Assembly: GCF_000758165.1 (NCBI RefSeq)
Contig: NZ_JNUP01000052.1
Coordinates: 1 to 64,000 of the forward strand
DNA: 64,000 bases
Direction: 5' to 3'
Source: Spirochaeta lutea
GTDB lineage: Bacteria > Spirochaetota > Spirochaetia > DSM-27196 > Salinispiraceae
Shown here piece by piece: positions 1 through 64,000 of the stretch (positions are counted from its first letter, which is position 1; every line of letters begins with the position of its first letter). Below the pieces are notes generated by a model. It did no database searches and was not told where the DNA came from. It saw only the letters and a program-made list of their open reading frames with translations. The position numbers and the translations under genes are program-made.

Positions 1-2751
<2,751 letters not shown>

Positions 2752-2923
2752 ATTTTCCGGTGCTGTCAGCTTCTGACAGCCGCGAGGAAGGCATGGCACA
2801 TCGTCAGCACAGGGGCCAAACGGCCCGGATGCGCAGGATTGTTTTAACCAACAGGCCATACCCGGTAAGAAACGGGGATGGGTCTGATGCTAGCTTTCAA
2901 ACTCTAACAATGCAAAGTAATTT

Positions 2924-3041
2924 TGCCTGGTGATAATAGCGAGGAGGTTCCACCCGTTCCCATACCGAACACGGAAGTTAAGCTCCTCTGCGCCGATGGT
3001 ACTGTACCGCGAAGGTACGGGAGAGTAGGTCGTCGCCAGGC
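2924..3041 (+). rRNA. rrf: 5S ribosomal RNA
   Basis: The 118-nt sequence begins TGCCTGGTGA and ends TCGCCAGGC, which pair to form the terminal helix. It contains the conserved blocks CCATACCGAACACGGAAGTTAAG and GCGCCGATGGTACTG in broken form typical of bacterial 5S RNA. The terminal helix is followed directly by eight T residues (3042-3049), so the 5S closing stem and the T run may themselves act as the transcription terminator of the operon. Confidence 0.97.
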
Positions 3042-3208
3042 TTTTTTTTGTCCTGAAATCCTCAGGACAAAAAAAAGCCTGGGAACCTCAAGCCCCGGGC
3101 AACGCCCTGGGGCGGAATCGAAGCGGCGGCGCAGCTGACGCGGAGAAGGCTTTTTTTATGCCCAGGTGAAAACCTGGGTATAAAAAAAGAAGGTCCCTGG
3201 CGACGACC
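3028..3208. repeat. nested inverted repeats behind the 5S gene
   Basis: Three palindromic layers are visible. First, 3036-3056 and 3062-3082 are perfect 21-bp inverted arms around a 5-bp loop; the outer part of the left arm is the 5S 3' end. Second, 3150-3167 and 3172-3189 are 18-bp arms with one G-T mismatch around GAAA, with T7 on the left and A7 on the right. Third, the last 13 bases of the 5S region (GGTCGTCGCCAGG, 3028-3040) reappear as their exact reverse complement at 3196-3208. The block could be a two-sided terminator or the scar of an inverted rrn duplication. Confidence 0.75.
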
Positions 3209-3702
3209 GTAGCAAGGGGCGCACCGCAGCGGAGCGAGGAGCGCGCCCGGTTGGGAGCGATGACGCGAACGCGTCGGAGCGGAGTGTCGCCAATCAACTA
3301 AGCGTCGAAACCCGATAGAAACATCCGCCCGTCTACACCTTTGGAGCCTCCTGGTGTAGATTTCTCAGATGGCCGATTTCGACGGCCTTGAGAAGCATCT
3401 TTCCACCGTACAATGTGCCGAAAGGGTTCGGTAAACTGTCTTCTCATCCTTGTTGCAGGACTTAAATGATTCCCTCAGCTGGAGCATGGCAGACTTCAGT
3501 TGTCATGCGACCTAGGCTTGCCTTTAGAGTAATCTCATACGAACCGATTGGGTACCATTTTATGCCCTTACCGATGCATGGAGTGCTTCATGACTCTCAT
3601 AGCCAAAATTGGCTATAGGGATAATTCAATTTGTTATGGCGGATATTGCATAATCCTCTTAAAATATTTAAAAAATTAGAGTTTCTTGATGGAGAAATGA
3701 CC
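3209..3702. other. gene-free stretch between rrn and lipoprotein cluster
   Basis: No convincing gene is seen here. A 49-codon minus-strand frame at 3298-3447 is open, but it has no usable ribosome-binding site and no family I recognise. The sequence around 3570-3630 becomes AT-rich and probably holds the promoter of the downstream cluster; I could not pick a specific pair of hexamers. Near 3601-3616 there is a short palindrome, TAGCCAAAATTGGCTA. Confidence 0.5.
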
Positions 3703-4334
3703 ATGTTTGTACAAAGAGTTAGTACAATCCCTCGCTATCTTACATTGCTCTGTGTTGGTTTCTTTTTACTGATATCCTGTAACGCTATTTCGGGAAATCT
3801 GGAACGTAATGCCGATGCGGGGGCAGATCAGGTAATTGATCTGGATTCGGTAAGTGTTTATTTTGCCGGTTCAAGTACCGATCCGGTTGTTTCCATGGAT
3901 GCCTCCGTTACGGTCACTATTCAAAATAACCGGCAGATGAACAGCTTTAAGCAGCTTGCAACATACCGATTACGACAGAAGGTCATTGGAGGAAGGCTCT
4001 ATACACGGATACCTACTTTCAATATCAGATTGTAAATGAACAACCAGTGTTAGTGGGTCAGGTAGTGGAAACCCACTATGATTTTGATGACGTCCTGGAT
4101 GTAGAAATGGATGCCATACCGCAGAATTTTGATATAGATCAGGTGGATGTAGTAACGGAAAGTGAACTTGCAGAAATGGCAGAAGGAGGGTTAGTGGTTC
4201 CTATTGATCCCCTTCTGGGTGACCGTACAAACCCGGATTACACCGAGACTACTATTACAACCTACGACCGAATAGAGTTGAACGGCGTACAAGATATTGA
4301 TATGAGAATCCTTCTTCCAGGAGAAAGTCGATGA
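3703..4334 (+). pseudogene. lipoprotein gene split by a frameshift
   Basis: Two consecutive frames read as one protein. The first, from ATG 3703 (GGAG at 3691-3694), has a signal peptide with lipobox LISC and runs out of frame at 4035. The second frame is open from 3951 onward and ends at 4334, overlapping the next start codon. Read in the second frame, 3960-4046 gives plausible sequence (NIPITTEGHWRKALYTDTYF), which joins smoothly to the acidic C-terminal part. The shift must lie between 3951 and 4035, most likely near 3951-3975, and a one-base indel would restore about 210 residues. The intact product would be an outer-membrane or periplasmic lipoprotein of unknown function. The break could be a real mutation, an assembly error or, less likely, programmed frameshifting. 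Confidence 0.7.
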
Positions 4335-5707
4335 AACGGATAATCACAGTTTTGATAATTATGTTTTTTATTATTGGAGCTGGCTTTGGCCAAACGGTGG
4401 ATAATCTTTTGTTTTTTACTGGAATAGGATCAGGAATGAACGCCTATGGAGTTAACAAAACAACTAACGAACTCTCCATAAAAGAGCAAGTTGATATTGT
4501 GTATAATCATACAAAGGGAGGAAGTCCAAAGGTAATTGTTGGACATAGCCAGGGCGGTGTTCGTGCCTTAGGATTCGCAAGTATCTATCCTACGGCAACT
4601 GCTGCGGTTATCACCATTGGGGCTCCAGTACGTGGGCATGCGATGCTTGCAAACCCAAGGGAGAAAGTTCGGAAAATAGATGCGGGTATCCGAACAATTA
4701 CCCGAGGGGTTGCTGCAGTACTCCCAGGATTTGGCAGCCTAGCCCTTGCTGGTTTCGATGTACTTGGTCTAGGCTCTCCCACCCGATCCTTATTAACCAT
4801 TCTAGGTCTTGTTGCTCCTGAAAAACTTGATGATGTTAACGTAAGCAACATCGCAGAGATTGCTTTGAATCCAGGTTCGCGAACTGGAAACCCGGGGCTT
4901 CATGATCTAAGTCCAACAAGTAGTTTTATGAAAGATTATATTTACCCTGGTACGTCTCCGGTGTATAGAACTGTGCGGACCCAGATCGGTACCCGCAAAA
5001 TAGCCAAGATAAGCTCATATAAAACGGTAAAATTCCTGTTTTTCTCTTGGAAAAAGCCAGTGTATACATATACATATACACCGATCTATAAAACCTATCA
5101 GGTATTCAGCGGTACAACACCTGTTCCCAAGATTCCAAAGGATGTATTTGTACATTTCATAACCGGTTCACAAAACGATCCAATTACCTTACTAGAGAAT
5201 GAAGATCAGAAAATAGCGAGAGATACACTTGATAAATCTCAGGGTGTGTTATCCCTTGTGTCGAAGGCTGAGGCTGCAGCAGCGGTAACCATGAGTTTCA
5301 CTGGCGTGGCCTTATGCGCAACGATAGGCGGTATTCCCGAAGGACTCCTTCTCATGGCAAGCGGGGTATACTTTGCAAATTTGTCGGCAGACGCAAATAA
5401 AGGGGCTCAGTATCTAAAGAATTACAAAGAAAATTTCGGTGATATTCTTGGTAACCGGGAGAATGACTCGTTCATTCCTTTGGATGCTCAGAGTTGGGAT
5501 GCCAGTTTGGGGGGAAGTCCGATTGTGAGCTCTCTCAGCAGGGATTTCCTACTTAATCATGCTGAGCAAACAGATAGCGAAGGTCTATGGGGACGTGGCG
5601 GTTCTTTGGATAAAAAGCTCATCACAGGTGGTTGGTTGGGTTATGTATCTGAGACACTATCGCAGATGCGTATACTACCTAGTGGTAGTAGTTTTCAAGG
5701 GAAGTAG
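4331..5707 (+). CDS. exported lipase-like alpha/beta hydrolase
   Basis: The 458-residue product starts at an ATGA overlap with the preceding gene, which implies translational coupling. It begins with a signal peptide (cleavage likely after GAGFG). The nucleophile elbow GHSQGG places a candidate catalytic Ser at residue 73, preceded by a short hydrophobic strand as in esterases, lipases and PGAP1-like hydrolases. A later stretch, GSQNDPI, has the look of the acid-bearing loop, and LNHAEQ near the C-terminus may supply the His. These last two assignments are inference. An Ala/Gly-rich hydrophobic segment around residues 315-350 may be a membrane-associating hairpin. The substrate is unknown; neighbours are lipoproteins and a metallopeptidase, pointing to a surface or periplasmic role. 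Confidence 0.7.
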   Translation: MKRIITVLIIMFFIIGAGFGQTVDNLLFFTGIGSGMNAYGVNKTTNELSIKEQVDIVYNHTKGGSPKVIVGHSQGGVRALGFASIYPTATAAVITIGAPVRGHAMLANPREKVRKIDAGIRTITRGVAAVLPGFGSLALAGFDVLGLGSPTRSLLTILGLVAPEKLDDVNVSNIAEIALNPGSRTGNPGLHDLSPTSSFMKDYIYPGTSPVYRTVRTQIGTRKIAKISSYKTVKFLFFSWKKPVYTYTYTPIYKTYQVFSGTTPVPKIPKDVFVHFITGSQNDPITLLENEDQKIARDTLDKSQGVLSLVSKAEAAAAVTMSFTGVALCATIGGIPEGLLLMASGVYFANLSADANKGAQYLKNYKENFGDILGNRENDSFIPLDAQSWDASLGGSPIVSSLSRDFLLNHAEQTDSEGLWGRGGSLDKKLITGGWLGYVSETLSQMRILPSGSSFQGK

Positions 5708-5710
5708 GAT

Positions 5711-6988
5711 ATGTCCTTGAGTAGAAATAAAAAGCTATGGTATGGCTTGCTCATCGGGTTTATGCTCTCAAGTTGCTTAAGCTGTTTCATATTTTTTCCG
5801 GATGATCCCAAAGAGCCGGTAGATCCCACCGACCCCGACACAATTCCTCAACTGACGTTAAATGTGGCATGGCAGATTGATAATGCCTTTCCAGATCTGC
5901 GCTTTATGTCACTGCAGGACACCTACCTTATGATCCCCCATTTTAAACAGGGGGGGCTCATACTTGCAGACGTTCGAACTGGACAGGAACTCTGGCGGAT
6001 AGAGAATCTATTCATTCCTATGTCCAGTGCCGTCATGCATAACGATACAATATATATCCTAGGAGAATTCGCAGATTCCGATACAACCTACCTCATTTTA
6101 ATTTCCGAAGCTGGTGTATACAAGGGACGAATGAGTATTGAAGCTGAAAGAATGTCAGCTCGCTGGTTATTTCTCTTTGGAGATTACCTTTTCTGGACAA
6201 ATAACGTTTTAGTCAAGGCCGATTTATCCAAGGAATTTGTACTCCTGGAAGGTAGTACAGATACTTATGATCCGGAGTATAATCTTACCTTCTATGTGCC
6301 AAAAATGCCGGATCCAGAAAGACCACATTTCAGGGCAATGGGAGATACAGTACTAAAACTAGGCGAAGATATAATTTTTACCTACAGAGATCCTTATAGC
6401 TCAATTACATGGAAAGAACCAACTAGGGTTGTTCGCTTAAATGCTCACTCCCTCGCTGAGGTCTGGAATTATTCTACAAGAAAAGCGCGGTTATTCTATC
6501 AACTTGATCTTGCTCTTTATAAGAATAAAATTCTTCTTAATGGGGGTATGGGTGTGGAGCTTATTGATTCGGAGAACCCCATTGGTAAGGATCCATATTG
6601 GGTATTTGATGACATTGATCATAATCACATGGGTTACCCAATCATTGTTGGGGACTCGATATACACAGCCAGCTATGTACGAGGAGCAGCTGTTAGAGCT
6701 TATAGCATGGAAGATGGTTCACTTCTTTGGTCACTGCCTAATCAGAGTGGAGCTGACCAAAATCCCCAATGGTACAATGGCGTACTATATGTTTCGCAAC
6801 CCCAAGGCGTATTGGCAGTGGATACAGCAACCGGTTCCTGGATAGGCCGGGATGATAACCATCCTGGTTACTCGGAACAAGTGAATGGCACCTTGGTTTA
6901 TGAGAACCTGTTCATACATTTTACAGATCAGATACCAGGAACCGGTGGCCGCGTGGAAGCCCTTTACATGGATGTGCAACCAAAATGA
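5711..6988 (+). CDS. beta-propeller (PQQ/WD-like) lipoprotein
   Basis: The 425-residue protein has an N-terminal signal with lipobox LSSC followed by a Pro/Asp-rich linker (residues 32-46), so it is probably lipid-anchored. The rest contains repeated blade-like units of the PQQ-binding-repeat type: RTGQELWRIENL near residue 90, SLAEVWNY, MEDGSLLWSL near 340 and VLAVDTATGSW near 380. Such propellers are usually binding scaffolds rather than enzymes. The gene sits 3 bp behind the hydrolase gene and overlaps the next start (ATGA), so it is part of the same transcription unit. Base composition is AT-richer than in the central window. Confidence 0.72.
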   Translation: MSLSRNKKLWYGLLIGFMLSSCLSCFIFFPDDPKEPVDPTDPDTIPQLTLNVAWQIDNAFPDLRFMSLQDTYLMIPHFKQGGLILADVRTGQELWRIENLFIPMSSAVMHNDTIYILGEFADSDTTYLILISEAGVYKGRMSIEAERMSARWLFLFGDYLFWTNNVLVKADLSKEFVLLEGSTDTYDPEYNLTFYVPKMPDPERPHFRAMGDTVLKLGEDIIFTYRDPYSSITWKEPTRVVRLNAHSLAEVWNYSTRKARLFYQLDLALYKNKILLNGGMGVELIDSENPIGKDPYWVFDDIDHNHMGYPIIVGDSIYTASYVRGAAVRAYSMEDGSLLWSLPNQSGADQNPQWYNGVLYVSQPQGVLAVDTATGSWIGRDDNHPGYSEQVNGTLVYENLFIHFTDQIPGTGGRVEALYMDVQPK

Positions 6989-7689
6989 AGTGGAATTATG
7001 GAATAAGGCCGTATTTAAAGTGTCTTGGTTTAGGTATTGTGCTGAGCCTTATTGTAGGTTGCCCTCTCATGCGGCCAGGTATCGCATCAACCAGGGTGAG
7101 TGTCGCTTCACAGTATGGCTCTGGTGTTCAGATCAAGGTATTTTTAGAAGCTACTGATGGGAATGTACTTACCGGAGCCCGGGTATCTGCCGAAAGCCCC
7201 GGTTCCTCCATCCAAATATTGGGATTTTCCCAGAATCTGGGGTGCTATACGGGTGTGTTCTCACAGCTCCTCTCTGGGGAGTACGAAATTACTATTGCCT
7301 CCGCCTTGCTTGATGATTCCATTAGGGTAGCGGTAAATCACCAAATACCAGAAGGGAAGCCCAATATAACCTCCTGTACGGATCAATCCGGTAACAACGG
7401 CATGCTCGGTCAGTCGCTTCAGGGTACAGAAGATATAACCTTGGAATGGAATTCCATTACAGGAACCAGTGTATATGACGTGAGTGTTAACCAAGGTGTT
7501 ATACAGAGTTGGCAGTCAGCAACTGCTGAGAACACCATTATAATTCCGGGAAATATTCTTTCGGAAGGCGATTATACGGTAGCCGTAAACGCCCAGTGGG
7601 TAGACGGCGATCCCTTGCTGTTTGACCCGCTCTTTTATTCTGCCAGTGAGAGCCAGGGTGCAAGTTTTTTATTGAACGTTCAGGAATAG
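6985..7689 (+). CDS. small lipoprotein with Ig-like sheet domains
   Basis: The 234-residue product begins at an ATGA overlap with the propeller gene. It has a signal peptide with lipobox IVGC at about residue 30. The mature part is rich in beta-strand residues. Its first half (about 45-105) resembles carboxypeptidase-regulatory/Ig-like folds (GNVLTGARVSAESPG, GEYEITIA). The second half (about 125-225) looks like a fibronectin-type or Ig-like domain (ITLEWNSITGTSVYDVSV, GDYTVAVNAQW). No catalytic motif is seen. It is best called a surface lipoprotein of unknown function that belongs to the envelope cluster. Confidence 0.6.
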   Translation: MKWNYGIRPYLKCLGLGIVLSLIVGCPLMRPGIASTRVSVASQYGSGVQIKVFLEATDGNVLTGARVSAESPGSSIQILGFSQNLGCYTGVFSQLLSGEYEITIASALLDDSIRVAVNHQIPEGKPNITSCTDQSGNNGMLGQSLQGTEDITLEWNSITGTSVYDVSVNQGVIQSWQSATAENTIIIPGNILSEGDYTVAVNAQWVDGDPLLFDPLFYSASESQGASFLLNVQE

Positions 7690-7698
7690 GTCCGGTTT

Positions 7699-9450
7699 AT
7701 GGGAAAATTTGGTAGCCATCTGTTCATTGTTTCCTTGGTTCTGGTTTTTTCAACCTGCGTACTTTCGCCAAACACAAATGATGGGTTAGTGATTCTGAGT
7801 CCAAACGATGGTGCAGTGTTCGCATTTAATGAAGCAGTGAAATTTGTCGCTTCAGCTGTTACAGTTCCTGACGATCTTACCTGGCACAATGAACAAGGTT
7901 CCATTTGGGGAAAAGGTGCTGAATTTACCAAGGTACTCATAGCTGGAGAATATACGGTCATTCTTAAGCAGAATAGCCAAGAAGTCGGCTCGGTGTCCTT
8001 TACGGTCCTTCCCATGGATTTTTCGCCCGGTTCCTTCGTACAATATGTTCAGATGCTGGACAGCCAAATTCATATCTTGTCACCTGGGTATTATATACCC
8101 GGGTATGTCAATCTTGGTACCGATGCTGCTCAGCCTACTATCAATATCCCTAAAGATCGTGGGGCTGGGGCAAAAGATTCCTTCCCCGCTTTGGATGTCC
8201 CACCAGTTAGAGATCCCATTCTCACTCTTCCAAAGGGGTATGAAGCACCGGATCAACCCATACCCTCCCACACACGGAGTCTTCAAGATTCAGCGGATTA
8301 CATGATCACCCAGCGCGAATTTTTTATTCCAAACCTCAATGATTCCCAGTCTGATCCCAAAATCATTACTGCTTCAGCGGTACTTCGGGATAACTCGGTA
8401 GTGTTGTGGGTTGATGAACAAACGATTATACCCACTGCGGATATCGAGAGTTTATTCGAGAAGACACATCAAATCTTACCCCGGGTAGAAACACTATTTG
8501 GGATACGAGGAGCTACAAACGGAGATCGCAAAATACATATACTTTTTACCCCGCTGGTTAACCAATCCTCGGTAGCAATCGGTTTTTTTAACCCAACAGA
8601 TCTCTTACCCCGCAATACCCAGGATTGGAGTTCATCCTACAATCCCTTCTCAAATGAATGCAACCTCCTTACTCTGGGGGTTCCCCAAGAAGGTTCTGAT
8701 AATGGTTCATTTTCTTTATCTTCGCTTGCAGCAACCATTTCCCACGAACTCTCCCACTTGATCCGGTTTCAGCGAAAGACAAGACAAGTAATGCTATCCG
8801 GGAGTCAGGATGTTCCGTATGAGGAAATCTTCTTAGATGAGGGATTAGCCCATCTAACAGAAACACTCCTTGGGTATGGTGTCAGCGGAGGGAATTTGAA
8901 TTTCGCGCAACATTATTTAGATTCCTCGGCTGTCTATTCGTTCTCTGGTTTGAGTCTTAACGGCCAGGACGATTCAGCAGGGCGTAGGGGGGCGATGTTA
9001 CTTCTGCTCAGTTGGTGGTTCTGGAAACAAGGCGGTCTTTCCGTAAATGAAGATGGCGGATTTGTTGACCGGGGTGGAATAAGGTTTTTACAACAACTTG
9101 TTGATACCCAGTTGACCGGCTGGCCTGGGTTAGAATCTGCATTAAACACATCCAGATCACAAATCATAAAGCGATTCTTTGAAGATTCGGTACTGAACAT
9201 TGAAAAAAATGACGTGCCCAAAGATCCATTTACCCATGAGCCCCTCGGCGTGCAGGTACATGGTGGGGGAATCTCGGGATTCCGAGCTATGGAGGAGGCT
9301 GGTCTCATGTCCATCGCCCCCATGGCCATTGGATACTCTGGAGCAATTTTCGTCTCGGGGTATCCGGAGGTTTTCTTGGGCGGGTCAGCAGCTCAGCGAA
9401 ACCGAGTTCAGGGGCATCTTCATGTTTATTGGTTCATGATTGAACCGTAA
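7699..9450 (+). CDS. lipid-anchored zinc metallopeptidase, M30 (hyicolysin)-like
   Basis: The 583-residue protein has a signal peptide with lipobox FSTC. Residues about 30-110 look like an Ig-type domain. The catalytic part holds HELSH, with zinc-ligand His349 and His353 and catalytic Glu350. It is followed by FLDEGLAHLTE, where Glu381 is a plausible third zinc ligand, the spacing expected of gluzincins. The HELSH plus DEGLAH arrangement is what I know from family M30 (hyicolysin-like) enzymes, which are frequent in spirochaetes; family assignment is from memory. It is the last gene of the exported cluster, 9 bp behind the small lipoprotein, and probably works outside the inner membrane. Confidence 0.78.
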   Translation: MGKFGSHLFIVSLVLVFSTCVLSPNTNDGLVILSPNDGAVFAFNEAVKFVASAVTVPDDLTWHNEQGSIWGKGAEFTKVLIAGEYTVILKQNSQEVGSVSFTVLPMDFSPGSFVQYVQMLDSQIHILSPGYYIPGYVNLGTDAAQPTINIPKDRGAGAKDSFPALDVPPVRDPILTLPKGYEAPDQPIPSHTRSLQDSADYMITQREFFIPNLNDSQSDPKIITASAVLRDNSVVLWVDEQTIIPTADIESLFEKTHQILPRVETLFGIRGATNGDRKIHILFTPLVNQSSVAIGFFNPTDLLPRNTQDWSSSYNPFSNECNLLTLGVPQEGSDNGSFSLSSLAATISHELSHLIRFQRKTRQVMLSGSQDVPYEEIFLDEGLAHLTETLLGYGVSGGNLNFAQHYLDSSAVYSFSGLSLNGQDDSAGRRGAMLLLLSWWFWKQGGLSVNEDGGFVDRGGIRFLQQLVDTQLTGWPGLESALNTSRSQIIKRFFEDSVLNIEKNDVPKDPFTHEPLGVQVHGGGISGFRAMEEAGLMSIAPMAIGYSGAIFVSGYPEVFLGGSAAQRNRVQGHLHVYWFMIEP

Positions 9451-9605
9451 TTCAAACTGTAAATAGCGCAACCCGGGTTACTAACTAGATGCAATTTGAT
9501 TCTGACGCAATCCTAAGTCAGCACGTAAACCGAAATAATCGAATTCGTACATATAACAATAGAAAAAAAATGTAACAGTGTTATAAATCAGGGGAGATTT
9601 TTACT

Positions 9606-9712
9606 AAGTGCGTAAAAGCTTGTAACATTCCCCATCCGCGGCGCTACCCCTGGGGCCCTGAACCCAGGCAGCCCCGCTAAATCCGGTGTAGTGTACAAGC
9701 GTTTGCCCTCCA
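9606..9712 (-). repeat. 105-bp palindromic intergenic element, copy A
   Basis: This is a diverged member of the dispersed family described at 48455. Left end AGTGCGTAAAAGCTTGTAA and right end TACAAGCGTTTGCCC are imperfect complements, and the inner GTGTAGTGTAC and CCGGATTTAG blocks (minus strand) match copy E closely. It fills most of the 9451-9735 gap and overlaps the upstream part of the open frame of the TetR gene, which argues for the downstream GTG start of that gene. No other feature is seen in the gap. Confidence 0.7.
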
Positions 9713-9735
9713 TCAGAGTTTCAAGGAGATCCCCT

Positions 9736-10341
9736 GTGCAGAAGAATGATCGGAAAACTCTCAAGTCTGACCTCGTTCGTAAAGCATTCGCTGAGACTGC
9801 AAAAGCGATTATTGTGAAGGAAGGTTACGAAGGCGTTTCCATTCGGAGGATAGCTGAGCAGACTGGGTATACCTATGCCACGATCTATAACCATTTTCGC
9901 GGAATTGACGAGCTGCTCTGGCTCGTACGAGATCTCTTGATACGGGAAATCATCCAGTATATGGAAATACATGGTCCGAAGGAGGTTTCGGGGATAAACG
10001 ACGTGAGGGCATCGTTTGTTACCTACGCTGCCTATTTTACTGCTAAGCCCCAGGTCTTTCGGTTCTTCTACTTTCGCAAATTGGATCCTCAGGAGAAACC
10101 CCAAGGGGCAGGGGAGTATGCATCGGCGTTAGAGGCTAAGGTTCATGGGACATTTGCGTTTCTTCAGCAATCCGAACAATTTACCTCAGAAGAAATCCCC
10201 ATGCTTATTAAGATTTTGATAACAAGCATTCATGGAATGCTAACCCTTGCGCTTTCTGAAAATGATACGCTAAGCATTACGGACATACCCTCGGAGATCG
10301 ATGGCATGTTCAGGTATCTCTTTGAAAACCCCAGGAAGTAA
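9736..10341 (+). CDS. TetR/AcrR-family transcriptional regulator
   Basis: The chosen start is GTG 9736, preceded by AAGGAGAT at 9723-9730. An upstream ATG (9691) lies inside a repeat element and has no binding site. The 201-residue product has the N-terminal TetR helix-turn-helix (VSIRRIAEQTGYTYATIYNH, followed by F) and an all-helical C-terminal ligand or dimer domain. The sensing domain has no recognisable ligand type. The next gene, 120 bp downstream on the same strand, encodes an FMN-binding membrane protein that may be its target, although this is only inferred from position. Confidence 0.88.
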   Translation: MQKNDRKTLKSDLVRKAFAETAKAIIVKEGYEGVSIRRIAEQTGYTYATIYNHFRGIDELLWLVRDLLIREIIQYMEIHGPKEVSGINDVRASFVTYAAYFTAKPQVFRFFYFRKLDPQEKPQGAGEYASALEAKVHGTFAFLQQSEQFTSEEIPMLIKILITSIHGMLTLALSENDTLSITDIPSEIDGMFRYLFENPRK

Positions 10342-10462
10342 GCGGTGCGATTAGGCAAGAAACTAAAAATGTGTAAAGGATGTAACGTTCCATATCGGCA
10401 GCTCAAAATCGAGATGGAGATTAATTGGTAGTTGATCGCAATAATAAGAAAAGAGGAAGAGT

Positions 10463-10858
10463 ATGAAAAAAAGAACCAGAGTTGTGTTAATTAGTTTGGG
10501 ATTGTTGGTCGCCCTCGGCATCGCCGGCGGAATCGTTATTTCCAGGATGGTAGACAGGTTTTCCACATATCTCGATACCGTGGAGATCATACCGGTGGAT
10601 ATATCCGCTGTTGGGGATGGAACCTATCGAGGAATGGTGGATACCGGCGTCATCCTCGTAGAACTGGAAGCCCGGATCGAAAACCACCGGATAGTGGACA
10701 TCCGACTTCTGCAGCATCGTAACGGTCAGGGCGAAAAGGCGGTAAGGATAATCCCTAGGATTCTCGAAGAGCAGCGTATTGATGTGGATACCATCACCGG
10801 AGCCACCTACAGCAGTCTTGTGATTCAAGATGCCCTGTCACGGGCATTGCGACAGTAG
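10463..10858 (+). CDS. membrane-anchored FMN-binding domain protein
   Basis: The 131-residue protein starts after AAGAGGAAGAG and has one N-terminal membrane segment (residues 8-26). The remainder is an FMN_bind domain (as in RnfG, NqrC and PplA) that ends with DTITGATYSS. In this family FMN is attached covalently by ApbE to a Thr/Ser two residues after the GAT. Here that position is Ser rather than the commoner Thr, which the family motif allows. The domain would face the periplasm and could act as an electron carrier. No apbE or Rnf/Nqr subunit lies in the window, so its redox partner is unknown. Confidence 0.82.
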   Translation: MKKRTRVVLISLGLLVALGIAGGIVISRMVDRFSTYLDTVEIIPVDISAVGDGTYRGMVDTGVILVELEARIENHRIVDIRLLQHRNGQGEKAVRIIPRILEEQRIDVDTITGATYSSLVIQDALSRALRQ

Positions 10859-11038
10859 GTGGCAGCTCCGCTGTATTTCGTATGGTTGATACTTCTCGGG
10901 GTAGATTTCTTCAGGATCGGTAATCAGAAGAAACAACCGGGGCCGGTCGTGGACTACAAGGAGTAACATCTTTGCACCTCCGATATGTTACAGGACTCAG
11001 AGATTAAACAACCATTCAAGTCCGTTTTAGGAGGATCT

Positions 11039-11773
11039 ATGAAGAACCGAAGAATTACCCGAAATACAGTCAGGCTAGGCGTGAAGGGCTGTTTTGTTGC
11101 CCTCTGTCTTGCCCTTACCGGTATGACGGGGTGCCAAGCCATGGGCCTGACCGAACCGTTTTCGTACAGCGAAGATGGCTCTGGTATCCAGGGTGTTGCG
11201 GTACAGAATACCAGCGGCAGTATCGAAGTAACCGAAAGTCCGGACAACCGTATTAGGATCCGGGGGGTTAAACGCTCCTACGGGTTTGATAATCCCTCAT
11301 CGGTGAATATCAATGTACAGCGGTATACCAATACGATCTCGATCAAAACTGAATACCCCCAGGGGTGGAGCAGTTCGGTTTCGGTGGACTATGAAATTCA
11401 ACTACCCGCGGGCATGGAAATCACCCTAGAAAACACCACGGGAAGTGTAGAAATACGCGGTTCGTTTGCCGTTCCCCAGGTGGCCGTTACGACCGGATCT
11501 ATCGAGGTGTGGGAAACCCTGGCAGTAGGGGGCCTTCAGACGACCACCGGAAGCATCCGGGGCGAACTCTCCGGACTGATTGGGGATCAGGTGGAAATTC
11601 AGACTACCACCGGATCGATAAACCTTCGGCTGGATCCGGATATTAATTGCAGTATTGAGGCGGAAACGGTTACCGGGTCGTATACGAACCTGAGTACTCT
11701 AAATAAGGTTGAGGGAACCCCGCGGGTACTGAGGCTGCGAACCACTACCGGAAGTATTACCCTGAAAAACTGA
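11039..11773 (+). CDS. DUF4097-type beta-helix lipoprotein
   Basis: The start ATG 11039 follows AGGAGG at 11029-11034; an earlier ATG at 10985 lacks such a site. The 244-residue product has a signal peptide with lipobox MTGC. The mature part consists of repeated short strands built around TTGSI/NTTGSV (residues about 50-240), the pattern of the DUF4097 putative adhesin family, which folds as a parallel beta-helix-like structure. Its function is not established. The gene converges with the FHA gene; a GG-loop hairpin CTGAGG...CCTCAG at 11770-11786 spans both stop codons and may separate the two transcripts. Confidence 0.75.
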   Translation: MKNRRITRNTVRLGVKGCFVALCLALTGMTGCQAMGLTEPFSYSEDGSGIQGVAVQNTSGSIEVTESPDNRIRIRGVKRSYGFDNPSSVNINVQRYTNTISIKTEYPQGWSSSVSVDYEIQLPAGMEITLENTTGSVEIRGSFAVPQVAVTTGSIEVWETLAVGGLQTTTGSIRGELSGLIGDQVEIQTTTGSINLRLDPDINCSIEAETVTGSYTNLSTLNKVEGTPRVLRLRTTTGSITLKN

Positions 11774-11782
11774 GGGGTGTCC

Positions 11783-12133
11783 TCAGGAACCGAGCAAGTG
11801 TAGTTCAGTCCGGCCGATGGTAATGGAGTCCGCTGCAGAGAGGCGGACGTAGGTGCCGGGCTGAATTTTTTTTCCGTTTACATACACTCCGTTGGTGCTG
11901 TGCTGGTCGGTAATAAAATATGCGCTCTTGATCCGCTGGACCACGGCATGGTGCCGGGAGGTCAGGTTATCGCTGAGCACTATATCGCAATCCGGCGCCC
12001 GGCCGATGACGATACGGTCTGTTACCAGGGTCTTGTTCCCCCCGTAGCGCAGATACACCGACTCCGCCTTTTTTATCTTCGCCAGGCGTTCACCGAGGTT
12101 GCTTGAGCTGATGATGGTTTCTTTATCGTCCAC
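11783..12133 (-). CDS. FHA-domain protein
   Basis: The 116-residue cytoplasmic protein is almost entirely one forkhead-associated domain, which binds phosphothreonine peptides. The conserved residues are present: IGRAPDCDIVL (Gly-Arg), TSRHHAVV (Ser-x-x-His) and STNGVYVNG (Asn-Gly). The start is a GTG with only a weak upstream AGGA; no ATG lies nearby in frame. It sits 44 bp behind ppc on the same strand and may be cotranscribed. The N-terminal 30 residues, with TIISSS, could include the Thr that such proteins offer to a partner kinase, but no Ser/Thr kinase gene is seen in the window. Confidence 0.88.
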   Translation of the reverse strand: MDDKETIISSSNLGERLAKIKKAESVYLRYGGNKTLVTDRIVIGRAPDCDIVLSDNLTSRHHAVVQRIKSAYFITDQHSTNGVYVNGKKIQPGTYVRLSAADSITIGRTELHLLGS

Positions 12134-12177
12134 TCCTGGATTGTACCCCGGTTTATTCCGAACCGCAATCCTTGGAT

Positions 12178-14898
12178 CTACACCGCATTACGGCTTGCAT
12201 TAATAGACGCGGCCATACTTTTAATGACTAATTTTTCGAAGGTCTCCTGGTTTGGAATGGTGGTTTCTTTTACAGGGTGATTCGAATGTCCCGCCATCCC
12301 CTGGTTTTTTTCCAGTTCACGTAACCGCGTTAATGCGTACTGCTGAATGACCTGACTTGGAAGAATGAGATTCTCCCGGAGTGCAATGGATTGCCGGATG
12401 GACGGATCGGTCTCAAGAAGGGAGGTCTGCCCGCTTATAGCTAGGAGTTTCTTCATGGTCCTTTCCGCCTCGTCATTAAGCAGGTTCCAGAACTCTCCGA
12501 ATTGCGGATCCTCCCGGTGGTACCGGGTGAGGGCAAAGTAACTCTTTGAGAGGCTTTGCATGGAGTTTTCCACCAGGGTCCGGAAAAAGAGGTTCCCCTG
12601 GTAGAGCCGCTGGAAGGCCTGGGTGCGTTCCGGGGTACTCAGAACATTCAGGGCCCGTCCGAATCCGTAAAACCCGGGAACGTTCTGTTTCATTTGGCTC
12701 CAGGCACCCACGAAGGGAATGGCCCGGAGGTCTTCCAGGCGTAGACTTCTGTTGGATTTTCGTTTAGCTGGGCGGCTGCCGATGTTGGTTTTCCCGTAAT
12801 ACTGTAAGGGAGTCATCTGTTCAAGGTAGGGGACAAAGCTGGGATGGTTCCGTAGCTCAAGATATGCCTCCCGGGCAGCTATGGAGAGTTCCTGGAGATC
12901 CCCGCGCTCAGAGGTGCTCATGGTGGAATAGTCCCCGGGAAAGAGGTTGTTTTCGATTCCCGCGGATACAATCTGTTCAAGGTTGTAGGTGGCACTTTCG
13001 GGGGTACCGTAGAGGGAGCTAATGGTCTGTCCTTGAATGGTCAGCTGAATGGCACGGCTGTCTATTTCGGGTCCAAGGGAACGATAGAATTTGTGCGTAT
13101 TTCCCCCGCCCCGGGCCGGTGGACCGCCTCTACCGTCAAAGAACTGAACCCGATATCCCTTGTTCTTGGAAACCAGGGTCAGGCGTTCCTTGGCTTGGTA
13201 TATTTCCCAGTTGGCAGCTACATACCCCCCATCCTTGGTTCCGTCGGAGAACCCCAGCATGATGGTTTGGTTCTCCCTTCGGTTTATCAGGTGGCTGGTG
13301 TAGACCGGAGCTGTGTACAGCTGCTCCATGACGGACTGAGCAGCGTGGAGATCATCGATTGTTTCAAAAAGCGGTACGATGTCCAGTGGAAGGTTCTGGG
13401 TATCCAACCCTCCTAAGAGGGCTATGACCATAACCTCGAGAACGTTGGCTGCAGATTGGGTATTGCTGATTATGTAGCGGTGGCACCCAATTTCACCGTT
13501 CCTGGACTGAATTTCTTCTAAGGCTTCCACGGAACCGAGAATATCCTTCAGGATCTGGTTGTCATGATCTGCTAGTTCGGAGGTAATCTCTCTCCCGAGG
13601 CTTAGCCGCTGTTCCCGGGGCAGGCTGCGCATGTCTTGGATCGTATTTTCCAGGAGTGTGAAGCGCTCAGTCTCGCCAAGAGATAGGTAGTCCTCATGCC
13701 CGGTTATACCGTTTTTACCGATGATTTTCATGGCAGTTTCCATAAAATCACCATGAACACGACTATCCTGACGAATATCGAGGGTGGCAAAATGAAACCC
13801 GAAACTCTGTACGGTACAGATAAGACGTTCTACCCTGTCAACAAATAACCCCCGGTGCTCCTGGTTGACCAGTTTACGGATGGTAAGCAGATCCTCTACG
13901 AGCTCCTGACTGGACCGGTATCCCCGGTCCTCCAGTTCAACACAAAACGTTCCGTCCGAGGCTTTTTTCGGCACCCGGGAAAAGGGGTAGAGGGTGTGCT
14001 CGAGTCGTTCCTCTATGGAATCCATGAGCTCAATAACTCCTGGGAAGGTCAGCCGCCGACGGAGGCTGCGCACATCATGGAGGTACAGCTGGATTATGGA
14101 GGAGCGCAGGAGTTCCCCAACCTCCTTGGTGAGGTCCGAGGTCACATAGGGATTGCCATCCCTATCACCCCCGGGCCAGAATCCGAGTTCAATCCGGCCC
14201 GGAAGACGGATGGCGGCTTCGGTATCCCGACAGACCCTGGTAACCAGTCGTTGGTGTATGTCCGGAACAACCTGGTACATCACATGTTCCAAGATCCACA
14301 TGAGTCCCTCGGCCTCTTCAAGGGGCGTCGGCTTTTCCCGGTTTTTGAACCGGGTCTGGCCCATTTGGAGCAGCAACTCATTGATAGACCGGATATCGTT
14401 GGATTCTAGACTTTTTGCGAGATCTGTGAGGATGGTGAGTACCTCATCGGTGTAGAACTGTGTCGGGTGGGCGGTCAAGACTATCCGTACTCGGTAGTCA
14501 TTGATGAAAGCCTCGTAGTCCTCTATTCGCTCTTCCCGCTCTATCCGGTTGAGCACATCCTTCACACAGCCCGGACCTTGAATATCATGGATTTGTGAGA
14601 AGGCGGCATCCTCCAGGGCGTCAAAAAGAACCACCTGGCGCTCCACCAACCGCATAAAGCGAAACAGATCGTCCACGATAACCTGTTCATCCTCAATGCC
14701 CAGGCGCTCCCGGAAAAACTGGAGTACAATCTCCTTTGGGGCAGCACCCTTCTCCAGCTCCTGCTTGGCGTACTGGGTAAAAACCGGCAATAATAATCCG
14801 GAGGTCCGCACATCTTCAAAGGGAAGATTCAAAAAAAGGCCGTTGTACAGCTGAAACTTCATGTCCACATGTTCTTGGAAGGAATTAATACTATTCAT
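12178..14898 (-). CDS. ppc: phosphoenolpyruvate carboxylase
   Basis: The 906-residue enzyme adds bicarbonate to phosphoenolpyruvate to give oxaloacetate and phosphate, an anaplerotic step. Diagnostic motifs are VLTAHPTQ (catalytic His, about residue 140), GGDRDGNPYV, and the glycine-rich FDGRGGPPARGGG loop. A conserved C-terminal region follows. Length is normal for bacterial PEPC. The first ATG (14898) has no clear ribosome-binding site; ATG 14862 is an alternative start. The upstream 95 bp is a divergent promoter region shared with the TPR gene. No regulatory phosphorylation motif is evident. Confidence 0.97.
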   Translation of the reverse strand: MNSINSFQEHVDMKFQLYNGLFLNLPFEDVRTSGLLLPVFTQYAKQELEKGAAPKEIVLQFFRERLGIEDEQVIVDDLFRFMRLVERQVVLFDALEDAAFSQIHDIQGPGCVKDVLNRIEREERIEDYEAFINDYRVRIVLTAHPTQFYTDEVLTILTDLAKSLESNDIRSINELLLQMGQTRFKNREKPTPLEEAEGLMWILEHVMYQVVPDIHQRLVTRVCRDTEAAIRLPGRIELGFWPGGDRDGNPYVTSDLTKEVGELLRSSIIQLYLHDVRSLRRRLTFPGVIELMDSIEERLEHTLYPFSRVPKKASDGTFCVELEDRGYRSSQELVEDLLTIRKLVNQEHRGLFVDRVERLICTVQSFGFHFATLDIRQDSRVHGDFMETAMKIIGKNGITGHEDYLSLGETERFTLLENTIQDMRSLPREQRLSLGREITSELADHDNQILKDILGSVEALEEIQSRNGEIGCHRYIISNTQSAANVLEVMVIALLGGLDTQNLPLDIVPLFETIDDLHAAQSVMEQLYTAPVYTSHLINRRENQTIMLGFSDGTKDGGYVAANWEIYQAKERLTLVSKNKGYRVQFFDGRGGPPARGGGNTHKFYRSLGPEIDSRAIQLTIQGQTISSLYGTPESATYNLEQIVSAGIENNLFPGDYSTMSTSERGDLQELSIAAREAYLELRNHPSFVPYLEQMTPLQYYGKTNIGSRPAKRKSNRSLRLEDLRAIPFVGAWSQMKQNVPGFYGFGRALNVLSTPERTQAFQRLYQGNLFFRTLVENSMQSLSKSYFALTRYHREDPQFGEFWNLLNDEAERTMKKLLAISGQTSLLETDPSIRQSIALRENLILPSQVIQQYALTRLRELEKNQGMAGHSNHPVKETTIPNQETFEKLVIKSMAASINASRNAV

Positions 14899-14955
14899 AT
14901 GTACTGATACTACTGTGTTTTGCCCTCGGAAATCCAGGGAAAAACCTCATAAAAT

Positions 14956-14984
14956 TTGTTAACAATCATTCCCAGGATTAGTAT
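14956..14984 (+). promoter_or_regulatory. candidate promoter of the TPR gene
   Basis: TTGTTA at 14956-14961 and TAGTAT at 14979-14984 are separated by 17 bp, each matching four of six consensus bases. Transcription would begin a few bases before the ATG at 14994, which would leave an almost leaderless message; the gene has no ribosome-binding site, which agrees with that. Confidence 0.4.
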
Positions 14985-14993
14985 TTTTAGATC

Positions 14994-15566
14994 ATGGAAC
15001 GGTATGCCTTTGACCCCGAAAAAGTTGATTCTCTCTTCGCGTTTCGAGATTTTTCCCAGGCAGAGGATCTGATACTGGAAGCTCTTTACGAGAATCCCGA
15101 TGATCTACAGGCCATAACCTACGCCGGTATACTCTACACGGAGACCGGCCGCTTTGAGGAAGCGCGGAAAGCACTAGAGTACGTCCTGGCACGAGATCCC
15201 CGCAATCCTGATGCATGGGAGGCCCAGGGGGTTATTCATTTCAGGCGGGGTCAGATATATGAAGCTAAAAACGCCTTTATTGCCGCCCTGAAGAGTTTTC
15301 CCCGGATGGCGAGTGCATTTCGTAACTTGGGTGTATTGTACCGGCACGTGGGGGACCAAAAAAAGAGCATCACCTGTTTACAACTGGCCCGGGGATACAA
15401 TCCCACCGACTACCTCACCCTGTACGCCTTGAGTTTCGGATTGATCGAAGAGCAGCGGAACGCTGAGGCTCGGGAGGTCCTGACCCTCATGATGGATCAG
15501 CCCCTTCCCCCGGATATCCTGGAATACGCCCAAACGCAATTAGCCAAGCTTGAAGAGAGCCGGTAA
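14994..15566 (+). CDS. tetratricopeptide-repeat protein
   Basis: The 190-residue soluble protein is built of about four TPR helix pairs. The clearest are GILYTETGRFEEARKALEYV (about residues 45-64), GVIHFRRGQIYEAKNAFIAA and the following LGVLYRHVGDQKKSITCLQ. Such repeats bind partner proteins; nothing in the sequence names the partner. There is no signal peptide or membrane segment. No Shine-Dalgarno sequence precedes the ATG, and the candidate promoter would put the transcript start within about 5 bases, so translation may be leaderless. It is divergent from ppc and followed by a repeat element. Confidence 0.85.
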   Translation: MERYAFDPEKVDSLFAFRDFSQAEDLILEALYENPDDLQAITYAGILYTETGRFEEARKALEYVLARDPRNPDAWEAQGVIHFRRGQIYEAKNAFIAALKSFPRMASAFRNLGVLYRHVGDQKKSITCLQLARGYNPTDYLTLYALSFGLIEEQRNAEAREVLTLMMDQPLPPDILEYAQTQLAKLEESR

Positions 15567-15588
15567 CCAAAGAGGGGAAAGGCTTAGA

Positions 15589-15693
15589 TAGTGCGCAAAA
15601 GAATGTAAACTACGCCAGATATAGGGGAACAACCAGAAACCCAACCCAGGGGTGGTGTCCCCCGGGTGAAAACTTACAACCTTTTGCGCACTA
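15589..15693 (+). repeat. 105-bp palindromic intergenic element, copy B
   Basis: This near-complete copy begins TAGTGCGCAAAAGAATGTA and ends TACAACCTTTTGCGCACTA. The inner block ACTACGCCAGATATAGG matches the other plus-oriented copies. Its length, 105 bp including the terminal TA dinucleotides, equals that of copies at 48455 and 60521. It lies 22 bp behind the TPR stop codon. Confidence 0.88.
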
Positions 15694-15857
15694 CCGAAGG
15701 CTTACTGGCTTACTACTAGTGGGGTTTTTGCAGCACTCCGATTTGCAAGAACCAAACACGAGGCCAATACGAGTAAATCACTTCTATGCAAGTAATTACT
15801 TTTCTTCGTTTCCGTGCATGCCAATTGCAAACGACTTTCCCAATTGGCGATAGTAAT

Positions 15858-15975
15858 AATGTATAAAAGGCTGTACTGTTGCCCGCCGGCGCCACTCCCC
15901 ATGATGCCGGCTCTGGGGGAGGTACGCCACTCCCCAGTTGGCCGGAGCTGAGGTGCGGAACTGCCCATTTGGCCG
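15858..15975. repeat. decayed copy C of the 105-bp element (tentative)
   Basis: AATGTATAAAAGGCTGTACTG at 15858 onward resembles the left arm of the family (compare GTGTGTAAAAGGCTG in copy G). A right arm can be guessed only loosely around 15950-15975. It is called tentative because only one arm is clear. Confidence 0.35.
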
Positions 15976-15993
15976 GACCCGAACCCGGGCTCC

Positions 15994-16025
15994 GGTGCAG
16001 ATGGTGCAGATGGTGCAGATGGTGC
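15994..16025. repeat. 9-bp tandem repeat
   Basis: The unit GGTGCAGAT occurs three times in a row plus a five-base part of a fourth. It is outside any supported gene. Confidence 0.85.
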
Positions 16026-16185
16026 TTGGCTGGCGCGGCTGTATCCGGTGACGTTTACCTTCTTCTATACGTGTTAAAACTGCCTCCGTCCAGCCCATCA
16101 TTTCCCTAACCTAGCGAGTCACGAGCACGGTTAACATCCATCGCCCCTACCAAGGACCCCGGTTTCCCTGTCTCGTGTTACCTTC

Positions 16186-16215
16186 GAGGCTAACAAAGAG
16201 GCTAACAAAGAGGCT
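16186..16215. repeat. 12-bp tandem repeat
   Basis: GAGGCTAACAAA occurs twice in full and is followed by GAGGCT, the first half of a third unit. It lies 35 bp behind the stop of the hybrid kinase gene. Confidence 0.85.
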
Positions 16216-16249
16216 TTTCGCCCAAGGATGCTCGGAGGCTTGTCCCGCC

Positions 16250-19156
16250 CTACATCCCCGGCGAAAAATAGTTGGAAATCTCACCTATCTGATGTTGCAG
16301 CTCCTGCAGGCTCTTTTGGACGGCTTCTAGGCCGCCCTGGCGTGCCTTATTTTCTATCCGCAAGGCAGTTTCCGAGATGAGTGCAGCCCCGATGTTCAAT
16401 GCACCGCCCTTAATGGTATGGGCCGCCCGGTGTAATACTGTCAGATCCCGGTTCTCCATGGCTTCATCCATTTCTTTCAGGAGATCAGCGGCTGAGGATG
16501 CAAATTCCCGAACCAGCATAAGGTAACTTCCTAGATCCCCATCAAGATCATCCAATATTCCCGGGGACGAGTGGAGGATATGGAACTCCGCCCCCCCGGG
16601 GGGGCGGTGGCTGGTTTGGATGTAGGATCCGGGAGGAACAAATTTTGCCATATAGTGGAGAAGGGTATGGCGGCCCAGGGGCTTGGAAAGGATGGTATTC
16701 ATACCTGCAGCCAGTGCCCGAGCCTGATCCTCGGGGAATACATTCGCACTTAATCCGATGATGGGCGGCCCAAACCCCTGAGCCCGCAGCTCCTCAGTCG
16801 CCTGGTAGCCGTCCAGAACGGGCATTTGAATGTCCATGATTATGCAATCTACCGATGCTGATCGTACAAAATCCAGGGCCTCCTGCCCATGGGAAACACC
16901 GCTTACCTGCCAGCCTGCGCTCTCTAAATGCTTGCGGGTTAGGATTCGGTTCAGTTCATAATCCTCCACCAGGAGAACATGTGGGCCGCTATTCCAGCGT
17001 GGTTCTGTTTGAGGGGAGGACTCGGTCAGGGGAATAAAATCGTTGGTCGTCAACTCCCGTAATGCCAGGCTAGCCTCAAACCTGGACCCCTTGCCCGGGG
17101 TGCTTGTCAGCCGGATATTCCCATCCATCATTCTGGCGAGTCTCAGGGCGATGGCTGTTCCCAGCCCCGTACCGCCGTACATACGGGTTGTGCTCGGATC
17201 GGCCTGTTCGAAGGCGTCAAATATTTGTGCCTGACGTTCTAAGGGGATTCCAATGCCCGTATCCTCAACCACTATCCGCAACATCCCCGCGCCCTGATCC
17301 TGGCTCAGATACTCTACCCCCAGAGAAATGCTCCCCTCTTCAGTGAACTTTACGGCGTTACTCAGCAGATTATCCAGAATCTGCCGAAGCCGCAGGGAAT
17401 CTCCTACCAGGTACCGGGGCAGTTGTTCATCCACACTGATGGTAAAATACAGCCCCTTATTTCTTGCCTGAATCCGGATATTTGAGGACACCACCTGGAG
17501 CATTTCATGAATATCGAAGGGATTAATCTCCAGTTCCAGTTTCCCGGCTTCAATCTTGGATATATCCAGAAGCTGATTAATAATCTCCAACAATCGCAGG
17601 GATTCGCTGCGTATCAACCGGATGTAGTGGGGTGCCTCCCTCCCTCCCGGTTCGTACTGCAATAACTCACAGAAACCCAGGATGCCGTTTAACGGGGTAC
17701 GGATTTCATGGCTCATATTAGCCAAAAAGTTCCCCTTCGCAGTGCTGGCGGCCTTAGCGGCATCCAGGGCAGCCCGGAGATCTGCGGTTCTGCTGATAAC
17801 CGTACGTTCGAGATTCTCCTGAACCTTATCCTGTTGCCGGAGAAGCTGCTTTAGCCGGTGGTTTAATCCCTCTGCCTGGCTGAATCCTGTGGAAAACTCA
17901 CGGCCCAAATACAAGGCCTGGATGAATACGGAAAGCACTGTAAGGCTCGAAGGCAGGGTTCCCACATCAATTCCGTAGAACCATTGCAGAATAAATCCCC
18001 CCCCGGCTGCCTGGAGCAAAATAAAGCAGATGAGGAAGGTCAGCACACCCGGGGTCCGATCCCGCAGCTTCGGTACGACGAGCTGAACCGCCGCAATACT
18101 GTAGCCCATGGTAACCAGCAAAAACGGAACAATAGTCATCCACACCTGAGACTCGGGTAGCAGCAAAATAACGATGAGGATGAGTCCGGTGATCCAGCGC
18201 AGCAGGATGCGGATATGCCGAAGTTCCAGGCGTAGTATTTGTCGGCGGGTATACTCAAAAAAACAGTACATGGCCAATACGAAAGAAGCCGCGGATAGCC
18301 GTTCCACGATCCCTGAATTCAGCGCACCGAAGACGTGTGTCAATCCCTGGTGTCCGGAAATACCATGGTTAAAGGCGGAGAGCAGGGCGAAAAACCCGAG
18401 GAACACCGTGCTGTCTTCAATGGGCCTTACCAAGAAAAAGCCCACCAGGAACAGACCCAAGACCATCATACTCGCTAAATTAAGAATGTCCCCTGCCATG
18501 GATCGCAGGGCAATACTGGTGACATCCGATGTGAAGCCCAGCTGTACCGGCCCCGAGATTCCGCCGAAACCCTGGTAGGTGTCAAAGACATCGATTATCA
18601 GACGCATCCTGTCTCCGTCGGGGTAGGGGAACTCTAGTAGGGTTGATCCCCGGGAGGTTGAAATCCTATTCGGATGTTGTGAAGGTTCTGTATACCCCCC
18701 CGCAGCACCGTAGTTCCGGGCTTCTCCGGAGGTGTAGAGCATCTGACCATTTATCTCCACGGTGTAGGCTCCGTGAACCCTGCCGAGTAATAACGCTAAG
18801 ACGCTGTTCTCGGGACCCGGGGGAAGATCGGTAATATCAAGCCTGTAGCGGGTCCCGATGTATCCGGGATACCCCTGGAAGTGATGCTCCCGCGGTCTGT
18901 TCGGTACGGGTATTTCCTGAAACGCGCTCTCCGTGGGAGTTTCGCCCTGCTTTAAGGGGGCTGCGTTCCAGGTTCCATGGAGGTTCAGGGGCGAAAAGGA
19001 AGTTTCTTGCCAATCACCCAAGGAAACCTGACCCCCCTGGGCTGATTCTCCGTGGGCGGGAAATACAAAGCCAGCAAGAACCCAGGTAAGCGTGCTAAGG
19101 AGGAAGAGAATTAGACGTTGATTTTTGTAGGCTGCTGTTCTTCCCATGCAATCCAT
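16250..19156 (-). CDS. hybrid sensor histidine kinase with 7TMR-DISM sensor, receiver and Hpt domains
   Basis: Domains of this 968-residue protein in order are: signal peptide, periplasmic sheet domain (about 45-215, carbohydrate-binding-like DISM extracellular region), seven membrane segments (about 220-430), coiled linker, and HisKA with MSHEIRTPLNG (His about 482). HATPase with DTGIGIP and GTGLGTAIA follows, then receiver with DIQMPVLDG (Asp about 774) and a C-terminal Hpt with HTIKGG (His about 914). All phosphorelay residues are present, so it can carry a full His-Asp-His relay, presumably to a separate response regulator. The ATG overlaps the 3' end of the radical-SAM gene by 46 bp; ATG 19147 is an alternative. 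The signal is unknown; the extracellular fold suggests a small ligand or sugar. Confidence 0.93.
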   Translation of the reverse strand: MDCMGRTAAYKNQRLILFLLSTLTWVLAGFVFPAHGESAQGGQVSLGDWQETSFSPLNLHGTWNAAPLKQGETPTESAFQEIPVPNRPREHHFQGYPGYIGTRYRLDITDLPPGPENSVLALLLGRVHGAYTVEINGQMLYTSGEARNYGAAGGYTEPSQHPNRISTSRGSTLLEFPYPDGDRMRLIIDVFDTYQGFGGISGPVQLGFTSDVTSIALRSMAGDILNLASMMVLGLFLVGFFLVRPIEDSTVFLGFFALLSAFNHGISGHQGLTHVFGALNSGIVERLSAASFVLAMYCFFEYTRRQILRLELRHIRILLRWITGLILIVILLLPESQVWMTIVPFLLVTMGYSIAAVQLVVPKLRDRTPGVLTFLICFILLQAAGGGFILQWFYGIDVGTLPSSLTVLSVFIQALYLGREFSTGFSQAEGLNHRLKQLLRQQDKVQENLERTVISRTADLRAALDAAKAASTAKGNFLANMSHEIRTPLNGILGFCELLQYEPGGREAPHYIRLIRSESLRLLEIINQLLDISKIEAGKLELEINPFDIHEMLQVVSSNIRIQARNKGLYFTISVDEQLPRYLVGDSLRLRQILDNLLSNAVKFTEEGSISLGVEYLSQDQGAGMLRIVVEDTGIGIPLERQAQIFDAFEQADPSTTRMYGGTGLGTAIALRLARMMDGNIRLTSTPGKGSRFEASLALRELTTNDFIPLTESSPQTEPRWNSGPHVLLVEDYELNRILTRKHLESAGWQVSGVSHGQEALDFVRSASVDCIIMDIQMPVLDGYQATEELRAQGFGPPIIGLSANVFPEDQARALAAGMNTILSKPLGRHTLLHYMAKFVPPGSYIQTSHRPPGGAEFHILHSSPGILDDLDGDLGSYLMLVREFASSAADLLKEMDEAMENRDLTVLHRAAHTIKGGALNIGAALISETALRIENKARQGGLEAVQKSLQELQHQIGEISNYFSPGM

Positions 19157-21627
19157 TCTTCTATTGTATTCTCTAAATCTTTTCCCTGGGGACCTTGGGT
19201 GGAAATTTTCTCCAAAATCGCCCCCAGAGATTTCGGGTTGTATCCGGCCTCCTGACCGGGTAATTTACGGATGCCCCAGGATCCTAGGGTTGTTCTGGTT
19301 TCCCGGAGAACAGGATCGCCATTCAGGTCGGTCTCTACCGACCAAGCCTCAAGATTGGCTACTGCCGACTCTAGGCGGGCCCAGTGTTCCATCGACTTCG
19401 GATACACCCGATATACAACCGATTGGGTGAGGGAAGAGAGGCTCGGTATTTTCTTTCCCCGGGTAAGGGTTGGGAGAATTTTGAGGTCGGTAACCCGGAT
19501 TCCCTTGGGTAAGGCCGCATTAATAGGGTCGATCATGCTACCGGCCTGGAGGGATCCGGCTAACTGGACAGCCATCACCTCGTGCCGGGACTCCATACCC
19601 AGGGGCAGGGCTTGGTTGAAATCCATCTTCGGTTTCGGATTGTAGTGCCCAGCCATCCACAGGGGTACATCGCATCGGATGAGAGCCTGTTCAAAGGCTC
19701 GGATTAACGAAAGATGGGACAGCAATGTCCCCATACCCAGTTTTTGAAACCTAAGGATGAGGGTATGACGGAGGGGAAGGATCTCCGCCTCAGAGTCTCG
19801 GGGGTCCTCTCGGGGCGTAGTGATGGTAGGCGCGGTTGAATCGGGGTTTTCTGGTTGATCCACCACCTGTACTGATTTTCCGCAGAGTCCGCAGTGGTCC
19901 CTGCAGACCGGTTCACACCGGAGGGAGTGTTCACCTGTACGGCTCTTTTGCCATTCCTTGGCAATGTAGCGGGGGCTTACGCCCAGTGAGATGGAATCCC
20001 AGGGAAGGATGGTGTCTTCAGGTTGTTTCGGTTCAAGGAGTTCATCTACCGGCCAAGATGCCTGTCGGATAACCTGCTCCCAGATGTCCCGCCGACAGCG
20101 GTCCTCCCATGAGTCGAAGCGCGCACCCTTCTGCCATGCTGCATAAATCAGGTCGCCAACCCGCTGATCTCCCAGGGAGATGATTCCTTCCAAGTATGAC
20201 AGAAACCCTCCCTGGTAGGTAATTTTAATACCCCGGTCTGTATTATTGGTTTTTATGGTGTGGAGAATCTCCTGAGCCCGCTCCCAAGGGAGCATGCCTG
20301 CCCACTGGAAGGGGGTATGGGGTTTGGGCACAAAGGTGCCGATATTAACGTTGATCTTCATGCGGGTTTGCTGGCGAATTCTCTGGAGAAACATCCGTAT
20401 TTCTTCAGCTTCATCCTCAACACCCGCCCCGGGGACGGGTAAACCCACCATAAAATAGAACTTAGCACTCTTCCAACCTCTGCGCTCCGCCTCGTGGAGA
20501 ATCGCGATAATTCTCTGGACGGTTACGGTCTTGTTTAATACCCCTTGCCCGAAATCCGTGGGCGTCTCTACAGCAAAGGTAAGACCTCCACGTTTTCCAT
20601 GACTCAACGCCTCTATAATCGGCAGGGTAAAGGATTCTACCTTGAGGCTGGGCAGCTGGAAGCTTACCCCTCTAGGCCCGAATTCCTGATTCAAGGATGA
20701 AATAAGGTCCCCTATCCCCGAGTAGTCCCCGGAGCTCAGGGACGACAGGGTAATACGCCGGTATCCCATGGTGTCAACGAGGTCGCGGACCTCCTCGGTA
20801 ATCTGGGCTATGCTTTTCTGGCGGTAGGGACGGTAATAGTCTCCGGCATGACAGAACCGGCATCCCTGGGGACATCCCCTCATGATCTCTACCACCCCGT
20901 GTTCCTGAATAATCTTGTGGGGGGTTACCGGATACCGCAGGCGGAGGGCGTCTTGGGTGAATCCCGTCCAAACGGCACGGCGTACAGATTTAGTGCTTCC
21001 GGGAACCCAGATATTGGGATGATCCAGGAGCACCTGGCGTTGTTTCTCCCTGGCTGTCGCCAGGTTGGTATGGGAGTCTTGAATCCGGGCCAACTCTCTG
21101 TACAAATCTGGGACTACCTCTTCGGCTTCCCCGATAACGGCCCCGTCTATCACATGGTAATAGGGTAGGGGATTTGTCGTGCCCGGACCCCCGATGATAA
21201 CCAGGGGGGCATCGGGGCGCCGGTCATGCCGGTGAACCGGAATTCCTCCTAGGTCCAGAATGGTCAGCATATTCGTGGCCGACAATTCATATCCCAGGGT
21301 AAATCCCAGTACATCCAATTCAGCCAAGGGAAGATATCCCTCAAGGGTGAAGAGAGGCAGACCCTCTTCACGGAGCAGGGTCTCGAAATCCTCCGCCGGT
21401 GCGAATACGCGTTGACAGCTGATACCGGGTAGATCGTTGATGATACTGTAGAGTATCTTCCAGGAATAGTTGGACATTCCGATCTCATACACGTCCGGGA
21501 AGATAATCGCTGTGGTAAATGAGGCATCGGGTTTTTCCCGTTGACCGAATTCTCCCCCGGTATAGTATCCCGGGTTCTTCACCCGGTGTAAAAGCTGCAT
21601 GAGCTGCGTTTTATCGATTGATGACAT
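19111..21627 (-). CDS. TIGR03960-type radical SAM protein fused to DUF2344
   Basis: The 838-residue protein has an N-terminal B12-binding-like region (about 1-200; FPDVYEIGMSNYSWKILY) and a radical-SAM barrel with GCPQGCRFCHAG (Cx3Cx2C for the 4Fe-4S cluster, about residue 255). A four-cysteine cluster follows near 580 (CEPVCRDHCGLCG), then a C-terminal DUF2344 domain (about 630-780; LGMGTLLSHLSLIRAFEQAL and NPKPKMDF). In many bacteria the two halves are adjacent genes (TIGR03960 and TIGR03936) next to ribonuclease G/E; here they are one chain and no rng/rne neighbour is seen. The reaction is unknown. No ribosome-binding site precedes the ATG. It is tightly packed between signalling genes, 12 bp behind the cyclase gene. 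Confidence 0.9.
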   Translation of the reverse strand: MSSIDKTQLMQLLHRVKNPGYYTGGEFGQREKPDASFTTAIIFPDVYEIGMSNYSWKILYSIINDLPGISCQRVFAPAEDFETLLREEGLPLFTLEGYLPLAELDVLGFTLGYELSATNMLTILDLGGIPVHRHDRRPDAPLVIIGGPGTTNPLPYYHVIDGAVIGEAEEVVPDLYRELARIQDSHTNLATAREKQRQVLLDHPNIWVPGSTKSVRRAVWTGFTQDALRLRYPVTPHKIIQEHGVVEIMRGCPQGCRFCHAGDYYRPYRQKSIAQITEEVRDLVDTMGYRRITLSSLSSGDYSGIGDLISSLNQEFGPRGVSFQLPSLKVESFTLPIIEALSHGKRGGLTFAVETPTDFGQGVLNKTVTVQRIIAILHEAERRGWKSAKFYFMVGLPVPGAGVEDEAEEIRMFLQRIRQQTRMKINVNIGTFVPKPHTPFQWAGMLPWERAQEILHTIKTNNTDRGIKITYQGGFLSYLEGIISLGDQRVGDLIYAAWQKGARFDSWEDRCRRDIWEQVIRQASWPVDELLEPKQPEDTILPWDSISLGVSPRYIAKEWQKSRTGEHSLRCEPVCRDHCGLCGKSVQVVDQPENPDSTAPTITTPREDPRDSEAEILPLRHTLILRFQKLGMGTLLSHLSLIRAFEQALIRCDVPLWMAGHYNPKPKMDFNQALPLGMESRHEVMAVQLAGSLQAGSMIDPINAALPKGIRVTDLKILPTLTRGKKIPSLSSLTQSVVYRVYPKSMEHWARLESAVANLEAWSVETDLNGDPVLRETRTTLGSWGIRKLPGQEAGYNPKSLGAILEKISTQGPQGKDLENTIEEWIAWEEQQPTKINV

Positions 21628-21639
21628 CGCGCTACTGTA

Positions 21640-22788
21640 TCAGGCTCTATCCCGAAGGCCAAGGGTCTTCTCCCGTTGGGGGGTCCGGCCCATGAGGCAG
21701 TAAATCCGGATGGGATTGGTTTTATTCCGCAACTTCACCTCTCCAACCTCGGAAAAATGGTACATCCCGTTGAGCTGGCGGTAGCCTGAATCCGTCATCA
21801 GAATATCACCGGGTTTGCTTATACTCTCGATACGGGCAGCGGTATTCACCGTGTCACCGATGACCGTATAATCAAGTCGGCTGATCCGCTTTGAGCCGAA
21901 GGAACCGCTCACCATTTCCCCGGAGTGCAGCCCCATGGAGATATCCGGAAACGGTATCCCCTCTGCTAACTGGGTGCCGATGTACTGCCGGATGCGCTCC
22001 CGAATACCTAGGCAGCACTCCGCTGCCCGGGAGAGGTGGTTTTCCCCGGAGAATAGAATCATGGCCGCATCACCGATGAATTTATCGATGATTCCGTTAT
22101 AACCCATGGCCTCTTCGGCAATTTCATCAAAGTAACAGTTCAGCAGGGTGGTTATGGTTTCTGGCTTGGCGTGCTCGGAAATACTGGTGAACCCGCACAC
22201 ATCAACGAAACACACCGTTCCTTCGATACGCTCGCTGTGCTCCGTTGCGGAGTCGGCGGAAGACCCGTCAACCCGGCTTACCTCGGTAATATGTACCCCT
22301 GCCTTTGCCTGGGATGAATGGTGCTGACTCAGGAAGGTAATAACGGAGGGGTTTACATACATCTTCAGAAATTGGTTTTCTTTGCTGCTGCGGAGGGAGT
22401 TCTTTATTTCCTCCACAAACTGAAGGGTTTTATCCATGGTCTTCCGCAGGTCCTCAAAATCGATGGGCTTGGTGATGAAATCGAAGGCTCCGCGGTTCAT
22501 GGAGGCCCGAATATTCTCCAAATCACCGTAGGCTGAAATCATTATCGTTTTGGTTATGGGATTAATCTCCTGAATATGATTCAACAGGGTCAAACCGTCC
22601 ATCTGGGGCATATTGATGTCAGTAATAACTATGTCGATTTCAGGGTGATTTTTAAGGGTTTCCACCGCATCAAGGCCGTTTAGGGCGAACAAGAAGGTGA
22701 ATTCACCCTCACGGATCTCCTTCCTAAACCGCTGGCGAATGAGGCGTTCTACACTTGGCTCGTCATCTACAACCAGAAAAGTACTCAT
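21640..22788 (-). CDS. receiver-adenylate cyclase (class III)
   Basis: The start ATG 22788 follows AGAGAGGA; a longer frame to 22851 lacks this. The 382-residue protein has an N-terminal receiver (residues 1-125; VVDDE acidic pair, DINMPQMDG phosphoacceptor, TKP lysine) and a short helical linker. A class III cyclase domain follows (about 190-365). Both metal-binding Asp are present (CFVDVCGF and FIGDAAMI), as is the adenine-contacting Lys in IIDKFIGD. The transition-state Asn/Arg are in TVNTAARIE. It is therefore a likely active adenylate cyclase switched by phosphorylation, probably from the kinase encoded two genes upstream. A cyclic-nucleotide-binding regulator lies at 59162 in this window. 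Confidence 0.92.
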   Translation of the reverse strand: MSTFLVVDDEPSVERLIRQRFRKEIREGEFTFLFALNGLDAVETLKNHPEIDIVITDINMPQMDGLTLLNHIQEINPITKTIMISAYGDLENIRASMNRGAFDFITKPIDFEDLRKTMDKTLQFVEEIKNSLRSSKENQFLKMYVNPSVITFLSQHHSSQAKAGVHITEVSRVDGSSADSATEHSERIEGTVCFVDVCGFTSISEHAKPETITTLLNCYFDEIAEEAMGYNGIIDKFIGDAAMILFSGENHLSRAAECCLGIRERIRQYIGTQLAEGIPFPDISMGLHSGEMVSGSFGSKRISRLDYTVIGDTVNTAARIESISKPGDILMTDSGYRQLNGMYHFSEVGEVKLRNKTNPIRIYCLMGRTPQREKTLGLRDRA

Positions 22789-22871
22789 GCTTCCTCTCTT
22801 ATTTTTACAGGATGGTTTGTTCCCATTTCCCGGGCTATTGGCATGCAACACCCCAATGCCCCGGGAACCCC

Positions 22872-23249
22872 CTACCTGGATTTATCGTCTAGATTGAACA
22901 AATCCCGAAGCTCAGTAAAATCCAAGGGCTTGGGAATGAAACCGTTCGCTCCCTTTTCCTGGGACAGTCTGGAATACTGGTCGTTCTCATAGGCCGAAAT
23001 CATATAAATGGGTGTTTTATCGTCTGTTTTACGAATATTCTCTAACAGCTCAAGCCCGCTCATACCCGGCATATTTATATCGGATAGTATCATGACTATA
23101 TCCGCTTTTGAAGCATCAAAAAGTCCTACTGCTTCTTCCCCCGATCCCGCGTAGACAAACTCTAATAATCCGTCCCGTATCTCCCGGCGAAACCGCTGGG
23201 AAAAAAGCCGCGCAATGGCAGGCTCGTCATCAACTACAAGTATACGCAT
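22872..23249 (-). CDS. stand-alone response-regulator receiver
   Basis: The start ATG 23249 sits 4 bp behind GGGAGGATT; an upstream in-frame ATG (23279) has no such site. The 125-residue protein is a single receiver domain with VVDDE, LSDINMPGMSG (phosphoacceptor Asp) and PKPLDF (conserved Lys). It is similar throughout to the receiver of the downstream cyclase gene, for example the shared opening VVDDEPxxxRLxxQRFRxEI. The two probably arose by duplication and may compete for, or relay, the same phosphate. It lies between the kinase gene and the cyclase gene in one operon. Confidence 0.93.
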   Translation of the reverse strand: MRILVVDDEPAIARLFSQRFRREIRDGLLEFVYAGSGEEAVGLFDASKADIVMILSDINMPGMSGLELLENIRKTDDKTPIYMISAYENDQYSRLSQEKGANGFIPKPLDFTELRDLFNLDDKSR

Positions 23250-23332
23250 TCGAATCCTCCCGATCAAAAAAATAACCAAGACACTGCGTCATCGCTGGGT
23301 CTACAGGCCCCAGGACATGAGGCGCCGGGTTC

Positions 23333-24781
23333 CTAGCTGGGCCGTTTCCTCGGTATGGAAACAGTAAACTGGGTATAGCTTCCCTGGGCTGATTCCACAT
23401 CAATGGTACCGCCGTGCTCATCCCGGATGATCTCAAAACTGATTGAGAGCCCCAAACCCGTGCCCTTTCCCGTGGGTTTAGTGGTGTAAAACGGGGTGAA
23501 GATATTCTCTAGGGCTTCCTGGGGAATACCGGTTCCGTTGTCCCGGACGATGATCTGAACCTGATCGCCGACCCCCCGGGTTGCGATATGGAGTGTCGGC
23601 TCATACGAGGCGTCGTTATTCGCCAGCCTCCTCTCGTTGGTAGCGTAGAATCCGTTGTTCATGAGATTCAGAAGGACCCTGGAGAAATCCGGCCGGACCA
23701 TTTCGGCCTGGCCCGCTGATTCGTCCAGGTCCAGGGATATGGTGCATTTGAACTCCGAGTCCTGGGCGCGTAGTCCGTGGTAGGAGAGTTGTACGCATTC
23801 CTCGGCGACGGTGTTCACATCTTCCAGGGAGTGGATATTCGATCCGCCCCGGCTATGCATGAGCATGTTTTTTACAATCCGGTCTCCACGTTTTCCGTGT
23901 TCGTTGATGTCGTGCATATTCTGTACCAGCTCATCCATGAGGTAGGTCATATCTTCCCGGGTATCCTCATCCAGGGTGGGCAGGATGGTGGTGAGGTGTT
24001 GCCGGAGCTCCTCCACCAGTTCAACCGAGGACTCGCTGAAATTGGTCACAAAATTTAGGGGGTTCTTAATTTCATGGGCAATGCCGGCGGTGAGAGCCCC
24101 GAGGCTTGCCATTTTTTCCTGGACAATGATCTTCTTCTGGGCCTGGCGGAGATTTTCCAGAGCGCTTTCGGCCTGGTCCTTGAGGGTTGCCATTTCATCT
24201 CGCTGGGCCTTCATAGTATCCCGTGTATTGTGCAGATCCAATACCAGGCGTTCTAATTGCATCCGGTAGTAGTAGAGCATGAAGGTAAGTCCGAGAATCG
24301 CCACGATGAAATAGGGCAGGGAATCCATGGCCTGTTCAACCTCAACCACTACGGCGAAATAGATCATGAAGAAGCTCACCGCTAACCCCATGATAACCGA
24401 GGCGGCCCGGGCGACCAGAACCCCCGCGGCAGAAACAAAGGCCGTAACCAAGACCAACGCCGCGTAGTAGTGGAGATCCACCTTGCCCGCCGACTCCGGG
24501 AGAAAAAAGGTCTGAGCCATCCACACCACCGCGCTGATATACAGGAGACTCCCCAACCCGAAGTTGCGGCTTATACGGCCACGAAGGGTAAGAATTACCG
24601 TAACCACCATCCCTGCCAGACCGAGACTCGTCGCGATGATCATAGAGAGTGGACTTGAGGTAATATCCACAATCAGACCGAAGGTATTTGCAACGACAAA
24701 TAACCCGGCGCTGGCAGCAAAGAGGGGAGACGAGATTTCGAAGGACTCTCGAATCAGGCCCTTAGCTGATGGTTGTTCCAT
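23333..24781 (-). CDS. membrane sensor histidine kinase
   Basis: The 482-residue kinase follows AGGAGGT at a good distance. It has six hydrophobic segments (about residues 15-175), with no large periplasmic loop. A coiled region (about 178-220) is followed by the phosphoacceptor motif GIAHEIKNPLNF (His about 235). The ATPase domain has N box LMNNGFYATN, DNGTGIP and GKGTGLGLS. The AHEIKNPLN form of the H-box is typical of kinases that pair with NtrC-like or stand-alone receivers. It is the first gene of the operon kinase, receiver, receiver-cyclase, and most likely controls cAMP output. The signal is unknown and may be sensed within the membrane. Confidence 0.93.
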   Translation of the reverse strand: MEQPSAKGLIRESFEISSPLFAASAGLFVVANTFGLIVDITSSPLSMIIATSLGLAGMVVTVILTLRGRISRNFGLGSLLYISAVVWMAQTFFLPESAGKVDLHYYAALVLVTAFVSAAGVLVARAASVIMGLAVSFFMIYFAVVVEVEQAMDSLPYFIVAILGLTFMLYYYRMQLERLVLDLHNTRDTMKAQRDEMATLKDQAESALENLRQAQKKIIVQEKMASLGALTAGIAHEIKNPLNFVTNFSESSVELVEELRQHLTTILPTLDEDTREDMTYLMDELVQNMHDINEHGKRGDRIVKNMLMHSRGGSNIHSLEDVNTVAEECVQLSYHGLRAQDSEFKCTISLDLDESAGQAEMVRPDFSRVLLNLMNNGFYATNERRLANNDASYEPTLHIATRGVGDQVQIIVRDNGTGIPQEALENIFTPFYTTKPTGKGTGLGLSISFEIIRDEHGGTIDVESAQGSYTQFTVSIPRKRPS

Positions 24782-25023
24782 GAAGACCTCCTAGGGTAAT
24801 TTCATTCGGCAGGAGCCCGGCCGCATCATATCTCACCGCATATTGAACCTATGAGATTCGATCATTCAGCTCATCCTCCGGCGGACTGGGAGGGAAGCCT
24901 CCGTGTCTGTAAGGAGAGGCCCCCGGCTCCTGAATCTTTCGGTATATCAATTACCGTGTATCCCATTATAGGGAGAAGTTTATTGTTTTTGCCATATTTA
25001 ATAAACGGGTGCATACTGTATCT

Positions 25024-26181
25024 ATGAGCCACAGTAATCCCATAAAACCGGCTCATTACGCCGGTAGCTGGTATCCCCATTCACCCAGGCTGCTCCAAGA
25101 GCAGATCGGCCCCTGCCCGGAAGACCATCTTAGCATGAGATGGCAGCAACTGAAGCATCTCCCCGATGACTTTTTTCTGGATTTACCCCAGGAGCCGGAA
25201 GGCAAATCGGAAGGCAAACCGAAGGACAAACCGGAAGGCAACCCGAAGGGCCGTGCAAACCACAGCGCCGGGGTAGTGAAGGGCAGTGAGCCATTGGGGA
25301 AACCACCTGGGGATGAAATGACCCCCGAACCTTCGGTACCTATTCCGCCGGTCAGGGTCCGGGGGCCGGTGGTGGGCGGCATTCTCCCCCATGCCGGATT
25401 GCAATTCTCCGCACTCGGACAACTCAGTGTGCTCCGCCGTATCCATTGGAAGCCGGGCTTGGTGGTCATCCTTGCCCCAAGCCACCGGGTGCCCCTGCCT
25501 GCAGATACCATTATCACCACCCCATTCGGCGGTTACTCCACCCCCCTGGGGATCCTCCAGGGAATTCCGGTGGAATCTCATCATACCGGACACATTACCG
25601 TCCGGGCGGATCATCAGATAGCCGGGGCTGAACACGCCTTGGAATTGCTATTGCCGGGAATTGCAGCCCATCTGGGGATTGATCAACCCCTGGCTGGATT
25701 TATCCTTCCCAGCATTCATGAGATTACCGATCACTATCCGGATGACCCAAGCCCCTGGCTCACCCACGCCCGGGAAGCCCTAATCGCTGGGGTCAGCCGG
25801 TACTGCGAGCCGGAAAAGGTGCTCTGGTTGGTTAGTTCGGACTTTACCCACTATGGGCCGCGGTTCTCCTACACTCCGGCAGGAGCGGTGCAGTCTGACC
25901 CATCGGGGGTACTCCATGAAAGTTTCGTTTCCGACCACCGCATTGCCCAGAAGCTGAGTTCCCTGGACGCTACGGGAGCCTTCCATTCCTGGACAGACCG
26001 AAAGGCTACGATCTGCGGCCTGGTTCCTTCTCTGGTTATGGTGTCCGTGCTTCGGGAAATCTGGAACGGCCGGGTCGTGGGCCGTCAAGAATCCTCCTAC
26101 ACCTCCCTGGGAATCACGGGCATCTCCGGGGATGACGCCGATTTTGTGGCATACCGGGGTATCAGTCTGGGTCTACAGTAG
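25024..26181 (+). CDS. amrB: AmmeMemoRadiSam system protein B (MEMO family)
   Basis: The start is ATG 25024; the upstream GTG at 25009 is less likely. The MEMO1/dioxygenase-like fold is recognisable from HYAGSWYP at the start, GILPHAGLQFSA (first conserved His), ILAPSHR (second) and VSSDFTHYGPRF. The MEMO/class III dioxygenase-related fold has metal-site residues of this type. The function of bacterial members is not settled. Between residues 55 and 105 there is an insertion of Lys/Glu/Pro-rich four-residue repeats and a Pro-rich linker not usual for the family. It is the first of three genes that commonly occur together. Protein length is 385 residues, longer than the usual 260-280 because of this insertion. 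Confidence 0.9.
   Translation: MSHSNPIKPAHYAGSWYPHSPRLLQEQIGPCPEDHLSMRWQQLKHLPDDFFLDLPQEPEGKSEGKPKDKPEGNPKGRANHSAGVVKGSEPLGKPPGDEMTPEPSVPIPPVRVRGPVVGGILPHAGLQFSALGQLSVLRRIHWKPGLVVILAPSHRVPLPADTIITTPFGGYSTPLGILQGIPVESHHTGHITVRADHQIAGAEHALELLLPGIAAHLGIDQPLAGFILPSIHEITDHYPDDPSPWLTHAREALIAGVSRYCEPEKVLWLVSSDFTHYGPRFSYTPAGAVQSDPSGVLHESFVSDHRIAQKLSSLDATGAFHSWTDRKATICGLVPSLVMVSVLREIWNGRVVGRQESSYTSLGITGISGDDADFVAYRGISLGLQ
25195..25254 (+). repeat. 12-bp in-frame tandem repeat in the MEMO gene
   Basis: Five units of the pattern CCGGAAGGCAAA encode PEGK, SEGK, PKDK, PEGN and PKGR. The unit is a multiple of three, so copy changes would keep the frame. Confidence 0.85.
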
Positions 26182-26232
26182 CCGCTGTCCTTTTGGTCGG
26201 TGAAAAACGGGAGGACTGGAAAGGAGGTTTAG

Positions 26233-26823
26233 GTGGATTCGAATGCTTCTTCCCACAATACTGCTCTTATCGTCACATGGCTTGAGCAGGTGATTCAGAA
26301 TTATGCCCGGACCGGGGGCACGGGGGCCGGGCAGCTCCTCAGCGACCCCGCGTTTCAGCCCCTGGCTAACAATCCGATCCTTCAGGAGAAGGCAGGGGCC
26401 TTTGTCACCCTTCGGGGAGGGCGGGTCGGTCCCGGAAATCTCCGGGGCTGTATCGGCAGGATAGAATCATCCCTGCCCCTGAAGGACACCCTGGGGGACA
26501 TCGCCATAGACGCTGCCTTCAGGGATCCGCGGTTTCCTCCGGTATCCCCCGATGAGCTGCCGAAGATCAGTCTTGAAATAACCATCCTCTCCGAACCCCG
26601 GGCGATCTCATCCTGGGAGCAGATACAGCCCGGGCGGCACGGGATTATCTTGGCCGCCGATGGCCGCAGGGCCCTTTTTCTACCCCAGGTAGCAAGCGAA
26701 CAGGGCTGGAGCCTGGAAGAAACCCTGGAGCAGCTCTGTCGCAAAGCGGGTCTGCCGCCCCGGCGGTTCCGTGAAGGCGGGGTGAGTTTCCGCATATTTG
26801 AAGGCCGGGTGATTCGACCATGA
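26233..26823 (+). CDS. amrA: AmmeMemoRadiSam system protein A (AMMECR1 family)
   Basis: The start is GTG 26233, behind AAGGAGG at 26221-26227. The 196-residue product shows the AMMECR1 signature: FVTLRGGRVGPGNLRGCIGR (about residues 55-75), followed by DAAFRDPRFPPVSPDEL and LEITILSEPRAI, and a C-terminal part matching the family. The family's biochemical role is unknown. It lies between the MEMO gene (51 bp upstream) and the radical-SAM gene, with which it overlaps by 4 bp (ATGA), so the three are one operon. Confidence 0.93.
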   Translation: MDSNASSHNTALIVTWLEQVIQNYARTGGTGAGQLLSDPAFQPLANNPILQEKAGAFVTLRGGRVGPGNLRGCIGRIESSLPLKDTLGDIAIDAAFRDPRFPPVSPDELPKISLEITILSEPRAISSWEQIQPGRHGIILAADGRRALFLPQVASEQGWSLEETLEQLCRKAGLPPRRFREGGVSFRIFEGRVIRP

Positions 26824-27806
26824 GCCAGGTACTGCAGTGCGATTTTTGTTGGAGGCGCTGTCGAATCCCCCCAGGAGAAACGGGATACTGCGGCATCCGG
26901 TATAACGACCATGGAGCGCTGCAAACCCGGGGCTACGGCTCGATCCTGCCCCCGGCCCTGGACCCCATAGAAAAAAAGCCCTTCTACCACGTCCTGCCGG
27001 GTACCCAGGCCTTCTCCATCGCTCAGCTGGGCTGTAACTTTCGCTGCGAATTCTGCCAAAACTACCGTATATCCCAAAAACCGTTTATAACCGACCAGGC
27101 CTTCCGCGCCCTGGAACAGTATACACCCCAGGGGGTCGTCAGCCGGGCACTGGCATCCCCCTGCAAAAGTCTTGCCTTTACCTACAGCGAACCGACGGTC
27201 TGGCAGGATTTCATGATCGACTGCGCATCCCTAGCAAAGGACGCGGGGCTGCACACCCTCATGGTGACCAACGGGGCCTTTACTACCCAGGCCCTGGAAC
27301 GGATAGCCCCGGTGATGGATGCCATAAACATCGACCTGAAGGGGGACTCCCGGGTGTACCGGCAGCTCTGTCAGGCAGATGACGGTCCGGTGCGGGATCG
27401 AATCAAGGATATCCTCAAGGCCGGGGAAGCCGGCCCCTTCTTAGAGGTAACCACCCTGGTTATTCCGGACTGGGTTACTCCCGGTGTACTGGAATCCCTC
27501 TATGACTTTCTCGGAGAAGCCGGCGCCCCGGTGTGGCATCTGACGCACTTTGTTCCCCGGTACCGCAGCCGGGTAACCCGTACGAATGATTACGGTTCCT
27601 ACCAGGAGCTCCTCAAGACCTTCCAGGCCCAGGGCCGGGTTCCCTATGTGTATGGTGATTTTACTGCGTCAGATAACCAGGCGGTTACATCGTGTCCGGA
27701 CTGCGGCAGGGTCCTCATCCGCCGGACCGTGTTCCATCTCCGGGAACTCCATCTGGACAAGGGGTGCTGCGCCTTCTGCGGAGCAGCAATCCCCGGCATC
27801 TTTTAG
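26820..27806 (+). CDS. amrS: AmmeMemoRadiSam system radical SAM enzyme
   Basis: The 328-residue enzyme resembles pyruvate-formate-lyase-activating-type radical-SAM proteins. The SAM-cluster motif is LGCNFRCEFCQN (Cx3Cx2C, residues about 67-78). Further cysteines are at the N-terminus (CDFCWRRC...YCG) and C-terminus (CPDCG... CCAFCG), the latter like a zinc ribbon that may hold a metal or a second cluster. YSEPTVW and the middle part (INIDLKGDSRVYRQL) are typical of this family. It starts at the ATGA overlap with the AMMECR1 gene. The substrate is not known; the conserved trio suggests that the three proteins act in one modification. Confidence 0.93.
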   Translation: MSQVLQCDFCWRRCRIPPGETGYCGIRYNDHGALQTRGYGSILPPALDPIEKKPFYHVLPGTQAFSIAQLGCNFRCEFCQNYRISQKPFITDQAFRALEQYTPQGVVSRALASPCKSLAFTYSEPTVWQDFMIDCASLAKDAGLHTLMVTNGAFTTQALERIAPVMDAINIDLKGDSRVYRQLCQADDGPVRDRIKDILKAGEAGPFLEVTTLVIPDWVTPGVLESLYDFLGEAGAPVWHLTHFVPRYRSRVTRTNDYGSYQELLKTFQAQGRVPYVYGDFTASDNQAVTSCPDCGRVLIRRTVFHLRELHLDKGCCAFCGAAIPGIF

Positions 27807-28034
27807 AACCCTGGCTTGGAGCGCCAAAGGCTGCATCGTTTTCTGCCGGCGACACTGTCCCTGAATTGGTTCCAGAACCGCACCGCAACATCCTGGGGAG
27901 GATGCAAGCCTTGCACACGTGCGAACCGTACCCTGGGCGGTAGGGACCAGGGTAGCCCCGGAGCGGATCGTACCTATCCGGGCTGGCTGAACATCATTCA
28001 TCAGCGAAACCGAGGTGCCGACGGCCTCCCAGTC

Positions 28035-28066
28035 AAAAAAAAAGCTCCATGGCGTTGCCATGGAGC
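28035..28066 (-). terminator. intrinsic terminator behind tRNA-Leu
   Basis: A perfect 10-bp stem (GCTCCATGGC) with a three-base loop is followed, on the minus strand, by nine T residues. It lies 8 bp beyond the tRNA end. The preceding 27807-28034 stretch (228 bp, behind the AmmeMemoRadiSam operon) shows no gene. Confidence 0.92.
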
Positions 28067-28074
28067 CTCGTGTA

Positions 28075-28158
28075 TGCGGCGGAAAGGACTTGAACCTTCA
28101 CGGCCTTGCGGCCACCAGCCCCTCAAGCTGGCGTGTCTACCAATTTCACCACCGCCGC
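28075..28158 (-). tRNA. tRNA-Leu (anticodon GAG)
   Basis: This is an 84-nt class II tRNA with a 7-bp acceptor stem GCGGCGG/CCGCCGC. The anticodon stem-loop holds GAG, the long variable arm is GGCCGCAAGGCC-like, and the T arm is GTTCAAGTCC. The discriminator base is A, and CCA is not encoded. Confidence 0.96.
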
Positions 28159-28262
28159 ATTTGCGGTACAGTGGCGATAGTACGGAAAACCGCGCAGATT
28201 GTCAACACTGGAATGCAATGGAGGTTCATTGAAAACACCGTTTTGGATGAACCATGCCCCGG

Positions 28263-28298
28263 AAAGCAAAAGCAACGCATTTCAATGAAACGCGTTGC
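28263..28298 (-). terminator. probable terminator of the pepF transcript
   Basis: Two 13-bp arms with one mismatch (GCAACGCATTTCA and TGAAACGCGTTGC, 28272-28298) form a long hairpin followed on the minus strand by a T-rich stretch, TTTTGCTTT. A second hairpin with the arms CCAATTAC/GTAATTGG (28321-28346) lies just behind the pepF stop codon but has no T run. Confidence 0.65.
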
Positions 28299-28348
28299 CT
28301 TGTCCTTTTTAGTGCGCATGCCAATTACCCACGGGTTTGTAATTGGCT

Positions 28349-30160
28349 CTAGGAAACCTTCATTTCTCCCAAGAGCTGTTCCAGTTGGTCCACATAGCTG
28401 CTAAAGAGATCCAGAGCCTTCTGAATGGGGTGGGGTTTACTCATATCCACACCGGCAACGGCCAGGCTGTCGATGGGGAATTGTGATCCGCCGGATTTCA
28501 GGAAACTGAAGTACTCCTCCCGTTCTGTTTTTCCACCGTGCATAACCCGTTGGGACAGGGTGATGGCAGCCGAGACTCCTGTGGCATACTTATACACATA
28601 GAATGCCCGGTAAAAGTGGGGTATTCGCAATCCCTCCAGGTCTGAATACTCCTCCAAAACGACCTCCGGCCCGAAATAGTCCTTGAGGAGCTGCATGTAG
28701 GTCGACCGGAGGGTATCCAGGGTAACGGGGTTGCCGGCTTCAGCCATCTCATGGGCTGATAGTTCAAACTCAGCGAACATGGTCTGCCGGTACAGGGTGG
28801 CCAGTATGTCATCAATCTGTTTATTCAGCAGATAGGCTTTCATCTTCGCGTCCTTGGTCTGGTTCATCATATGATGGAAGAGAAGCTGCTCGTTGAAGGT
28901 TGATGCTACCTCAGCCTCGAAAATGGTGTAGTTATAGTGGGGGAAGGGGTTGTTCCGCGAGGAATACCAGGAGTGCATGGAGTGTCCCCCTTCATGGGCA
29001 AGGGTAAACACATCCCGGAGCACCGTTTCCTGGTAATTCATAAGTATGTAGGGGTTCCCGTGAAAGCTTCCCGCTGAAAATGCCCCGGAACGCTTCCCTT
29101 TGTTCTCATACCGGTCAACCCAGCCTCCCAGCAGCCCGTTTCTGAGGGTGGTGCTGTATTCCTCTCCCAGGGGAGAAAGCGCTTGGGTAATGATGTCCAC
29201 CGCCTCGTTGAAACTGGTTTTAGCTCTTACATTTTCAATGAGAGATACCTTGGTATCGTAGAGGTGGAGATCCTCAAGACCGAGGATCTTTTTCCGAAGG
29301 GCATAGTAGCCATGGAGTTTGGGGAGATTTGTTCGAACCGTAGCAATGAGATTTCGATACACCGTTTCCGGTACGTTGTCGGGAAACAGGGCAGCTGCCA
29401 GGGAGGACTCAAATTTCCTCGCCTTAGAGCGGAAGATATCCTGGTGGATACTACCGGTGTATAGGTTTGCCAGGGTGTTTTCGTGGGCTTGGTACACCGA
29501 ATAAAACTGCTGGAAGCTTTTTTGCCGTACCGACCGGTCCTCATGCTGGAGGAGAAAGGCAAAGCTTGATTGACTTAAGGCAATCTCACCCTCTGGGGTC
29601 TGGATGGTGCCGAAATCCATATCCACGTCTGTTAATGAACCGAAGGCCTTTTGGGCGGTCTGAGCCGCTTCCGTCTGCAGGGCCAATAACCGTTCCTCGG
29701 ATTCCGGTAGAATATGGGGTTTGTACCGCAACAGTTTTGTCAGGTACACCCGGTATTCCTCCATTTGCGGCTGATTGATGTAGTGTTGTAGGGTGGCTTC
29801 CGGAATCGCCTGTATTTCCGGGGCAATGAAGCTTGCCTCGGCCTCCGCCTTAGCACCGATCTGCATGACTCGAGCCTGTCGAGCTTGATTTTCGCTACTC
29901 CCGGCATCCTCTGCGTATTTTAGAAAGGCGTAGTAGGAGAGCCGCTCTGCGGTCTCTTCCATGGAAAAATGAAAATCCAGACAGGCCTTAAAATGATCCT
30001 GATCCTTGGCGAGGGTGCCTTTTAGGGTAGAATACCGGGCAATCTTATCCGAGAAGGCCTTAAAGTCGGCTTCCCACTGGGATTCGGATGTATACAGGGA
30101 GCCCAGGTCCCATGTATCAGCTGGGTTGATTTCGCTTCGGTTCGGAATGGTATTTGCCAT
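28349..30160 (-). CDS. pepF: oligoendopeptidase F (M3 metallopeptidase)
   Basis: The 603-residue cytoplasmic enzyme cleaves short peptides and probably serves peptide turnover. The zinc motif HEGGHS (two His ligands, catalytic Glu, about residue 388) is followed by FEAEVASTFNE with the third ligand Glu, the M3B arrangement. The length and the C-terminal IPHFYRAFYVYKYATG segment are typical for the family. The start has AAAGGA at a good distance. It lies downstream of rdgB on the same strand with a 58-bp gap. Confidence 0.95.
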   Translation of the reverse strand: MANTIPNRSEINPADTWDLGSLYTSESQWEADFKAFSDKIARYSTLKGTLAKDQDHFKACLDFHFSMEETAERLSYYAFLKYAEDAGSSENQARQARVMQIGAKAEAEASFIAPEIQAIPEATLQHYINQPQMEEYRVYLTKLLRYKPHILPESEERLLALQTEAAQTAQKAFGSLTDVDMDFGTIQTPEGEIALSQSSFAFLLQHEDRSVRQKSFQQFYSVYQAHENTLANLYTGSIHQDIFRSKARKFESSLAAALFPDNVPETVYRNLIATVRTNLPKLHGYYALRKKILGLEDLHLYDTKVSLIENVRAKTSFNEAVDIITQALSPLGEEYSTTLRNGLLGGWVDRYENKGKRSGAFSAGSFHGNPYILMNYQETVLRDVFTLAHEGGHSMHSWYSSRNNPFPHYNYTIFEAEVASTFNEQLLFHHMMNQTKDAKMKAYLLNKQIDDILATLYRQTMFAEFELSAHEMAEAGNPVTLDTLRSTYMQLLKDYFGPEVVLEEYSDLEGLRIPHFYRAFYVYKYATGVSAAITLSQRVMHGGKTEREEYFSFLKSGGSQFPIDSLAVAGVDMSKPHPIQKALDLFSSYVDQLEQLLGEMKVS

Positions 30161-30218
30161 AAAAAAATCCTTTCTGAGGGGTGCCGTCGTCGATAGAGCC
30201 CCCGGGGTTTATCAATAG

Positions 30219-30848
30219 TTATGAGGGTATTTCTAATTCAGGTAGCGCTTTAAGATTACCTTCGAGGGCAAGAAGCGCCTTTGCCCGGTGGGATATTCGC
30301 GCTTTGAGGGTTTCTGGAATTTCCGCTACCGTGCATCCCTGTTCGGGCAGATAAAAGAGGGGATCATAGCCAAATCCCGTCGTTCCCGCCGAGAGTTCAG
30401 TGGCAATCCGGCCTTCCCAGGTCTCCTGGCTTGCCAGAAATCTATCCTCACCTTGGTATAGAACCATACAACAGGTGTAGTGGGCCGCACGGTCTTGAAC
30501 TCCGACTAGAAGCGAGAGCAGGTAGTGGTTTCGCTGGGTGTCACTGGAAACACCCTCTTCACCACCAAACCTGGCTGAATAGATCCCCGGCTTCCCGCCT
30601 AAGGCTTTCACATTGATGCCAGAATCGTCTGCCAAAATCGGAACCCCCGGTAGTCCCAGGGATTCTCGAAGCTCCCATAGGTGTTTAGCCTTACCCAGAG
30701 CATTCTGAAAAAAGGTCGTTCCAGTCTCCTCGAAGGCTTGATCTTCCTTCATTCCAAGGGCCTTGGGATGTCCGATGGCTAAACCGGGAAGGATCTGCTG
30801 TAGCTCTCCATGTTTATGATCATTGAAACTGCCGAATAAACATTGCAT
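30219..30848 (-). CDS. rdgB: XTP/dITP pyrophosphatase (RdgB/HAM1)
   Basis: The 209-residue house-cleaning enzyme hydrolyses dITP, XTP and ITP to the monophosphates. The family motifs are SFNDHKHGEL at the N-terminus, ADDSGINVKALGGKPGIYSA (magnesium-binding Asp), GFGYDPLF and ARISHRAKAL. The first motif is a little unusual (SFNDHK instead of the common TxNxxK) but keeps the Asn, Lys and Glu positions. It lies between the sigma-like gene upstream and pepF downstream. Confidence 0.95.
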   Translation of the reverse strand: MQCLFGSFNDHKHGELQQILPGLAIGHPKALGMKEDQAFEETGTTFFQNALGKAKHLWELRESLGLPGVPILADDSGINVKALGGKPGIYSARFGGEEGVSSDTQRNHYLLSLLVGVQDRAAHYTCCMVLYQGEDRFLASQETWEGRIATELSAGTTGFGYDPLFYLPEQGCTVAEIPETLKARISHRAKALLALEGNLKALPELEIPS

Positions 30849-30976
30849 GCCTCTACTGTACCGGTAATTTACGGTGCATGCAATTAGGAGTTGTTTGCAC
30901 CGCTCCTATTCCATGGGAGTTCCCGGGACGGTGGGGTTGGCTTAGCAACCAGTCTCACCGTCCACCGGACCCGGAC

Positions 30977-31915
30977 TTATTCGGTAAACCGATCCCGGTT
31001 GAACAGCTTCCGTACCAGGGGGAGGACGCGTTCGGGGTTACGCCGGAGATAATAAATACCCGAATCTACCGACCCCTTGGGGATCCCAAGGACGGTAGCC
31101 AGAAACTTATTAGAGGGGAAGAGCCTAACCCCGGCCATCCGGCGCTGTAACCTGCTCAGTCTTCCGGTAACAACCTCCATGCTGGCTTTCCTGGAATACT
31201 TCCGATACTCCTCCGAAAGCCCCAGGCTTGCATGGATGCATTCCTCGCATTGGAGTTGATACCGCAAAAAATGCAGTTCGCTGGAGCGGTCGCTGAGTTT
31301 TGCATAGCGAGCACGGTCTTCAGCGAGTTCGGCTCTGATGAGATCCACCTTTTCGTGGAGCCACTCAGGTGATAATCCGGTAATCTCGGCAAATCTGTCG
31401 ATGGTGGGGTCGTTCAACCAGGTGCTGAGTCTTAGGATCAGCAGGGTCATACGCCGGGAATCCGGGGATAATTCAAAGAACTCTTTCGCTTGCTGGGGTT
31501 TCGGCTCATGGGAACTCTGAAGACTACTGTCGATTCGATCTTCAATATCGCGCTGAACCGGGGTCTCATCGCAGCAGAGATCTTCCGGGTTTTCCATGGT
31601 TTGGGTATACCCTGCTAACTGGGAACGCCGTAGTTCTTTGATACGGTGAGATTTTAGGTAATCCCTCATATGGAATTGCATACAGCGATGCAAGTAGGGG
31701 AAGAACTCCCTTCCGTCGTATTCAAAACCGTCGATGGCGCGTTTTATCCTGGGAAGGCAGTCGCAGAGGTAGTCGTGCCAGAGATCATCATTGCCAGGGA
31801 AATACCTTCGCATCGTACTGTACACAAAAAGTAGACATGCCTGCACCACACCATCCGCCGCGATTTCCCGCCGTTTTAAGCGTAAAACCTCCCTGGTTAT
31901 GTCTACTTTTTTCAT
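30977..31915 (-). CDS. divergent sigma-70-like protein (putative)
   Basis: The 312-residue protein starts behind AGGAGGATCAA. Residues about 25-90 resemble sigma region 2: a helical LLFVYSTMRRYF, an acidic DDLWHDYLCDCLPRI, then AIDGFEYDGREFFPYL and MQFHMRDYLKSHR. This follows the order found in sigma factors (core-binding helix, the F...F..Yl step, basic helix). A helix-turn-helix-like segment is at about 180-205 (FAEITGLSPEWLHEKVDLIR). A second at the C-terminus, FLATVLGIPKGSVDSGIYYL, resembles region 4. The 170-residue middle is longer than in ECF factors. I recognise no named family; the sigma reading is inference from motif order. It may instead be a DNA-binding regulator. Confidence 0.5.
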   Translation of the reverse strand: MKKVDITREVLRLKRREIAADGVVQACLLFVYSTMRRYFPGNDDLWHDYLCDCLPRIKRAIDGFEYDGREFFPYLHRCMQFHMRDYLKSHRIKELRRSQLAGYTQTMENPEDLCCDETPVQRDIEDRIDSSLQSSHEPKPQQAKEFFELSPDSRRMTLLILRLSTWLNDPTIDRFAEITGLSPEWLHEKVDLIRAELAEDRARYAKLSDRSSELHFLRYQLQCEECIHASLGLSEEYRKYSRKASMEVVTGRLSRLQRRMAGVRLFPSNKFLATVLGIPKGSVDSGIYYLRRNPERVLPLVRKLFNRDRFTE

Positions 31916-32303
31916 TTGATCCTCCTGTAATAACCATGATCGTTATCGTTACCGACACCTCGTCCCATCCGGATGCGGATGCCGCAATACCTATTTCCGC
32001 CTCTAAAAGTGACTTTGCTTCAAAAAATTGAAAAACTCACCTAAAAGTTCGATGCGATCCACGACCGTGTCGAACCTACACAGAAAATATGGTTTAGGAG
32101 TGTTTGCTTACTATGATAGTGCTGATCCGTGCTCACAAAACCCTTTAATTGGACTAAGTAGAAACTACAAGGGTGCAAAAAAAAATGTAGTCCAGGTTGT
32201 TTTCTACCGCAATCTGAGAGGTCTATAATTGTGTAATATTACAAAAGTTTTTATAGTGACAGGACATTGGCCTGTATAAAAAAACATAAATGAGGGCAAA
32301 TAT
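31916..32303. other. divergent intergenic region before argF
   Basis: No gene is supported in these 388 bp. The sigma-like gene (minus) and argF (plus) diverge here. The right half is AT-rich and holds the candidate argF promoter and a palindrome, listed separately. The left half has a run of T/C-rich sequence and a weak CATCCGGATG palindrome near 31967. Confidence 0.5.
32224..32243 (+). promoter_or_regulatory. argF -10 box with overlapping palindromic operator
   Basis: TATAAT (32224-32229) is a perfect -10 hexamer; the matching -35 (TTTCTA, 32201-32206) is weak. Directly behind it, TGTAATATTACA (32232-32243) is a perfect 12-bp palindrome placed over the expected transcript start, as a repressor site would be. 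It does not obviously match the ArgR box I know (AT-rich 18-bp with TGAAT arms). A second -10-like TATAAA lies at 32275. Confidence 0.4.
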
Positions 32304-33269
32304 ATGCAAAAAATGAGTAATATAGTCAGTAAAATGAAGGGACGATCCTTGCTTACCCTCCGCGACTTTTCTGCTGAAGAGATTCGGGGCCTGCTGGAGC
32401 TCTCCCAGAGGGTTTCTCATGAACGTAAACAGGGGATCCGATCATCTCGTTTTACCGGCCACACCCTGGCCATTGTGTTCGAAAAACTCTCAACCCGTAC
32501 CCGTAGCGCCTTTGAGACCGCATTCGGCGAAGAGGGGGGGTACCCGGTATTTTTGAGTCCCCAGGATATTCACCTCGGGGTGAAGGAGAGCCTTGAAGAT
32601 ACCGCCAGGGTTCTCGGCAGAATGTTCGATGCCATAGCCTTCCGCGGATTCAAGCAGAGTACCGCCGAAACCCTCGCATCATTTAGCGGGGTCCCGGTAA
32701 TAAATGGCTTAACCGATCTCTATCATCCGACCCAAGCCTTGGCGGATATGCTCACCATTCAGCAGGAGTTCGGCAAACTGGAAGGCCTTAAGGTTTGTTA
32801 TGTCGGGGATGGAAGAAACAATGTCGCTCATTCCTTACTTATTATCTGTGCGAAATTAGGGGTTCATTTTACCTGTATAGCACCCCAGGAACTTATGCCC
32901 CCCGAGGAGTGGGTTGAGGGGTCCCGCGCCTTGGCTGTTGCCACAGGAGCCACCCAAGAAATCACCTCGGAGATCGATGCAATCCAGGGGGCGGATGTTG
33001 TGTATACCGACGTATGGGTTTCCATGGGGGAGGAGGCTGAAAAGGAGCTGAGGGAACAGCTGCTTGCTCCCTTTCAGGTTACCCAGAACTTGATGACCAA
33101 GACTGGAAAACAACAGAGCATCTTCCTCCACTGTCTTCCCGCGGTTAAGGGCAAGGAGGTAGAAGAACAGGTTTTTGAGGGGCCCCAGAGTAGGGTCTGG
33201 GATCAGGCAGAGAACCGGAAACACACCATAAAGGCTGCATTGATGGCTTTTTTAGGGCTGGTAGATTAA
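32304..33269 (+). CDS. argF: ornithine carbamoyltransferase
   Basis: The 321-residue enzyme converts ornithine and carbamoyl phosphate to citrulline, either for arginine synthesis or in the arginine deiminase route. STRTR (carbamoyl-phosphate site, about residue 57), HPTQALADM, VYTDVWVSMGEE (the SMG loop that binds ornithine) and HCLPA are all present. GAGGG precedes the ATG at a good distance; the second ATG at codon 4 is also possible. No arcA/arcC or other arg genes are adjacent, so the direction of use cannot be told from context. Confidence 0.96.
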   Translation: MQKMSNIVSKMKGRSLLTLRDFSAEEIRGLLELSQRVSHERKQGIRSSRFTGHTLAIVFEKLSTRTRSAFETAFGEEGGYPVFLSPQDIHLGVKESLEDTARVLGRMFDAIAFRGFKQSTAETLASFSGVPVINGLTDLYHPTQALADMLTIQQEFGKLEGLKVCYVGDGRNNVAHSLLIICAKLGVHFTCIAPQELMPPEEWVEGSRALAVATGATQEITSEIDAIQGADVVYTDVWVSMGEEAEKELREQLLAPFQVTQNLMTKTGKQQSIFLHCLPAVKGKEVEEQVFEGPQSRVWDQAENRKHTIKAALMAFLGLVD

Positions 33270-33314
33270 CCGGTGCTGATTTATAGTGTTGTGGTACGGG
33301 AACCATGATAAAGG

Positions 33315-33344
33315 TTGCGAATCAGGGTTTTTTATTACTATAAT
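33315..33344 (+). promoter_or_regulatory. promoter of the exported protein gene
   Basis: TTGCGA (33315-33320) and a perfect TATAAT (33339-33344) are 18 bp apart. The transcript would start near 33351, about 20 bases before the GTG at 33370. Confidence 0.6.
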
Positions 33345-33369
33345 TTAGTACAGCTAAGGAGGGAGTGTC

Positions 33370-33804
33370 GTGGGAAATTGTAAAAAGGTACCAGTCTTCA
33401 TTGTACTGCTCGTTGTTATGCTGGGGGTCCCGGCCCTAGGCGCTGCCCAAGAAACCGGAATTGGTGCAGAATCCAGTTACTTCGCAAAGACATTTTATAT
33501 TCTAAAAATTGCTCCGCATACCGAGGGCTATCGGGTTACGTACTTGACCACAGCGGGAAAATCAGCAGTAACCTATCTTCCTATCAACTGGTTCACCTCC
33601 GCAGCAGGCAAGGCCGAGCTCATAGAGTCCCTAAATCCGTCCGTTCCCTACATGGATGTTTACTGGCAGGATGGGGAATTCTCTCATCTCCGGTTGTTTG
33701 TAAATCCAGATTATAATGATCCTTCCTGGATTGCCTTCCCCTCCGGGGTGAATGCCCAGGAGGAGTTTGCTACCGAGACCCTAGTTCTGCATTATAATCA
33801 GTAA
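33370..33804 (+). CDS. small exported protein of unknown function
   Basis: The GTG start has AAGGAGGGAG in front. The 144-residue product begins with a signal peptide (hydrophobic core residues 8-24, likely cut after GAAQ or ALGA). The mature part (about 118 residues) has alternating strand-forming stretches such as YILKIAPHTEGYRVTYLT and FSHLRLFVNPDYNDPSW. It is probably a small beta domain in the periplasm. There is no lipobox Cys. I do not recognise a family. It has its own promoter and stands alone between argF and the DHH phosphoesterase gene. Confidence 0.7.
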   Translation: MGNCKKVPVFIVLLVVMLGVPALGAAQETGIGAESSYFAKTFYILKIAPHTEGYRVTYLTTAGKSAVTYLPINWFTSAAGKAELIESLNPSVPYMDVYWQDGEFSHLRLFVNPDYNDPSWIAFPSGVNAQEEFATETLVLHYNQ

Positions 33805-34128
33805 TAGGCACACAGGTTGTCCACCGACAGCTGGTAGAGTCTCTGGGGTATTGGCATAATACGGAGCATGCCAAATGAGGGGTGGCTCCGTTTGTAATCT
33901 TGAGACCGGCGTTAAAATCACCCTACACTACTGTACCGATTGAACGAGGGTATGCGCCGTTGTTAGGAATCTATCGAATAGGCTGTAAACCCCGGAACCA
34001 TCTCGATGGTTGTGGCGTGCCGTCAATGGTGACGAATGGTTCGGGGACACCCGCTGACTCGCCACTAGGATGGCTAGGGTATTCCCGGTGTGATGTACAG
34101 GATGTTTCGTTCTGAGTAAGGTATTACC
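33805..34128. other. gene-free stretch
   Basis: No gene is seen in these 324 bp. GGCGTTAAAATCACCCTA (33908-33925) nearly repeats a block before the LacI gene (55107-55124). A hairpin AACCATC/GATGGTT lies near 33999-34014. The last 20 bases hold a weak ribosome-binding site for the DHH gene. Confidence 0.5.
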
Positions 34129-35109
34129 ATGAAATATGTTGCAACTCCTTCTTCTCTTGTTGATTTGCTCCGCGACAGAGATTCGTTTTTTGTTATCGGC
34201 CATATTGAACCAGACGGAGACTGCATTTGCTCCGCCCTGGCGCTGTGTCATTTTCTCCATAGAATAGGAAAAACCGCGATTCCAATAAACGAGGGACCCT
34301 TTGACCGCCGTGAGATAGCAGAGTTTAAGGATTACTTTGAATCGGAAATCACCGAGGAGCTCTGGAATGAACACCGGGATGCTGCGGTAGTGGTGGTTGA
34401 TTGTTCTACCCTGGACAGGATCGGAAGGATTGGCGGGCAACTCCGAGATATGCCGGTAGCAGTGATTGATCACCATACGGCAGGGGAGGATTTCGGCGAT
34501 ATACGGTTTATAAATCCTACTGCGCCGGCAACCAGTTTGTTGATTCAGCAGGTCATTGAGGATCTGGGAGAATCTCCTGATGCCGAAGAATCTGAGCTGA
34601 TCTTCTTCGCCTTCGCCACGGATACCGGGTTTTTTCGGCATATCGACCAGGATTCGGCCCTTTCATTTGAGTATGTAAGCCGCTTGGTAGCAGCGGGAGC
34701 CTCTCCGAAGTATATGTATCAGCGGATTACCGGGGGAAAAACCCTGGAGAGTAAAAAACACTTGGGCTTTTTACTGCAAAAAGCTGACCTCGTGGCGGAT
34801 TCCCGGGCCATCATTGTTACTGAAACGGCGGAGGAGACGGCACGGTTCGGTCGCCAGAACCGAGACTCCGATGGATTTTACCAGCATATGCTCTCTGTGG
34901 ACGGGGTAGAGGCGGTGGCGATACTCCGTGAGAATGAGGACGGAAACATTACCGGCGGTTTGCGCTCTAAGCGTGTTTTAGATGTGGGAAAACTTGCCCA
35001 AGAATTCGGCGGCGGCGGCCACCAGCGAGCGGCGGGTTTCTCCACCCCGGGGGACCTGCATAAGATTCGTCAGGAGCTTACGGCGCGTCTGACTCAGCTT
35101 CTGGGCTGA
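34129..35109 (+). CDS. NrnA-like DHH phosphoesterase
   Basis: The 326-residue protein belongs to the DHH/DHHA1 family, whose NrnA members degrade 2-5-nt RNAs or hydrolyse pAp and cyclic-dinucleotide breakdown products. Metal-binding motifs are HIEPDGDCICSALAL (about residues 25-39), VVDCSTLDRIG (about 82-92), the DHH box VIDHHTAG (about 113) and ATDTGFF (about 164). The DHHA1 substrate-binding GGGGHQRAAGF is near residue 292. All expected metal ligands appear intact. There are no membrane or CBS domains. It converges with lon, with only 20 bp between stops. Confidence 0.9.
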   Translation: MKYVATPSSLVDLLRDRDSFFVIGHIEPDGDCICSALALCHFLHRIGKTAIPINEGPFDRREIAEFKDYFESEITEELWNEHRDAAVVVVDCSTLDRIGRIGGQLRDMPVAVIDHHTAGEDFGDIRFINPTAPATSLLIQQVIEDLGESPDAEESELIFFAFATDTGFFRHIDQDSALSFEYVSRLVAAGASPKYMYQRITGGKTLESKKHLGFLLQKADLVADSRAIIVTETAEETARFGRQNRDSDGFYQHMLSVDGVEAVAILRENEDGNITGGLRSKRVLDVGKLAQEFGGGGHQRAAGFSTPGDLHKIRQELTARLTQLLG

Positions 35110-35129
35110 GGTCCGCTCCGGCCGGAAAA

Positions 35130-37511
35130 TCAGGGAAACACCAGGGAGAGCACCTCGTCCAGGGTTTCCACCAGGTGGATACTCAGCTGCCGCAGTACCT
35201 CCTGGGGCAGATCGTCCCTATCCTTATCATTCTGTTTCGGAAGAATAATCTCAGAAAGGTGATTTCGGTGGGCGGCCAGGACCTTTTCCTTGATTCCCCC
35301 AACGGGTAGAACCCTTCCGGTGAGGGTGATTTCTCCGGTCATGGCGATTCCCTGTTTCAGCGGTTTCTGGCTGAGGGCGGATATCATTGCACAAGTCAGG
35401 GTAATGCCTGCAGAGGGGCCGTCCTTGGGAATTGCCCCCTCGGGAACATGAACGTGCAGATCCTGTTTCTGGAGGCTATCCTCGGGGAGGCCTAAACTGG
35501 AAAGGCGTTGTTTGATGAGGGTTAGGGCTATACGGGCGCTTTCCTTCATAACATCACCCAGACTACCGGTGAGAACCAGTTCTCCCTTGCCCGGGAAGAC
35601 CGCGGTCTCCACCGGCAGAAGTTTTCCTCCCACCTCAGTCCAGGCCATGCCGTTGGCGAGCCCCGGGAGCTGGGATGTCATGAGAATGTCACCGGTGCGT
35701 CTTGGTTTACCAAGGTAGGTATGGAGGTTAGCAACGTTTATCCGGTAGGGTTTGGACGGCTTCTCGGTTTCTTTCGGGGTATTCTGGACCTTTTCACGGG
35801 CGGTCTTCCGGAGAATTTTTGCGAGTTCACGCTCAAGATTTCGAACCCCGGACTCCATGGTATATCGGCTCACGGTAAGTTTGATTGCTTCATCGCTGAT
35901 TTGAATCTCATCGGGGTTCAGGCCATGACGCTCAATCTGCCGGGGAATGAGAAACCGCTTGGCAATGGATCGTTTCTCGTTTTCTGTGTACCCAGGAATC
36001 TGTATAACCTCCATTCGATCCCTCAGGGCATAGGGGATGGTATGCAGACTGTTAGCGGTGGTTATAAAGATAACCTGGGATAGATCGAAGGGCAGTTCCA
36101 GGTAATGGTCTACAAAACTATTATTTTGTTCGGGATCGAGGACCTCTAACAGAGCAGAGGCAGGATCGCCTCGGTGATCCATGCCGATTTTATCAATCTC
36201 ATCCAGCAGAAAAACGGGATTCGGCGTTCCGGCCTTTTTCATTCCCTGGATAATTTTCCCCGGTAGAGCGCCTACATAGGTGCGGCGGTGCCCCCGTATT
36301 TCCGCCTCATCCCTGACCCCTCCCAAGGAGATGCGAACAAACGCCCTGCCCATAGCATGGGCCACGGACCGTCCTAAGCTGGTTTTACCGGTGCCCGGGG
36401 GGCCGACAAAGCAGAGGATTGGACCCTTTGTATCGGTCTTTAATGACCGTACTGCTATATAGTCAAGTATCCGTTCCTTTGGTTCTTCAAGGCCGTAGTG
36501 TTCAGCCTCCAGGATGGTCTGAGCCTGTTCCAAGGAGGGGGCGGTTTCATCGGGTGTCTGGGTATCATCAGAGTTGCTGTCTTGGGGAACCACCCAGGGA
36601 AGGTCTGCCAGCCAATCCAGGTAAGTGCGTAGAATTCCGGCCTCGGGGGTGAAATTCTGTAGCCGTGCTAGCCGTTTGAGCTCTGAAGCCGCCCGGGTTT
36701 GGACCTCTTCAGGAAAGGGTTTAGATTGAAAGCGCTGCTCTAACTCTTTAACCCCCGAGGGATCATCCTCATCTTTCCCAAGCTCCTTATGCATTTCCTT
36801 AATCTGTTCGTTGAGAAAGTACTCCTTTTGATTCTGCTCCATCCTCTTTTTTACCCGGTCGGTGATAGATTTTTTCACCTCGAGGACCTCTTTTTCTGTT
36901 GCTAACAGAATGGCTGCGTTTTCCAGTCTGGCGAGAGCTTCAGTCTCCTGAAGCAGTTCAAGCTTTTCTGCGAAGGGCGCGGAGATGGCAGCGCCGCAGA
37001 GGCTGATGAGTTTATGGGGAGTTTCTGCTTTGGTAACCTGGGTAACCAGTTCCTTGGGAAGTCGTTTGCTCTGTTTTGCAAATCCCTCGAATTCTTCCTG
37101 GAGGGCGCGCATCCGGAAGGCAATCTCATCGGAGACTGAGGTGTCCTCATCCAGGGGATTGAAGAGGGCGGTGAAGGGTTCCGCGGTCTGTTTGAGATCA
37201 TGGAATACTGCACGTTCAAGTCCCTCAAGAAGTACTCGGCTGGTGTTATTCGGCAGTTTCATGATTTGAACAATTCTACAAACCGTCCCGGTGGAAAACA
37301 CTGTTTCTTTTGAAGGGCTGCTTTCCTGATCCTTGACGTACCCCACGAATAAACGCCGTCCCGATGTCAATGCTGCTTCTACCGCAGCTACCGCTGTAGG
37401 CTTGGTCAGGTAAATGGGTACGGTGGAATGAGGAAAGATTACTGCATCCCTTAGTGCAATGAACGGAAGCTCCTGGAGTGGTTTTTTATCATTCTTATCA
37501 AATAATCCCAT
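35130..37511 (-). CDS. lon: Lon ATP-dependent protease
   Basis: The start chosen is ATG 37511 ([10 protein letters not shown]), since the upstream 18 codons include the hairpin behind clpX and have no binding site. The 793-residue enzyme has the N-terminal LON substrate domain (about 10-200), coiled segment, AAA+ module ([11 protein letters not shown]; Walker B VFLLDEID) and the Ser-Lys protease domain with PKDGPSAG (catalytic Ser about 680) and the Lys in [10 protein letters not shown]. It degrades misfolded and regulatory proteins. It is the last gene of tig-clpP-clpX-lon; the hairpin at 37535-37572 probably reduces read-through from clpX. Confidence 0.97.
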
Positions 37512-37530
37512 GACTGAAATTCCTATAAAG

Positions 37531-37572
37531 TAAAGCGGCGTATGCGGCTTTTGTGGCCACCGCATACGCCGC
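37531..37572 (-). terminator. hairpin between clpX and lon
   Basis: A perfect 13-bp stem (GCGGCGTATGCGG and its complement, 37535-37547 and 37560-37572) with a 12-base loop is followed on the minus strand by TTTACTTTAT. The T run is broken, so termination may be partial. It lies 30 bp behind the clpX stop and 20 bp before the lon start. Confidence 0.75.
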
Positions 37573-37601
37573 GTCTCATGCTTTCGAGGTGTTGGTATTC
37601 C

Positions 37602-38840
37602 CTAGGCCGTTTTCTGACCGATCTGAATTTCAGGACCTTCCTCGCCTTCAATTACCTTCCGGGTGATAACAACGGTTTTCTCTCCTTCAATGGAGGGAAT
37701 ATCGAACATGATGTCCATCATTACGTTCTCTACGATGGCGCGCAGCCCCCGTGCCCCGGTTTTTTGGGCTATAGCCTTTTGGGCGATTGCCTGGATGGCA
37801 TCCTCGGTAAAATCTAACTCGACGTTGTCAAGTTTGAGGGAAGCCTTAAACTGCCTGATGATACTGTTGCGGGGTTCGACGAGGATCCGGGTGAGATCTT
37901 CCTCTGTCAGTTCGTTCAGGTTTACATGAATCGGCAGGCGCCCTACAAATTCGGGGATGAGACCGAACTTGATCAGATCCTCGGGATGGAGCTGTTTAAA
38001 CAGTTCCTGGGTATCCCGTATGGTGCCGTGCACCTGGGCGCCGAATCCCATGGGTTGTTTGGAAACCCGGTTCTCGATGATTTTTTCCATACCCACGAAG
38101 GCTCCCCCACAGATGAAGAGGATGTTCTGGGTATTTATCCGGATCATCTCCTGGTTGGGATGCTTCCGGCCCCCCTGGGGCGGTACCGATGCGACGGTTC
38201 CTTCAATGATCTTTAGCAGGGCCTGTTGTACACCCTCCCCTGAAACATCCCGGGTAATAGAGACGTTTTGAGTCTTGCGGCCGATTTTGTCGATCTCATC
38301 AATGTACACGATCCCTACTTCCGCTGCGGATACATTGTGTCCTGAGGCGTGCAGGAGTTTGAGAAGAATATTCTCCACGTCCTCTCCCACATATCCGGCT
38401 TCGGTGAGGGTCGTGGCATCGGCGATAGCGAAGGGAACCTGGAGCTTTTTAGCCAGGGCCCGGGCCAGGAGGGTTTTTCCGCTACCAGTGGGTCCCAGGA
38501 GAAGGACGTTGGATTTTTCCAGCTCAACGTCTACGGCTTCGGTATCCTTTTTTTGAATAATCCGTTTGTAATGATTGTACACGGCCACGGAGAGAACCTT
38601 TTTGGCTTGTTCCTGACCTACCACATATTCATCAAGATATTCTTTTATTTCTTTGGGATTCGGTACAGATTCAATGAATTCCACTCCGGAAACGATTTGT
38701 TCCTCAGTGAGCATGGTATTGCAGACGCGAACACATTCATCGCAGATGTACACCCCATGTCCGGCAATAAGCTTTCGTGCGTGATCCGCTGTCTTTCCAC
38801 AGAAAGAACATACCCGTGGTTGTTCGCCTTTTTTATTCAT
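37602..38840 (-). CDS. clpX: ClpX, ATPase subunit of the ClpXP protease
   Basis: The start is ATG 38840, with AGGGGAAG in front; the preceding nine codons of open frame lie in clpP. The 412-residue unfoldase has the N-terminal zinc-binding domain (CSFCG...CDECVRVC), Walker [12 protein letters not shown], Walker [11 protein letters not shown], sensor region, and the pore and IGF-type loops expected for ClpP docking. It hands substrates to ClpP. The gene overlaps clpP by 8 bp, which implies coupled translation. Confidence 0.98.
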
Positions 38841-39438
38841 CACTTCCCCTAACCAGAACCCGGTCAACGATACCGTATTCTACACTCTCCTTAGCACCAA
38901 GGAAATAATCCCGCTCCATATCCCGCGTTATCTGCTCTTCAGGTTTGCCGGTGTGTTTGGAGAATATGGAAATGAGCATCTGCTTTAAGCGGAGGATTTC
39001 CTTCGCTTGGATGCCGATGTCTGAAGCCTGTCCTTGAGCGCCCCCCCAGGGTTGATGAATGAGTACCCGGGAACTGGGAAGGGCGAGGCGTTTTCCCGGA
39101 GCACCGCTGGCAAGGAGGACTGCACCCATACTGGCAGCCTGTCCCATACAGATGGTTTGAACATCCGGGCGTATATACTGAATGGTGTCGTAGATTGCCA
39201 GGCCGGCTGTTACTGAACCGCCGGGTGAATTTATATACAGGCTAATATCCTTGTCTGGATCAACAGACTCGCAGAACAGAAGCTGTGCAACAATGAGGTC
39301 CGCATTTACATCATGTATCTCGCCGTCTAAAAAGATAATTCGATCTTTTAAGAGGCGGGAATAAATATCGTAGGAGCGTTCGCCTGATCCTGTCTGTTCA
39401 ACTACTATGGGAACCAGATTACTGTTTTGTACATTCAT
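38833..39438 (-). CDS. clpP: ClpP protease subunit
   Basis: The 201-residue serine peptidase has [11 protein letters not shown] (nucleophile Ser, about residue 101), [10 protein letters not shown] (catalytic His about 126) and the downstream Asp within the [10 protein letters not shown]-to-RDMERD region. [16 protein letters not shown] is typical of the N-terminal part, which forms the axial pore. AAGGA lies before the ATG. It forms the proteolytic double ring used by ClpX, encoded immediately downstream. About 175 bp separates it from tig, with a GC-rich hairpin in between. Confidence 0.98.
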
Positions 39439-39577
39439 GAGTCGTCCTTATGGTTTTTCGTGGGAGGCTTCTCAAGATCCCAAAACTCAGGATCCCAACT
39501 ACAACAGCCTCGCGCAAAACTACGAATCATTCAGCTCTTCTGGGAAGGAACTGATGCCATCTCCTGTTCTGCGCCGC

Positions 39578-39599
39578 CCCCGGAGAACGTGCTCCGGGG
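39578..39599 (-). other. GC-rich hairpin between tig and clpP
   Basis: CCCCGGAG (39578-39585) and CTCCGGGG (39592-39599) form a perfect 8-bp stem with a 6-base loop, 15 bp behind the tig stop. It lacks a T run, so it may be an RNA-processing or stabilising hairpin rather than a terminator. Confidence 0.55.
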
Positions 39600-39613
39600 T
39601 GCGTGGACTCAAT

Positions 39614-40966
39614 TTACTGATTCTGCTGCATCAAGTCCAGAAATTTTACCTTCTTGCCCTTCTTCACGGTGTTGCTTTCCAAGAGCTTATCAAACAGTTT
39701 ACGTTCTTTTATGTCGTGCCGGAGGTAGTCCAGGAGATTATTTTTTTCAAAGTATTCCCGGGTTTCTTCTTCGCTCATGGATGAACCCTCAGCCTGCTTT
39801 GTGATTTCCTGGGCGACCTCATCTTCGGTGGCTTCGATCTCCTGTTCCTCAATGAGTTTTTGGACGATCAATTGGCCCTTCAGGCGTTTTTCAGCTGCAG
39901 GCCTCCATTCATCATAGAGGGTTTCTTTGCTGGATCCCTGAGCTTGAAGTACCTGGAGCACCAGACCTTCATTGCCGCCGAACTGTCGAAGGAAGTTCTG
40001 CCAATGGGCATCCAGTTCCGCCTGAACCATGCTTTGGGGGAGTGAAACCGGATTTTTCTCTACCAAGGCGTCCACCAGGGCATTGATCTTTGTCTCGCGT
40101 ACCTTGGCCTGGGCTGATTCTTTCAGGCGTGTTTCAATATCCTTTTTGAGATCGGCGAGGGTTTCAAATTTGTCATCGATATCCTGGGCAAGTTCGTCGT
40201 CCAATTCGGGGAGATCCCGGACCTTGACCTTGGTCAGGGTTATCTTGAGGGTGACGGTTTTTCCGGCTAGTTCCTTGTTCTCATCGTCTTCCTGGTATGT
40301 CTTGGTGATGGTTTTCTCATCACCGACGTTCATGCCGATGACATCATCATCAATTTTGTAGGTGTTGTATCCTGAACCGATGGTGAAGGAGAAATCTTCC
40401 CGCTGGGTGCCGTCCTTTTCTGCGCCGGTTTCATCTAATTCTACAAAATTCACCGTTACGATGTGATCCTTGGCTGCGGGAACGTCATTTTTTTCGGCAA
40501 CAATGGCATTCTGCTCCTGTAAGGACTGTAGTTCGCGTTGGATATCCTCTTTCCCCACAGATACCTGAGGTTCTTCTACGGTGAAGCCCGTGGACTCTTT
40601 GACCTCAACCTTGGGGAATACGTCGTATGCAACGGTGAACGAGAAATCTTTCTCGGGATCGAAGGCCAAATCAGATTCGAGCTGGGGAGTTGAGTAGTGC
40701 AGGGGGCGCTGGTCAATCTCCTGGAAGAGGGTGCCGAGAGCCTTTTCTATCAAATTCTGGGCGGTCTCCATCTTCATACTCTCACCGAATTTGGTTTCCA
40801 GTATCGAGGTGGGTACCTTGCCGGGACGGAATCCCTTGATTTGAGCTTTTTTTGCGTAGGTCTTCAACAGGTCGGTATAAGCGTTTTTCGCTTCCTTCTG
40901 CTCAATGGTTACTGAGAGCTTAACAGCTGAGTTATCAAGCTCTTCGATATGCTTTTCTTTGATCAT
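39614..40966 (-). CDS. tig: trigger factor
   Basis: The 450-residue ribosome-bound chaperone has its ribosome-docking signature in KGFRPGKVP (about residues 44-52), followed by a PPIase (FKBP-like) domain (about 155-245) and a long helical C-terminal arm domain. It greets nascent chains at the exit tunnel. AAAGGA precedes the ATG. It is first in the tig-clpP-clpX-lon order found across bacteria. Its upstream neighbour is the tRNA cluster, separated by a terminator. Confidence 0.97.
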   Translation of the reverse strand: MIKEKHIEELDNSAVKLSVTIEQKEAKNAYTDLLKTYAKKAQIKGFRPGKVPTSILETKFGESMKMETAQNLIEKALGTLFQEIDQRPLHYSTPQLESDLAFDPEKDFSFTVAYDVFPKVEVKESTGFTVEEPQVSVGKEDIQRELQSLQEQNAIVAEKNDVPAAKDHIVTVNFVELDETGAEKDGTQREDFSFTIGSGYNTYKIDDDVIGMNVGDEKTITKTYQEDDENKELAGKTVTLKITLTKVKVRDLPELDDELAQDIDDKFETLADLKKDIETRLKESAQAKVRETKINALVDALVEKNPVSLPQSMVQAELDAHWQNFLRQFGGNEGLVLQVLQAQGSSKETLYDEWRPAAEKRLKGQLIVQKLIEEQEIEATEDEVAQEITKQAEGSSMSEEETREYFEKNNLLDYLRHDIKERKLFDKLLESNTVKKGKKVKFLDLMQQNQ

Positions 40967-41070
40967 GCCTCACTATCCTTTTCTCGTGTTTTTTTGGTGA
41001 GGGAGGGCCTTCGAAGGTGGCTGACAGCTGCACGGTTGCCCTGTCCACTCGTTTTACGCGTTATGAATAT

Positions 41071-41101
41071 AAAAAAAGCGATCCGGTTCCACCGAATCGC
41101 T
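41071..41101 (-). terminator. terminator of the tRNA cluster
   Basis: On the minus strand AGCGATTCGG pairs with CCGGATCGCT (one G-T pair) around a short loop and is followed by seven T residues. It lies 11 bp behind tRNA-Gly. Confidence 0.92.
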
Positions 41102-41110
41102 TGTGAAAGA

Positions 41111-41183
<73 letters not shown>

Positions 41184-41252
41184 ATAACTTTTGACTGCGG
41201 CGTTCTCTGCACAAGCAGTCATTGCATCCCACGACCCTTACTGAGGGTGGAA

Positions 41253-41334
41253 TGCGAGAGAAGGGACTCGAACCCTTACACCGTTAGGCACTAGATCCTA
41301 AATCTAGCGTGTCTACCAATTCCACCACTCTCGC
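41253..41334 (-). tRNA. tRNA-Leu (anticodon UAG)
   Basis: An 82-nt class II tRNA with acceptor GCGAGAG/CTCTCGC, anticodon loop TTTAGGA, a long variable arm and T arm GTTCGAGTC. The discriminator is A; no CCA is encoded. Confidence 0.96.
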
Positions 41335-41403
41335 AACGGTACTGCGAGATACTACAGATTTTGTTCGGATGAGTCAATCGGATTTACCGATTTTATCACC
41401 CTA

Positions 41404-41476
41404 TGAGCCGTGAAGGGATCGAACCTTCGACCCGCAGATTAAGAGTCTGCTGCTCTACCAGCTGAGCTAACGGCCC
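41404..41476 (-). tRNA. tRNA-Lys (anticodon CUU)
   Basis: A 73-nt cloverleaf with acceptor GGGCCGT paired to ACGGCTC (one G-T pair), anticodon loop CTCTTAA with CTT, and T arm GTTCGATCC. CCA is not encoded. Confidence 0.96.
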
Positions 41477-41570
41477 TGGTACACTATGACGGTGGGAATA
41501 TACCAGCTACCGTCTGTTTTGTAAAGTTTCCCTTTCGCTGTTGGGAATACCACCAACCTGGGGAAAATAA

Positions 41571-41644
41571 CGCGCCCGGCAGGATTCGAACCTGCGACCC
41601 ACGGATTCGAAGTCCGGCACTCTATCCAGCTGAGCTACGGACGC
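41571..41644 (-). tRNA. tRNA-Arg (anticodon UCG)
   Basis: A 74-nt cloverleaf with acceptor GCGTCCG/CGGGCGC (one T-G pair), anticodon loop CTTCGAA with TCG, and T arm GTTCGAATC. The discriminator is G; CCA is not encoded. Confidence 0.95.
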
Positions 41645-41651
41645 GTGTAAG

Positions 41652-41724
41652 GGTGGCTGACGGGACTCGAACCCGCAACAACCAGAACCACAATCTGGGG
41701 CTCTACCATTGAACTACAGCCACC
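41652..41724 (-). tRNA. tRNA-His (anticodon GUG)
   Basis: The cloverleaf has acceptor GTGGCTG/CAGCCAC, anticodon loop TTGTGGT with GTG, discriminator C and an encoded extra 5' G opposite it, the hallmark of tRNA-His. It is the first gene of the five-tRNA cluster. Confidence 0.96.
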
Positions 41725-41740
41725 ACGTCGTAGGTTGCAA

Positions 41741-41769
41741 TATGTATATTATTTCCCGGGTAATGTCAA
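41741..41769 (-). promoter_or_regulatory. promoter of the five-tRNA cluster
   Basis: On the minus strand a perfect TTGACA (41764-41769) is followed by TACATA at 17 bp or TATACA at 15 bp. The -35 box lies inside the last codons of the RarA gene, and transcription would start 10-15 bases before tRNA-His. Confidence 0.75.
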
Positions 41770-44013
41770 GGCAACCAGGCTATAAATACGCTTCCAGGAA
41801 ACCCGTCGACCCTGGAGGTTCTGGGATAGGGTTGAGAGCCGGTGTACCTCCTCCTTGGGAAGAACCGTGGATGCAGCCTCGTAAAAGGGAGAATAGCCTG
41901 GGGTCTGGCCCTCGGGGCTGCCAAACCAGCCGAGGATATCCTGGGAGTTGATCCGCCGGTCTCCGGGTATGGTAAGGGTCTCGGATGCTGCAACCTGCAG
42001 ACCCGCTTCATGGGCAAGGGCACTCAAGGTTTCACCGTCCCACCCCAGGGATGGCATCCCGGATGCATAGAGGATCGATTCCACCTGTTCTACCCGGTGT
42101 ATGGCCTCCTCAGGGGCGTTAATTTGATGCAGTAGACCGGAGAGGCGTTGTGACTCCCGGGGGATTAGTTCTACCAGAATGATTTTTCCCTGGGGTGAAA
42201 GAATCTCCTTCAGCAGGGATAGGCGTTGTACCCCCTGGCTATATCCCTGGTTGGTAAGCAGGAATCCTATCTCTCCCCGGGATAGAATTCCGTCGAAGTG
42301 TAAATCCGGATAGCGGGACCGGAGCATGGCATTAAAATCCCCTGGAAGACCCTGGAAAAGCTCCGGTTGTTGGAGAAGATCGAGATATTGAGCGGCTTGC
42401 TGGGCCTGTTGGGTTGCGTCTTGGCTGGCAAAGCGGGCCCAAACCATACCCTCGGGACAGCGACGGAGTGCTTCCCAGAGGAAGAGCAGGGATTGGCTGC
42501 CGTCAATCAGCAACCGATGGTGGCGGGGCGGTTCGAGCTGGGCGAAAACTGCGTCCCGCAACCCCAGGAGGTGGTCGGGATGAATCTGTTCTGACCGGCG
42601 AATCCATGCCTGGATGCGGGGGTTTTCCGGTGTGTAGGTAAGGTGCTCCGGGGTGCTGTCCCAGATGGCTTCACTTAACTGGATTTCTCGGCGCTGGTGT
42701 ACCTGGCCGGCGATGGAGGCCTCGTACCCCAGTTTTCCCGGTTGGTAAAAAATTCGTCCCTGGAAACCCTTGGGTAGATAGGCTTGGGCGGTCCAATGTT
42801 CTGCATAGGCATGGGGATACTGGTATCCCTGACCGTGTCCGAAGCCGTGTTTATCCCTGCTGGAATCCCGGAGGTGATTGGGAACCTCGGAATCCCGGGG
42901 TTCGTCCTGGGCTGTGAGGGCGTCGAAATACCCCAGGGCGGAGTTGCTTTTGGGGGCCGTGGAGAGGTAGAGGGCTGCCTGGGTAAGGAAGAACTGACCC
43001 TCGGGCATGCCGACCCGTTCAAAGGCACTGGCTGCGGCCTCCACTATGGGCAGCGCCTGGGGGTCGGCAAGACCAATGTCTTCGCTGGCGCTTATGAGCA
43101 TCCGCCGAAAGATGAACCGGGGGCTCTCCCCGGCCTTGATCATTCTGGCCATCCAGAACAGGGCTGCATCGGGATCGGAGCCACGGATGCTCTTTATAAA
43201 GGCGCTAATAATGTCAAAGTGGTAATCGCCTTCTTTGTCATAGAGTACCGCCCGTTCCTGAATACTCTCCTCGGCGGTAGCTAAATCTATGTGTATCGGG
43301 GTATCCTTGGGGGGAGGAAACCGCTCGGGGGTGGTTTCCACTGCCAGTTCCAGGGCGTTCAGCAAGCTTCGGGCATCCCCGGCTGCAGTGTCTACAAGAT
43401 GATCCATAGCGGTTTCATCGATAGTTATGGTATAGTTTCCATATCCCCGGTGGGGATCTTGTATAGCCTGCCAGGCAATTGCTTGAAGATCGATGCGTGT
43501 CAGAGGCTTGAGTTGGAATATCCTGCTCCGGGAAACCAGGGCTCGGTTTACCTCAAAAAACGGGTTTTCTGTGGTGGCGCCGATTAGTATTACGGTGCCG
43601 TTTTCTACCCAGGGCAGCAAGGCATCCTGCTGGCTCTTATTCCATCGGTGCACCTCGTCGACGAAGAGGATGGTTTTTCGGTTGTACAGGCTGTGGCGTT
43701 CCTGGGCATCGGCAATAGCCTGACGCACCTCCTTGACCCCGGACAGGACGGCATTCAGGGATATGAAATGGCTCTTTGTGGTGTTGGCTATGACCCGGGC
43801 CAGGGTCGTTTTTCCGGTTCCCGGCGGTCCGGAGAAAATGAGACTGCTTAGTTGGTCAGCCTGAATGGCCCGACGCAGAAGACGTCCTGGGCCGAGGATA
43901 TGATCCTGGCCTATGTATTCATGGATGGTACGGGGACGCATCCGGGAAGCCAGTGGTTCGTCTTGTGCCTGGTTTACATCTTGATTAAACAGAGGGGTGG
44001 ATTCCTGTCCCAT
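41749..44013 (-). CDS. rarA: RarA (MgsA) recombination ATPase fused to a C-terminal methyltransferase-like domain
   Basis: Residues about 20-450 are a full RarA/MgsA clamp-loader-like AAA+ ATPase, which acts at stalled replication forks. Walker A is [11 protein letters not shown], Walker B FVDEVHRWNK, sensor 1 GATTENP, and the C-terminal tetramer part includes GYQYPHAYAEHW and GYEA. The remaining 300 residues form a second domain. Its strand-loop pattern (LLIDGSQSLLFLWEALRRCP, LSRGEIGFLL, SPQGKIILVELIP) looks like a SAM-dependent methyltransferase that has lost the glycine-rich SAM motif. RarA fusions with an extra C-terminal domain are known, mainly from cyanobacteria. Its function is not established. 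The 3' end overlaps the tRNA promoter. Confidence 0.92.
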   Translation of the reverse strand: MGQESTPLFNQDVNQAQDEPLASRMRPRTIHEYIGQDHILGPGRLLRRAIQADQLSSLIFSGPPGTGKTTLARVIANTTKSHFISLNAVLSGVKEVRQAIADAQERHSLYNRKTILFVDEVHRWNKSQQDALLPWVENGTVILIGATTENPFFEVNRALVSRSRIFQLKPLTRIDLQAIAWQAIQDPHRGYGNYTITIDETAMDHLVDTAAGDARSLLNALELAVETTPERFPPPKDTPIHIDLATAEESIQERAVLYDKEGDYHFDIISAFIKSIRGSDPDAALFWMARMIKAGESPRFIFRRMLISASEDIGLADPQALPIVEAAASAFERVGMPEGQFFLTQAALYLSTAPKSNSALGYFDALTAQDEPRDSEVPNHLRDSSRDKHGFGHGQGYQYPHAYAEHWTAQAYLPKGFQGRIFYQPGKLGYEASIAGQVHQRREIQLSEAIWDSTPEHLTYTPENPRIQAWIRRSEQIHPDHLLGLRDAVFAQLEPPRHHRLLIDGSQSLLFLWEALRRCPEGMVWARFASQDATQQAQQAAQYLDLLQQPELFQGLPGDFNAMLRSRYPDLHFDGILSRGEIGFLLTNQGYSQGVQRLSLLKEILSPQGKIILVELIPRESQRLSGLLHQINAPEEAIHRVEQVESILYASGMPSLGWDGETLSALAHEAGLQVAASETLTIPGDRRINSQDILGWFGSPEGQTPGYSPFYEAASTVLPKEEVHRLSTLSQNLQGRRVSWKRIYSLVALTLPGK

Positions 44014-44048
44014 TTCCGCACTATACCATAAGATTGGAAGGTAATACC

Positions 44049-46397
44049 ATGTTCAGCCTGCGACAATACATCACATCACCGGGATACACGGGTATTCGGA
44101 CAATCCGCTGGGGGGTGGGGCTCCTGGTGGCGGTGTGGTTGCTACACCCGCAGATTCTTTCCGGCCAGGCTGTTCAACCAGAATTGTGGATTCCTCGGGA
44201 AATTCTGGCATCCGAGGGGCCGGTCAGAAGCGGGCAGTCCAGTCTGGCCATGCTTCGTCAGAAGCATAGCCAGGACTTATTGGTTTTTTGGGCTATGGAG
44301 CCCAAGGAGTTTTTTACCAAGAAAGCGGCGTTCATGGCATCCCTCCAGGATTACCAACATGCGGTAGACGGCATCCTGAAGAGCCTGGTGTCAATTCAGC
44401 CGGGAACTGCCCCCGGGGGGGGAGACGGTCAGGAAACGCGGATTGGGTTCTGGCAGTGGCTGTACGGGAGGGATGTGCTGCCGGATTGGGTAGCCTCCGC
44501 AGTCGACGCTCAACTGCCCTTGAAGAGCCCTACTGAACCGACAAGTCGGTCGGATACCGCTGGCGCGGGGGAAGGTGAATCGGGAGGGATTCCGGGTACT
44601 CTCAAAGGGTTTCCACCCCGGATTGAAGGGGCTTTCCCCTCGGGGGGTGATGAAGATGCCCAAAACCTGTTCCGTGCGGCGGCAACCTGGGTTAACCACC
44701 TTGGGGAGTCGGGAGATGTGCTGCTCCAGGCTGGATTCGCCATTGCCGAGGGTTTCGCTCTTAGTGCCGGTTCCTCCCGTGGGTCGGGTAGAGAAGGGGC
44801 GGAGGGTGATGGTGTTTCCCAGGAATCCGTCCCGGCGTTATCTTCCCGGGACTTTCAGAATATCATGGTACAGGCGGGACAGGTTATAACCCGGTGGGGG
44901 TATCCCCGGGGTGGAATTCTCCAATGGTACTATGCATTACCGCTCATTAAGGCATTGGAATCACCCTATACTAAAATCCTCCGATGGCATCCATCCTGGA
45001 AGGCTGTGAGGCTGTACCATTGGATGCTAAAGACTGTGGATCTGCTCTCCCAGGAGGCTGAGGCTTCCTTGCGGCACGGGTTATCCCAGGGGCTGCTCGA
45101 CATGGGGGGCGGCTGGTCGGATGCGTGGAATCCCATGATTTCCCTTACCGAGGGAGATTGGGAGCTGCTCAAGCGGGACCAGCAGGATAAGTACAACGGT
45201 CTGGTTCGCCGGGGGGGCAGGATCGGTGCAGAAACCCAGCTGCATTGGCGTGTTATTCCGGGACTGTTTACCCGGTACACCTTGTTATCCCTTTCTGCCC
45301 AGGAGCAGCCTGCCGGGTTTTTACGATCCAGGGATGGTATAATCCTGGAACCTGGACGGAGGCAGCTTCTGCTTGCTGCGGATGAGGAGGGGTACCTTAC
45401 CTGGTCTACCTACATGGAGGAAGTGCTTGGGGAAGCCGGATTGGAGGATGTTCTCGGTCCTGGGGTGGATTCTCGGATTTCCACCCTGCGTTGGCTCAGG
45501 GACCTGGCGGAACAGGGTGGACGGTATCTCGCCGGTAGTGCCGAAGAGCAGTTATCCTTCTTGCTGAAATTTAATAACCTTTGTTTTCCCGGTCAGGAGA
45601 CCCTGTACATCTCCGAGGTTGCCAATACGGCTGCACAAACCGGTATATTCCTGTCTTTGGAGGCGGCGGCGCACCTATCTCGGGAGCTGGGGATTGAGGG
45701 ATTTGCACACCTGGACGCCGCAGACCTGGATGCCGCGGACCCGGACGCCGCGGATCATCCCGGCGGACCCGGTTTGACGGATGACCAAGGCGAGACAGCA
45801 AGCCATGCCCCCCCGGCAAGGGACGGGTGGGGTACCATCCGAGGCGACGAGGCCGGTGATGGGAAGCCGTCTCGGGGGACCAACCCTGGATTCCCGGGAA
45901 GCGGTACGGTTCCGGGGGGTCTCAGGACCGGTCCAACGACGGACCCGGCCGCATCCTCCGACGGGGCAGGTGTTCAGGCTAGGGGTATGACTGAGCCGCG
46001 GTTTGCTGCTCTGTGGGTACAGTTCGGGCCCCTGCTTCTTCAGCGTACCGAGGGGGGCGACCAGATTAACCTCCTGGACCGCTTGCTCATGGGGATACGC
46101 GCCGGGGTCCGGCAGATTTTGTCCGACGCTCGGCCGGAAGATCCCCTGGTTGTTGCACGATTGAGGGTAAGCGACTGGATTTTGGAGCAGGCCAGGTGGT
46201 ATGTCATTTCGCCCCAGCAGGCAGTGACGGCACTCGCCATGATTTGGGAATCTCCCGGGAGCGTTCCGGCGGTTCTTGAGAGCTTGCATCTGGCTACCTG
46301 GGGGGCGGAAGCGGGTTCTTGGCCTCCCGAGGCCTTTGCCCAGGATTTTTGGAGCTGGAAGGCTCTTCGTTCCCGGAAATCGGGAGATGGAATGTGA
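44049..46397 (+). CDS. large exported protein of unknown function
   Basis: The start is ATG 44049 behind GGAAGGT; the upstream ATG at 44034 is possible too. The 782-residue product has an N-terminal signal peptide (hydrophobic core about residues 24-36, likely cut after LSGQA). The body is rich in Trp, Gly and helices and matches no family I know. Low-complexity parts lie at about 155-205 (Ser/Thr/Gly) and 555-650 (Asp/Ala repeats, then Gly/Pro/Thr-rich), which look like flexible linkers between globular regions. Codon third positions are strongly GC. It overlaps or abuts the propeller lipoprotein gene, which suggests that the two products act together in the periplasm or at the surface. Confidence 0.7.
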   Translation: MFSLRQYITSPGYTGIRTIRWGVGLLVAVWLLHPQILSGQAVQPELWIPREILASEGPVRSGQSSLAMLRQKHSQDLLVFWAMEPKEFFTKKAAFMASLQDYQHAVDGILKSLVSIQPGTAPGGGDGQETRIGFWQWLYGRDVLPDWVASAVDAQLPLKSPTEPTSRSDTAGAGEGESGGIPGTLKGFPPRIEGAFPSGGDEDAQNLFRAAATWVNHLGESGDVLLQAGFAIAEGFALSAGSSRGSGREGAEGDGVSQESVPALSSRDFQNIMVQAGQVITRWGYPRGGILQWYYALPLIKALESPYTKILRWHPSWKAVRLYHWMLKTVDLLSQEAEASLRHGLSQGLLDMGGGWSDAWNPMISLTEGDWELLKRDQQDKYNGLVRRGGRIGAETQLHWRVIPGLFTRYTLLSLSAQEQPAGFLRSRDGIILEPGRRQLLLAADEEGYLTWSTYMEEVLGEAGLEDVLGPGVDSRISTLRWLRDLAEQGGRYLAGSAEEQLSFLLKFNNLCFPGQETLYISEVANTAAQTGIFLSLEAAAHLSRELGIEGFAHLDAADLDAADPDAADHPGGPGLTDDQGETASHAPPARDGWGTIRGDEAGDGKPSRGTNPGFPGSGTVPGGLRTGPTTDPAASSDGAGVQARGMTEPRFAALWVQFGPLLLQRTEGGDQINLLDRLLMGIRAGVRQILSDARPEDPLVVARLRVSDWILEQARWYVISPQQAVTALAMIWESPGSVPAVLESLHLATWGAEAGSWPPEAFAQDFWSWKALRSRKSGDGM
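45711..45755 (+). repeat. 15-bp in-frame tandem repeat
   Basis: Three units of CTGGACGCCGCAGAC (with one to three changes) encode LDAAD, LDAAD and PDAAD within the linker of the large exported protein. Confidence 0.85.
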
Positions 46398-46411
46398 TGA
46401 AGGAGGTTTCG

Positions 46412-48370
46412 GTGGGGAAACAGGTCTGGATAGTGTTAGTAGCAATGACCCTGGGGTTATCGGGCTGTGGCGGAGAGCGGGGTGATACCCCCGAGGTTTC
46501 CGATCCCAGCCAGGAGGCTCCCCGGGAAGTGGTATCCGAGGAAGGTGGAATTCCCGAACCTGAGCCCCTGGTATACACCGACTACCCTCCCATCGGGATA
46601 TCCCTATCCTCTCAAAATTCGGGATCATCCGAGGCAACTCGGTACCTCTCCTTTCCCCCGCCGCCGGTTTTACCGGAAATTCTGGATCCTGCCGATGTGT
46701 TGACGACGGAATCCAGTCTGGAATTTCCGGGAGCCGCCGCCCCGATTGAAGACCTATCCTTCGCGGTACCCGCGGGGCCCGGACTTTTGGTGTTATCCGG
46801 ACCGGTGATACGGGGGTATGCGGTATCTGGGGATGAGCTTGCCCAGGGCCTCGCCGAGGGCGGCGGGGACCGGTTTTGGGCCGGATTAAACCTCCGCTGG
46901 ACAGCAGTCCTTGATGGACCGGTATTTCCCGAATTAGTGGTTTCCCGGGGGAAGACACTCTACCTCGGTGTTGCCGGATTCGGTGTCGTGGCCCTAGACA
47001 GTTCAGCGGGTTCGGTCCTCTGGGCCTATGGAAGTTCCGAGGTCGGTCTCTCCGGGTTCATTCTGCTCGATGGGATTATCTACATCCGGGAGGGCACCGA
47101 CTTGGTAGGAATATCCGCAGCCCGGGGCCGGGAGGTGCTGCGTAGTCCGGGGCTTCCCGAGGGAGGCGGCCGGATGACCCTGTGGGATGAGCGGATTCTC
47201 TCCCTGGAGGGGGAGGATGGAATTCGTATTCTGGCGCTCTCCCGGGGGTATTCGGCCGATGGTGTGTTGGAGTCGGTGAAATTGTCTCCCCTGAAGCTCG
47301 GACCCGTCCAGGCTCTCTGGCAGCTGGAGGGTAGGGGAATTCTTGCAGCGGTTAGCAAGGATCAGGATCTGACCATGTACCTGCTGCACCCCCTCCCGGA
47401 GCCGTCCCCAGGGGCAGATTCGTCTACCGGGGGAGATTCGTCTACCGGGGCAGATTCGTCTACCGGGGCAGATTCGTCTACCGGGCCGGCCCAAGGAAGT
47501 ACCAACCGGACACCCCGGGCCGAGGTGTTGTGGCAGAAGAGTATCGCCCCGGAGCCGGGGTTGCAGGTGGTTGCCTTTGCCCATATAGCGGCTTCCCGAC
47601 CCCGGGAGAATACCCCCCGTGAGTATTCACCACGGAGCAGTACGGTCTGGCCCGGATTGGTTCTGGGTTTTTCTCAGGGTGATTCTACTGCCGGGGAGGA
47701 CAGCGGGGTGGTAGTTCTGCACAGTATGGCCGGAGCGTCCCTAGCCGAATTCCCCGGAGCAACCCTCGTTGAAGATTTGATTGCCTCACCCGACGGGCTG
47801 CTGGGTCTGCAGGATTCACGCACCTTGGTGCGCCTTGTCCTACCCTCGGAAAACTTGGGGGTCTCCGCACGTCTCACCACCGAGCCCTTGCAGAATGAAG
47901 TAACGGCCCCTGCTCAGGTGTTTGGAACCCAGGGCCTGGGAATCTCCCAAAAAACGGCCCTGGCTGTTTTGCCCTTGCTCGCCGCCCCTTCCCCAAATCT
48001 GGGTACGGCAGACCGGGGAACCGCCCCTAGGGCGGATCATATTTTCGGATTGCCGGAGGATGGGATCGCGGAGGGGATCCGCTACGATTTTCCTGTTGCT
48101 GATCTGCCGGTGACTCGGCCGATAAGCATTTCCACTCCCGGTGTGTATCGGTTTGAATTGCCCGCCCATAACCAGGCCCCACTGCGTATTCTCATTGCCG
48201 AGGAGGACGGAGCAGTGCAAGCCGACAATCTTAACAAGGTGTCCCTGGACGACCGGCTGCAGATTTCAGCAAGCCCGGACCGGCCCCTCACCCTTACCCT
48301 GGAATGGAGCGGCAGCGCGGAGCGTCAGGGCTATGCGGTGGGATCACTCCAGATGCGGCGCATCCGGTAG
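46412..48370 (+). CDS. PQQ-like beta-propeller lipoprotein
   Basis: GTG 46412 is preferred because AAGGAGG (46400-46406) precedes it by 5 bp; the ATG at 46397, overlapping the previous stop, would add five residues. The 652-residue product has a signal peptide with lipobox LSGC and a long Pro/Ser/Glu-rich linker (about 25-110). Propeller blades follow: LVLSGPVIRGYAVSG, LYLGVAGFGVVALDSSAGSV then LWAYG, IIYIREGTDLVGISAARG and VVVLHSMAGA. A C-terminal sheet domain (about 540-650) follows. A four-fold repeat (GADSST type) interrupts the propeller near residue 335-358. No enzyme motif is seen. It pairs with the large exported protein encoded just upstream. Confidence 0.75.
   Translation: MGKQVWIVLVAMTLGLSGCGGERGDTPEVSDPSQEAPREVVSEEGGIPEPEPLVYTDYPPIGISLSSQNSGSSEATRYLSFPPPPVLPEILDPADVLTTESSLEFPGAAAPIEDLSFAVPAGPGLLVLSGPVIRGYAVSGDELAQGLAEGGGDRFWAGLNLRWTAVLDGPVFPELVVSRGKTLYLGVAGFGVVALDSSAGSVLWAYGSSEVGLSGFILLDGIIYIREGTDLVGISAARGREVLRSPGLPEGGGRMTLWDERILSLEGEDGIRILALSRGYSADGVLESVKLSPLKLGPVQALWQLEGRGILAAVSKDQDLTMYLLHPLPEPSPGADSSTGGDSSTGADSSTGADSSTGPAQGSTNRTPRAEVLWQKSIAPEPGLQVVAFAHIAASRPRENTPREYSPRSSTVWPGLVLGFSQGDSTAGEDSGVVVLHSMAGASLAEFPGATLVEDLIASPDGLLGLQDSRTLVRLVLPSENLGVSARLTTEPLQNEVTAPAQVFGTQGLGISQKTALAVLPLLAAPSPNLGTADRGTAPRADHIFGLPEDGIAEGIRYDFPVADLPVTRPISISTPGVYRFELPAHNQAPLRILIAEEDGAVQADNLNKVSLDDRLQISASPDRPLTLTLEWSGSAERQGYAVGSLQMRRIR
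47414..47485 (+). repeat. 18-bp in-frame tandem repeat
   Basis: Four consecutive units of GCAGATTCGTCTACCGGG, nearly identical, encode ADSSTG or GDSSTG. The near-perfect copies suggest recent expansion. Confidence 0.93.
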
Positions 48371-48454
48371 TCATCTGTGGATGGTTCATTTAAAACGCTG
48401 GTTTGTACGGACCCTGGGCGGAGTCTCTCAAAGCCAATCACTGAAATGATGTAG

Positions 48455-48559
48455 TAGTGCGCAAAAGGTTGTACACTACACCAGGTATAGTGGCCTATTC
48501 CGGGGACCAACCCGGGGATAGTGTCGCCAGGGTGAAAAGTTACAACCTTTTGCGCACTA
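48455..48559 (+). repeat. 105-bp palindromic intergenic element, copy D (type copy)
   Basis: This is the cleanest member of the family. It begins TAGTGCGCAAAAGGTTGTA and ends with the exact 19-bp reverse complement TACAACCTTTTGCGCACTA. Inside, ACACTACACCAGGTATAG and a CCGGGGACCAACCCGGGG hairpin top make most of the element self-complementary. The terminal TA on each side could be a duplicated TA target, leaving a 101-bp core, as in mariner/IS630-type MITEs. It carries no gene. It lies 84 bp behind the propeller lipoprotein stop. Confidence 0.92.
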
Positions 48560-48572
48560 AAAAATGATTTGA

Positions 48573-48677
48573 TAGTGCATAAAAGGTTGTAAACTACCCC
48601 GGATAGAGCAGGACTGCCTGGGCTTAGGCACCAGGGACAGCGCCGCCGCCGTGCAGGGGTTTAATCCCATGGGCACA
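48573..48677 (+). repeat. 105-bp element, copy E (right end eroded)
   Basis: The left end TAGTGCATAAAAGGTTGTA is well kept and follows copy D by 13 bp. The inner part GGATAGAGCAGGACTGCCTG and CCAGGGACAGCGCCGC matches copy A (minus strand) better than copy D, so at least two subfamilies exist. The right terminal repeat is only loosely recognisable near 48660-48680. The whole 48371-48686 gap is taken up by copies D and E. Confidence 0.75.
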
Positions 48678-48686
48678 TTACCGGGG

Positions 48687-49877
48687 TTACCCCTCCTCAC
48701 TTTCTCCAGAAAGGGCAGGACCCGCTTCTCTGGCCGCTTCAGTGTATTCCTTCTCAGCTTCTTGGAGCAGGTCGGAGGTCTTGTCCAGCTGGGCCTGTTT
48801 TTCTGTAATCTGCCGGGCCAGGCGCTCCTCTTCGCTCTGTAATTGGGTAATTCGCTTTTTCAGTTCCTGAGCCTTAATGGCACTGCGGTGCCTGGCGATT
48901 TCTTGGTGGAGGGATGTCATGGACTGCTCTACCGTCAGCAGCTGATTCACAAACCGGTCAACCTGGCTGGCGGATTTTTTTCCCTGCTTCTGTTTGGCCG
49001 GAAGTGCCTCGAAGTACTCCGCTCCGGCGGTCTGAAGACTCTGACTGCTCTCATTCTGGAGGCGTTCCAGATCATCCTCAATAATCGAGATGAGCCTGTC
49101 CGGGGAAGAACTGCCGTACTTTGCCTTTAGATCGTTTAAAAATGCCTGGATTACCCTCCGGCGGGACTCAAGTTCGTCCTTGGAGGAGGAAAGTTCCTCC
49201 CGCTGGGCTTGAATAGTCAGGTAGGGTTGATGTGCGGCCTGAAAGGTTTTGCTTGAAGCCCGGTCAGGAAAATCGGTAGCGACTAACCCTGCGCCTAATT
49301 CCTTTAGCTCGGAGTGCAATTTCCGCTCGGCGCTCCCCCGTTTAACCTGGTCGGCCAGGGCAAGCCCCTTATTGATGACATTTTGAATCGGGCTTTTCCC
49401 ACGGTTTGCCAGTTCTTTTTTTTCAATATGATTGCTGAGCTCATAGAAGCGTTCTTGAGCCTGTAGAGCAGCAGCAAAAAGGTTTTGATACTCCCTAAAC
49501 CGTTCCGGACCGGCCGTATAGACCTCCAGGGCGCGCTGTCCGATCTCAAAAAATAACCCGTCCTCCTGTCGTTCCAGTTCCTTCCGGGTATCAGCATTCC
49601 GTTTCAGCTCCTGGCCTATAGCCTTATCCTGCTCCAGGGAATGGCGCAGTTCATTCAGGGTTTCAGAGGTTTCTTGGATCTGCCCGGTAATCTGCCTGGC
49701 CTTAGAAATTGCTTCAGGAATGGCTTCTCTTCGTTCTTCCGGAAGGGATTCTAACGCCTCTTCGAGGGAATCTGTTTCGAGGAGAAGCAGCCCGATTTTT
49801 TGTACGGTCTCTACCCTGTTTTTTTCTAATTCGTCTATCTGCTGCTGAAAACGCAGGATCATGTCTTTATGGTTCAT
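48687..49877 (-). CDS. coiled-coil protein of unknown function
   Basis: The 396-residue protein is almost wholly alpha-helical with heptad patterns over residues about 5-110, 195-260 and 300-385, rich in Glu, Gln, Lys and Leu. It has no signal peptide, membrane segment or enzyme motif. Its composition resembles cytoplasmic structural or scaffold proteins. The ATG is one base behind the stop of the ABC ATPase gene, so translation is probably coupled. I do not recognise a family. It may organise or tether the ATPase, but this is only suggested by position. Confidence 0.7.
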   Translation of the reverse strand: MNHKDMILRFQQQIDELEKNRVETVQKIGLLLLETDSLEEALESLPEERREAIPEAISKARQITGQIQETSETLNELRHSLEQDKAIGQELKRNADTRKELERQEDGLFFEIGQRALEVYTAGPERFREYQNLFAAALQAQERFYELSNHIEKKELANRGKSPIQNVINKGLALADQVKRGSAERKLHSELKELGAGLVATDFPDRASSKTFQAAHQPYLTIQAQREELSSSKDELESRRRVIQAFLNDLKAKYGSSSPDRLISIIEDDLERLQNESSQSLQTAGAEYFEALPAKQKQGKKSASQVDRFVNQLLTVEQSMTSLHQEIARHRSAIKAQELKKRITQLQSEEERLARQITEKQAQLDKTSDLLQEAEKEYTEAAREAGPALSGESEEG

Positions 49878-49878
49878 G

Positions 49879-50610
49879 TTAGTATTTTAATACTTTTGCA
49901 AGAAAATTGGAAACATCCTCAGTGGCTGCAGAGGTAAACAATTGATCCGGTGTTCCCTGTTCTACAATCCCGCCCTGATCAACAAAGAGGATGTGTTGAG
50001 CTACATGACGGGCGAATCCCATTTCATGGGTAACCATGATCAGCTGCATTCCCGATTCCCGGAGCTCTTCGATTAAGTCCAGAACCTCCGCGGTAAACTC
50101 TGGATCCAGTGCGCTGGTAGGTTCATCCAACAGCAGGAATTCCGGATTAATGGCCACTGCCCGGGAGATAGCGATACGCTGTTTCTGACCTCCAGAAAGC
50201 TGAGCCGGCTTTTTATAACCATGTTCCAGAAGCTGAAAGCGTTTTAATAGGGTTTCCGCAATTCCCTGGGCCTCCTCCCGGTTGTGACCATGAACCTTCT
50301 GCAGGGGCAGGGTGATATTCTCCATAGCGGTAAGGTGGGGAAACAGGTTGTACGCCTGAAAGACCATTCCCACCCGTTTTCGGTAGTTTCTAAGATGTTC
50401 TTCCTTATATATGAGTTCATGGTTGTTTACATGGATTGTTCCGCTATCCGGCCGTTCGAGCCCCGCCAAAATACGGAGTAAGGTTGTTTTTCCGCCTCCG
50501 GAAGGCCCGATAATAACCAGGGACTGTAGATCCTGAAGATCAAGGGTCACGGAATCCAAAACGGTGTGGTCCCCGAAGGACTTGGTAAGGTTGTGTATGT
50601 GCAGATCCAT
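49879..50610 (-). CDS. ABC transporter ATPase, polar amino-acid (GlnQ-like) type, without a permease
   Basis: The start is ATG 50610 (MDLHIHNLTKSF); the frame extends to 50688 but that part overlaps the upstream gene. The 243-residue ATPase has Walker A GPSGGGKTTLL, Q-loop AYNLFPHLTAMENI, signature LSGGQKQRIAI, Walker B FLLLDEPTSALD and the H-loop VTHEMGFA. The length and PHLTAMENI/THEMGFARHVA pattern are those of the amino-acid importer ATPases. No permease gene is adjacent; instead the neighbours are an exported protein and a coiled-coil protein. A 14-bp palindrome CTTCTGTACAGAAG (50636-50649) lies in the 41-bp gap before it. Confidence 0.93.
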   Translation of the reverse strand: MDLHIHNLTKSFGDHTVLDSVTLDLQDLQSLVIIGPSGGGKTTLLRILAGLERPDSGTIHVNNHELIYKEEHLRNYRKRVGMVFQAYNLFPHLTAMENITLPLQKVHGHNREEAQGIAETLLKRFQLLEHGYKKPAQLSGGQKQRIAISRAVAINPEFLLLDEPTSALDPEFTAEVLDLIEELRESGMQLIMVTHEMGFARHVAQHILFVDQGGIVEQGTPDQLFTSAATEDVSNFLAKVLKY

Positions 50611-50651
50611 GGTGTTAAGGTAGTAAACAACCCCGCTTCTGTACAGAAGTT

Positions 50652-51458
50652 TTAATAATAGGGCTCGAAGATATCCGGGCTTTCCCACTCGATACCCTCC
50701 GCCTGCTCCTGACCGAAGAGGATTGGAAGCAGGCGTGCGCCGAAGCTCCTGGCGTTTCCGCTGGAAAGCAGGCGGGTAATCCTTCTATTGAGGGTTTCTC
50801 GGAGAACGGGGTTTGCCTCGGGCAGTCGAAAGGCGTAGAACTGCTGACTGAATCCCCCGGTCTGATTTACCAGACCATGGATGCGTAATGCCCCCGGGAG
50901 GGCATCTGGTTGGCGTCGGCGGAGGTCCTGGATGAACGATGCGAATCTCAGATCCATATCCAACAGACTGGGCGCCTTCCCCCGGGAAAGGGCCTGCAAC
51001 CCTTGGGCTCGCGTAGAAACCAACAGAAATTGGGAAGTACTGTTTAATTCCCCTAAGGCTGAGGGAAAGAAATCCCATAGGTCAGCGGGGACAATGAAGT
51101 CGTAATCGTAGGATGGGGCCGCTGGAGGTTCCGGGAGATCAATAGCGATGAGGGTGGTACGGATAAAGGGCTGGGTCTGATCTGCCGGATAGGCGGCGCC
51201 GATGACACGGCTGGAATCCGAGGGATCAGGGCTCCATACGGGGGTAAGCTGTGATAGGACCTCATTACCCAGGAGTGGCTCGTTCAGGGGTGTCTCCGAG
51301 GGGATTCCCGCCAGGGCCTCCAGGGTCTGCTGACCGAGCCACTGGGGTGCACTGATTTCTGACGGAACCAGAGATTCCGCCGGTATTTTTCCTATTGGAA
51401 TGGCTAATCCGAAAAGGGCAACGACTAGGGTCAGGGGGCGGGACTGGAACTGTTTCAT
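50652..51458 (-). CDS. exported protein of unknown function
   Basis: The 268-residue protein begins with a signal peptide (hydrophobic stretch about residues 8-22, likely cut near PAES). The mature part has no lipobox Cys. Segments YDYDFIVPADLWDFFPSALG and SQFLLVSTRAQGLQALSRG resemble the alternate strand-helix pattern of periplasmic binding or SGNH-like folds, but I cannot place it in a family. It is the first gene of a minus-strand unit with the ABC ATPase and coiled-coil genes. It could be a receptor for the ATPase's transporter. It diverges from the sugar transporter operon. Confidence 0.62.
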   Translation of the reverse strand: MKQFQSRPLTLVVALFGLAIPIGKIPAESLVPSEISAPQWLGQQTLEALAGIPSETPLNEPLLGNEVLSQLTPVWSPDPSDSSRVIGAAYPADQTQPFIRTTLIAIDLPEPPAAPSYDYDFIVPADLWDFFPSALGELNSTSQFLLVSTRAQGLQALSRGKAPSLLDMDLRFASFIQDLRRRQPDALPGALRIHGLVNQTGGFSQQFYAFRLPEANPVLRETLNRRITRLLSSGNARSFGARLLPILFGQEQAEGIEWESPDIFEPYY

Positions 51459-51571
51459 AGGGTCTCAGCCTAATCCGGGAGGTTCTTTTCTGTCTATAGG
51501 GATTACACGGTTGCAGATACCGGCTCTGATGGGCGACAGAAAGAAAAACCAAAAAAATGAAAACTTTTCCT

Positions 51572-51600
51572 TGACGCATTTCAAGAGTGGATTTAGAGTG
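51572..51600 (+). promoter_or_regulatory. promoter of the sugar ABC transporter operon
   Basis: TTGACG (51572-51577) and TAGAGT (51595-51600) are exactly 17 bp apart. The expected start lies in the operator just downstream. The message would have a leader of about 75 bases before the ATG at 51684, with AGGGGG at 51672-51677. Confidence 0.75.
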
Positions 51601-51605
51601 TTCAT

Positions 51606-51632
51606 ACAAACCGGTTTACTAAACCGGTTTGT
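51606..51632 (+). promoter_or_regulatory. double LacI-family operator
   Basis: AAACCGGTTT occurs twice (51608-51617 and 51621-51630) and the two halves form one larger 27-bp palindrome centred on 51619, complete except for the centre base. The central CG and A/T flanks are those of LacI/GalR-family sites. It begins 6 bp behind the -10 box, so a bound repressor would block initiation. The LacI-type gene at 55189 is the obvious candidate to bind it. Confidence 0.85.
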
Positions 51633-51683
51633 AAAATTCTTATCTCACCCTCCATAGCCGGGAGGGTAATTAGGGGGTATTCC

Positions 51684-52919
51684 ATGAAAAGGCTTTTATC
51701 AATCATGCTCATCATGGCTTTTGCGATCCTTCCTCTGAGCGTATTTGCCAGCGGAGAAGGCGAGCAGGGCGGAGCAGCTGCCTCAGGCAAGGTTTCCTTT
51801 GCACTGTGGACTCAGGAAGGGGAATCTGAGGGAGCATTCGCCTTCGTTCAGAAGCTTGCCAATGATTTTATGGATGCAAATCCAAACGTAATCATTGAGG
51901 TTGTTCAGAAGGACACCGAGGCGCTTCGGGAAGATTTCCAGACCGCTTCATTGGCTGGTAGCGCTCCCGAGCTGCTATGGACTGTCAGCGACCACGCCGG
52001 TCCCTTCCTGGCTGCAAATCTGATCCAGCCTGTAGATGCTATGTTCAATGCGAACAACTTCATTGAGACTGTTATCGTAAACAACAACGCGTACGCAGTG
52101 CCCATTTCTGCGGGTAACCACCTGATGCTGCTCTACAACAAGTCTCTGGTTCCCAATGCACCGAAGACCACCGATGAACTCATCAGTGTTGCTCAGGGTC
52201 TTACCACCGGGGACATGTACGGTCTTGTATACAATGCCACCGAACCCTTCTGGCTCGTACCTTGGCTGGGCGGTTTTGACGGTAAGGTATTCGCTGCGGA
52301 CGGTGTAACTCCTACCCTGAACACCAAGGCAATGCGTGACACCCTTCAGTTCCTTGCGGACCTTGAGTTCGAACACGGCGTGGTACCTGCCGAGTCTGAC
52401 TACGGCACCATGGACACCCTGTTCAAGGAAGGCAAGGCTGCTATGCTGATCAACGGCGACTGGTCACTGGGTGACTATCAGGGAATCCTGGGTGATGACC
52501 TTGGCGTTGCTAAGATCCCCACCGTTTCAGCTACTGGTTCTGATCCTGCTCCCTACACCTCTGGTAAATACTTCATGGTTGCCGAAGGGGTAAGCGGTGC
52601 AAAACTTGATGCAGTGAAGTCCTTCATCCAGTTCGCTACCAGCGAAGCTGCCATGAAAGAAATGGTTGAAACCCTGGTTCGTCTTCCTGCACGGCTGACC
52701 ACCCTCCAGGATCCTCTGGTAACCTCAGATCCGATCCTTAAGGGTTCTGCTGAGCAGCTGGCCACCGGTACTCCCCAGCCCACCAACGTAGAAATGCGTG
52801 CTGTATGGGATGCCATGAAGCCCGAGATGAACGCTGTACTGGCCGGTACAAAGGATGCTGCCGCTGCTGCTGCTGCTATGCAGGCTGCTGCCGAGGCAAC
52901 CATTGCTACCATGCAATAA
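51684..52919 (+). CDS. sugar ABC transporter substrate-binding protein
   Basis: The 411-residue protein has a signal peptide (about 1-22; SVFASG, no lipobox Cys) and the layout of MalE-type family 1 solute-binding proteins: KVSFALWTQEGESE, NPNVIIEVVQKD, GSAPELLWTVSDH, MLLYNKSLV, FKEGKAAMLINGDWSL and KSFIQFATSEAAMKEM. It delivers an oligosaccharide, such as a maltodextrin, to the two membrane subunits encoded downstream. The sugar cannot be named from sequence. The C-terminus is Ala-rich (AAAAAAAMQAAAEAT). A strong terminator follows it, which fits its need for far more copies than the permeases. No ATPase is encoded in the operon; a shared MsmK-like ATPase elsewhere is likely. Confidence 0.93.
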   Translation: MKRLLSIMLIMAFAILPLSVFASGEGEQGGAAASGKVSFALWTQEGESEGAFAFVQKLANDFMDANPNVIIEVVQKDTEALREDFQTASLAGSAPELLWTVSDHAGPFLAANLIQPVDAMFNANNFIETVIVNNNAYAVPISAGNHLMLLYNKSLVPNAPKTTDELISVAQGLTTGDMYGLVYNATEPFWLVPWLGGFDGKVFAADGVTPTLNTKAMRDTLQFLADLEFEHGVVPAESDYGTMDTLFKEGKAAMLINGDWSLGDYQGILGDDLGVAKIPTVSATGSDPAPYTSGKYFMVAEGVSGAKLDAVKSFIQFATSEAAMKEMVETLVRLPARLTTLQDPLVTSDPILKGSAEQLATGTPQPTNVEMRAVWDAMKPEMNAVLAGTKDAAAAAAAMQAAAEATIATMQ

Positions 52920-52939
52920 ACTCTGTACATGAGTACAGG

Positions 52940-52981
52940 CTGATCTCCGGCGGAATGATCCGCCGGGATCAGTTTTTTTTT
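52940..52981 (+). terminator. attenuating terminator between binding protein and permease genes
   Basis: A GC-rich stem (CTGATC plus CCGGCGG paired to CCGCCGG plus GATCAG, one bulged T) with a six-base loop is followed by nine T residues. It lies 20 bp behind the binding-protein stop codon and 13 bp before the permease start, so partial read-through would set the ratio of products. Confidence 0.88.
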
Positions 52982-52993
52982 GGGGAGGTTCCG

Positions 52994-54058
52994 ATGAGTA
53001 GTGTAGTATTACGGAGTTTGGGAGACGTGCTGCCGACCCTTGGGGTCATTGTTCTGGTGGTGGTTGCCCTTGAGCTTCTTTTGTATCTTGTATTAAAGCG
53101 GATGCTCAACTATAAGTATTCCCTGGCCTACATGCTGGTAATGCCTGCAGCCCTGGGGTTACTTGTGTTGGTGGTGTATCCGATCGTTTATAATATTGTA
53201 ATCGCCTTCAGTGATACCAACCTGTTCGCCGGACGCTTTCCAACCCGGCCGGGTTCGGTGAGCTACGGGGTCGGCGAGTTCATTGATAATATTAAGCTGG
53301 TGTTCACCGCACCGGTCTTGAAGCAGGAGTATTTCTTCCCTGTATTCGGTCGAACTATGTTGTGGACCTTCTTACAGGTGGCTGTCCACGTGACCCTGGG
53401 GATGATGGTGGCCATGCTGTTGAATAGGCCTATGAAGCTTCGGGGATTTTACCGAACGGTGATTTTGTTCCCTTGGGCGGTTCCCCAGGTTATTGCCGTG
53501 CTTGCCTGGAGAGGTGAGTTTAATTTTGACTATGGATATTTCAACGTTATTTTAACACAGATGGGCTTTGATAAGATTCCGTGGATGTCTGATCCATTCT
53601 GGAACTACCTGGCTGTTAACATGACCAACTGGTGGTTGGGGGTTCCCTTCATGTCGGTTGTTCTGTTGGGCGGCCTGCAGTCCATTGATCCCTCCTACTA
53701 TGAGGCAGCGGAGATTGACGGCGGCGGGAAATGGGTCCAGTTTAAAGAAATCACCCTGCCCCTCATGAGGCCGGTACTGACACCTGCCGTGGTACTGGGG
53801 GTCATCTGGACCTTTAATCAGTTTAACGTGCCGTTCTTTATCAACCAGCAGGAACTGGAGACCAGCGATATTCTGGTTACCGCCCTGTACCGGGCAGCCT
53901 TTGAATATAACCGGTATGGATTTGCGTCAGCATTCGCGATCATCATCTTCCTGATTCTGATGGCCTTTACCCTGATATATATGCGGTTGAGCAACTTCCA
54001 GGTGGATGTAGGGCAGAGTAAGAAACGCCTTGCCCAGGCCAAAACGGTAGGAGAATAG
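52994..54058 (+). CDS. sugar ABC transporter permease (MalF type)
   Basis: The start is ATG 52994, with GGGGAGG in front; the longer frame upstream runs into the binding-protein gene. The 354-residue membrane protein has an N-terminal helix followed by about seven more. It carries the permease EAA-loop motif YYEAAEIDGGGKWVQFKEIT-L, which contacts the ATPase. It has the longer N-terminus and inserted periplasmic loop of the MalF kind. The 3' end is 2 bp from the next permease gene. Confidence 0.93.
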   Translation: MSSVVLRSLGDVLPTLGVIVLVVVALELLLYLVLKRMLNYKYSLAYMLVMPAALGLLVLVVYPIVYNIVIAFSDTNLFAGRFPTRPGSVSYGVGEFIDNIKLVFTAPVLKQEYFFPVFGRTMLWTFLQVAVHVTLGMMVAMLLNRPMKLRGFYRTVILFPWAVPQVIAVLAWRGEFNFDYGYFNVILTQMGFDKIPWMSDPFWNYLAVNMTNWWLGVPFMSVVLLGGLQSIDPSYYEAAEIDGGGKWVQFKEITLPLMRPVLTPAVVLGVIWTFNQFNVPFFINQQELETSDILVTALYRAAFEYNRYGFASAFAIIIFLILMAFTLIYMRLSNFQVDVGQSKKRLAQAKTVGE

Positions 54059-54060
54059 CC

Positions 54061-54987
54061 ATGAGTAACATGAATCAACAGGTTTCCATCCACCTTCCCA
54101 CCAGGATGGATCTCATTAAAAAGCATGGATTTTTCAGGTGGTATTTTCATACAGCCAGGGGCGACAGTCCCTTCAAACGTACCCTGGTGCATATCGCCCT
54201 GATCGTCCTTTCGTTTATTGCGGCGTATCCGGTGATGCGGATCTTGACGGTTTCAATTCGACCCGGGGACCGGTTACTATCCACCTCCTTGGCGTTAATC
54301 CCGGCTGATGCAACCTGGGATAGCTACTACAAGGTACTCTTTGAGCGGGATTTCTTTATATGGTTATGGAACTCCCTATTAATCACAGCATCCACTTCCT
54401 TCCTGGGCGTGTTTATCGCGAGTACGGCAGCCTACAGCTTCAGCCGGTGGAACTTTCCCGGAAGAACCTCCGGGTTGATCTTTCTGCTGGCTACCCAAAT
54501 GATTCCTGCGACGATGCTCATGGTGCCGATATACATTATCTCAAGCATGTTGGGGATTCTTAACACCTGGAAGGGATTGGTGGTGGCCTATTCGGTGACC
54601 TCGGTGCCCTTTAGTATATGGATACTTAAGGGATATTACGATACCATACCCGTCGAGTTGGAACAGAGCGCCATGGTTGACGGTGCAACGCGAATGCAGG
54701 CTTTTTTCCGAATCATTCTCCCTTTGAGTGCACCGGCCCTGGCTATTGCCTTCCTGTTCAACTTTACCCAGGCCTGGAACGATTACCTTCTTGCAAGAAT
54801 CATGCTTCAGAAGCCTGAGCTTTATACCTGGCCTCTGGGGTTACAGAGTATGCAGCGACAGTTCCAGACCCAGTGGGGTGAGTTTTCCGCCGGTGCGTTA
54901 ATGGTATCGGTGCCGGTAATGATACTCTTTTTAGTATCGTCCAAGTGGTTGATATCGGGTCTGACCCTGGGTTCGGTTAAGGGATAG
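54061..54987 (+). CDS. sugar ABC transporter permease (MalG type)
   Basis: The 308-residue membrane protein has six transmembrane helices. The EAA motif is LEQSAMVDGATRMQAFFRII (about residues 198-217). The C-terminal GLTLGSVKG is typical of MalG-like subunits. It pairs with the MalF-type protein encoded immediately upstream. It is the last transporter gene; about 200 bp follow before the regulator gene, holding a possible hairpin and the motif noted at 55092. Confidence 0.94.
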   Translation: MSNMNQQVSIHLPTRMDLIKKHGFFRWYFHTARGDSPFKRTLVHIALIVLSFIAAYPVMRILTVSIRPGDRLLSTSLALIPADATWDSYYKVLFERDFFIWLWNSLLITASTSFLGVFIASTAAYSFSRWNFPGRTSGLIFLLATQMIPATMLMVPIYIISSMLGILNTWKGLVVAYSVTSVPFSIWILKGYYDTIPVELEQSAMVDGATRMQAFFRIILPLSAPALAIAFLFNFTQAWNDYLLARIMLQKPELYTWPLGLQSMQRQFQTQWGEFSAGALMVSVPVMILFLVSSKWLISGLTLGSVKG

Positions 54988-55091
54988 GATCGGACTTATG
55001 GAGAAGTCGGGTTCGGGCGGGGTTTTTGGGTTTGATTCCCCATGGCTCCGCCCGGTTGCCGAGAGCCGGATATGACCGGTTTGCTGGGTAG

Positions 55092-55124
55092 AACGCCTCT
55101 CGTAAAGGCGTTAGAATCACCCTA
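55092..55124 (+). other. hairpin and shared motif before the LacI gene
   Basis: AACGCCT and AGGCGTT (55092-55098, 55106-55112) can pair around seven bases. The right arm is part of GGCGTTAGAATCACCCTA (55107-55124), which differs by one base from 33908-33925. Its role is not known. Confidence 0.35.
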
Positions 55125-55188
55125 AATACGTAGGAGACAGCAACGCCGGCACCCCATGGTCCGGCACGGTAAGAAGCGGTAGGTTAGT

Positions 55189-56214
55189 ATGCGGGTTACA
55201 ATAAACGATATTGCTAAGGCATCCGGATTTTCGAAGACGTCCGTATCCTTTGCCTTTAATGATCCTACACGGATTTCCAAGGACACCCGTGATAAGATCA
55301 TGAAGATTGCCGAGGAGCTGGGGTATGTTCCCGATCCGGTCGCCCGTAACCTATCCCTGAAGAAGGTGGGAACCATTGGGTTTCTTGTACCCCAGACCAT
55401 TCCCGAGGCTTTTGCGAACCCCTACATGTCAAGTATTCTCCTGGGAATCGGCGATGCCTGTCAGAAGCATGCCTATTCACTTACCGTAGTGCCGCCCCTG
55501 AGGGACTCGATCTTTGACGGGGTGCGCAGCGCGGCGGTGGACGGGTTTATAACCATGGGGCTCCAGCCGGAGATGAAGGTTGTGCAGCTCATTCGCCAAC
55601 GTCATATGCCTTTTGTGACCATAGACGGCCGTCCCAGCGAAGAGGGCCCCAGCATCAATGTGAATGATGAGACGGCGGCCTACGAGCAGATGGAGTATGT
55701 TCTGGCCAAGGGCCACCGGCGAATTGCGGTGTTGAGCTTGGAGATACCCGAGGGTTCTGAAGAGGGAATTTTCGGGGGTGTCTCTGAGTGGCGGTTAAAC
55801 GGCTATAAGGGTGCGCTGGGTGCTGTGGGCTTGTCCATGGAGGATTTACCCATCCGCTATTGCAGTACTACCTTCGAGAGCGGTGCGGCTGCGGTGCGGG
55901 AGATTCTGGCGACCGGCTACATGCCTACGGTGTTTGTATGTATGTCCGACGTTATCGCCATCGGTGCCAAGCGGGAGCTGGAGTCCCGGGGGTTTCGGAT
56001 CCCCGGGGATATTTCGATTATCGGCTTTGACGATATCCCCGAGGCTCAGATGGTCGTTCCGAATCTTACCACGGTTCATCAGCCCGGATTCAAAAAGGGC
56101 AGAAAGGCCGGAGAGATGCTTTTTAGCCTGATTGCCGGGGAATCTACCGATTACCGGGTGGAATACCGGTGCCGTTTGGAAATTCGTGATACCCTTGCCG
56201 AGCCCAAATCCTGA
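55189..56214 (+). CDS. LacI-family transcriptional regulator
   Basis: The 341-residue protein has the N-terminal LacI helix-turn-helix (TINDIAKASGFSKTSVSFAF, residues 4-23) and hinge (ARNLSLKKVGTIGF). A periplasmic-binding-protein-like effector domain follows, with ILLGIGDA, VFVCMSDVIAIGAKREL and ISIIGFDDIPEAQMVVPNLTTV. It most probably controls the sugar operon just upstream on the same strand through the AAACCGGTTT operator. A half site GACCGGTTTG lies near 55076, so weak autoregulation is possible. The ligand would be the transported sugar or a derivative. Confidence 0.93.
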   Translation: MRVTINDIAKASGFSKTSVSFAFNDPTRISKDTRDKIMKIAEELGYVPDPVARNLSLKKVGTIGFLVPQTIPEAFANPYMSSILLGIGDACQKHAYSLTVVPPLRDSIFDGVRSAAVDGFITMGLQPEMKVVQLIRQRHMPFVTIDGRPSEEGPSINVNDETAAYEQMEYVLAKGHRRIAVLSLEIPEGSEEGIFGGVSEWRLNGYKGALGAVGLSMEDLPIRYCSTTFESGAAAVREILATGYMPTVFVCMSDVIAIGAKRELESRGFRIPGDISIIGFDDIPEAQMVVPNLTTVHQPGFKKGRKAGEMLFSLIAGESTDYRVEYRCRLEIRDTLAEPKS

Positions 56215-56249
56215 GGTATTGGCGAAACCCCATCCCTCCAGTATAGTAG

Positions 56250-58025
56250 ATGCATATGAAATTTATTGAGTTACCATTGCACTCCCAGCTGCAAGAGAGT
56301 ATTGCAGCGGCAGAATTTACCGATTGCACCCCCGTACAGGAGCTAACCATTCAGGCCGTGCTGCAGGGCAGGGACGTAACCGTCCAGTCCCAGACGGGTA
56401 CGGGAAAGACCGCAGCCTTTTTAATTCCCCTATTTGAACGTTTCTTAAAAGAGGATGAAGAAGGGAGGGCCGGATCAGGCCCCCGGGCGTTAATTGTGGC
56501 CCCCACTCGTGAGCTGGCCGAACAGATCAAGGATGAAGCAGTAATGTTAGGAAGTACCCTCCCGTTTAAGGCGGGGGCATTCTACGGCGGCGTGGGGTAT
56601 AAGGGCCAGGAGCAGATGATTGCAGCCGGGCTGGATATCATCATCGGCACCCCGGGGCGGCTGCTTGACTTCGAACGCTCAAAGAAGCTTGATTTTTCAC
56701 AGATCAAGTATCTTGTGGTTGATGAGGCGGACAGACTGTTTGATATGGGCTTTTATCCGGATTTGGTGTCGATTCTCCGGCGTATGCCTTCCAGGAAAAA
56801 CAGGCGGACCCTGCTCTTCAGCGCTACTATGAATACCCGGGTTATGAACATTGCTTGGGAGCATATGAACGAACCCCAGGATATTCAGATAGAACCGGAA
56901 CACATCACCGTGGAGAAAATCGATCAGAGCCTCTACCATGTAAGCCGGGAGGAAAAATTTCCCCTTCTTTTAGGGCTGCTCCGGAGTATTGAGCCCAAAA
57001 ATGCCCTCATTTTTACAAATACCAAGCGTGGTGCCGAAGAGGTTTCCAAGCGTTTGAAAATAAATGGGTATACCTGTGAATTTCTCATGGGTGATCTAGC
57101 CCAAAATAAGCGGTTGAAGATCATCGGTTCTCTAAAGCGTGGAGAGCTTCAGTTTCTGGTTGCCACCGATGTAGCGGCCCGGGGGCTCCATGTAGATGAT
57201 TTGGAACTTGTGGTGAACTATGATATTCCCGAAGATCCGGAGAACTATGTTCACCGGATCGGCCGGACCGCGAGGGCCGGAAAAACCGGCAGGGCGATCA
57301 GTTTTGCGGATGAGCGGTTTGTGTACGGACTTCCTGCCATAGAACAGCTCACTTCCATGAAAATTCCTGTTGCCCCCGTGGATGAATCCCTTTTCGGAGA
57401 GGATAAGAGCAAGGGCATGCGGATCCGCTATGACCGCGACGATAGCATACGGGCTCGGGGCGGGAAACCCCGGTCCTCTGAACGGGGAGGATCTCGGCGT
57501 CGGGATTCTCGGCCGGGTAAACCGGCTGCCACCCGTCCGGAGGGGATCGAACGAAAACCGAAAAATCCCCAGCGCGGCCCGAAACCGAGTCAGCCGAAGC
57601 ATAAACGCAGGGGACCGGCTCCTAGTGCCAATGTCGGGAGCCCCTCAAAGAGTGCGAGCCCCGAAGAGCGGCTGGCCTACTACCAGCAAAAATACGGAGA
57701 GGATTTTACCCTAAAATCAGGCCCCGCCGCCTCTCGGGTAGGAACCTCCGGAAAACCCGGTAAACCGGGGAAGGCAGCCAAGGGACCGAAGGCCGGCAAG
57801 GCAACACGGAGGGGAAAACCCGGCAAGACCCAGCAAAAACCGGCCACTGCCCCAAAAGGACAGAAGCCCGACACCCCCAAGGCAGCTGCAAAGACCAGGC
57901 CTGGGAGGGTAAAACAGAATCCCTCTCGGTCTGATCAAAATACCCCTAGAAATAAGGAATCCCAATCTGGTAAGGATACCAAGGGGTTTGTTGGATTTAT
58001 CAAGGGGCTGTTTGGCAAATCTTGA
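56250..58025 (+). CDS. DEAD-box RNA helicase with long basic tail
   Basis: The 591-residue protein starts at ATG 56250 (or 56256). The helicase core (about 1-370) has the Q motif region CTPVQELTIQAVL, motif I SQTGTGKTAAF, PTRELAEQ, motif II VDEADRLF, SAT, and motif VI HRIGRTARAG. The C-terminal 200 residues are disordered, very rich in Lys, Arg, Pro, Gly and Ser, with repeats such as GKPGK and GPKAGK, and should bind RNA non-specifically. The core resembles RhlE/CsdA types. It probably helps ribosome assembly or mRNA decay; rpsD follows 79 bp downstream with its own promoter over the stop codon. Confidence 0.94.
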   Translation: MHMKFIELPLHSQLQESIAAAEFTDCTPVQELTIQAVLQGRDVTVQSQTGTGKTAAFLIPLFERFLKEDEEGRAGSGPRALIVAPTRELAEQIKDEAVMLGSTLPFKAGAFYGGVGYKGQEQMIAAGLDIIIGTPGRLLDFERSKKLDFSQIKYLVVDEADRLFDMGFYPDLVSILRRMPSRKNRRTLLFSATMNTRVMNIAWEHMNEPQDIQIEPEHITVEKIDQSLYHVSREEKFPLLLGLLRSIEPKNALIFTNTKRGAEEVSKRLKINGYTCEFLMGDLAQNKRLKIIGSLKRGELQFLVATDVAARGLHVDDLELVVNYDIPEDPENYVHRIGRTARAGKTGRAISFADERFVYGLPAIEQLTSMKIPVAPVDESLFGEDKSKGMRIRYDRDDSIRARGGKPRSSERGGSRRRDSRPGKPAATRPEGIERKPKNPQRGPKPSQPKHKRRGPAPSANVGSPSKSASPEERLAYYQQKYGEDFTLKSGPAASRVGTSGKPGKPGKAAKGPKAGKATRRGKPGKTQQKPATAPKGQKPDTPKAAAKTRPGRVKQNPSRSDQNTPRNKESQSGKDTKGFVGFIKGLFGKS

Positions 58026-58050
58026 CATCCCCTAGGGATTCGTATAGCCT
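58022..58050 (+). promoter_or_regulatory. promoter of rpsD
   Basis: A perfect TTGACA (58022-58027) overlaps the helicase stop codon. It is followed by TATAGC at 15 bp or TAGCCT at 17 bp. TCCCCTAGGGA, an imperfect palindrome, occupies the spacer. Confidence 0.55.
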
Positions 58051-58067
58051 TTCAGACCACTACATAA

Positions 58068-58086
58068 GGTACCGAGTTCTGGTACC
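58068..58086 (+). promoter_or_regulatory. leader hairpin before rpsD
   Basis: GGTACC (58068-58073) and GGTACC (58081-58086), each self-complementary, can form a 6-bp stem around seven bases, ending 2 bp before the AAGGAG ribosome-binding site. S4 is a known translational autoregulator in other bacteria, so this leader structure is a candidate binding site; that is inference. Confidence 0.35.
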
Positions 58087-58104
58087 ATAAGGAGTTTCTT
58101 TTTT

Positions 58105-58719
58105 ATGGCAAAGAATAGTACTGCCAAAGGTAAGATTGTTCGTCGCTTCGGCATTAACATTTTTGGAAATGCGAAGTACGACCGGCTCTTGAAAAAGAAG
58201 CCCGCCCCTCCTGGAGAGCCCAAGAAGGGCCGGGTTCGTCAAACCGAGTACGGCCGGCAGCTGGCAGAAAAGCAGAAGGTAAAGTTCGCCTACGGACTTT
58301 CGGAGCGTCAGTTCAGAAACGTATTTGCTAAGGCAAAGCGGATGAAGGGCGTTGCGGGACATAATATGTTAATCCTTCTGGAGCGGCGACTGGACAATGT
58401 TGTATATCGGCTGGGGATGGCTGCAAGCCGGTCCCAGGCACGGCAATTGGTGAGCCACGGACATGTGTATCTGAACGGTCGGCGGGTGAATGTACCCTCC
58501 GCGTTGGTACGTCCCGGGGATGCGATTACCGCGAAACCCCGTGAAGCTACCAAGGAAATGCTGCGGCGTCAGATCGCAGAAAATAACCATCGGCCCATTC
58601 CGCCGTGGCTGAGTTTTTCTGCGGATGAACTGAGTGCATCGGTTTCTGTATACCCTACGCGGGATATGATTCCGACAATTGCAGAAGAGCAGATGATCGT
58701 CGAGTTCTACTCGAAGTAA
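58105..58719 (+). CDS. rpsD: 30S ribosomal protein S4
   Basis: The 204-residue primary 16S-binding protein has the N-terminal RRFGINIFGNAKYDRLLKKK region, the family's YGLSERQFRNVF and the S4 RNA-binding motif LERRLDNVVYRLGMAASRSQ with ARQLVSHGHVYLNGRRVNVP. The N-terminal zinc-type cysteines are missing (C-minus form). It is not placed in the usual rpoA-rpsK-rpsD cluster but stands alone with its own promoter and terminator. AAGGAG precedes the ATG. Confidence 0.98.
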   Translation: MAKNSTAKGKIVRRFGINIFGNAKYDRLLKKKPAPPGEPKKGRVRQTEYGRQLAEKQKVKFAYGLSERQFRNVFAKAKRMKGVAGHNMLILLERRLDNVVYRLGMAASRSQARQLVSHGHVYLNGRRVNVPSALVRPGDAITAKPREATKEMLRRQIAENNHRPIPPWLSFSADELSASVSVYPTRDMIPTIAEEQMIVEFYSK

Positions 58720-58772
58720 TTCTTACCGCTTCAATCCCGGGGAGTTCTGTTCCTGGGATTCTTGTTTCAAAG

Positions 58773-58807
58773 AGCCTTCCAACCTTCGGGTCGGGAGGCT
58801 TTTTTTG
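58773..58807 (+). terminator. terminator behind rpsD
   Basis: A 12-bp stem with a TTCG tetraloop (AGCCTTCCAACC / GGTCGGGAGGCT, one mismatch) is followed by seven T residues. Confidence 0.93.
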
Positions 58808-58827
58808 CACGTGCCTAAAGGACTGTA

Positions 58828-58932
58828 TAGTTCGCAAAAGGTTGAACCATTGCGCCTCGGTGACACCATCCATGGGCGGAATTATCGATTGCTCCGCCTT
58901 ATCTGGTGTAGTTTCCAACCTTTCGCCTTCGA
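58828..58932 (-). repeat. 105-bp palindromic intergenic element, copy F
   Basis: On the plus strand it begins TAGTTCGCAAAAGGTTGAA. Read on the minus strand from the other end, GAAAGGTTGGAAACTACACC and AGATAAGG match the left half of copies B and D. The end near 58932 is diverged. The rest of the 58720-59161 gap (beyond 58932) shows no gene. Confidence 0.8.
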
Positions 58933-59161
58933 TGGACGGTATCGGCTACTATCCCATGGATCCCGAGCCAATTGTAGCAGCCACTTCTGTAATAGACTCT
59001 TTATTTTGCTCACTTACAAGAAAATAGACGTTAGCGGGTATATTCCGGTGGAAAGATCGCCGGGGAGGAATTACTATAGGTACAGACCCCGAAACACCTA
59101 TCCCAGTCCTGGCGCCGTACCAATGGTCCAAGCCTGGGATAATACGATGTGAGGAGATACC

Positions 59162-60511
59162 GTGCGTAAGCTAGCTGTTTTTAGTACAGACCAGGACCTG
59201 AACGACAGGGTGGTGCAGATCTGTAGGAAATACCAAAACTTTTTTGAGCCCCAGGTGGTAACCAGCGGACAGGAAGCCTTGGAATTTTTAAAGTATGAGC
59301 TCCCGGATATCAGCTTGATTCACTTTTCCGACCAAGAGATAGACACCACAGCCTTGTTGGATGAAATCCGTCAGGATCCCTGGTTGCACTACGGTGGTAT
59401 TGTGATGGTTCATAATCTTAAGGACCGGCCCCGGGTAGGGGAGGTGGTGAAGGATCTGAACGTTATTGCCACCATGAGCCGGTCTGAATTTGTCCGGGGC
59501 TTTTTCCGTGTGCTGCGGATATTGCTGCAGAACCGGCAGATTCTCTTCCAGCGGGATTTACAGCGCTATCTGCTCAAGAGCATATCCGGAACCCTGGTTA
59601 TGGATAATGATCCCTTTAATGTGGGAACCTATGCCAACCTCATACCCAACTACCTTTACAATATCAACTATCTGAACCGGGAGGGGCGTGAGGGGCTGCA
59701 TGTAGCCCTGTTTGAGATGTTGATGAATGCCGTGGAGCATGGAAACTGCAATATCACCTACGATGAGAAATCCCATTGGCTCAATAAACACGGGGATATT
59801 CTTGATCTCATCCGCCAGAAGTGCACCGATCCGGAGATACGCAGGAAAAAGGTTCACTTTTCCTACCGGATTACCCCCGACCGCTCCTACTACTCCATCC
59901 GCGATGAGGGAACCGGCTTTGATTGGCGATCCCGGCTGAAACCCCAAGAGGGTAGAGAAATGGATCTTCACGGCCGGGGCATACTCATGACGGGGGTGTA
60001 TGTAGAAAACCTGGGATACAACCCTGAGGGAAACCAGGTGAGTTTTGAGATCCGTCATCAACCCATGGAGAGTAATGTGGTTCCCTCGATCTTCAGTGAT
60101 CAGGGCGAGATAGTGTTTCGTGACGGTGATGTGGTCTTCCATGAGGGCGAGCAGTCCAATTTTTTATACTACATCGTCTCCGGTTCGTTGGTAATCTACA
60201 GCGGGGGAAAGCAGGTTTCTACCCTCACCCCGGATGATATTTTTCTGGGAGAGATGTCCTTCCTGCTCTCGAATAAGCGGTCGGCAACGGTGGTCTCCAG
60301 CGGTACCAGTGTGCTGATTAAGGTGAGCAAGAACTCCTTTGTGAACAGTATAAAAGCCCAGCCTCACTACGGTATCCTCCTAGCCAGGTTGTTGGCTGCC
60401 AGGATTGACCGGCTGAACGGGCATATGTCACGGCTCCAGGCTCGGATGGATAGTATGAACCTGGCTGATCCGGAGATTGATGAGATGAGCAGCGTTACTG
60501 CTGTGCAGTAA
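59162..60511 (+). CDS. pseudo-receiver / RsbW-type ATPase / cyclic-nucleotide-binding regulator
   Basis: The GTG start follows GAGGAG. The 449-residue cytoplasmic protein has three parts. Residues 1-125 fold like a receiver but lack the phosphoacceptor Asp (LIHFSDQEID at that strand) and the conserved Lys, so it is a pseudo-receiver. Residues about 160-305 form a HATPase_c domain of the anti-sigma/RsbW kind, with N box FEMLMNAVEHGN, DEGTGFDW and HGRGILM, and no histidine phosphoacceptor domain. Residues about 320-430 form a cyclic-nucleotide-binding domain whose phosphate cassette LGEMSFLLSNKRSAT keeps the Glu and Arg needed for cAMP/cGMP. It may thus couple a cyclic nucleotide to serine phosphorylation or protein capture. 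Confidence 0.85.
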   Translation: MRKLAVFSTDQDLNDRVVQICRKYQNFFEPQVVTSGQEALEFLKYELPDISLIHFSDQEIDTTALLDEIRQDPWLHYGGIVMVHNLKDRPRVGEVVKDLNVIATMSRSEFVRGFFRVLRILLQNRQILFQRDLQRYLLKSISGTLVMDNDPFNVGTYANLIPNYLYNINYLNREGREGLHVALFEMLMNAVEHGNCNITYDEKSHWLNKHGDILDLIRQKCTDPEIRRKKVHFSYRITPDRSYYSIRDEGTGFDWRSRLKPQEGREMDLHGRGILMTGVYVENLGYNPEGNQVSFEIRHQPMESNVVPSIFSDQGEIVFRDGDVVFHEGEQSNFLYYIVSGSLVIYSGGKQVSTLTPDDIFLGEMSFLLSNKRSATVVSSGTSVLIKVSKNSFVNSIKAQPHYGILLARLLAARIDRLNGHMSRLQARMDSMNLADPEIDEMSSVTAVQ

Positions 60512-60520
60512 ATCTATGCG

Positions 60521-60625
60521 TAGTGTGTAAAAGGCTGAAACTATTCAGCCTGGCACCACCATAGCTGGACTAGTTTCCTGTCTATGCTACTATCTCCGGC
60601 GAAGTGTACAACCTTTCGCGCAATA
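60521..60625 (-). repeat. 105-bp palindromic intergenic element, copy G
   Basis: The element begins TAGTGTGTAAAAGGCTGAA and ends TACAACCTTTCGCGCAATA, exactly 105 bp like copies B and D. It lies 9 bp behind the stop codon of the preceding gene. Read on the minus strand its ACACTTCGCCGGAGATAG block matches the left half of the plus-oriented copies. Confidence 0.85.
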
Positions 60626-60969
60626 CCAATTCTATGCCGGATGCCCAGGAAGGGATTACCGGACTCCTGTGGGGCCCCGGCCTGTGGTTTCCCAGAGTGA
60701 CGCACCCTGGAAACGAAGCAATCACGGTGTGGCGGTCCTGAACCACCGTGGAGGCATTGCCCTGAGGGCTATCGGGAACGAGGAACCTCCATGGGTTCGC
60801 GGGTGGTGAATCTAGGCTTGGTAAATCGGGATAGGGGGGTGCTGTCTGGTACGTTCTCCTGGGCGAAACGTCGTTTCATACCCCAGCTATAGCAGCGTCA
60901 TCCTAGTAACAACCCAGGGATAGCCGTACCGGCACGAATGGTTGGTATCCCGTGGACTCCATAGGAGGA
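60626..60969. other. gene-free stretch
   Basis: No gene is seen in these 344 bp. CACGGTG and CACCGTG (near 60731-60758) can form a hairpin. GC content is even and there is no codon-like periodicity that I can see; a structured RNA cannot be excluded. Confidence 0.45.
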
Positions 60970-61254
60970 CTAGGAAACCGGTTGGTCGGCTTGGTTAATG
61001 ACAGCCGTATACCCAATACGATCCACCAGCTCAATGATACGTTCCAGGGTTTCGGGGTTGCCGTCGTAGTCCAGTTGGATTTGACTGGTATTGCGGTCTA
61101 CGAAGCATTCATGGACTCCCTTTAACTTTGAGCCCACGTGTTCGATGGTGTATACGCAGGATGTACAGGTTGCGCCATCTACATCCAGTACGGCATGTTT
61201 CATTGTTTCCGGGGACGGAGCAGTCGGTTCTGATGATCGTTTTCTTCCAAACAT
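60970..61254 (-). CDS. heavy-metal-associated (HMA) domain protein
   Basis: ATG 61254 is chosen; a GTG at 61275 would add seven hydrophobic residues. The 94-residue protein has a short Ser/Pro-rich leader and one HMA domain with the metal-binding GATCTSCVYTIE (CxxC at about residues 30-33). The rest follows the babbab pattern (VHECFVDRNTSQIQLDYD, ERIIELVDRIGYTAVI). It most likely binds copper(I) as a chaperone or regulator partner. No CopA-type ATPase or copper regulator lies in the window. It stands alone between two intergenic stretches. Confidence 0.85.
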   Translation of the reverse strand: MFGRKRSSEPTAPSPETMKHAVLDVDGATCTSCVYTIEHVGSKLKGVHECFVDRNTSQIQLDYDGNPETLERIIELVDRIGYTAVINQADQPVS

Positions 61255-61329
61255 GGGTAAAATATACAAAAACACTCAGGAATAAACAAGGTGTTCCAGG
61301 ACGCAATAGTTGTGAATCTGCCCGGCCGC

Positions 61330-62112
61330 CTAGGTAGTTATGATGGGGTGTTCCAGATGGTCCAAGCGGTTTTGATAAACGATGCGGGTGGAACCTGGAA
61401 CAAGATCTACCCTGGTGATTCCGCAATTATTGGTAGAAAACCATAGGGATTCGATATCGGGAATACCGCAGAGTTCGGCCAGAACCAGAACTATGAACCA
61501 GCAATGGCTTACGACGGCTACCCGGTGGTTTGTAGCAGCGTGGCGTTCTTTCAAACTCGCTACCCATTTCCGGGCGCGCATGCGGGCCTGTTCCGGGGAT
61601 TCTTGGGGTGCATGGTTCCACCATCCTGTGTCGGGACCATGGGCTGCTTCAAGTTCTGCCAGGTGTCCCTCGGTCTCGGGATCCAGGACAGCCCCGGGGT
61701 AGGTGGTGAGTATCTCCTTCCGGGAGAGTCCGGGTCGGGGTACCCTGGCATCCATCTCGGGGAAATAGGTAGTTATTCCCCCAACCTCGTGAATCCGATG
61801 CCATAAAACAGGCTTTAAGCCGGTGGCATGACCAATCTCGGCTGCAGTCTGCAGTGCCCTGGTTAACAGACTGGCGTAGATATGGGTCAGGCCGTACCCT
61901 AGGTGATTGTAATGATCCCAGCCCCAGAATTGTTCATTTTCAGAGGGGTCGTAGGGCTGTTTCGGCTTGGCGAGATGGCCTCCTACCTTCCTGGCCTGGA
62001 GATGTCCCGTTTTGGTAAGGGGCGGATCGGGATTTCGCAGGGTATCGCCATCAGATGCATTATCCAGTTCGTTGTTCTTTGATTGGCCGTGACGGATGAG
62101 GTAGAGTTCCAT
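61330..62112 (-). CDS. histidine phosphatase (phosphoglycerate-mutase-like) family protein
   Basis: The start is ATG 62112 (MELYLIRHGQ); an upstream frame extension lacks support. The 260-residue protein has the phosphohistidine motif LIRHGQSKNNE (His8), an acid in the middle part, and the second catalytic His in VAVVSHCWF (about residue 206). Family members act on sugar phosphates or other small phosphates, and this sequence does not tell which. The region between residues 25 and 90 carries an insertion (ASDGDTLRNPDPPLT, ENEQFWGWDHYNH) unlike standard GpmB proteins. It diverges from the ABC-F gene. Confidence 0.88.
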   Translation of the reverse strand: MELYLIRHGQSKNNELDNASDGDTLRNPDPPLTKTGHLQARKVGGHLAKPKQPYDPSENEQFWGWDHYNHLGYGLTHIYASLLTRALQTAAEIGHATGLKPVLWHRIHEVGGITTYFPEMDARVPRPGLSRKEILTTYPGAVLDPETEGHLAELEAAHGPDTGWWNHAPQESPEQARMRARKWVASLKERHAATNHRVAVVSHCWFIVLVLAELCGIPDIESLWFSTNNCGITRVDLVPGSTRIVYQNRLDHLEHPIITT

Positions 62113-62160
62113 AGGTATGACTATGCAGGGGGGCGGTGGTAATGTCAATAATGAGGAACC

Positions 62161-62189
62161 TTGACAGATCGCTCATTGCCGGGTACAAA
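62161..62189 (+). promoter_or_regulatory. promoter of the ABC-F gene
   Basis: A perfect TTGACA (62161-62166) and TACAAA (62184-62189) are 17 bp apart. The transcript would have a leader of about 150 bases, which contains a 19-codon frame (62233-62292) without a clear ribosome-binding site. Confidence 0.6.
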
Positions 62190-62343
62190 GGAGCATTCTA
62201 ACGCGCAGTACCGAAGACCCCGGCGCTTACCCATGAAGTATTCAGGTCGAACTGAGAATGCAGCCCAGAGGGTCTGGCTTGTGAACACATAATCCCACAT
62301 AAACGTTCCACATACAACGCGAAGTATATTGAAGGAGTTGCCG

Positions 62344-63978
62344 GTGATTACCGTATCAGATCTAAGTTTAACCTTTGGAACAAAGCCCCTCTTCAAAGAG
62401 GTCAACCTCAAATTTACGCCGGGAAACTGTTACGGCGTAATCGGCGCCAATGGCGCAGGAAAATCCACCTTTTTAAAGGTATTGTCCGGCGAGCTGGATA
62501 ACTTTTCCGGCGAAGTCTCTATCGCTCCGGGGCTTCGGATGTCCGTGTTAGGCCAGAACCAATACGCCTACGACGAACATTCGGTCATCCATACGGTGAT
62601 TATGGGAAATAAGACCCTCTACGACATTATGGTTGAGAGGGAAACCCTCTATAGCAAGTCGGACCTGACTGAAGAAGAAGGAATGAGGGTAGGGGAGATT
62701 GAAGGGCTGTTCGGTGAAATGGGAGGGTACGAAGCTGAGGCGGAAGCATCCATCCTTCTCTCCGGGCTCGGCATTGAAGAGTCTCTCCATTACCAGCAAA
62801 TGGGAGATCTCGAAGGAAGTCAGAAGGTTCGTGTGTTGCTTGCCCAGGCCCTCTTTGGGAATCCTGATATTCTTCTCTTGGACGAACCCACAAACCACCT
62901 GGATCTTGAGTCCATAAACTGGCTGGAGGATTTTCTCAGCAAGTTTGAAAACACCGTCATTGTGGTAAGCCATGACAGACACTTTTTGAACCAGGTTTGT
63001 ACCCACATCTGTGATGTAGACTACGGAAATATCCGGATGTATGTGGGAAACTACGACTTCTGGTACCAGGCAAGCCAGCTGATCGCCAAGCAAAAAAAAG
63101 ACGAAAAACGCCGGGCCGAGGATAAGGCCGCAGAGTTGAAAGAGTTCATCCAACGATTCAGTTCCAATGCCTCCAAGGCAAAACAGGCCACCAGCCGGAA
63201 AAAACTCTTGGAAAAACTGGATCTGGGAGATCTGCCTGCCACCAGCCGCCGCTTCCCCTACGTAGGATTCAAGCCCGAACGGGAATGCGGAAAGATCGTC
63301 CTGGAGGTTCGTAACCTGAAAAAGGCGGATGAACAAGAAACCCTCTTGGATAACTTCAGCCTAACGGTCAACCGGGGAGACAAAATAGCCTTCGTCGGCC
63401 CTCAGAACGCCGCGAAAACCGCCTTCTTCGAGATTATCGGCGGCGAGGATACCCCCGAAGCAGGTGAGTATGAATGGGGAGTGACCATAACCACGAGCTA
63501 CTTTCCCAAGAATAACGGCCGCTACTTTACCTCGGATATGACCATTGTGGACTGGCTTTCCCAATACAGCCCCGTTACCGATGAAGCCTACGTCCGGGGG
63601 TTCCTGGGGCGGATGCTCTTCAGCGGCGAGGATGCCCTCAAACCGGTGAAGGTGCTTTCGGGGGGCGAAAAGGTTCGTTGTCTTCTCTCCAAGATGATGC
63701 TCTCCGGGGCGAACACCCTGATTTTGGACGAACCTACCAACCACCTGGATCTGGAGTCGATAACCGCATTGAACAACGGCCTCATCGAGTTTCCCGAGGT
63801 CGTTCTCTTCAACAGCCACGACCATCAGTTCATATCCTCTATTGCAAATCGGATCGTGGAATTTGCTCCCGGGGGCATTATCGATCGCATGATGCCCTTC
63901 GATGAGTACATGGCCAGCAAGGAAATCATCGCCCTTCGGGATGAGCTATGGCATGGTCACCAACGGGTCCAGATTTAA
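62344..63978 (+). CDS. ABC-F family ATPase (YbiT-like)
   Basis: The start is GTG 62344, 7 bp behind AAGGAG; an upstream TTG overlaps that site. The 544-residue soluble protein has two ABC modules and no membrane segments. The first has Walker A GANGAGKSTFL, a signature region replaced by MGDLEGSQKVRVLLAQALFG, and Walker B LLLDEPTNHLD. The linker (about 240-315) is basic and helical, as in translation factors of this family. The second has an altered Walker A, GPQNAAKTAFF, which keeps Lys-Thr, and a normal LSGGEKVRC and LILDEPTNHLD. ABC-F proteins act on the ribosome E site; the YbiT type is of general, not resistance, function as far as known. The weak first signature motif is notable. Confidence 0.92.
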   Translation: MITVSDLSLTFGTKPLFKEVNLKFTPGNCYGVIGANGAGKSTFLKVLSGELDNFSGEVSIAPGLRMSVLGQNQYAYDEHSVIHTVIMGNKTLYDIMVERETLYSKSDLTEEEGMRVGEIEGLFGEMGGYEAEAEASILLSGLGIEESLHYQQMGDLEGSQKVRVLLAQALFGNPDILLLDEPTNHLDLESINWLEDFLSKFENTVIVVSHDRHFLNQVCTHICDVDYGNIRMYVGNYDFWYQASQLIAKQKKDEKRRAEDKAAELKEFIQRFSSNASKAKQATSRKKLLEKLDLGDLPATSRRFPYVGFKPERECGKIVLEVRNLKKADEQETLLDNFSLTVNRGDKIAFVGPQNAAKTAFFEIIGGEDTPEAGEYEWGVTITTSYFPKNNGRYFTSDMTIVDWLSQYSPVTDEAYVRGFLGRMLFSGEDALKPVKVLSGGEKVRCLLSKMMLSGANTLILDEPTNHLDLESITALNNGLIEFPEVVLFNSHDHQFISSIANRIVEFAPGGIIDRMMPFDEYMASKEIIALRDELWHGHQRVQI

Positions 63979-64000
63979 CCCCTGGGGTATGGCCGGGGAG

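Follow-up and report, generated by a model that had tools for sequence, protein, structure and literature searches.

A short, palindromic, non-coding element is present in two adjoining copies at positions 48,455 to 48,677 of the analysed 64,000-nt stretch of the Spirochaeta lutea genome (the window). In total, the window holds six copies of this MITE and one extra, decayed copy (27817-27920) (Table 1). A sequence-only reading of the window had named positions 9606, 15589, 48455, 48573, 58828 and 60521, and a MITE copy is found at each, with three of them (15589, 48455 and 60521) measuring exactly 105 bp from TAG to CTA, in agreement with the stated number; the decayed copy was absent from its list. 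A doubtful seventh position, 15858, gives only half a match, and a weak one (12.5 bits over model positions 60-108), and is not a full copy. The copy at 48455 is so placed that its right duplication, AAATGATTT, may be the older 48573 copy's own target. An ORF at 46319-48370 contains an 18-bp in-frame minisatellite (CGTCTACCGGGGCAGATT, window positions 47403-47492), which encodes a short repeat.

Table 1. MITE copies and associated target-site duplications in the 64,000-nt window.
Feature	Position	Strand	Evidence
Older MITE copy, duplication past recognition	9604..9712	-	50.4 bits
MITE copy, duplications AAAGGCTTA (15578-15586) / GAAGGCTTA (15696-15704)	15587..15695	+	96 bits; duplication 8/9
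Possible half-copy remnant	15856..15904	-	12.5 bits, model positions 60-108
Decayed MITE copy	27817..27920	-	32.9 bits (cmsearch); 34.9 bits (second model search)
9-bp target-site duplication to the left of the 48455 copy, AAATGATGT	48444..48452	.	8/9 vs right duplication
MITE copy, best-preserved in the window, 105 bp TAGTGCGCAAAAGGTTGTA...TACAACCTTTTGCGCACTA, tips AG/AA	48453..48561	+	cmsearch 121.9 bits; perfect 19-bp terminal inverted repeats
9-bp target-site duplication to the right of the 48455 copy, AAATGATTT, abutting the tip of the older 48573 copy	48562..48570	.	
Older decayed MITE copy adjoining the 48455 copy, right end decayed	48571..48680	+	cmsearch 26.2 bits; nhmmer 38.2 bits
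Older MITE copy, duplication past recognition	58826..58931	-	61.2 bits
MITE copy, duplications AAATCTATG (60510-60518) / AATTCTATG (60628-60636)	60519..60627	-	62.2 bits; duplication 8/9

The anatomy of the element was determined from 84 full copies, taken from 1.07 Mb of contigs that were picked for end matches and in which copy density is therefore inflated. Nearly all of these copies are 103-106 bp in length, and the element is non-coding with 19-bp terminal inverted repeats. Left and right flanks were compared at all offset pairs and match on a single diagonal, with positions 3-11 outside TAG corresponding to positions 3-11 outside CTA, exactly 9 bp. Identity at these positions is 0.62-0.73, compared with 0.24-0.56 in shuffled pairings, and positions 1, 2, 12 and 13 are at background. 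The flanks match at seven or more of the nine positions in 46 of the 84 copies, where approximately 1.5 would be expected, and the duplication is perfect in 10 copies, 8/9 in 18 and 7/9 in 18 (expected 0.1, 0.4 and 1.1, respectively). Moreover, the duplication is better in better-preserved copies (Spearman rho 0.40, 84 copies), and the duplicated 9-mer prefers the symmetric pattern WAAnnnTTW (A/T-A-A-n-n-n-T-T-A/T). Since the flanks match at positions 3-11 only, the unit measures 109 bp and its target-site duplications 9 bp, and a TA duplication is excluded. The unit consists of two variable bases, TAGTGCGCAAAAGGTTGTA, a palindromic non-coding core of approximately 67 bp, TACAACCTTTTGCGCACTA and two further variable bases, and the fixed-length duplication that characterises a prokaryotic MITE is present, at exactly 9 bp and in fixed register.

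The element had been proposed to be a mariner/IS630-type MITE, similar to RUP, with duplication of a TA target. All well-preserved copies do start and end with TA, and the statement that each ends in TA is literally true; however, this TA forms the end of the inverted repeat itself, and the flanking direct repeats of 9 bp are each separated from it by 2 bp. The two bases beside TAG and CTA match between flanks at background level only, and vary between copies (TG, GA, TA, CT, CG and others); they are biased towards pyrimidine-purine, and the left and right tips of the MITE copies are uncorrelated. No relative in the same genus was available for empty-site comparison among the genomes searched, and a search for paralogous empty sites within the genome returned only a trivial self-match, and nested copies were used instead. 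In one nested insertion (L122:6836), a copy with a 9/9 duplication, TACCCCTTT, lies inside an older MITE copy, and when 109+9 bp are excised, the older copy becomes continuous again and the model alignment crosses the junction without a gap. A scan of excision lengths at this site gave scores of 85-86 at 9-10 removed flank bases and 82-83 at some others, whereas the one-TA excision scored 79, no better than background; the peak is shallow because the older copy is decayed. Flank statistics and the nested insertion both favour 9 bp over the single-TA duplication that had been put forward, and a mariner/IS630 origin is highly improbable.

The prediction of a very high copy number in the genome was borne out by a model search of the 3.53-Mb genome, which identified at least 147 copies. 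This is a lower bound and the true number is higher, as 150 of the 1616 candidates from a first pass were scored with the covariance model, which was built from 74 copies. The 19-nt end TAGTGCGCAAAAGGTTGTA occurs 149+159 = 308 times at two or fewer mismatches (3.53 Mb, 69 contigs), compared with 0 for the reversed control, and copy number is therefore far above chance. Many copies are old, since identity between nearest neighbours has a median of 90% and a maximum of 98%. An unusual cluster is present on contig C37 (L046, 14 kb), where four MITE copies lie approximately 1 kb apart at 1850-5077, with a half copy at 9314. A search for the 105-bp element in 41 relatives, and for the 19-nt end in 393 spirochaete genomes, gave one stray match outside the Spirochaeta lutea genome; this lone end match (1 mismatch) among the 392 other Spirochaetota genomes is taken as chance. 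No description of the family was found in the open literature.

Copies are concentrated between genes, with 64 of the 84 lying outside ORFs of 100 aa or more, compared with 9% of random placements. The gaps used are tandem (33), convergent (22) and divergent (9), such that divergent (promoter) gaps are under-used. The placement of copies mostly behind stop codons, as given by the sequence-only reading, is borne out only mildly. Intergenic siting is also what would be seen for a functional intergenic RNA or terminator family, in which a hairpin under selection, and not transposition, would account for the repeats. Single copies do fold strongly (the 48455 copy at -59.8 kcal/mol, z -9.5), and changes on both sides of the named hairpin are slightly more frequent than after shuffling (65 cells vs 48.8). 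However, RNAalifold gave no consensus hairpin, with a negligible covariation energy (-0.27), no Rfam family matches the MITE, and copies within 47500-61000 lack a terminator-like T tract. Copies occur in both orientations and in all intergenic types, the palindrome is expected for a MITE, and neither 9-bp target duplications nor ends common to an IS (see below) fit such a family. RNA structure was rejected as the reason for conservation, covariation being weak, and an RNA or terminator family is very unlikely, although the hairpin may have a secondary effect on neighbouring mRNAs.

Evidence for a parent element comes from the ends of contigs in the same assembly. Eleven right and 11 left IS ends were found at contig ends, with termini of the TAGTGCGCAAAA[GC]CCTGTAACTTTTT-type that match the MITE termini, as expected if approximately 11 near-identical IS copies broke the assembly. 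On the right, a reading frame ends (...WNMKWRNPGVDFGTYVPKYISA, then stop) ahead of AAAAAAGTTACAGGCTTTTGCGCACTA, in which the shared contig-end sequence stops, and on the left, other contigs end in TAGTGCGCAAAACCCTGTAACTTTTTACAAACCTTCCCCC.... The right end on C46 and the left end on C68 share TAACGATTT at 9/9, with 2-nt tips as in the MITE, and a second right/left pair (C21/C42) has an 8/9 duplication match. In addition, contig C63 carries, near 209.4 kb, a chimera in which the left half of a MITE is fused to the IS 3' end. The MITE therefore has both its ends and its duplication length in common with a co-resident element (11+11 contig ends, one 9/9 pair and the chimera); the shared ends extend over approximately 26 bp and the interiors are unrelated. 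The last 86 aa of the parent ORF can be read in this genome, the IS interior being absent from the draft assembly (a collapsed repeat). Contigs C22, C38 and C60 end in a different common sequence, TAATTTACAGAAAGAATTGTACACCAAC, and a repeat other than the MITE parent therefore also breaks the assembly. A second multi-copy element, with an IS256-like (mutator-type) transposase, may be present at the right ends of L050, L051 and L067 and at approximately 1-1300 of L111.

Because the IS interior is unassembled here, the autonomy of the co-resident IS is argued from relatives in G002, a complete genome (3.8 Mb) of the same taxonomic family but another genus, which encodes full-length transposase homologues of 380 and 405 aa. 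The 405-aa homologue sits in an intact element of 1395-1397 bp, with ends (AGTGCACCAAAGCTTGTAAAAA) homologous to the Spirochaeta lutea MITE ends. This genome has its own MITEs, of 131 and 142 bp, with ends near-identical to those of its IS, and the duplications of IS and MITE are 9 bp in the same register (9/9 at L166 and L169; 8/9 at L180 and L186). Two genera therefore carry independent IS and MITE pairs. A second related IS in G002, encoding the 380-aa transposase (L142, L150 and L153), has different ends, CGCCCCAAACAATGTGGAAA, and no evident duplication in three copies.

In an alignment of four homologues, the zinc-ribbon cysteines are invariant, as are the acids D151, D242 and either D285 or E298, which are candidates for catalysis. 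A DDE catalytic mechanism for the parent is putative; a single-sequence fold of the catalytic part had a pLDDT of 34.5, too low to be of use. The parent homologues gave no Pfam match at cut-off and only N-terminal, sub-cut-off likeness to ISL3 and IS1 in NCBIfam, and an IS630-type model was absent among the matches to either. The sequence-only reading had suggested looking for an IS630-type transposase with inverted repeats matching the MITE ends; a co-resident IS with such ends does exist, but its zinc-ribbon transposase is unrelated to IS630 models, which, with the 9-bp duplication outside two variable bases, removes the mariner/IS630/RUP affiliation. As the transposase is invisible to Pfam and below NCBIfam cut-offs, its genes are likely to be annotated as hypothetical. 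With a transposase profile, family members were found in 23 of the 393 Spirochaetota genomes sampled, spanning 19 genera. No parent homologues were found in viral contigs and plasmids, and a genome-contig search found a single relative, which is interrupted, in a MAG from Great Salt Lake. This contig (L188 179-2963), placed in a Bacteroidetes bin, carries a transposase closely related to the 380-aa one of G002 and split by an IS3-like element, and is probably mis-binned or recently transferred. The chances appear evenly balanced that the parent represents an undescribed IS family, widespread in spirochaetes, of approximately 1.4 kb, with one zinc-ribbon transposase of approximately 380-405 aa, 9-bp duplications and conserved subterminal ends of AGTGC type with an unfixed outermost pair of bases; such a family would have repeatedly given rise to MITE families of high copy number, independently in each host lineage and one in each.

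The short palindromes, in hundreds of copies, also invite comparison with REP/BIME-like elements moved by a RAYT (an HUH tyrosine transposase), or with attC-like integron sites. The 9-bp duplications imply a staggered, double-strand mode of insertion and not HUH single-strand transfer, and the transposase of the co-resident element with matching ends is a zinc-ribbon protein whose invariant acids form a DDE-like pattern. The commonest tip together with TAG reads TGTAG, which resembles the known GTAG-tagged REPs (PMC3733652). For an integron site, a cassette array would be needed and none is present; the copies lie dispersed in either orientation, and every one has a separate duplication. Either origin is barely credible.

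The element at this locus belongs to a MITE family that is new, high in copy number and marked by 9-bp duplications, has a likely co-resident parent, and is not of mariner/IS630 type. In particular, it appears, with a probability of roughly nine in ten, to be a 109-bp non-autonomous MITE most likely mobilised in trans by the transposase of the co-resident IS with the same ends (approximately 11 copies). The MITE interpretation of the sequence-only reading is supported by a short, non-coding element with inverted repeats, a fixed 9-bp duplication and at least 147 copies. Mobility, trans-mobilisation and any current activity are inferred. The transposase would bind the approximately 26-bp ends common to IS and MITE and would cut out or copy the MITE, insertion would follow, staggered by 9 bp, at sites with AT ends (WAAnnnTTW), and gap repair of the stagger would leave the 9-bp direct repeats. 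The intergenic clustering is attributed to selection against gene disruption. This would account for a repeat that is very abundant in a free-living spirochaete lineage and identify its probable engine, and the parallel IS and MITE pairs in two genera offer a direct test of MITE birth and amplification. The case also illustrates how a tempting terminal TA can mislead on transposon class.

RUP and other mariner/IS630-type MITEs are likewise intergenic, approximately 100 bp in length and bounded by inverted repeats, but have a TA duplication and an IS630 parent, as opposed to the 9-bp duplication and non-IS630 parent found here. ISL3 elements make 8-bp duplications. The parent homologues resemble ISL3 in their N-terminal zinc-ribbon/HTH part (NF033550; best 37.3 bits, E 1.6e-9), but the catalytic part is unmatched, the score is far below the 180-bit cut-off and the duplication is 9 bp, not 8, in two genera, and membership of ISL3 was rejected. 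Duplications of IS1 are 8-9 bp, and the zinc-ribbon N-terminus of the homologues has some likeness to IS1 and IS1595 (NF033558, NF050000; 24.4 bits for the IS1 model). Membership of these families was also rejected, as the homologues fall below the 100-bit (IS1) and 28-bit cut-offs and have a single ORF of approximately 400 aa. The closest known case is MITEAba12 of Acinetobacter, a non-coding element of 113 bp with 16-bp ends and 9-bp duplications, whose ends are shared with the co-resident, approximately 1-kb ISAba12 (PMC6382973). The ends of MITEAba12 (GGCTTTGTTGCACAAA) are unrelated, its transposase is another one and it is AT-rich, and its 90 copies are spread over many genomes (PMC6382973), compared with at least 147 in the one Spirochaeta lutea genome. 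Nevertheless, both are MITEs with 9-bp duplications, ends common to a co-resident IS and an interior unlike that IS, and MITEAba12 works in the way proposed here for the Spirochaeta lutea MITE.
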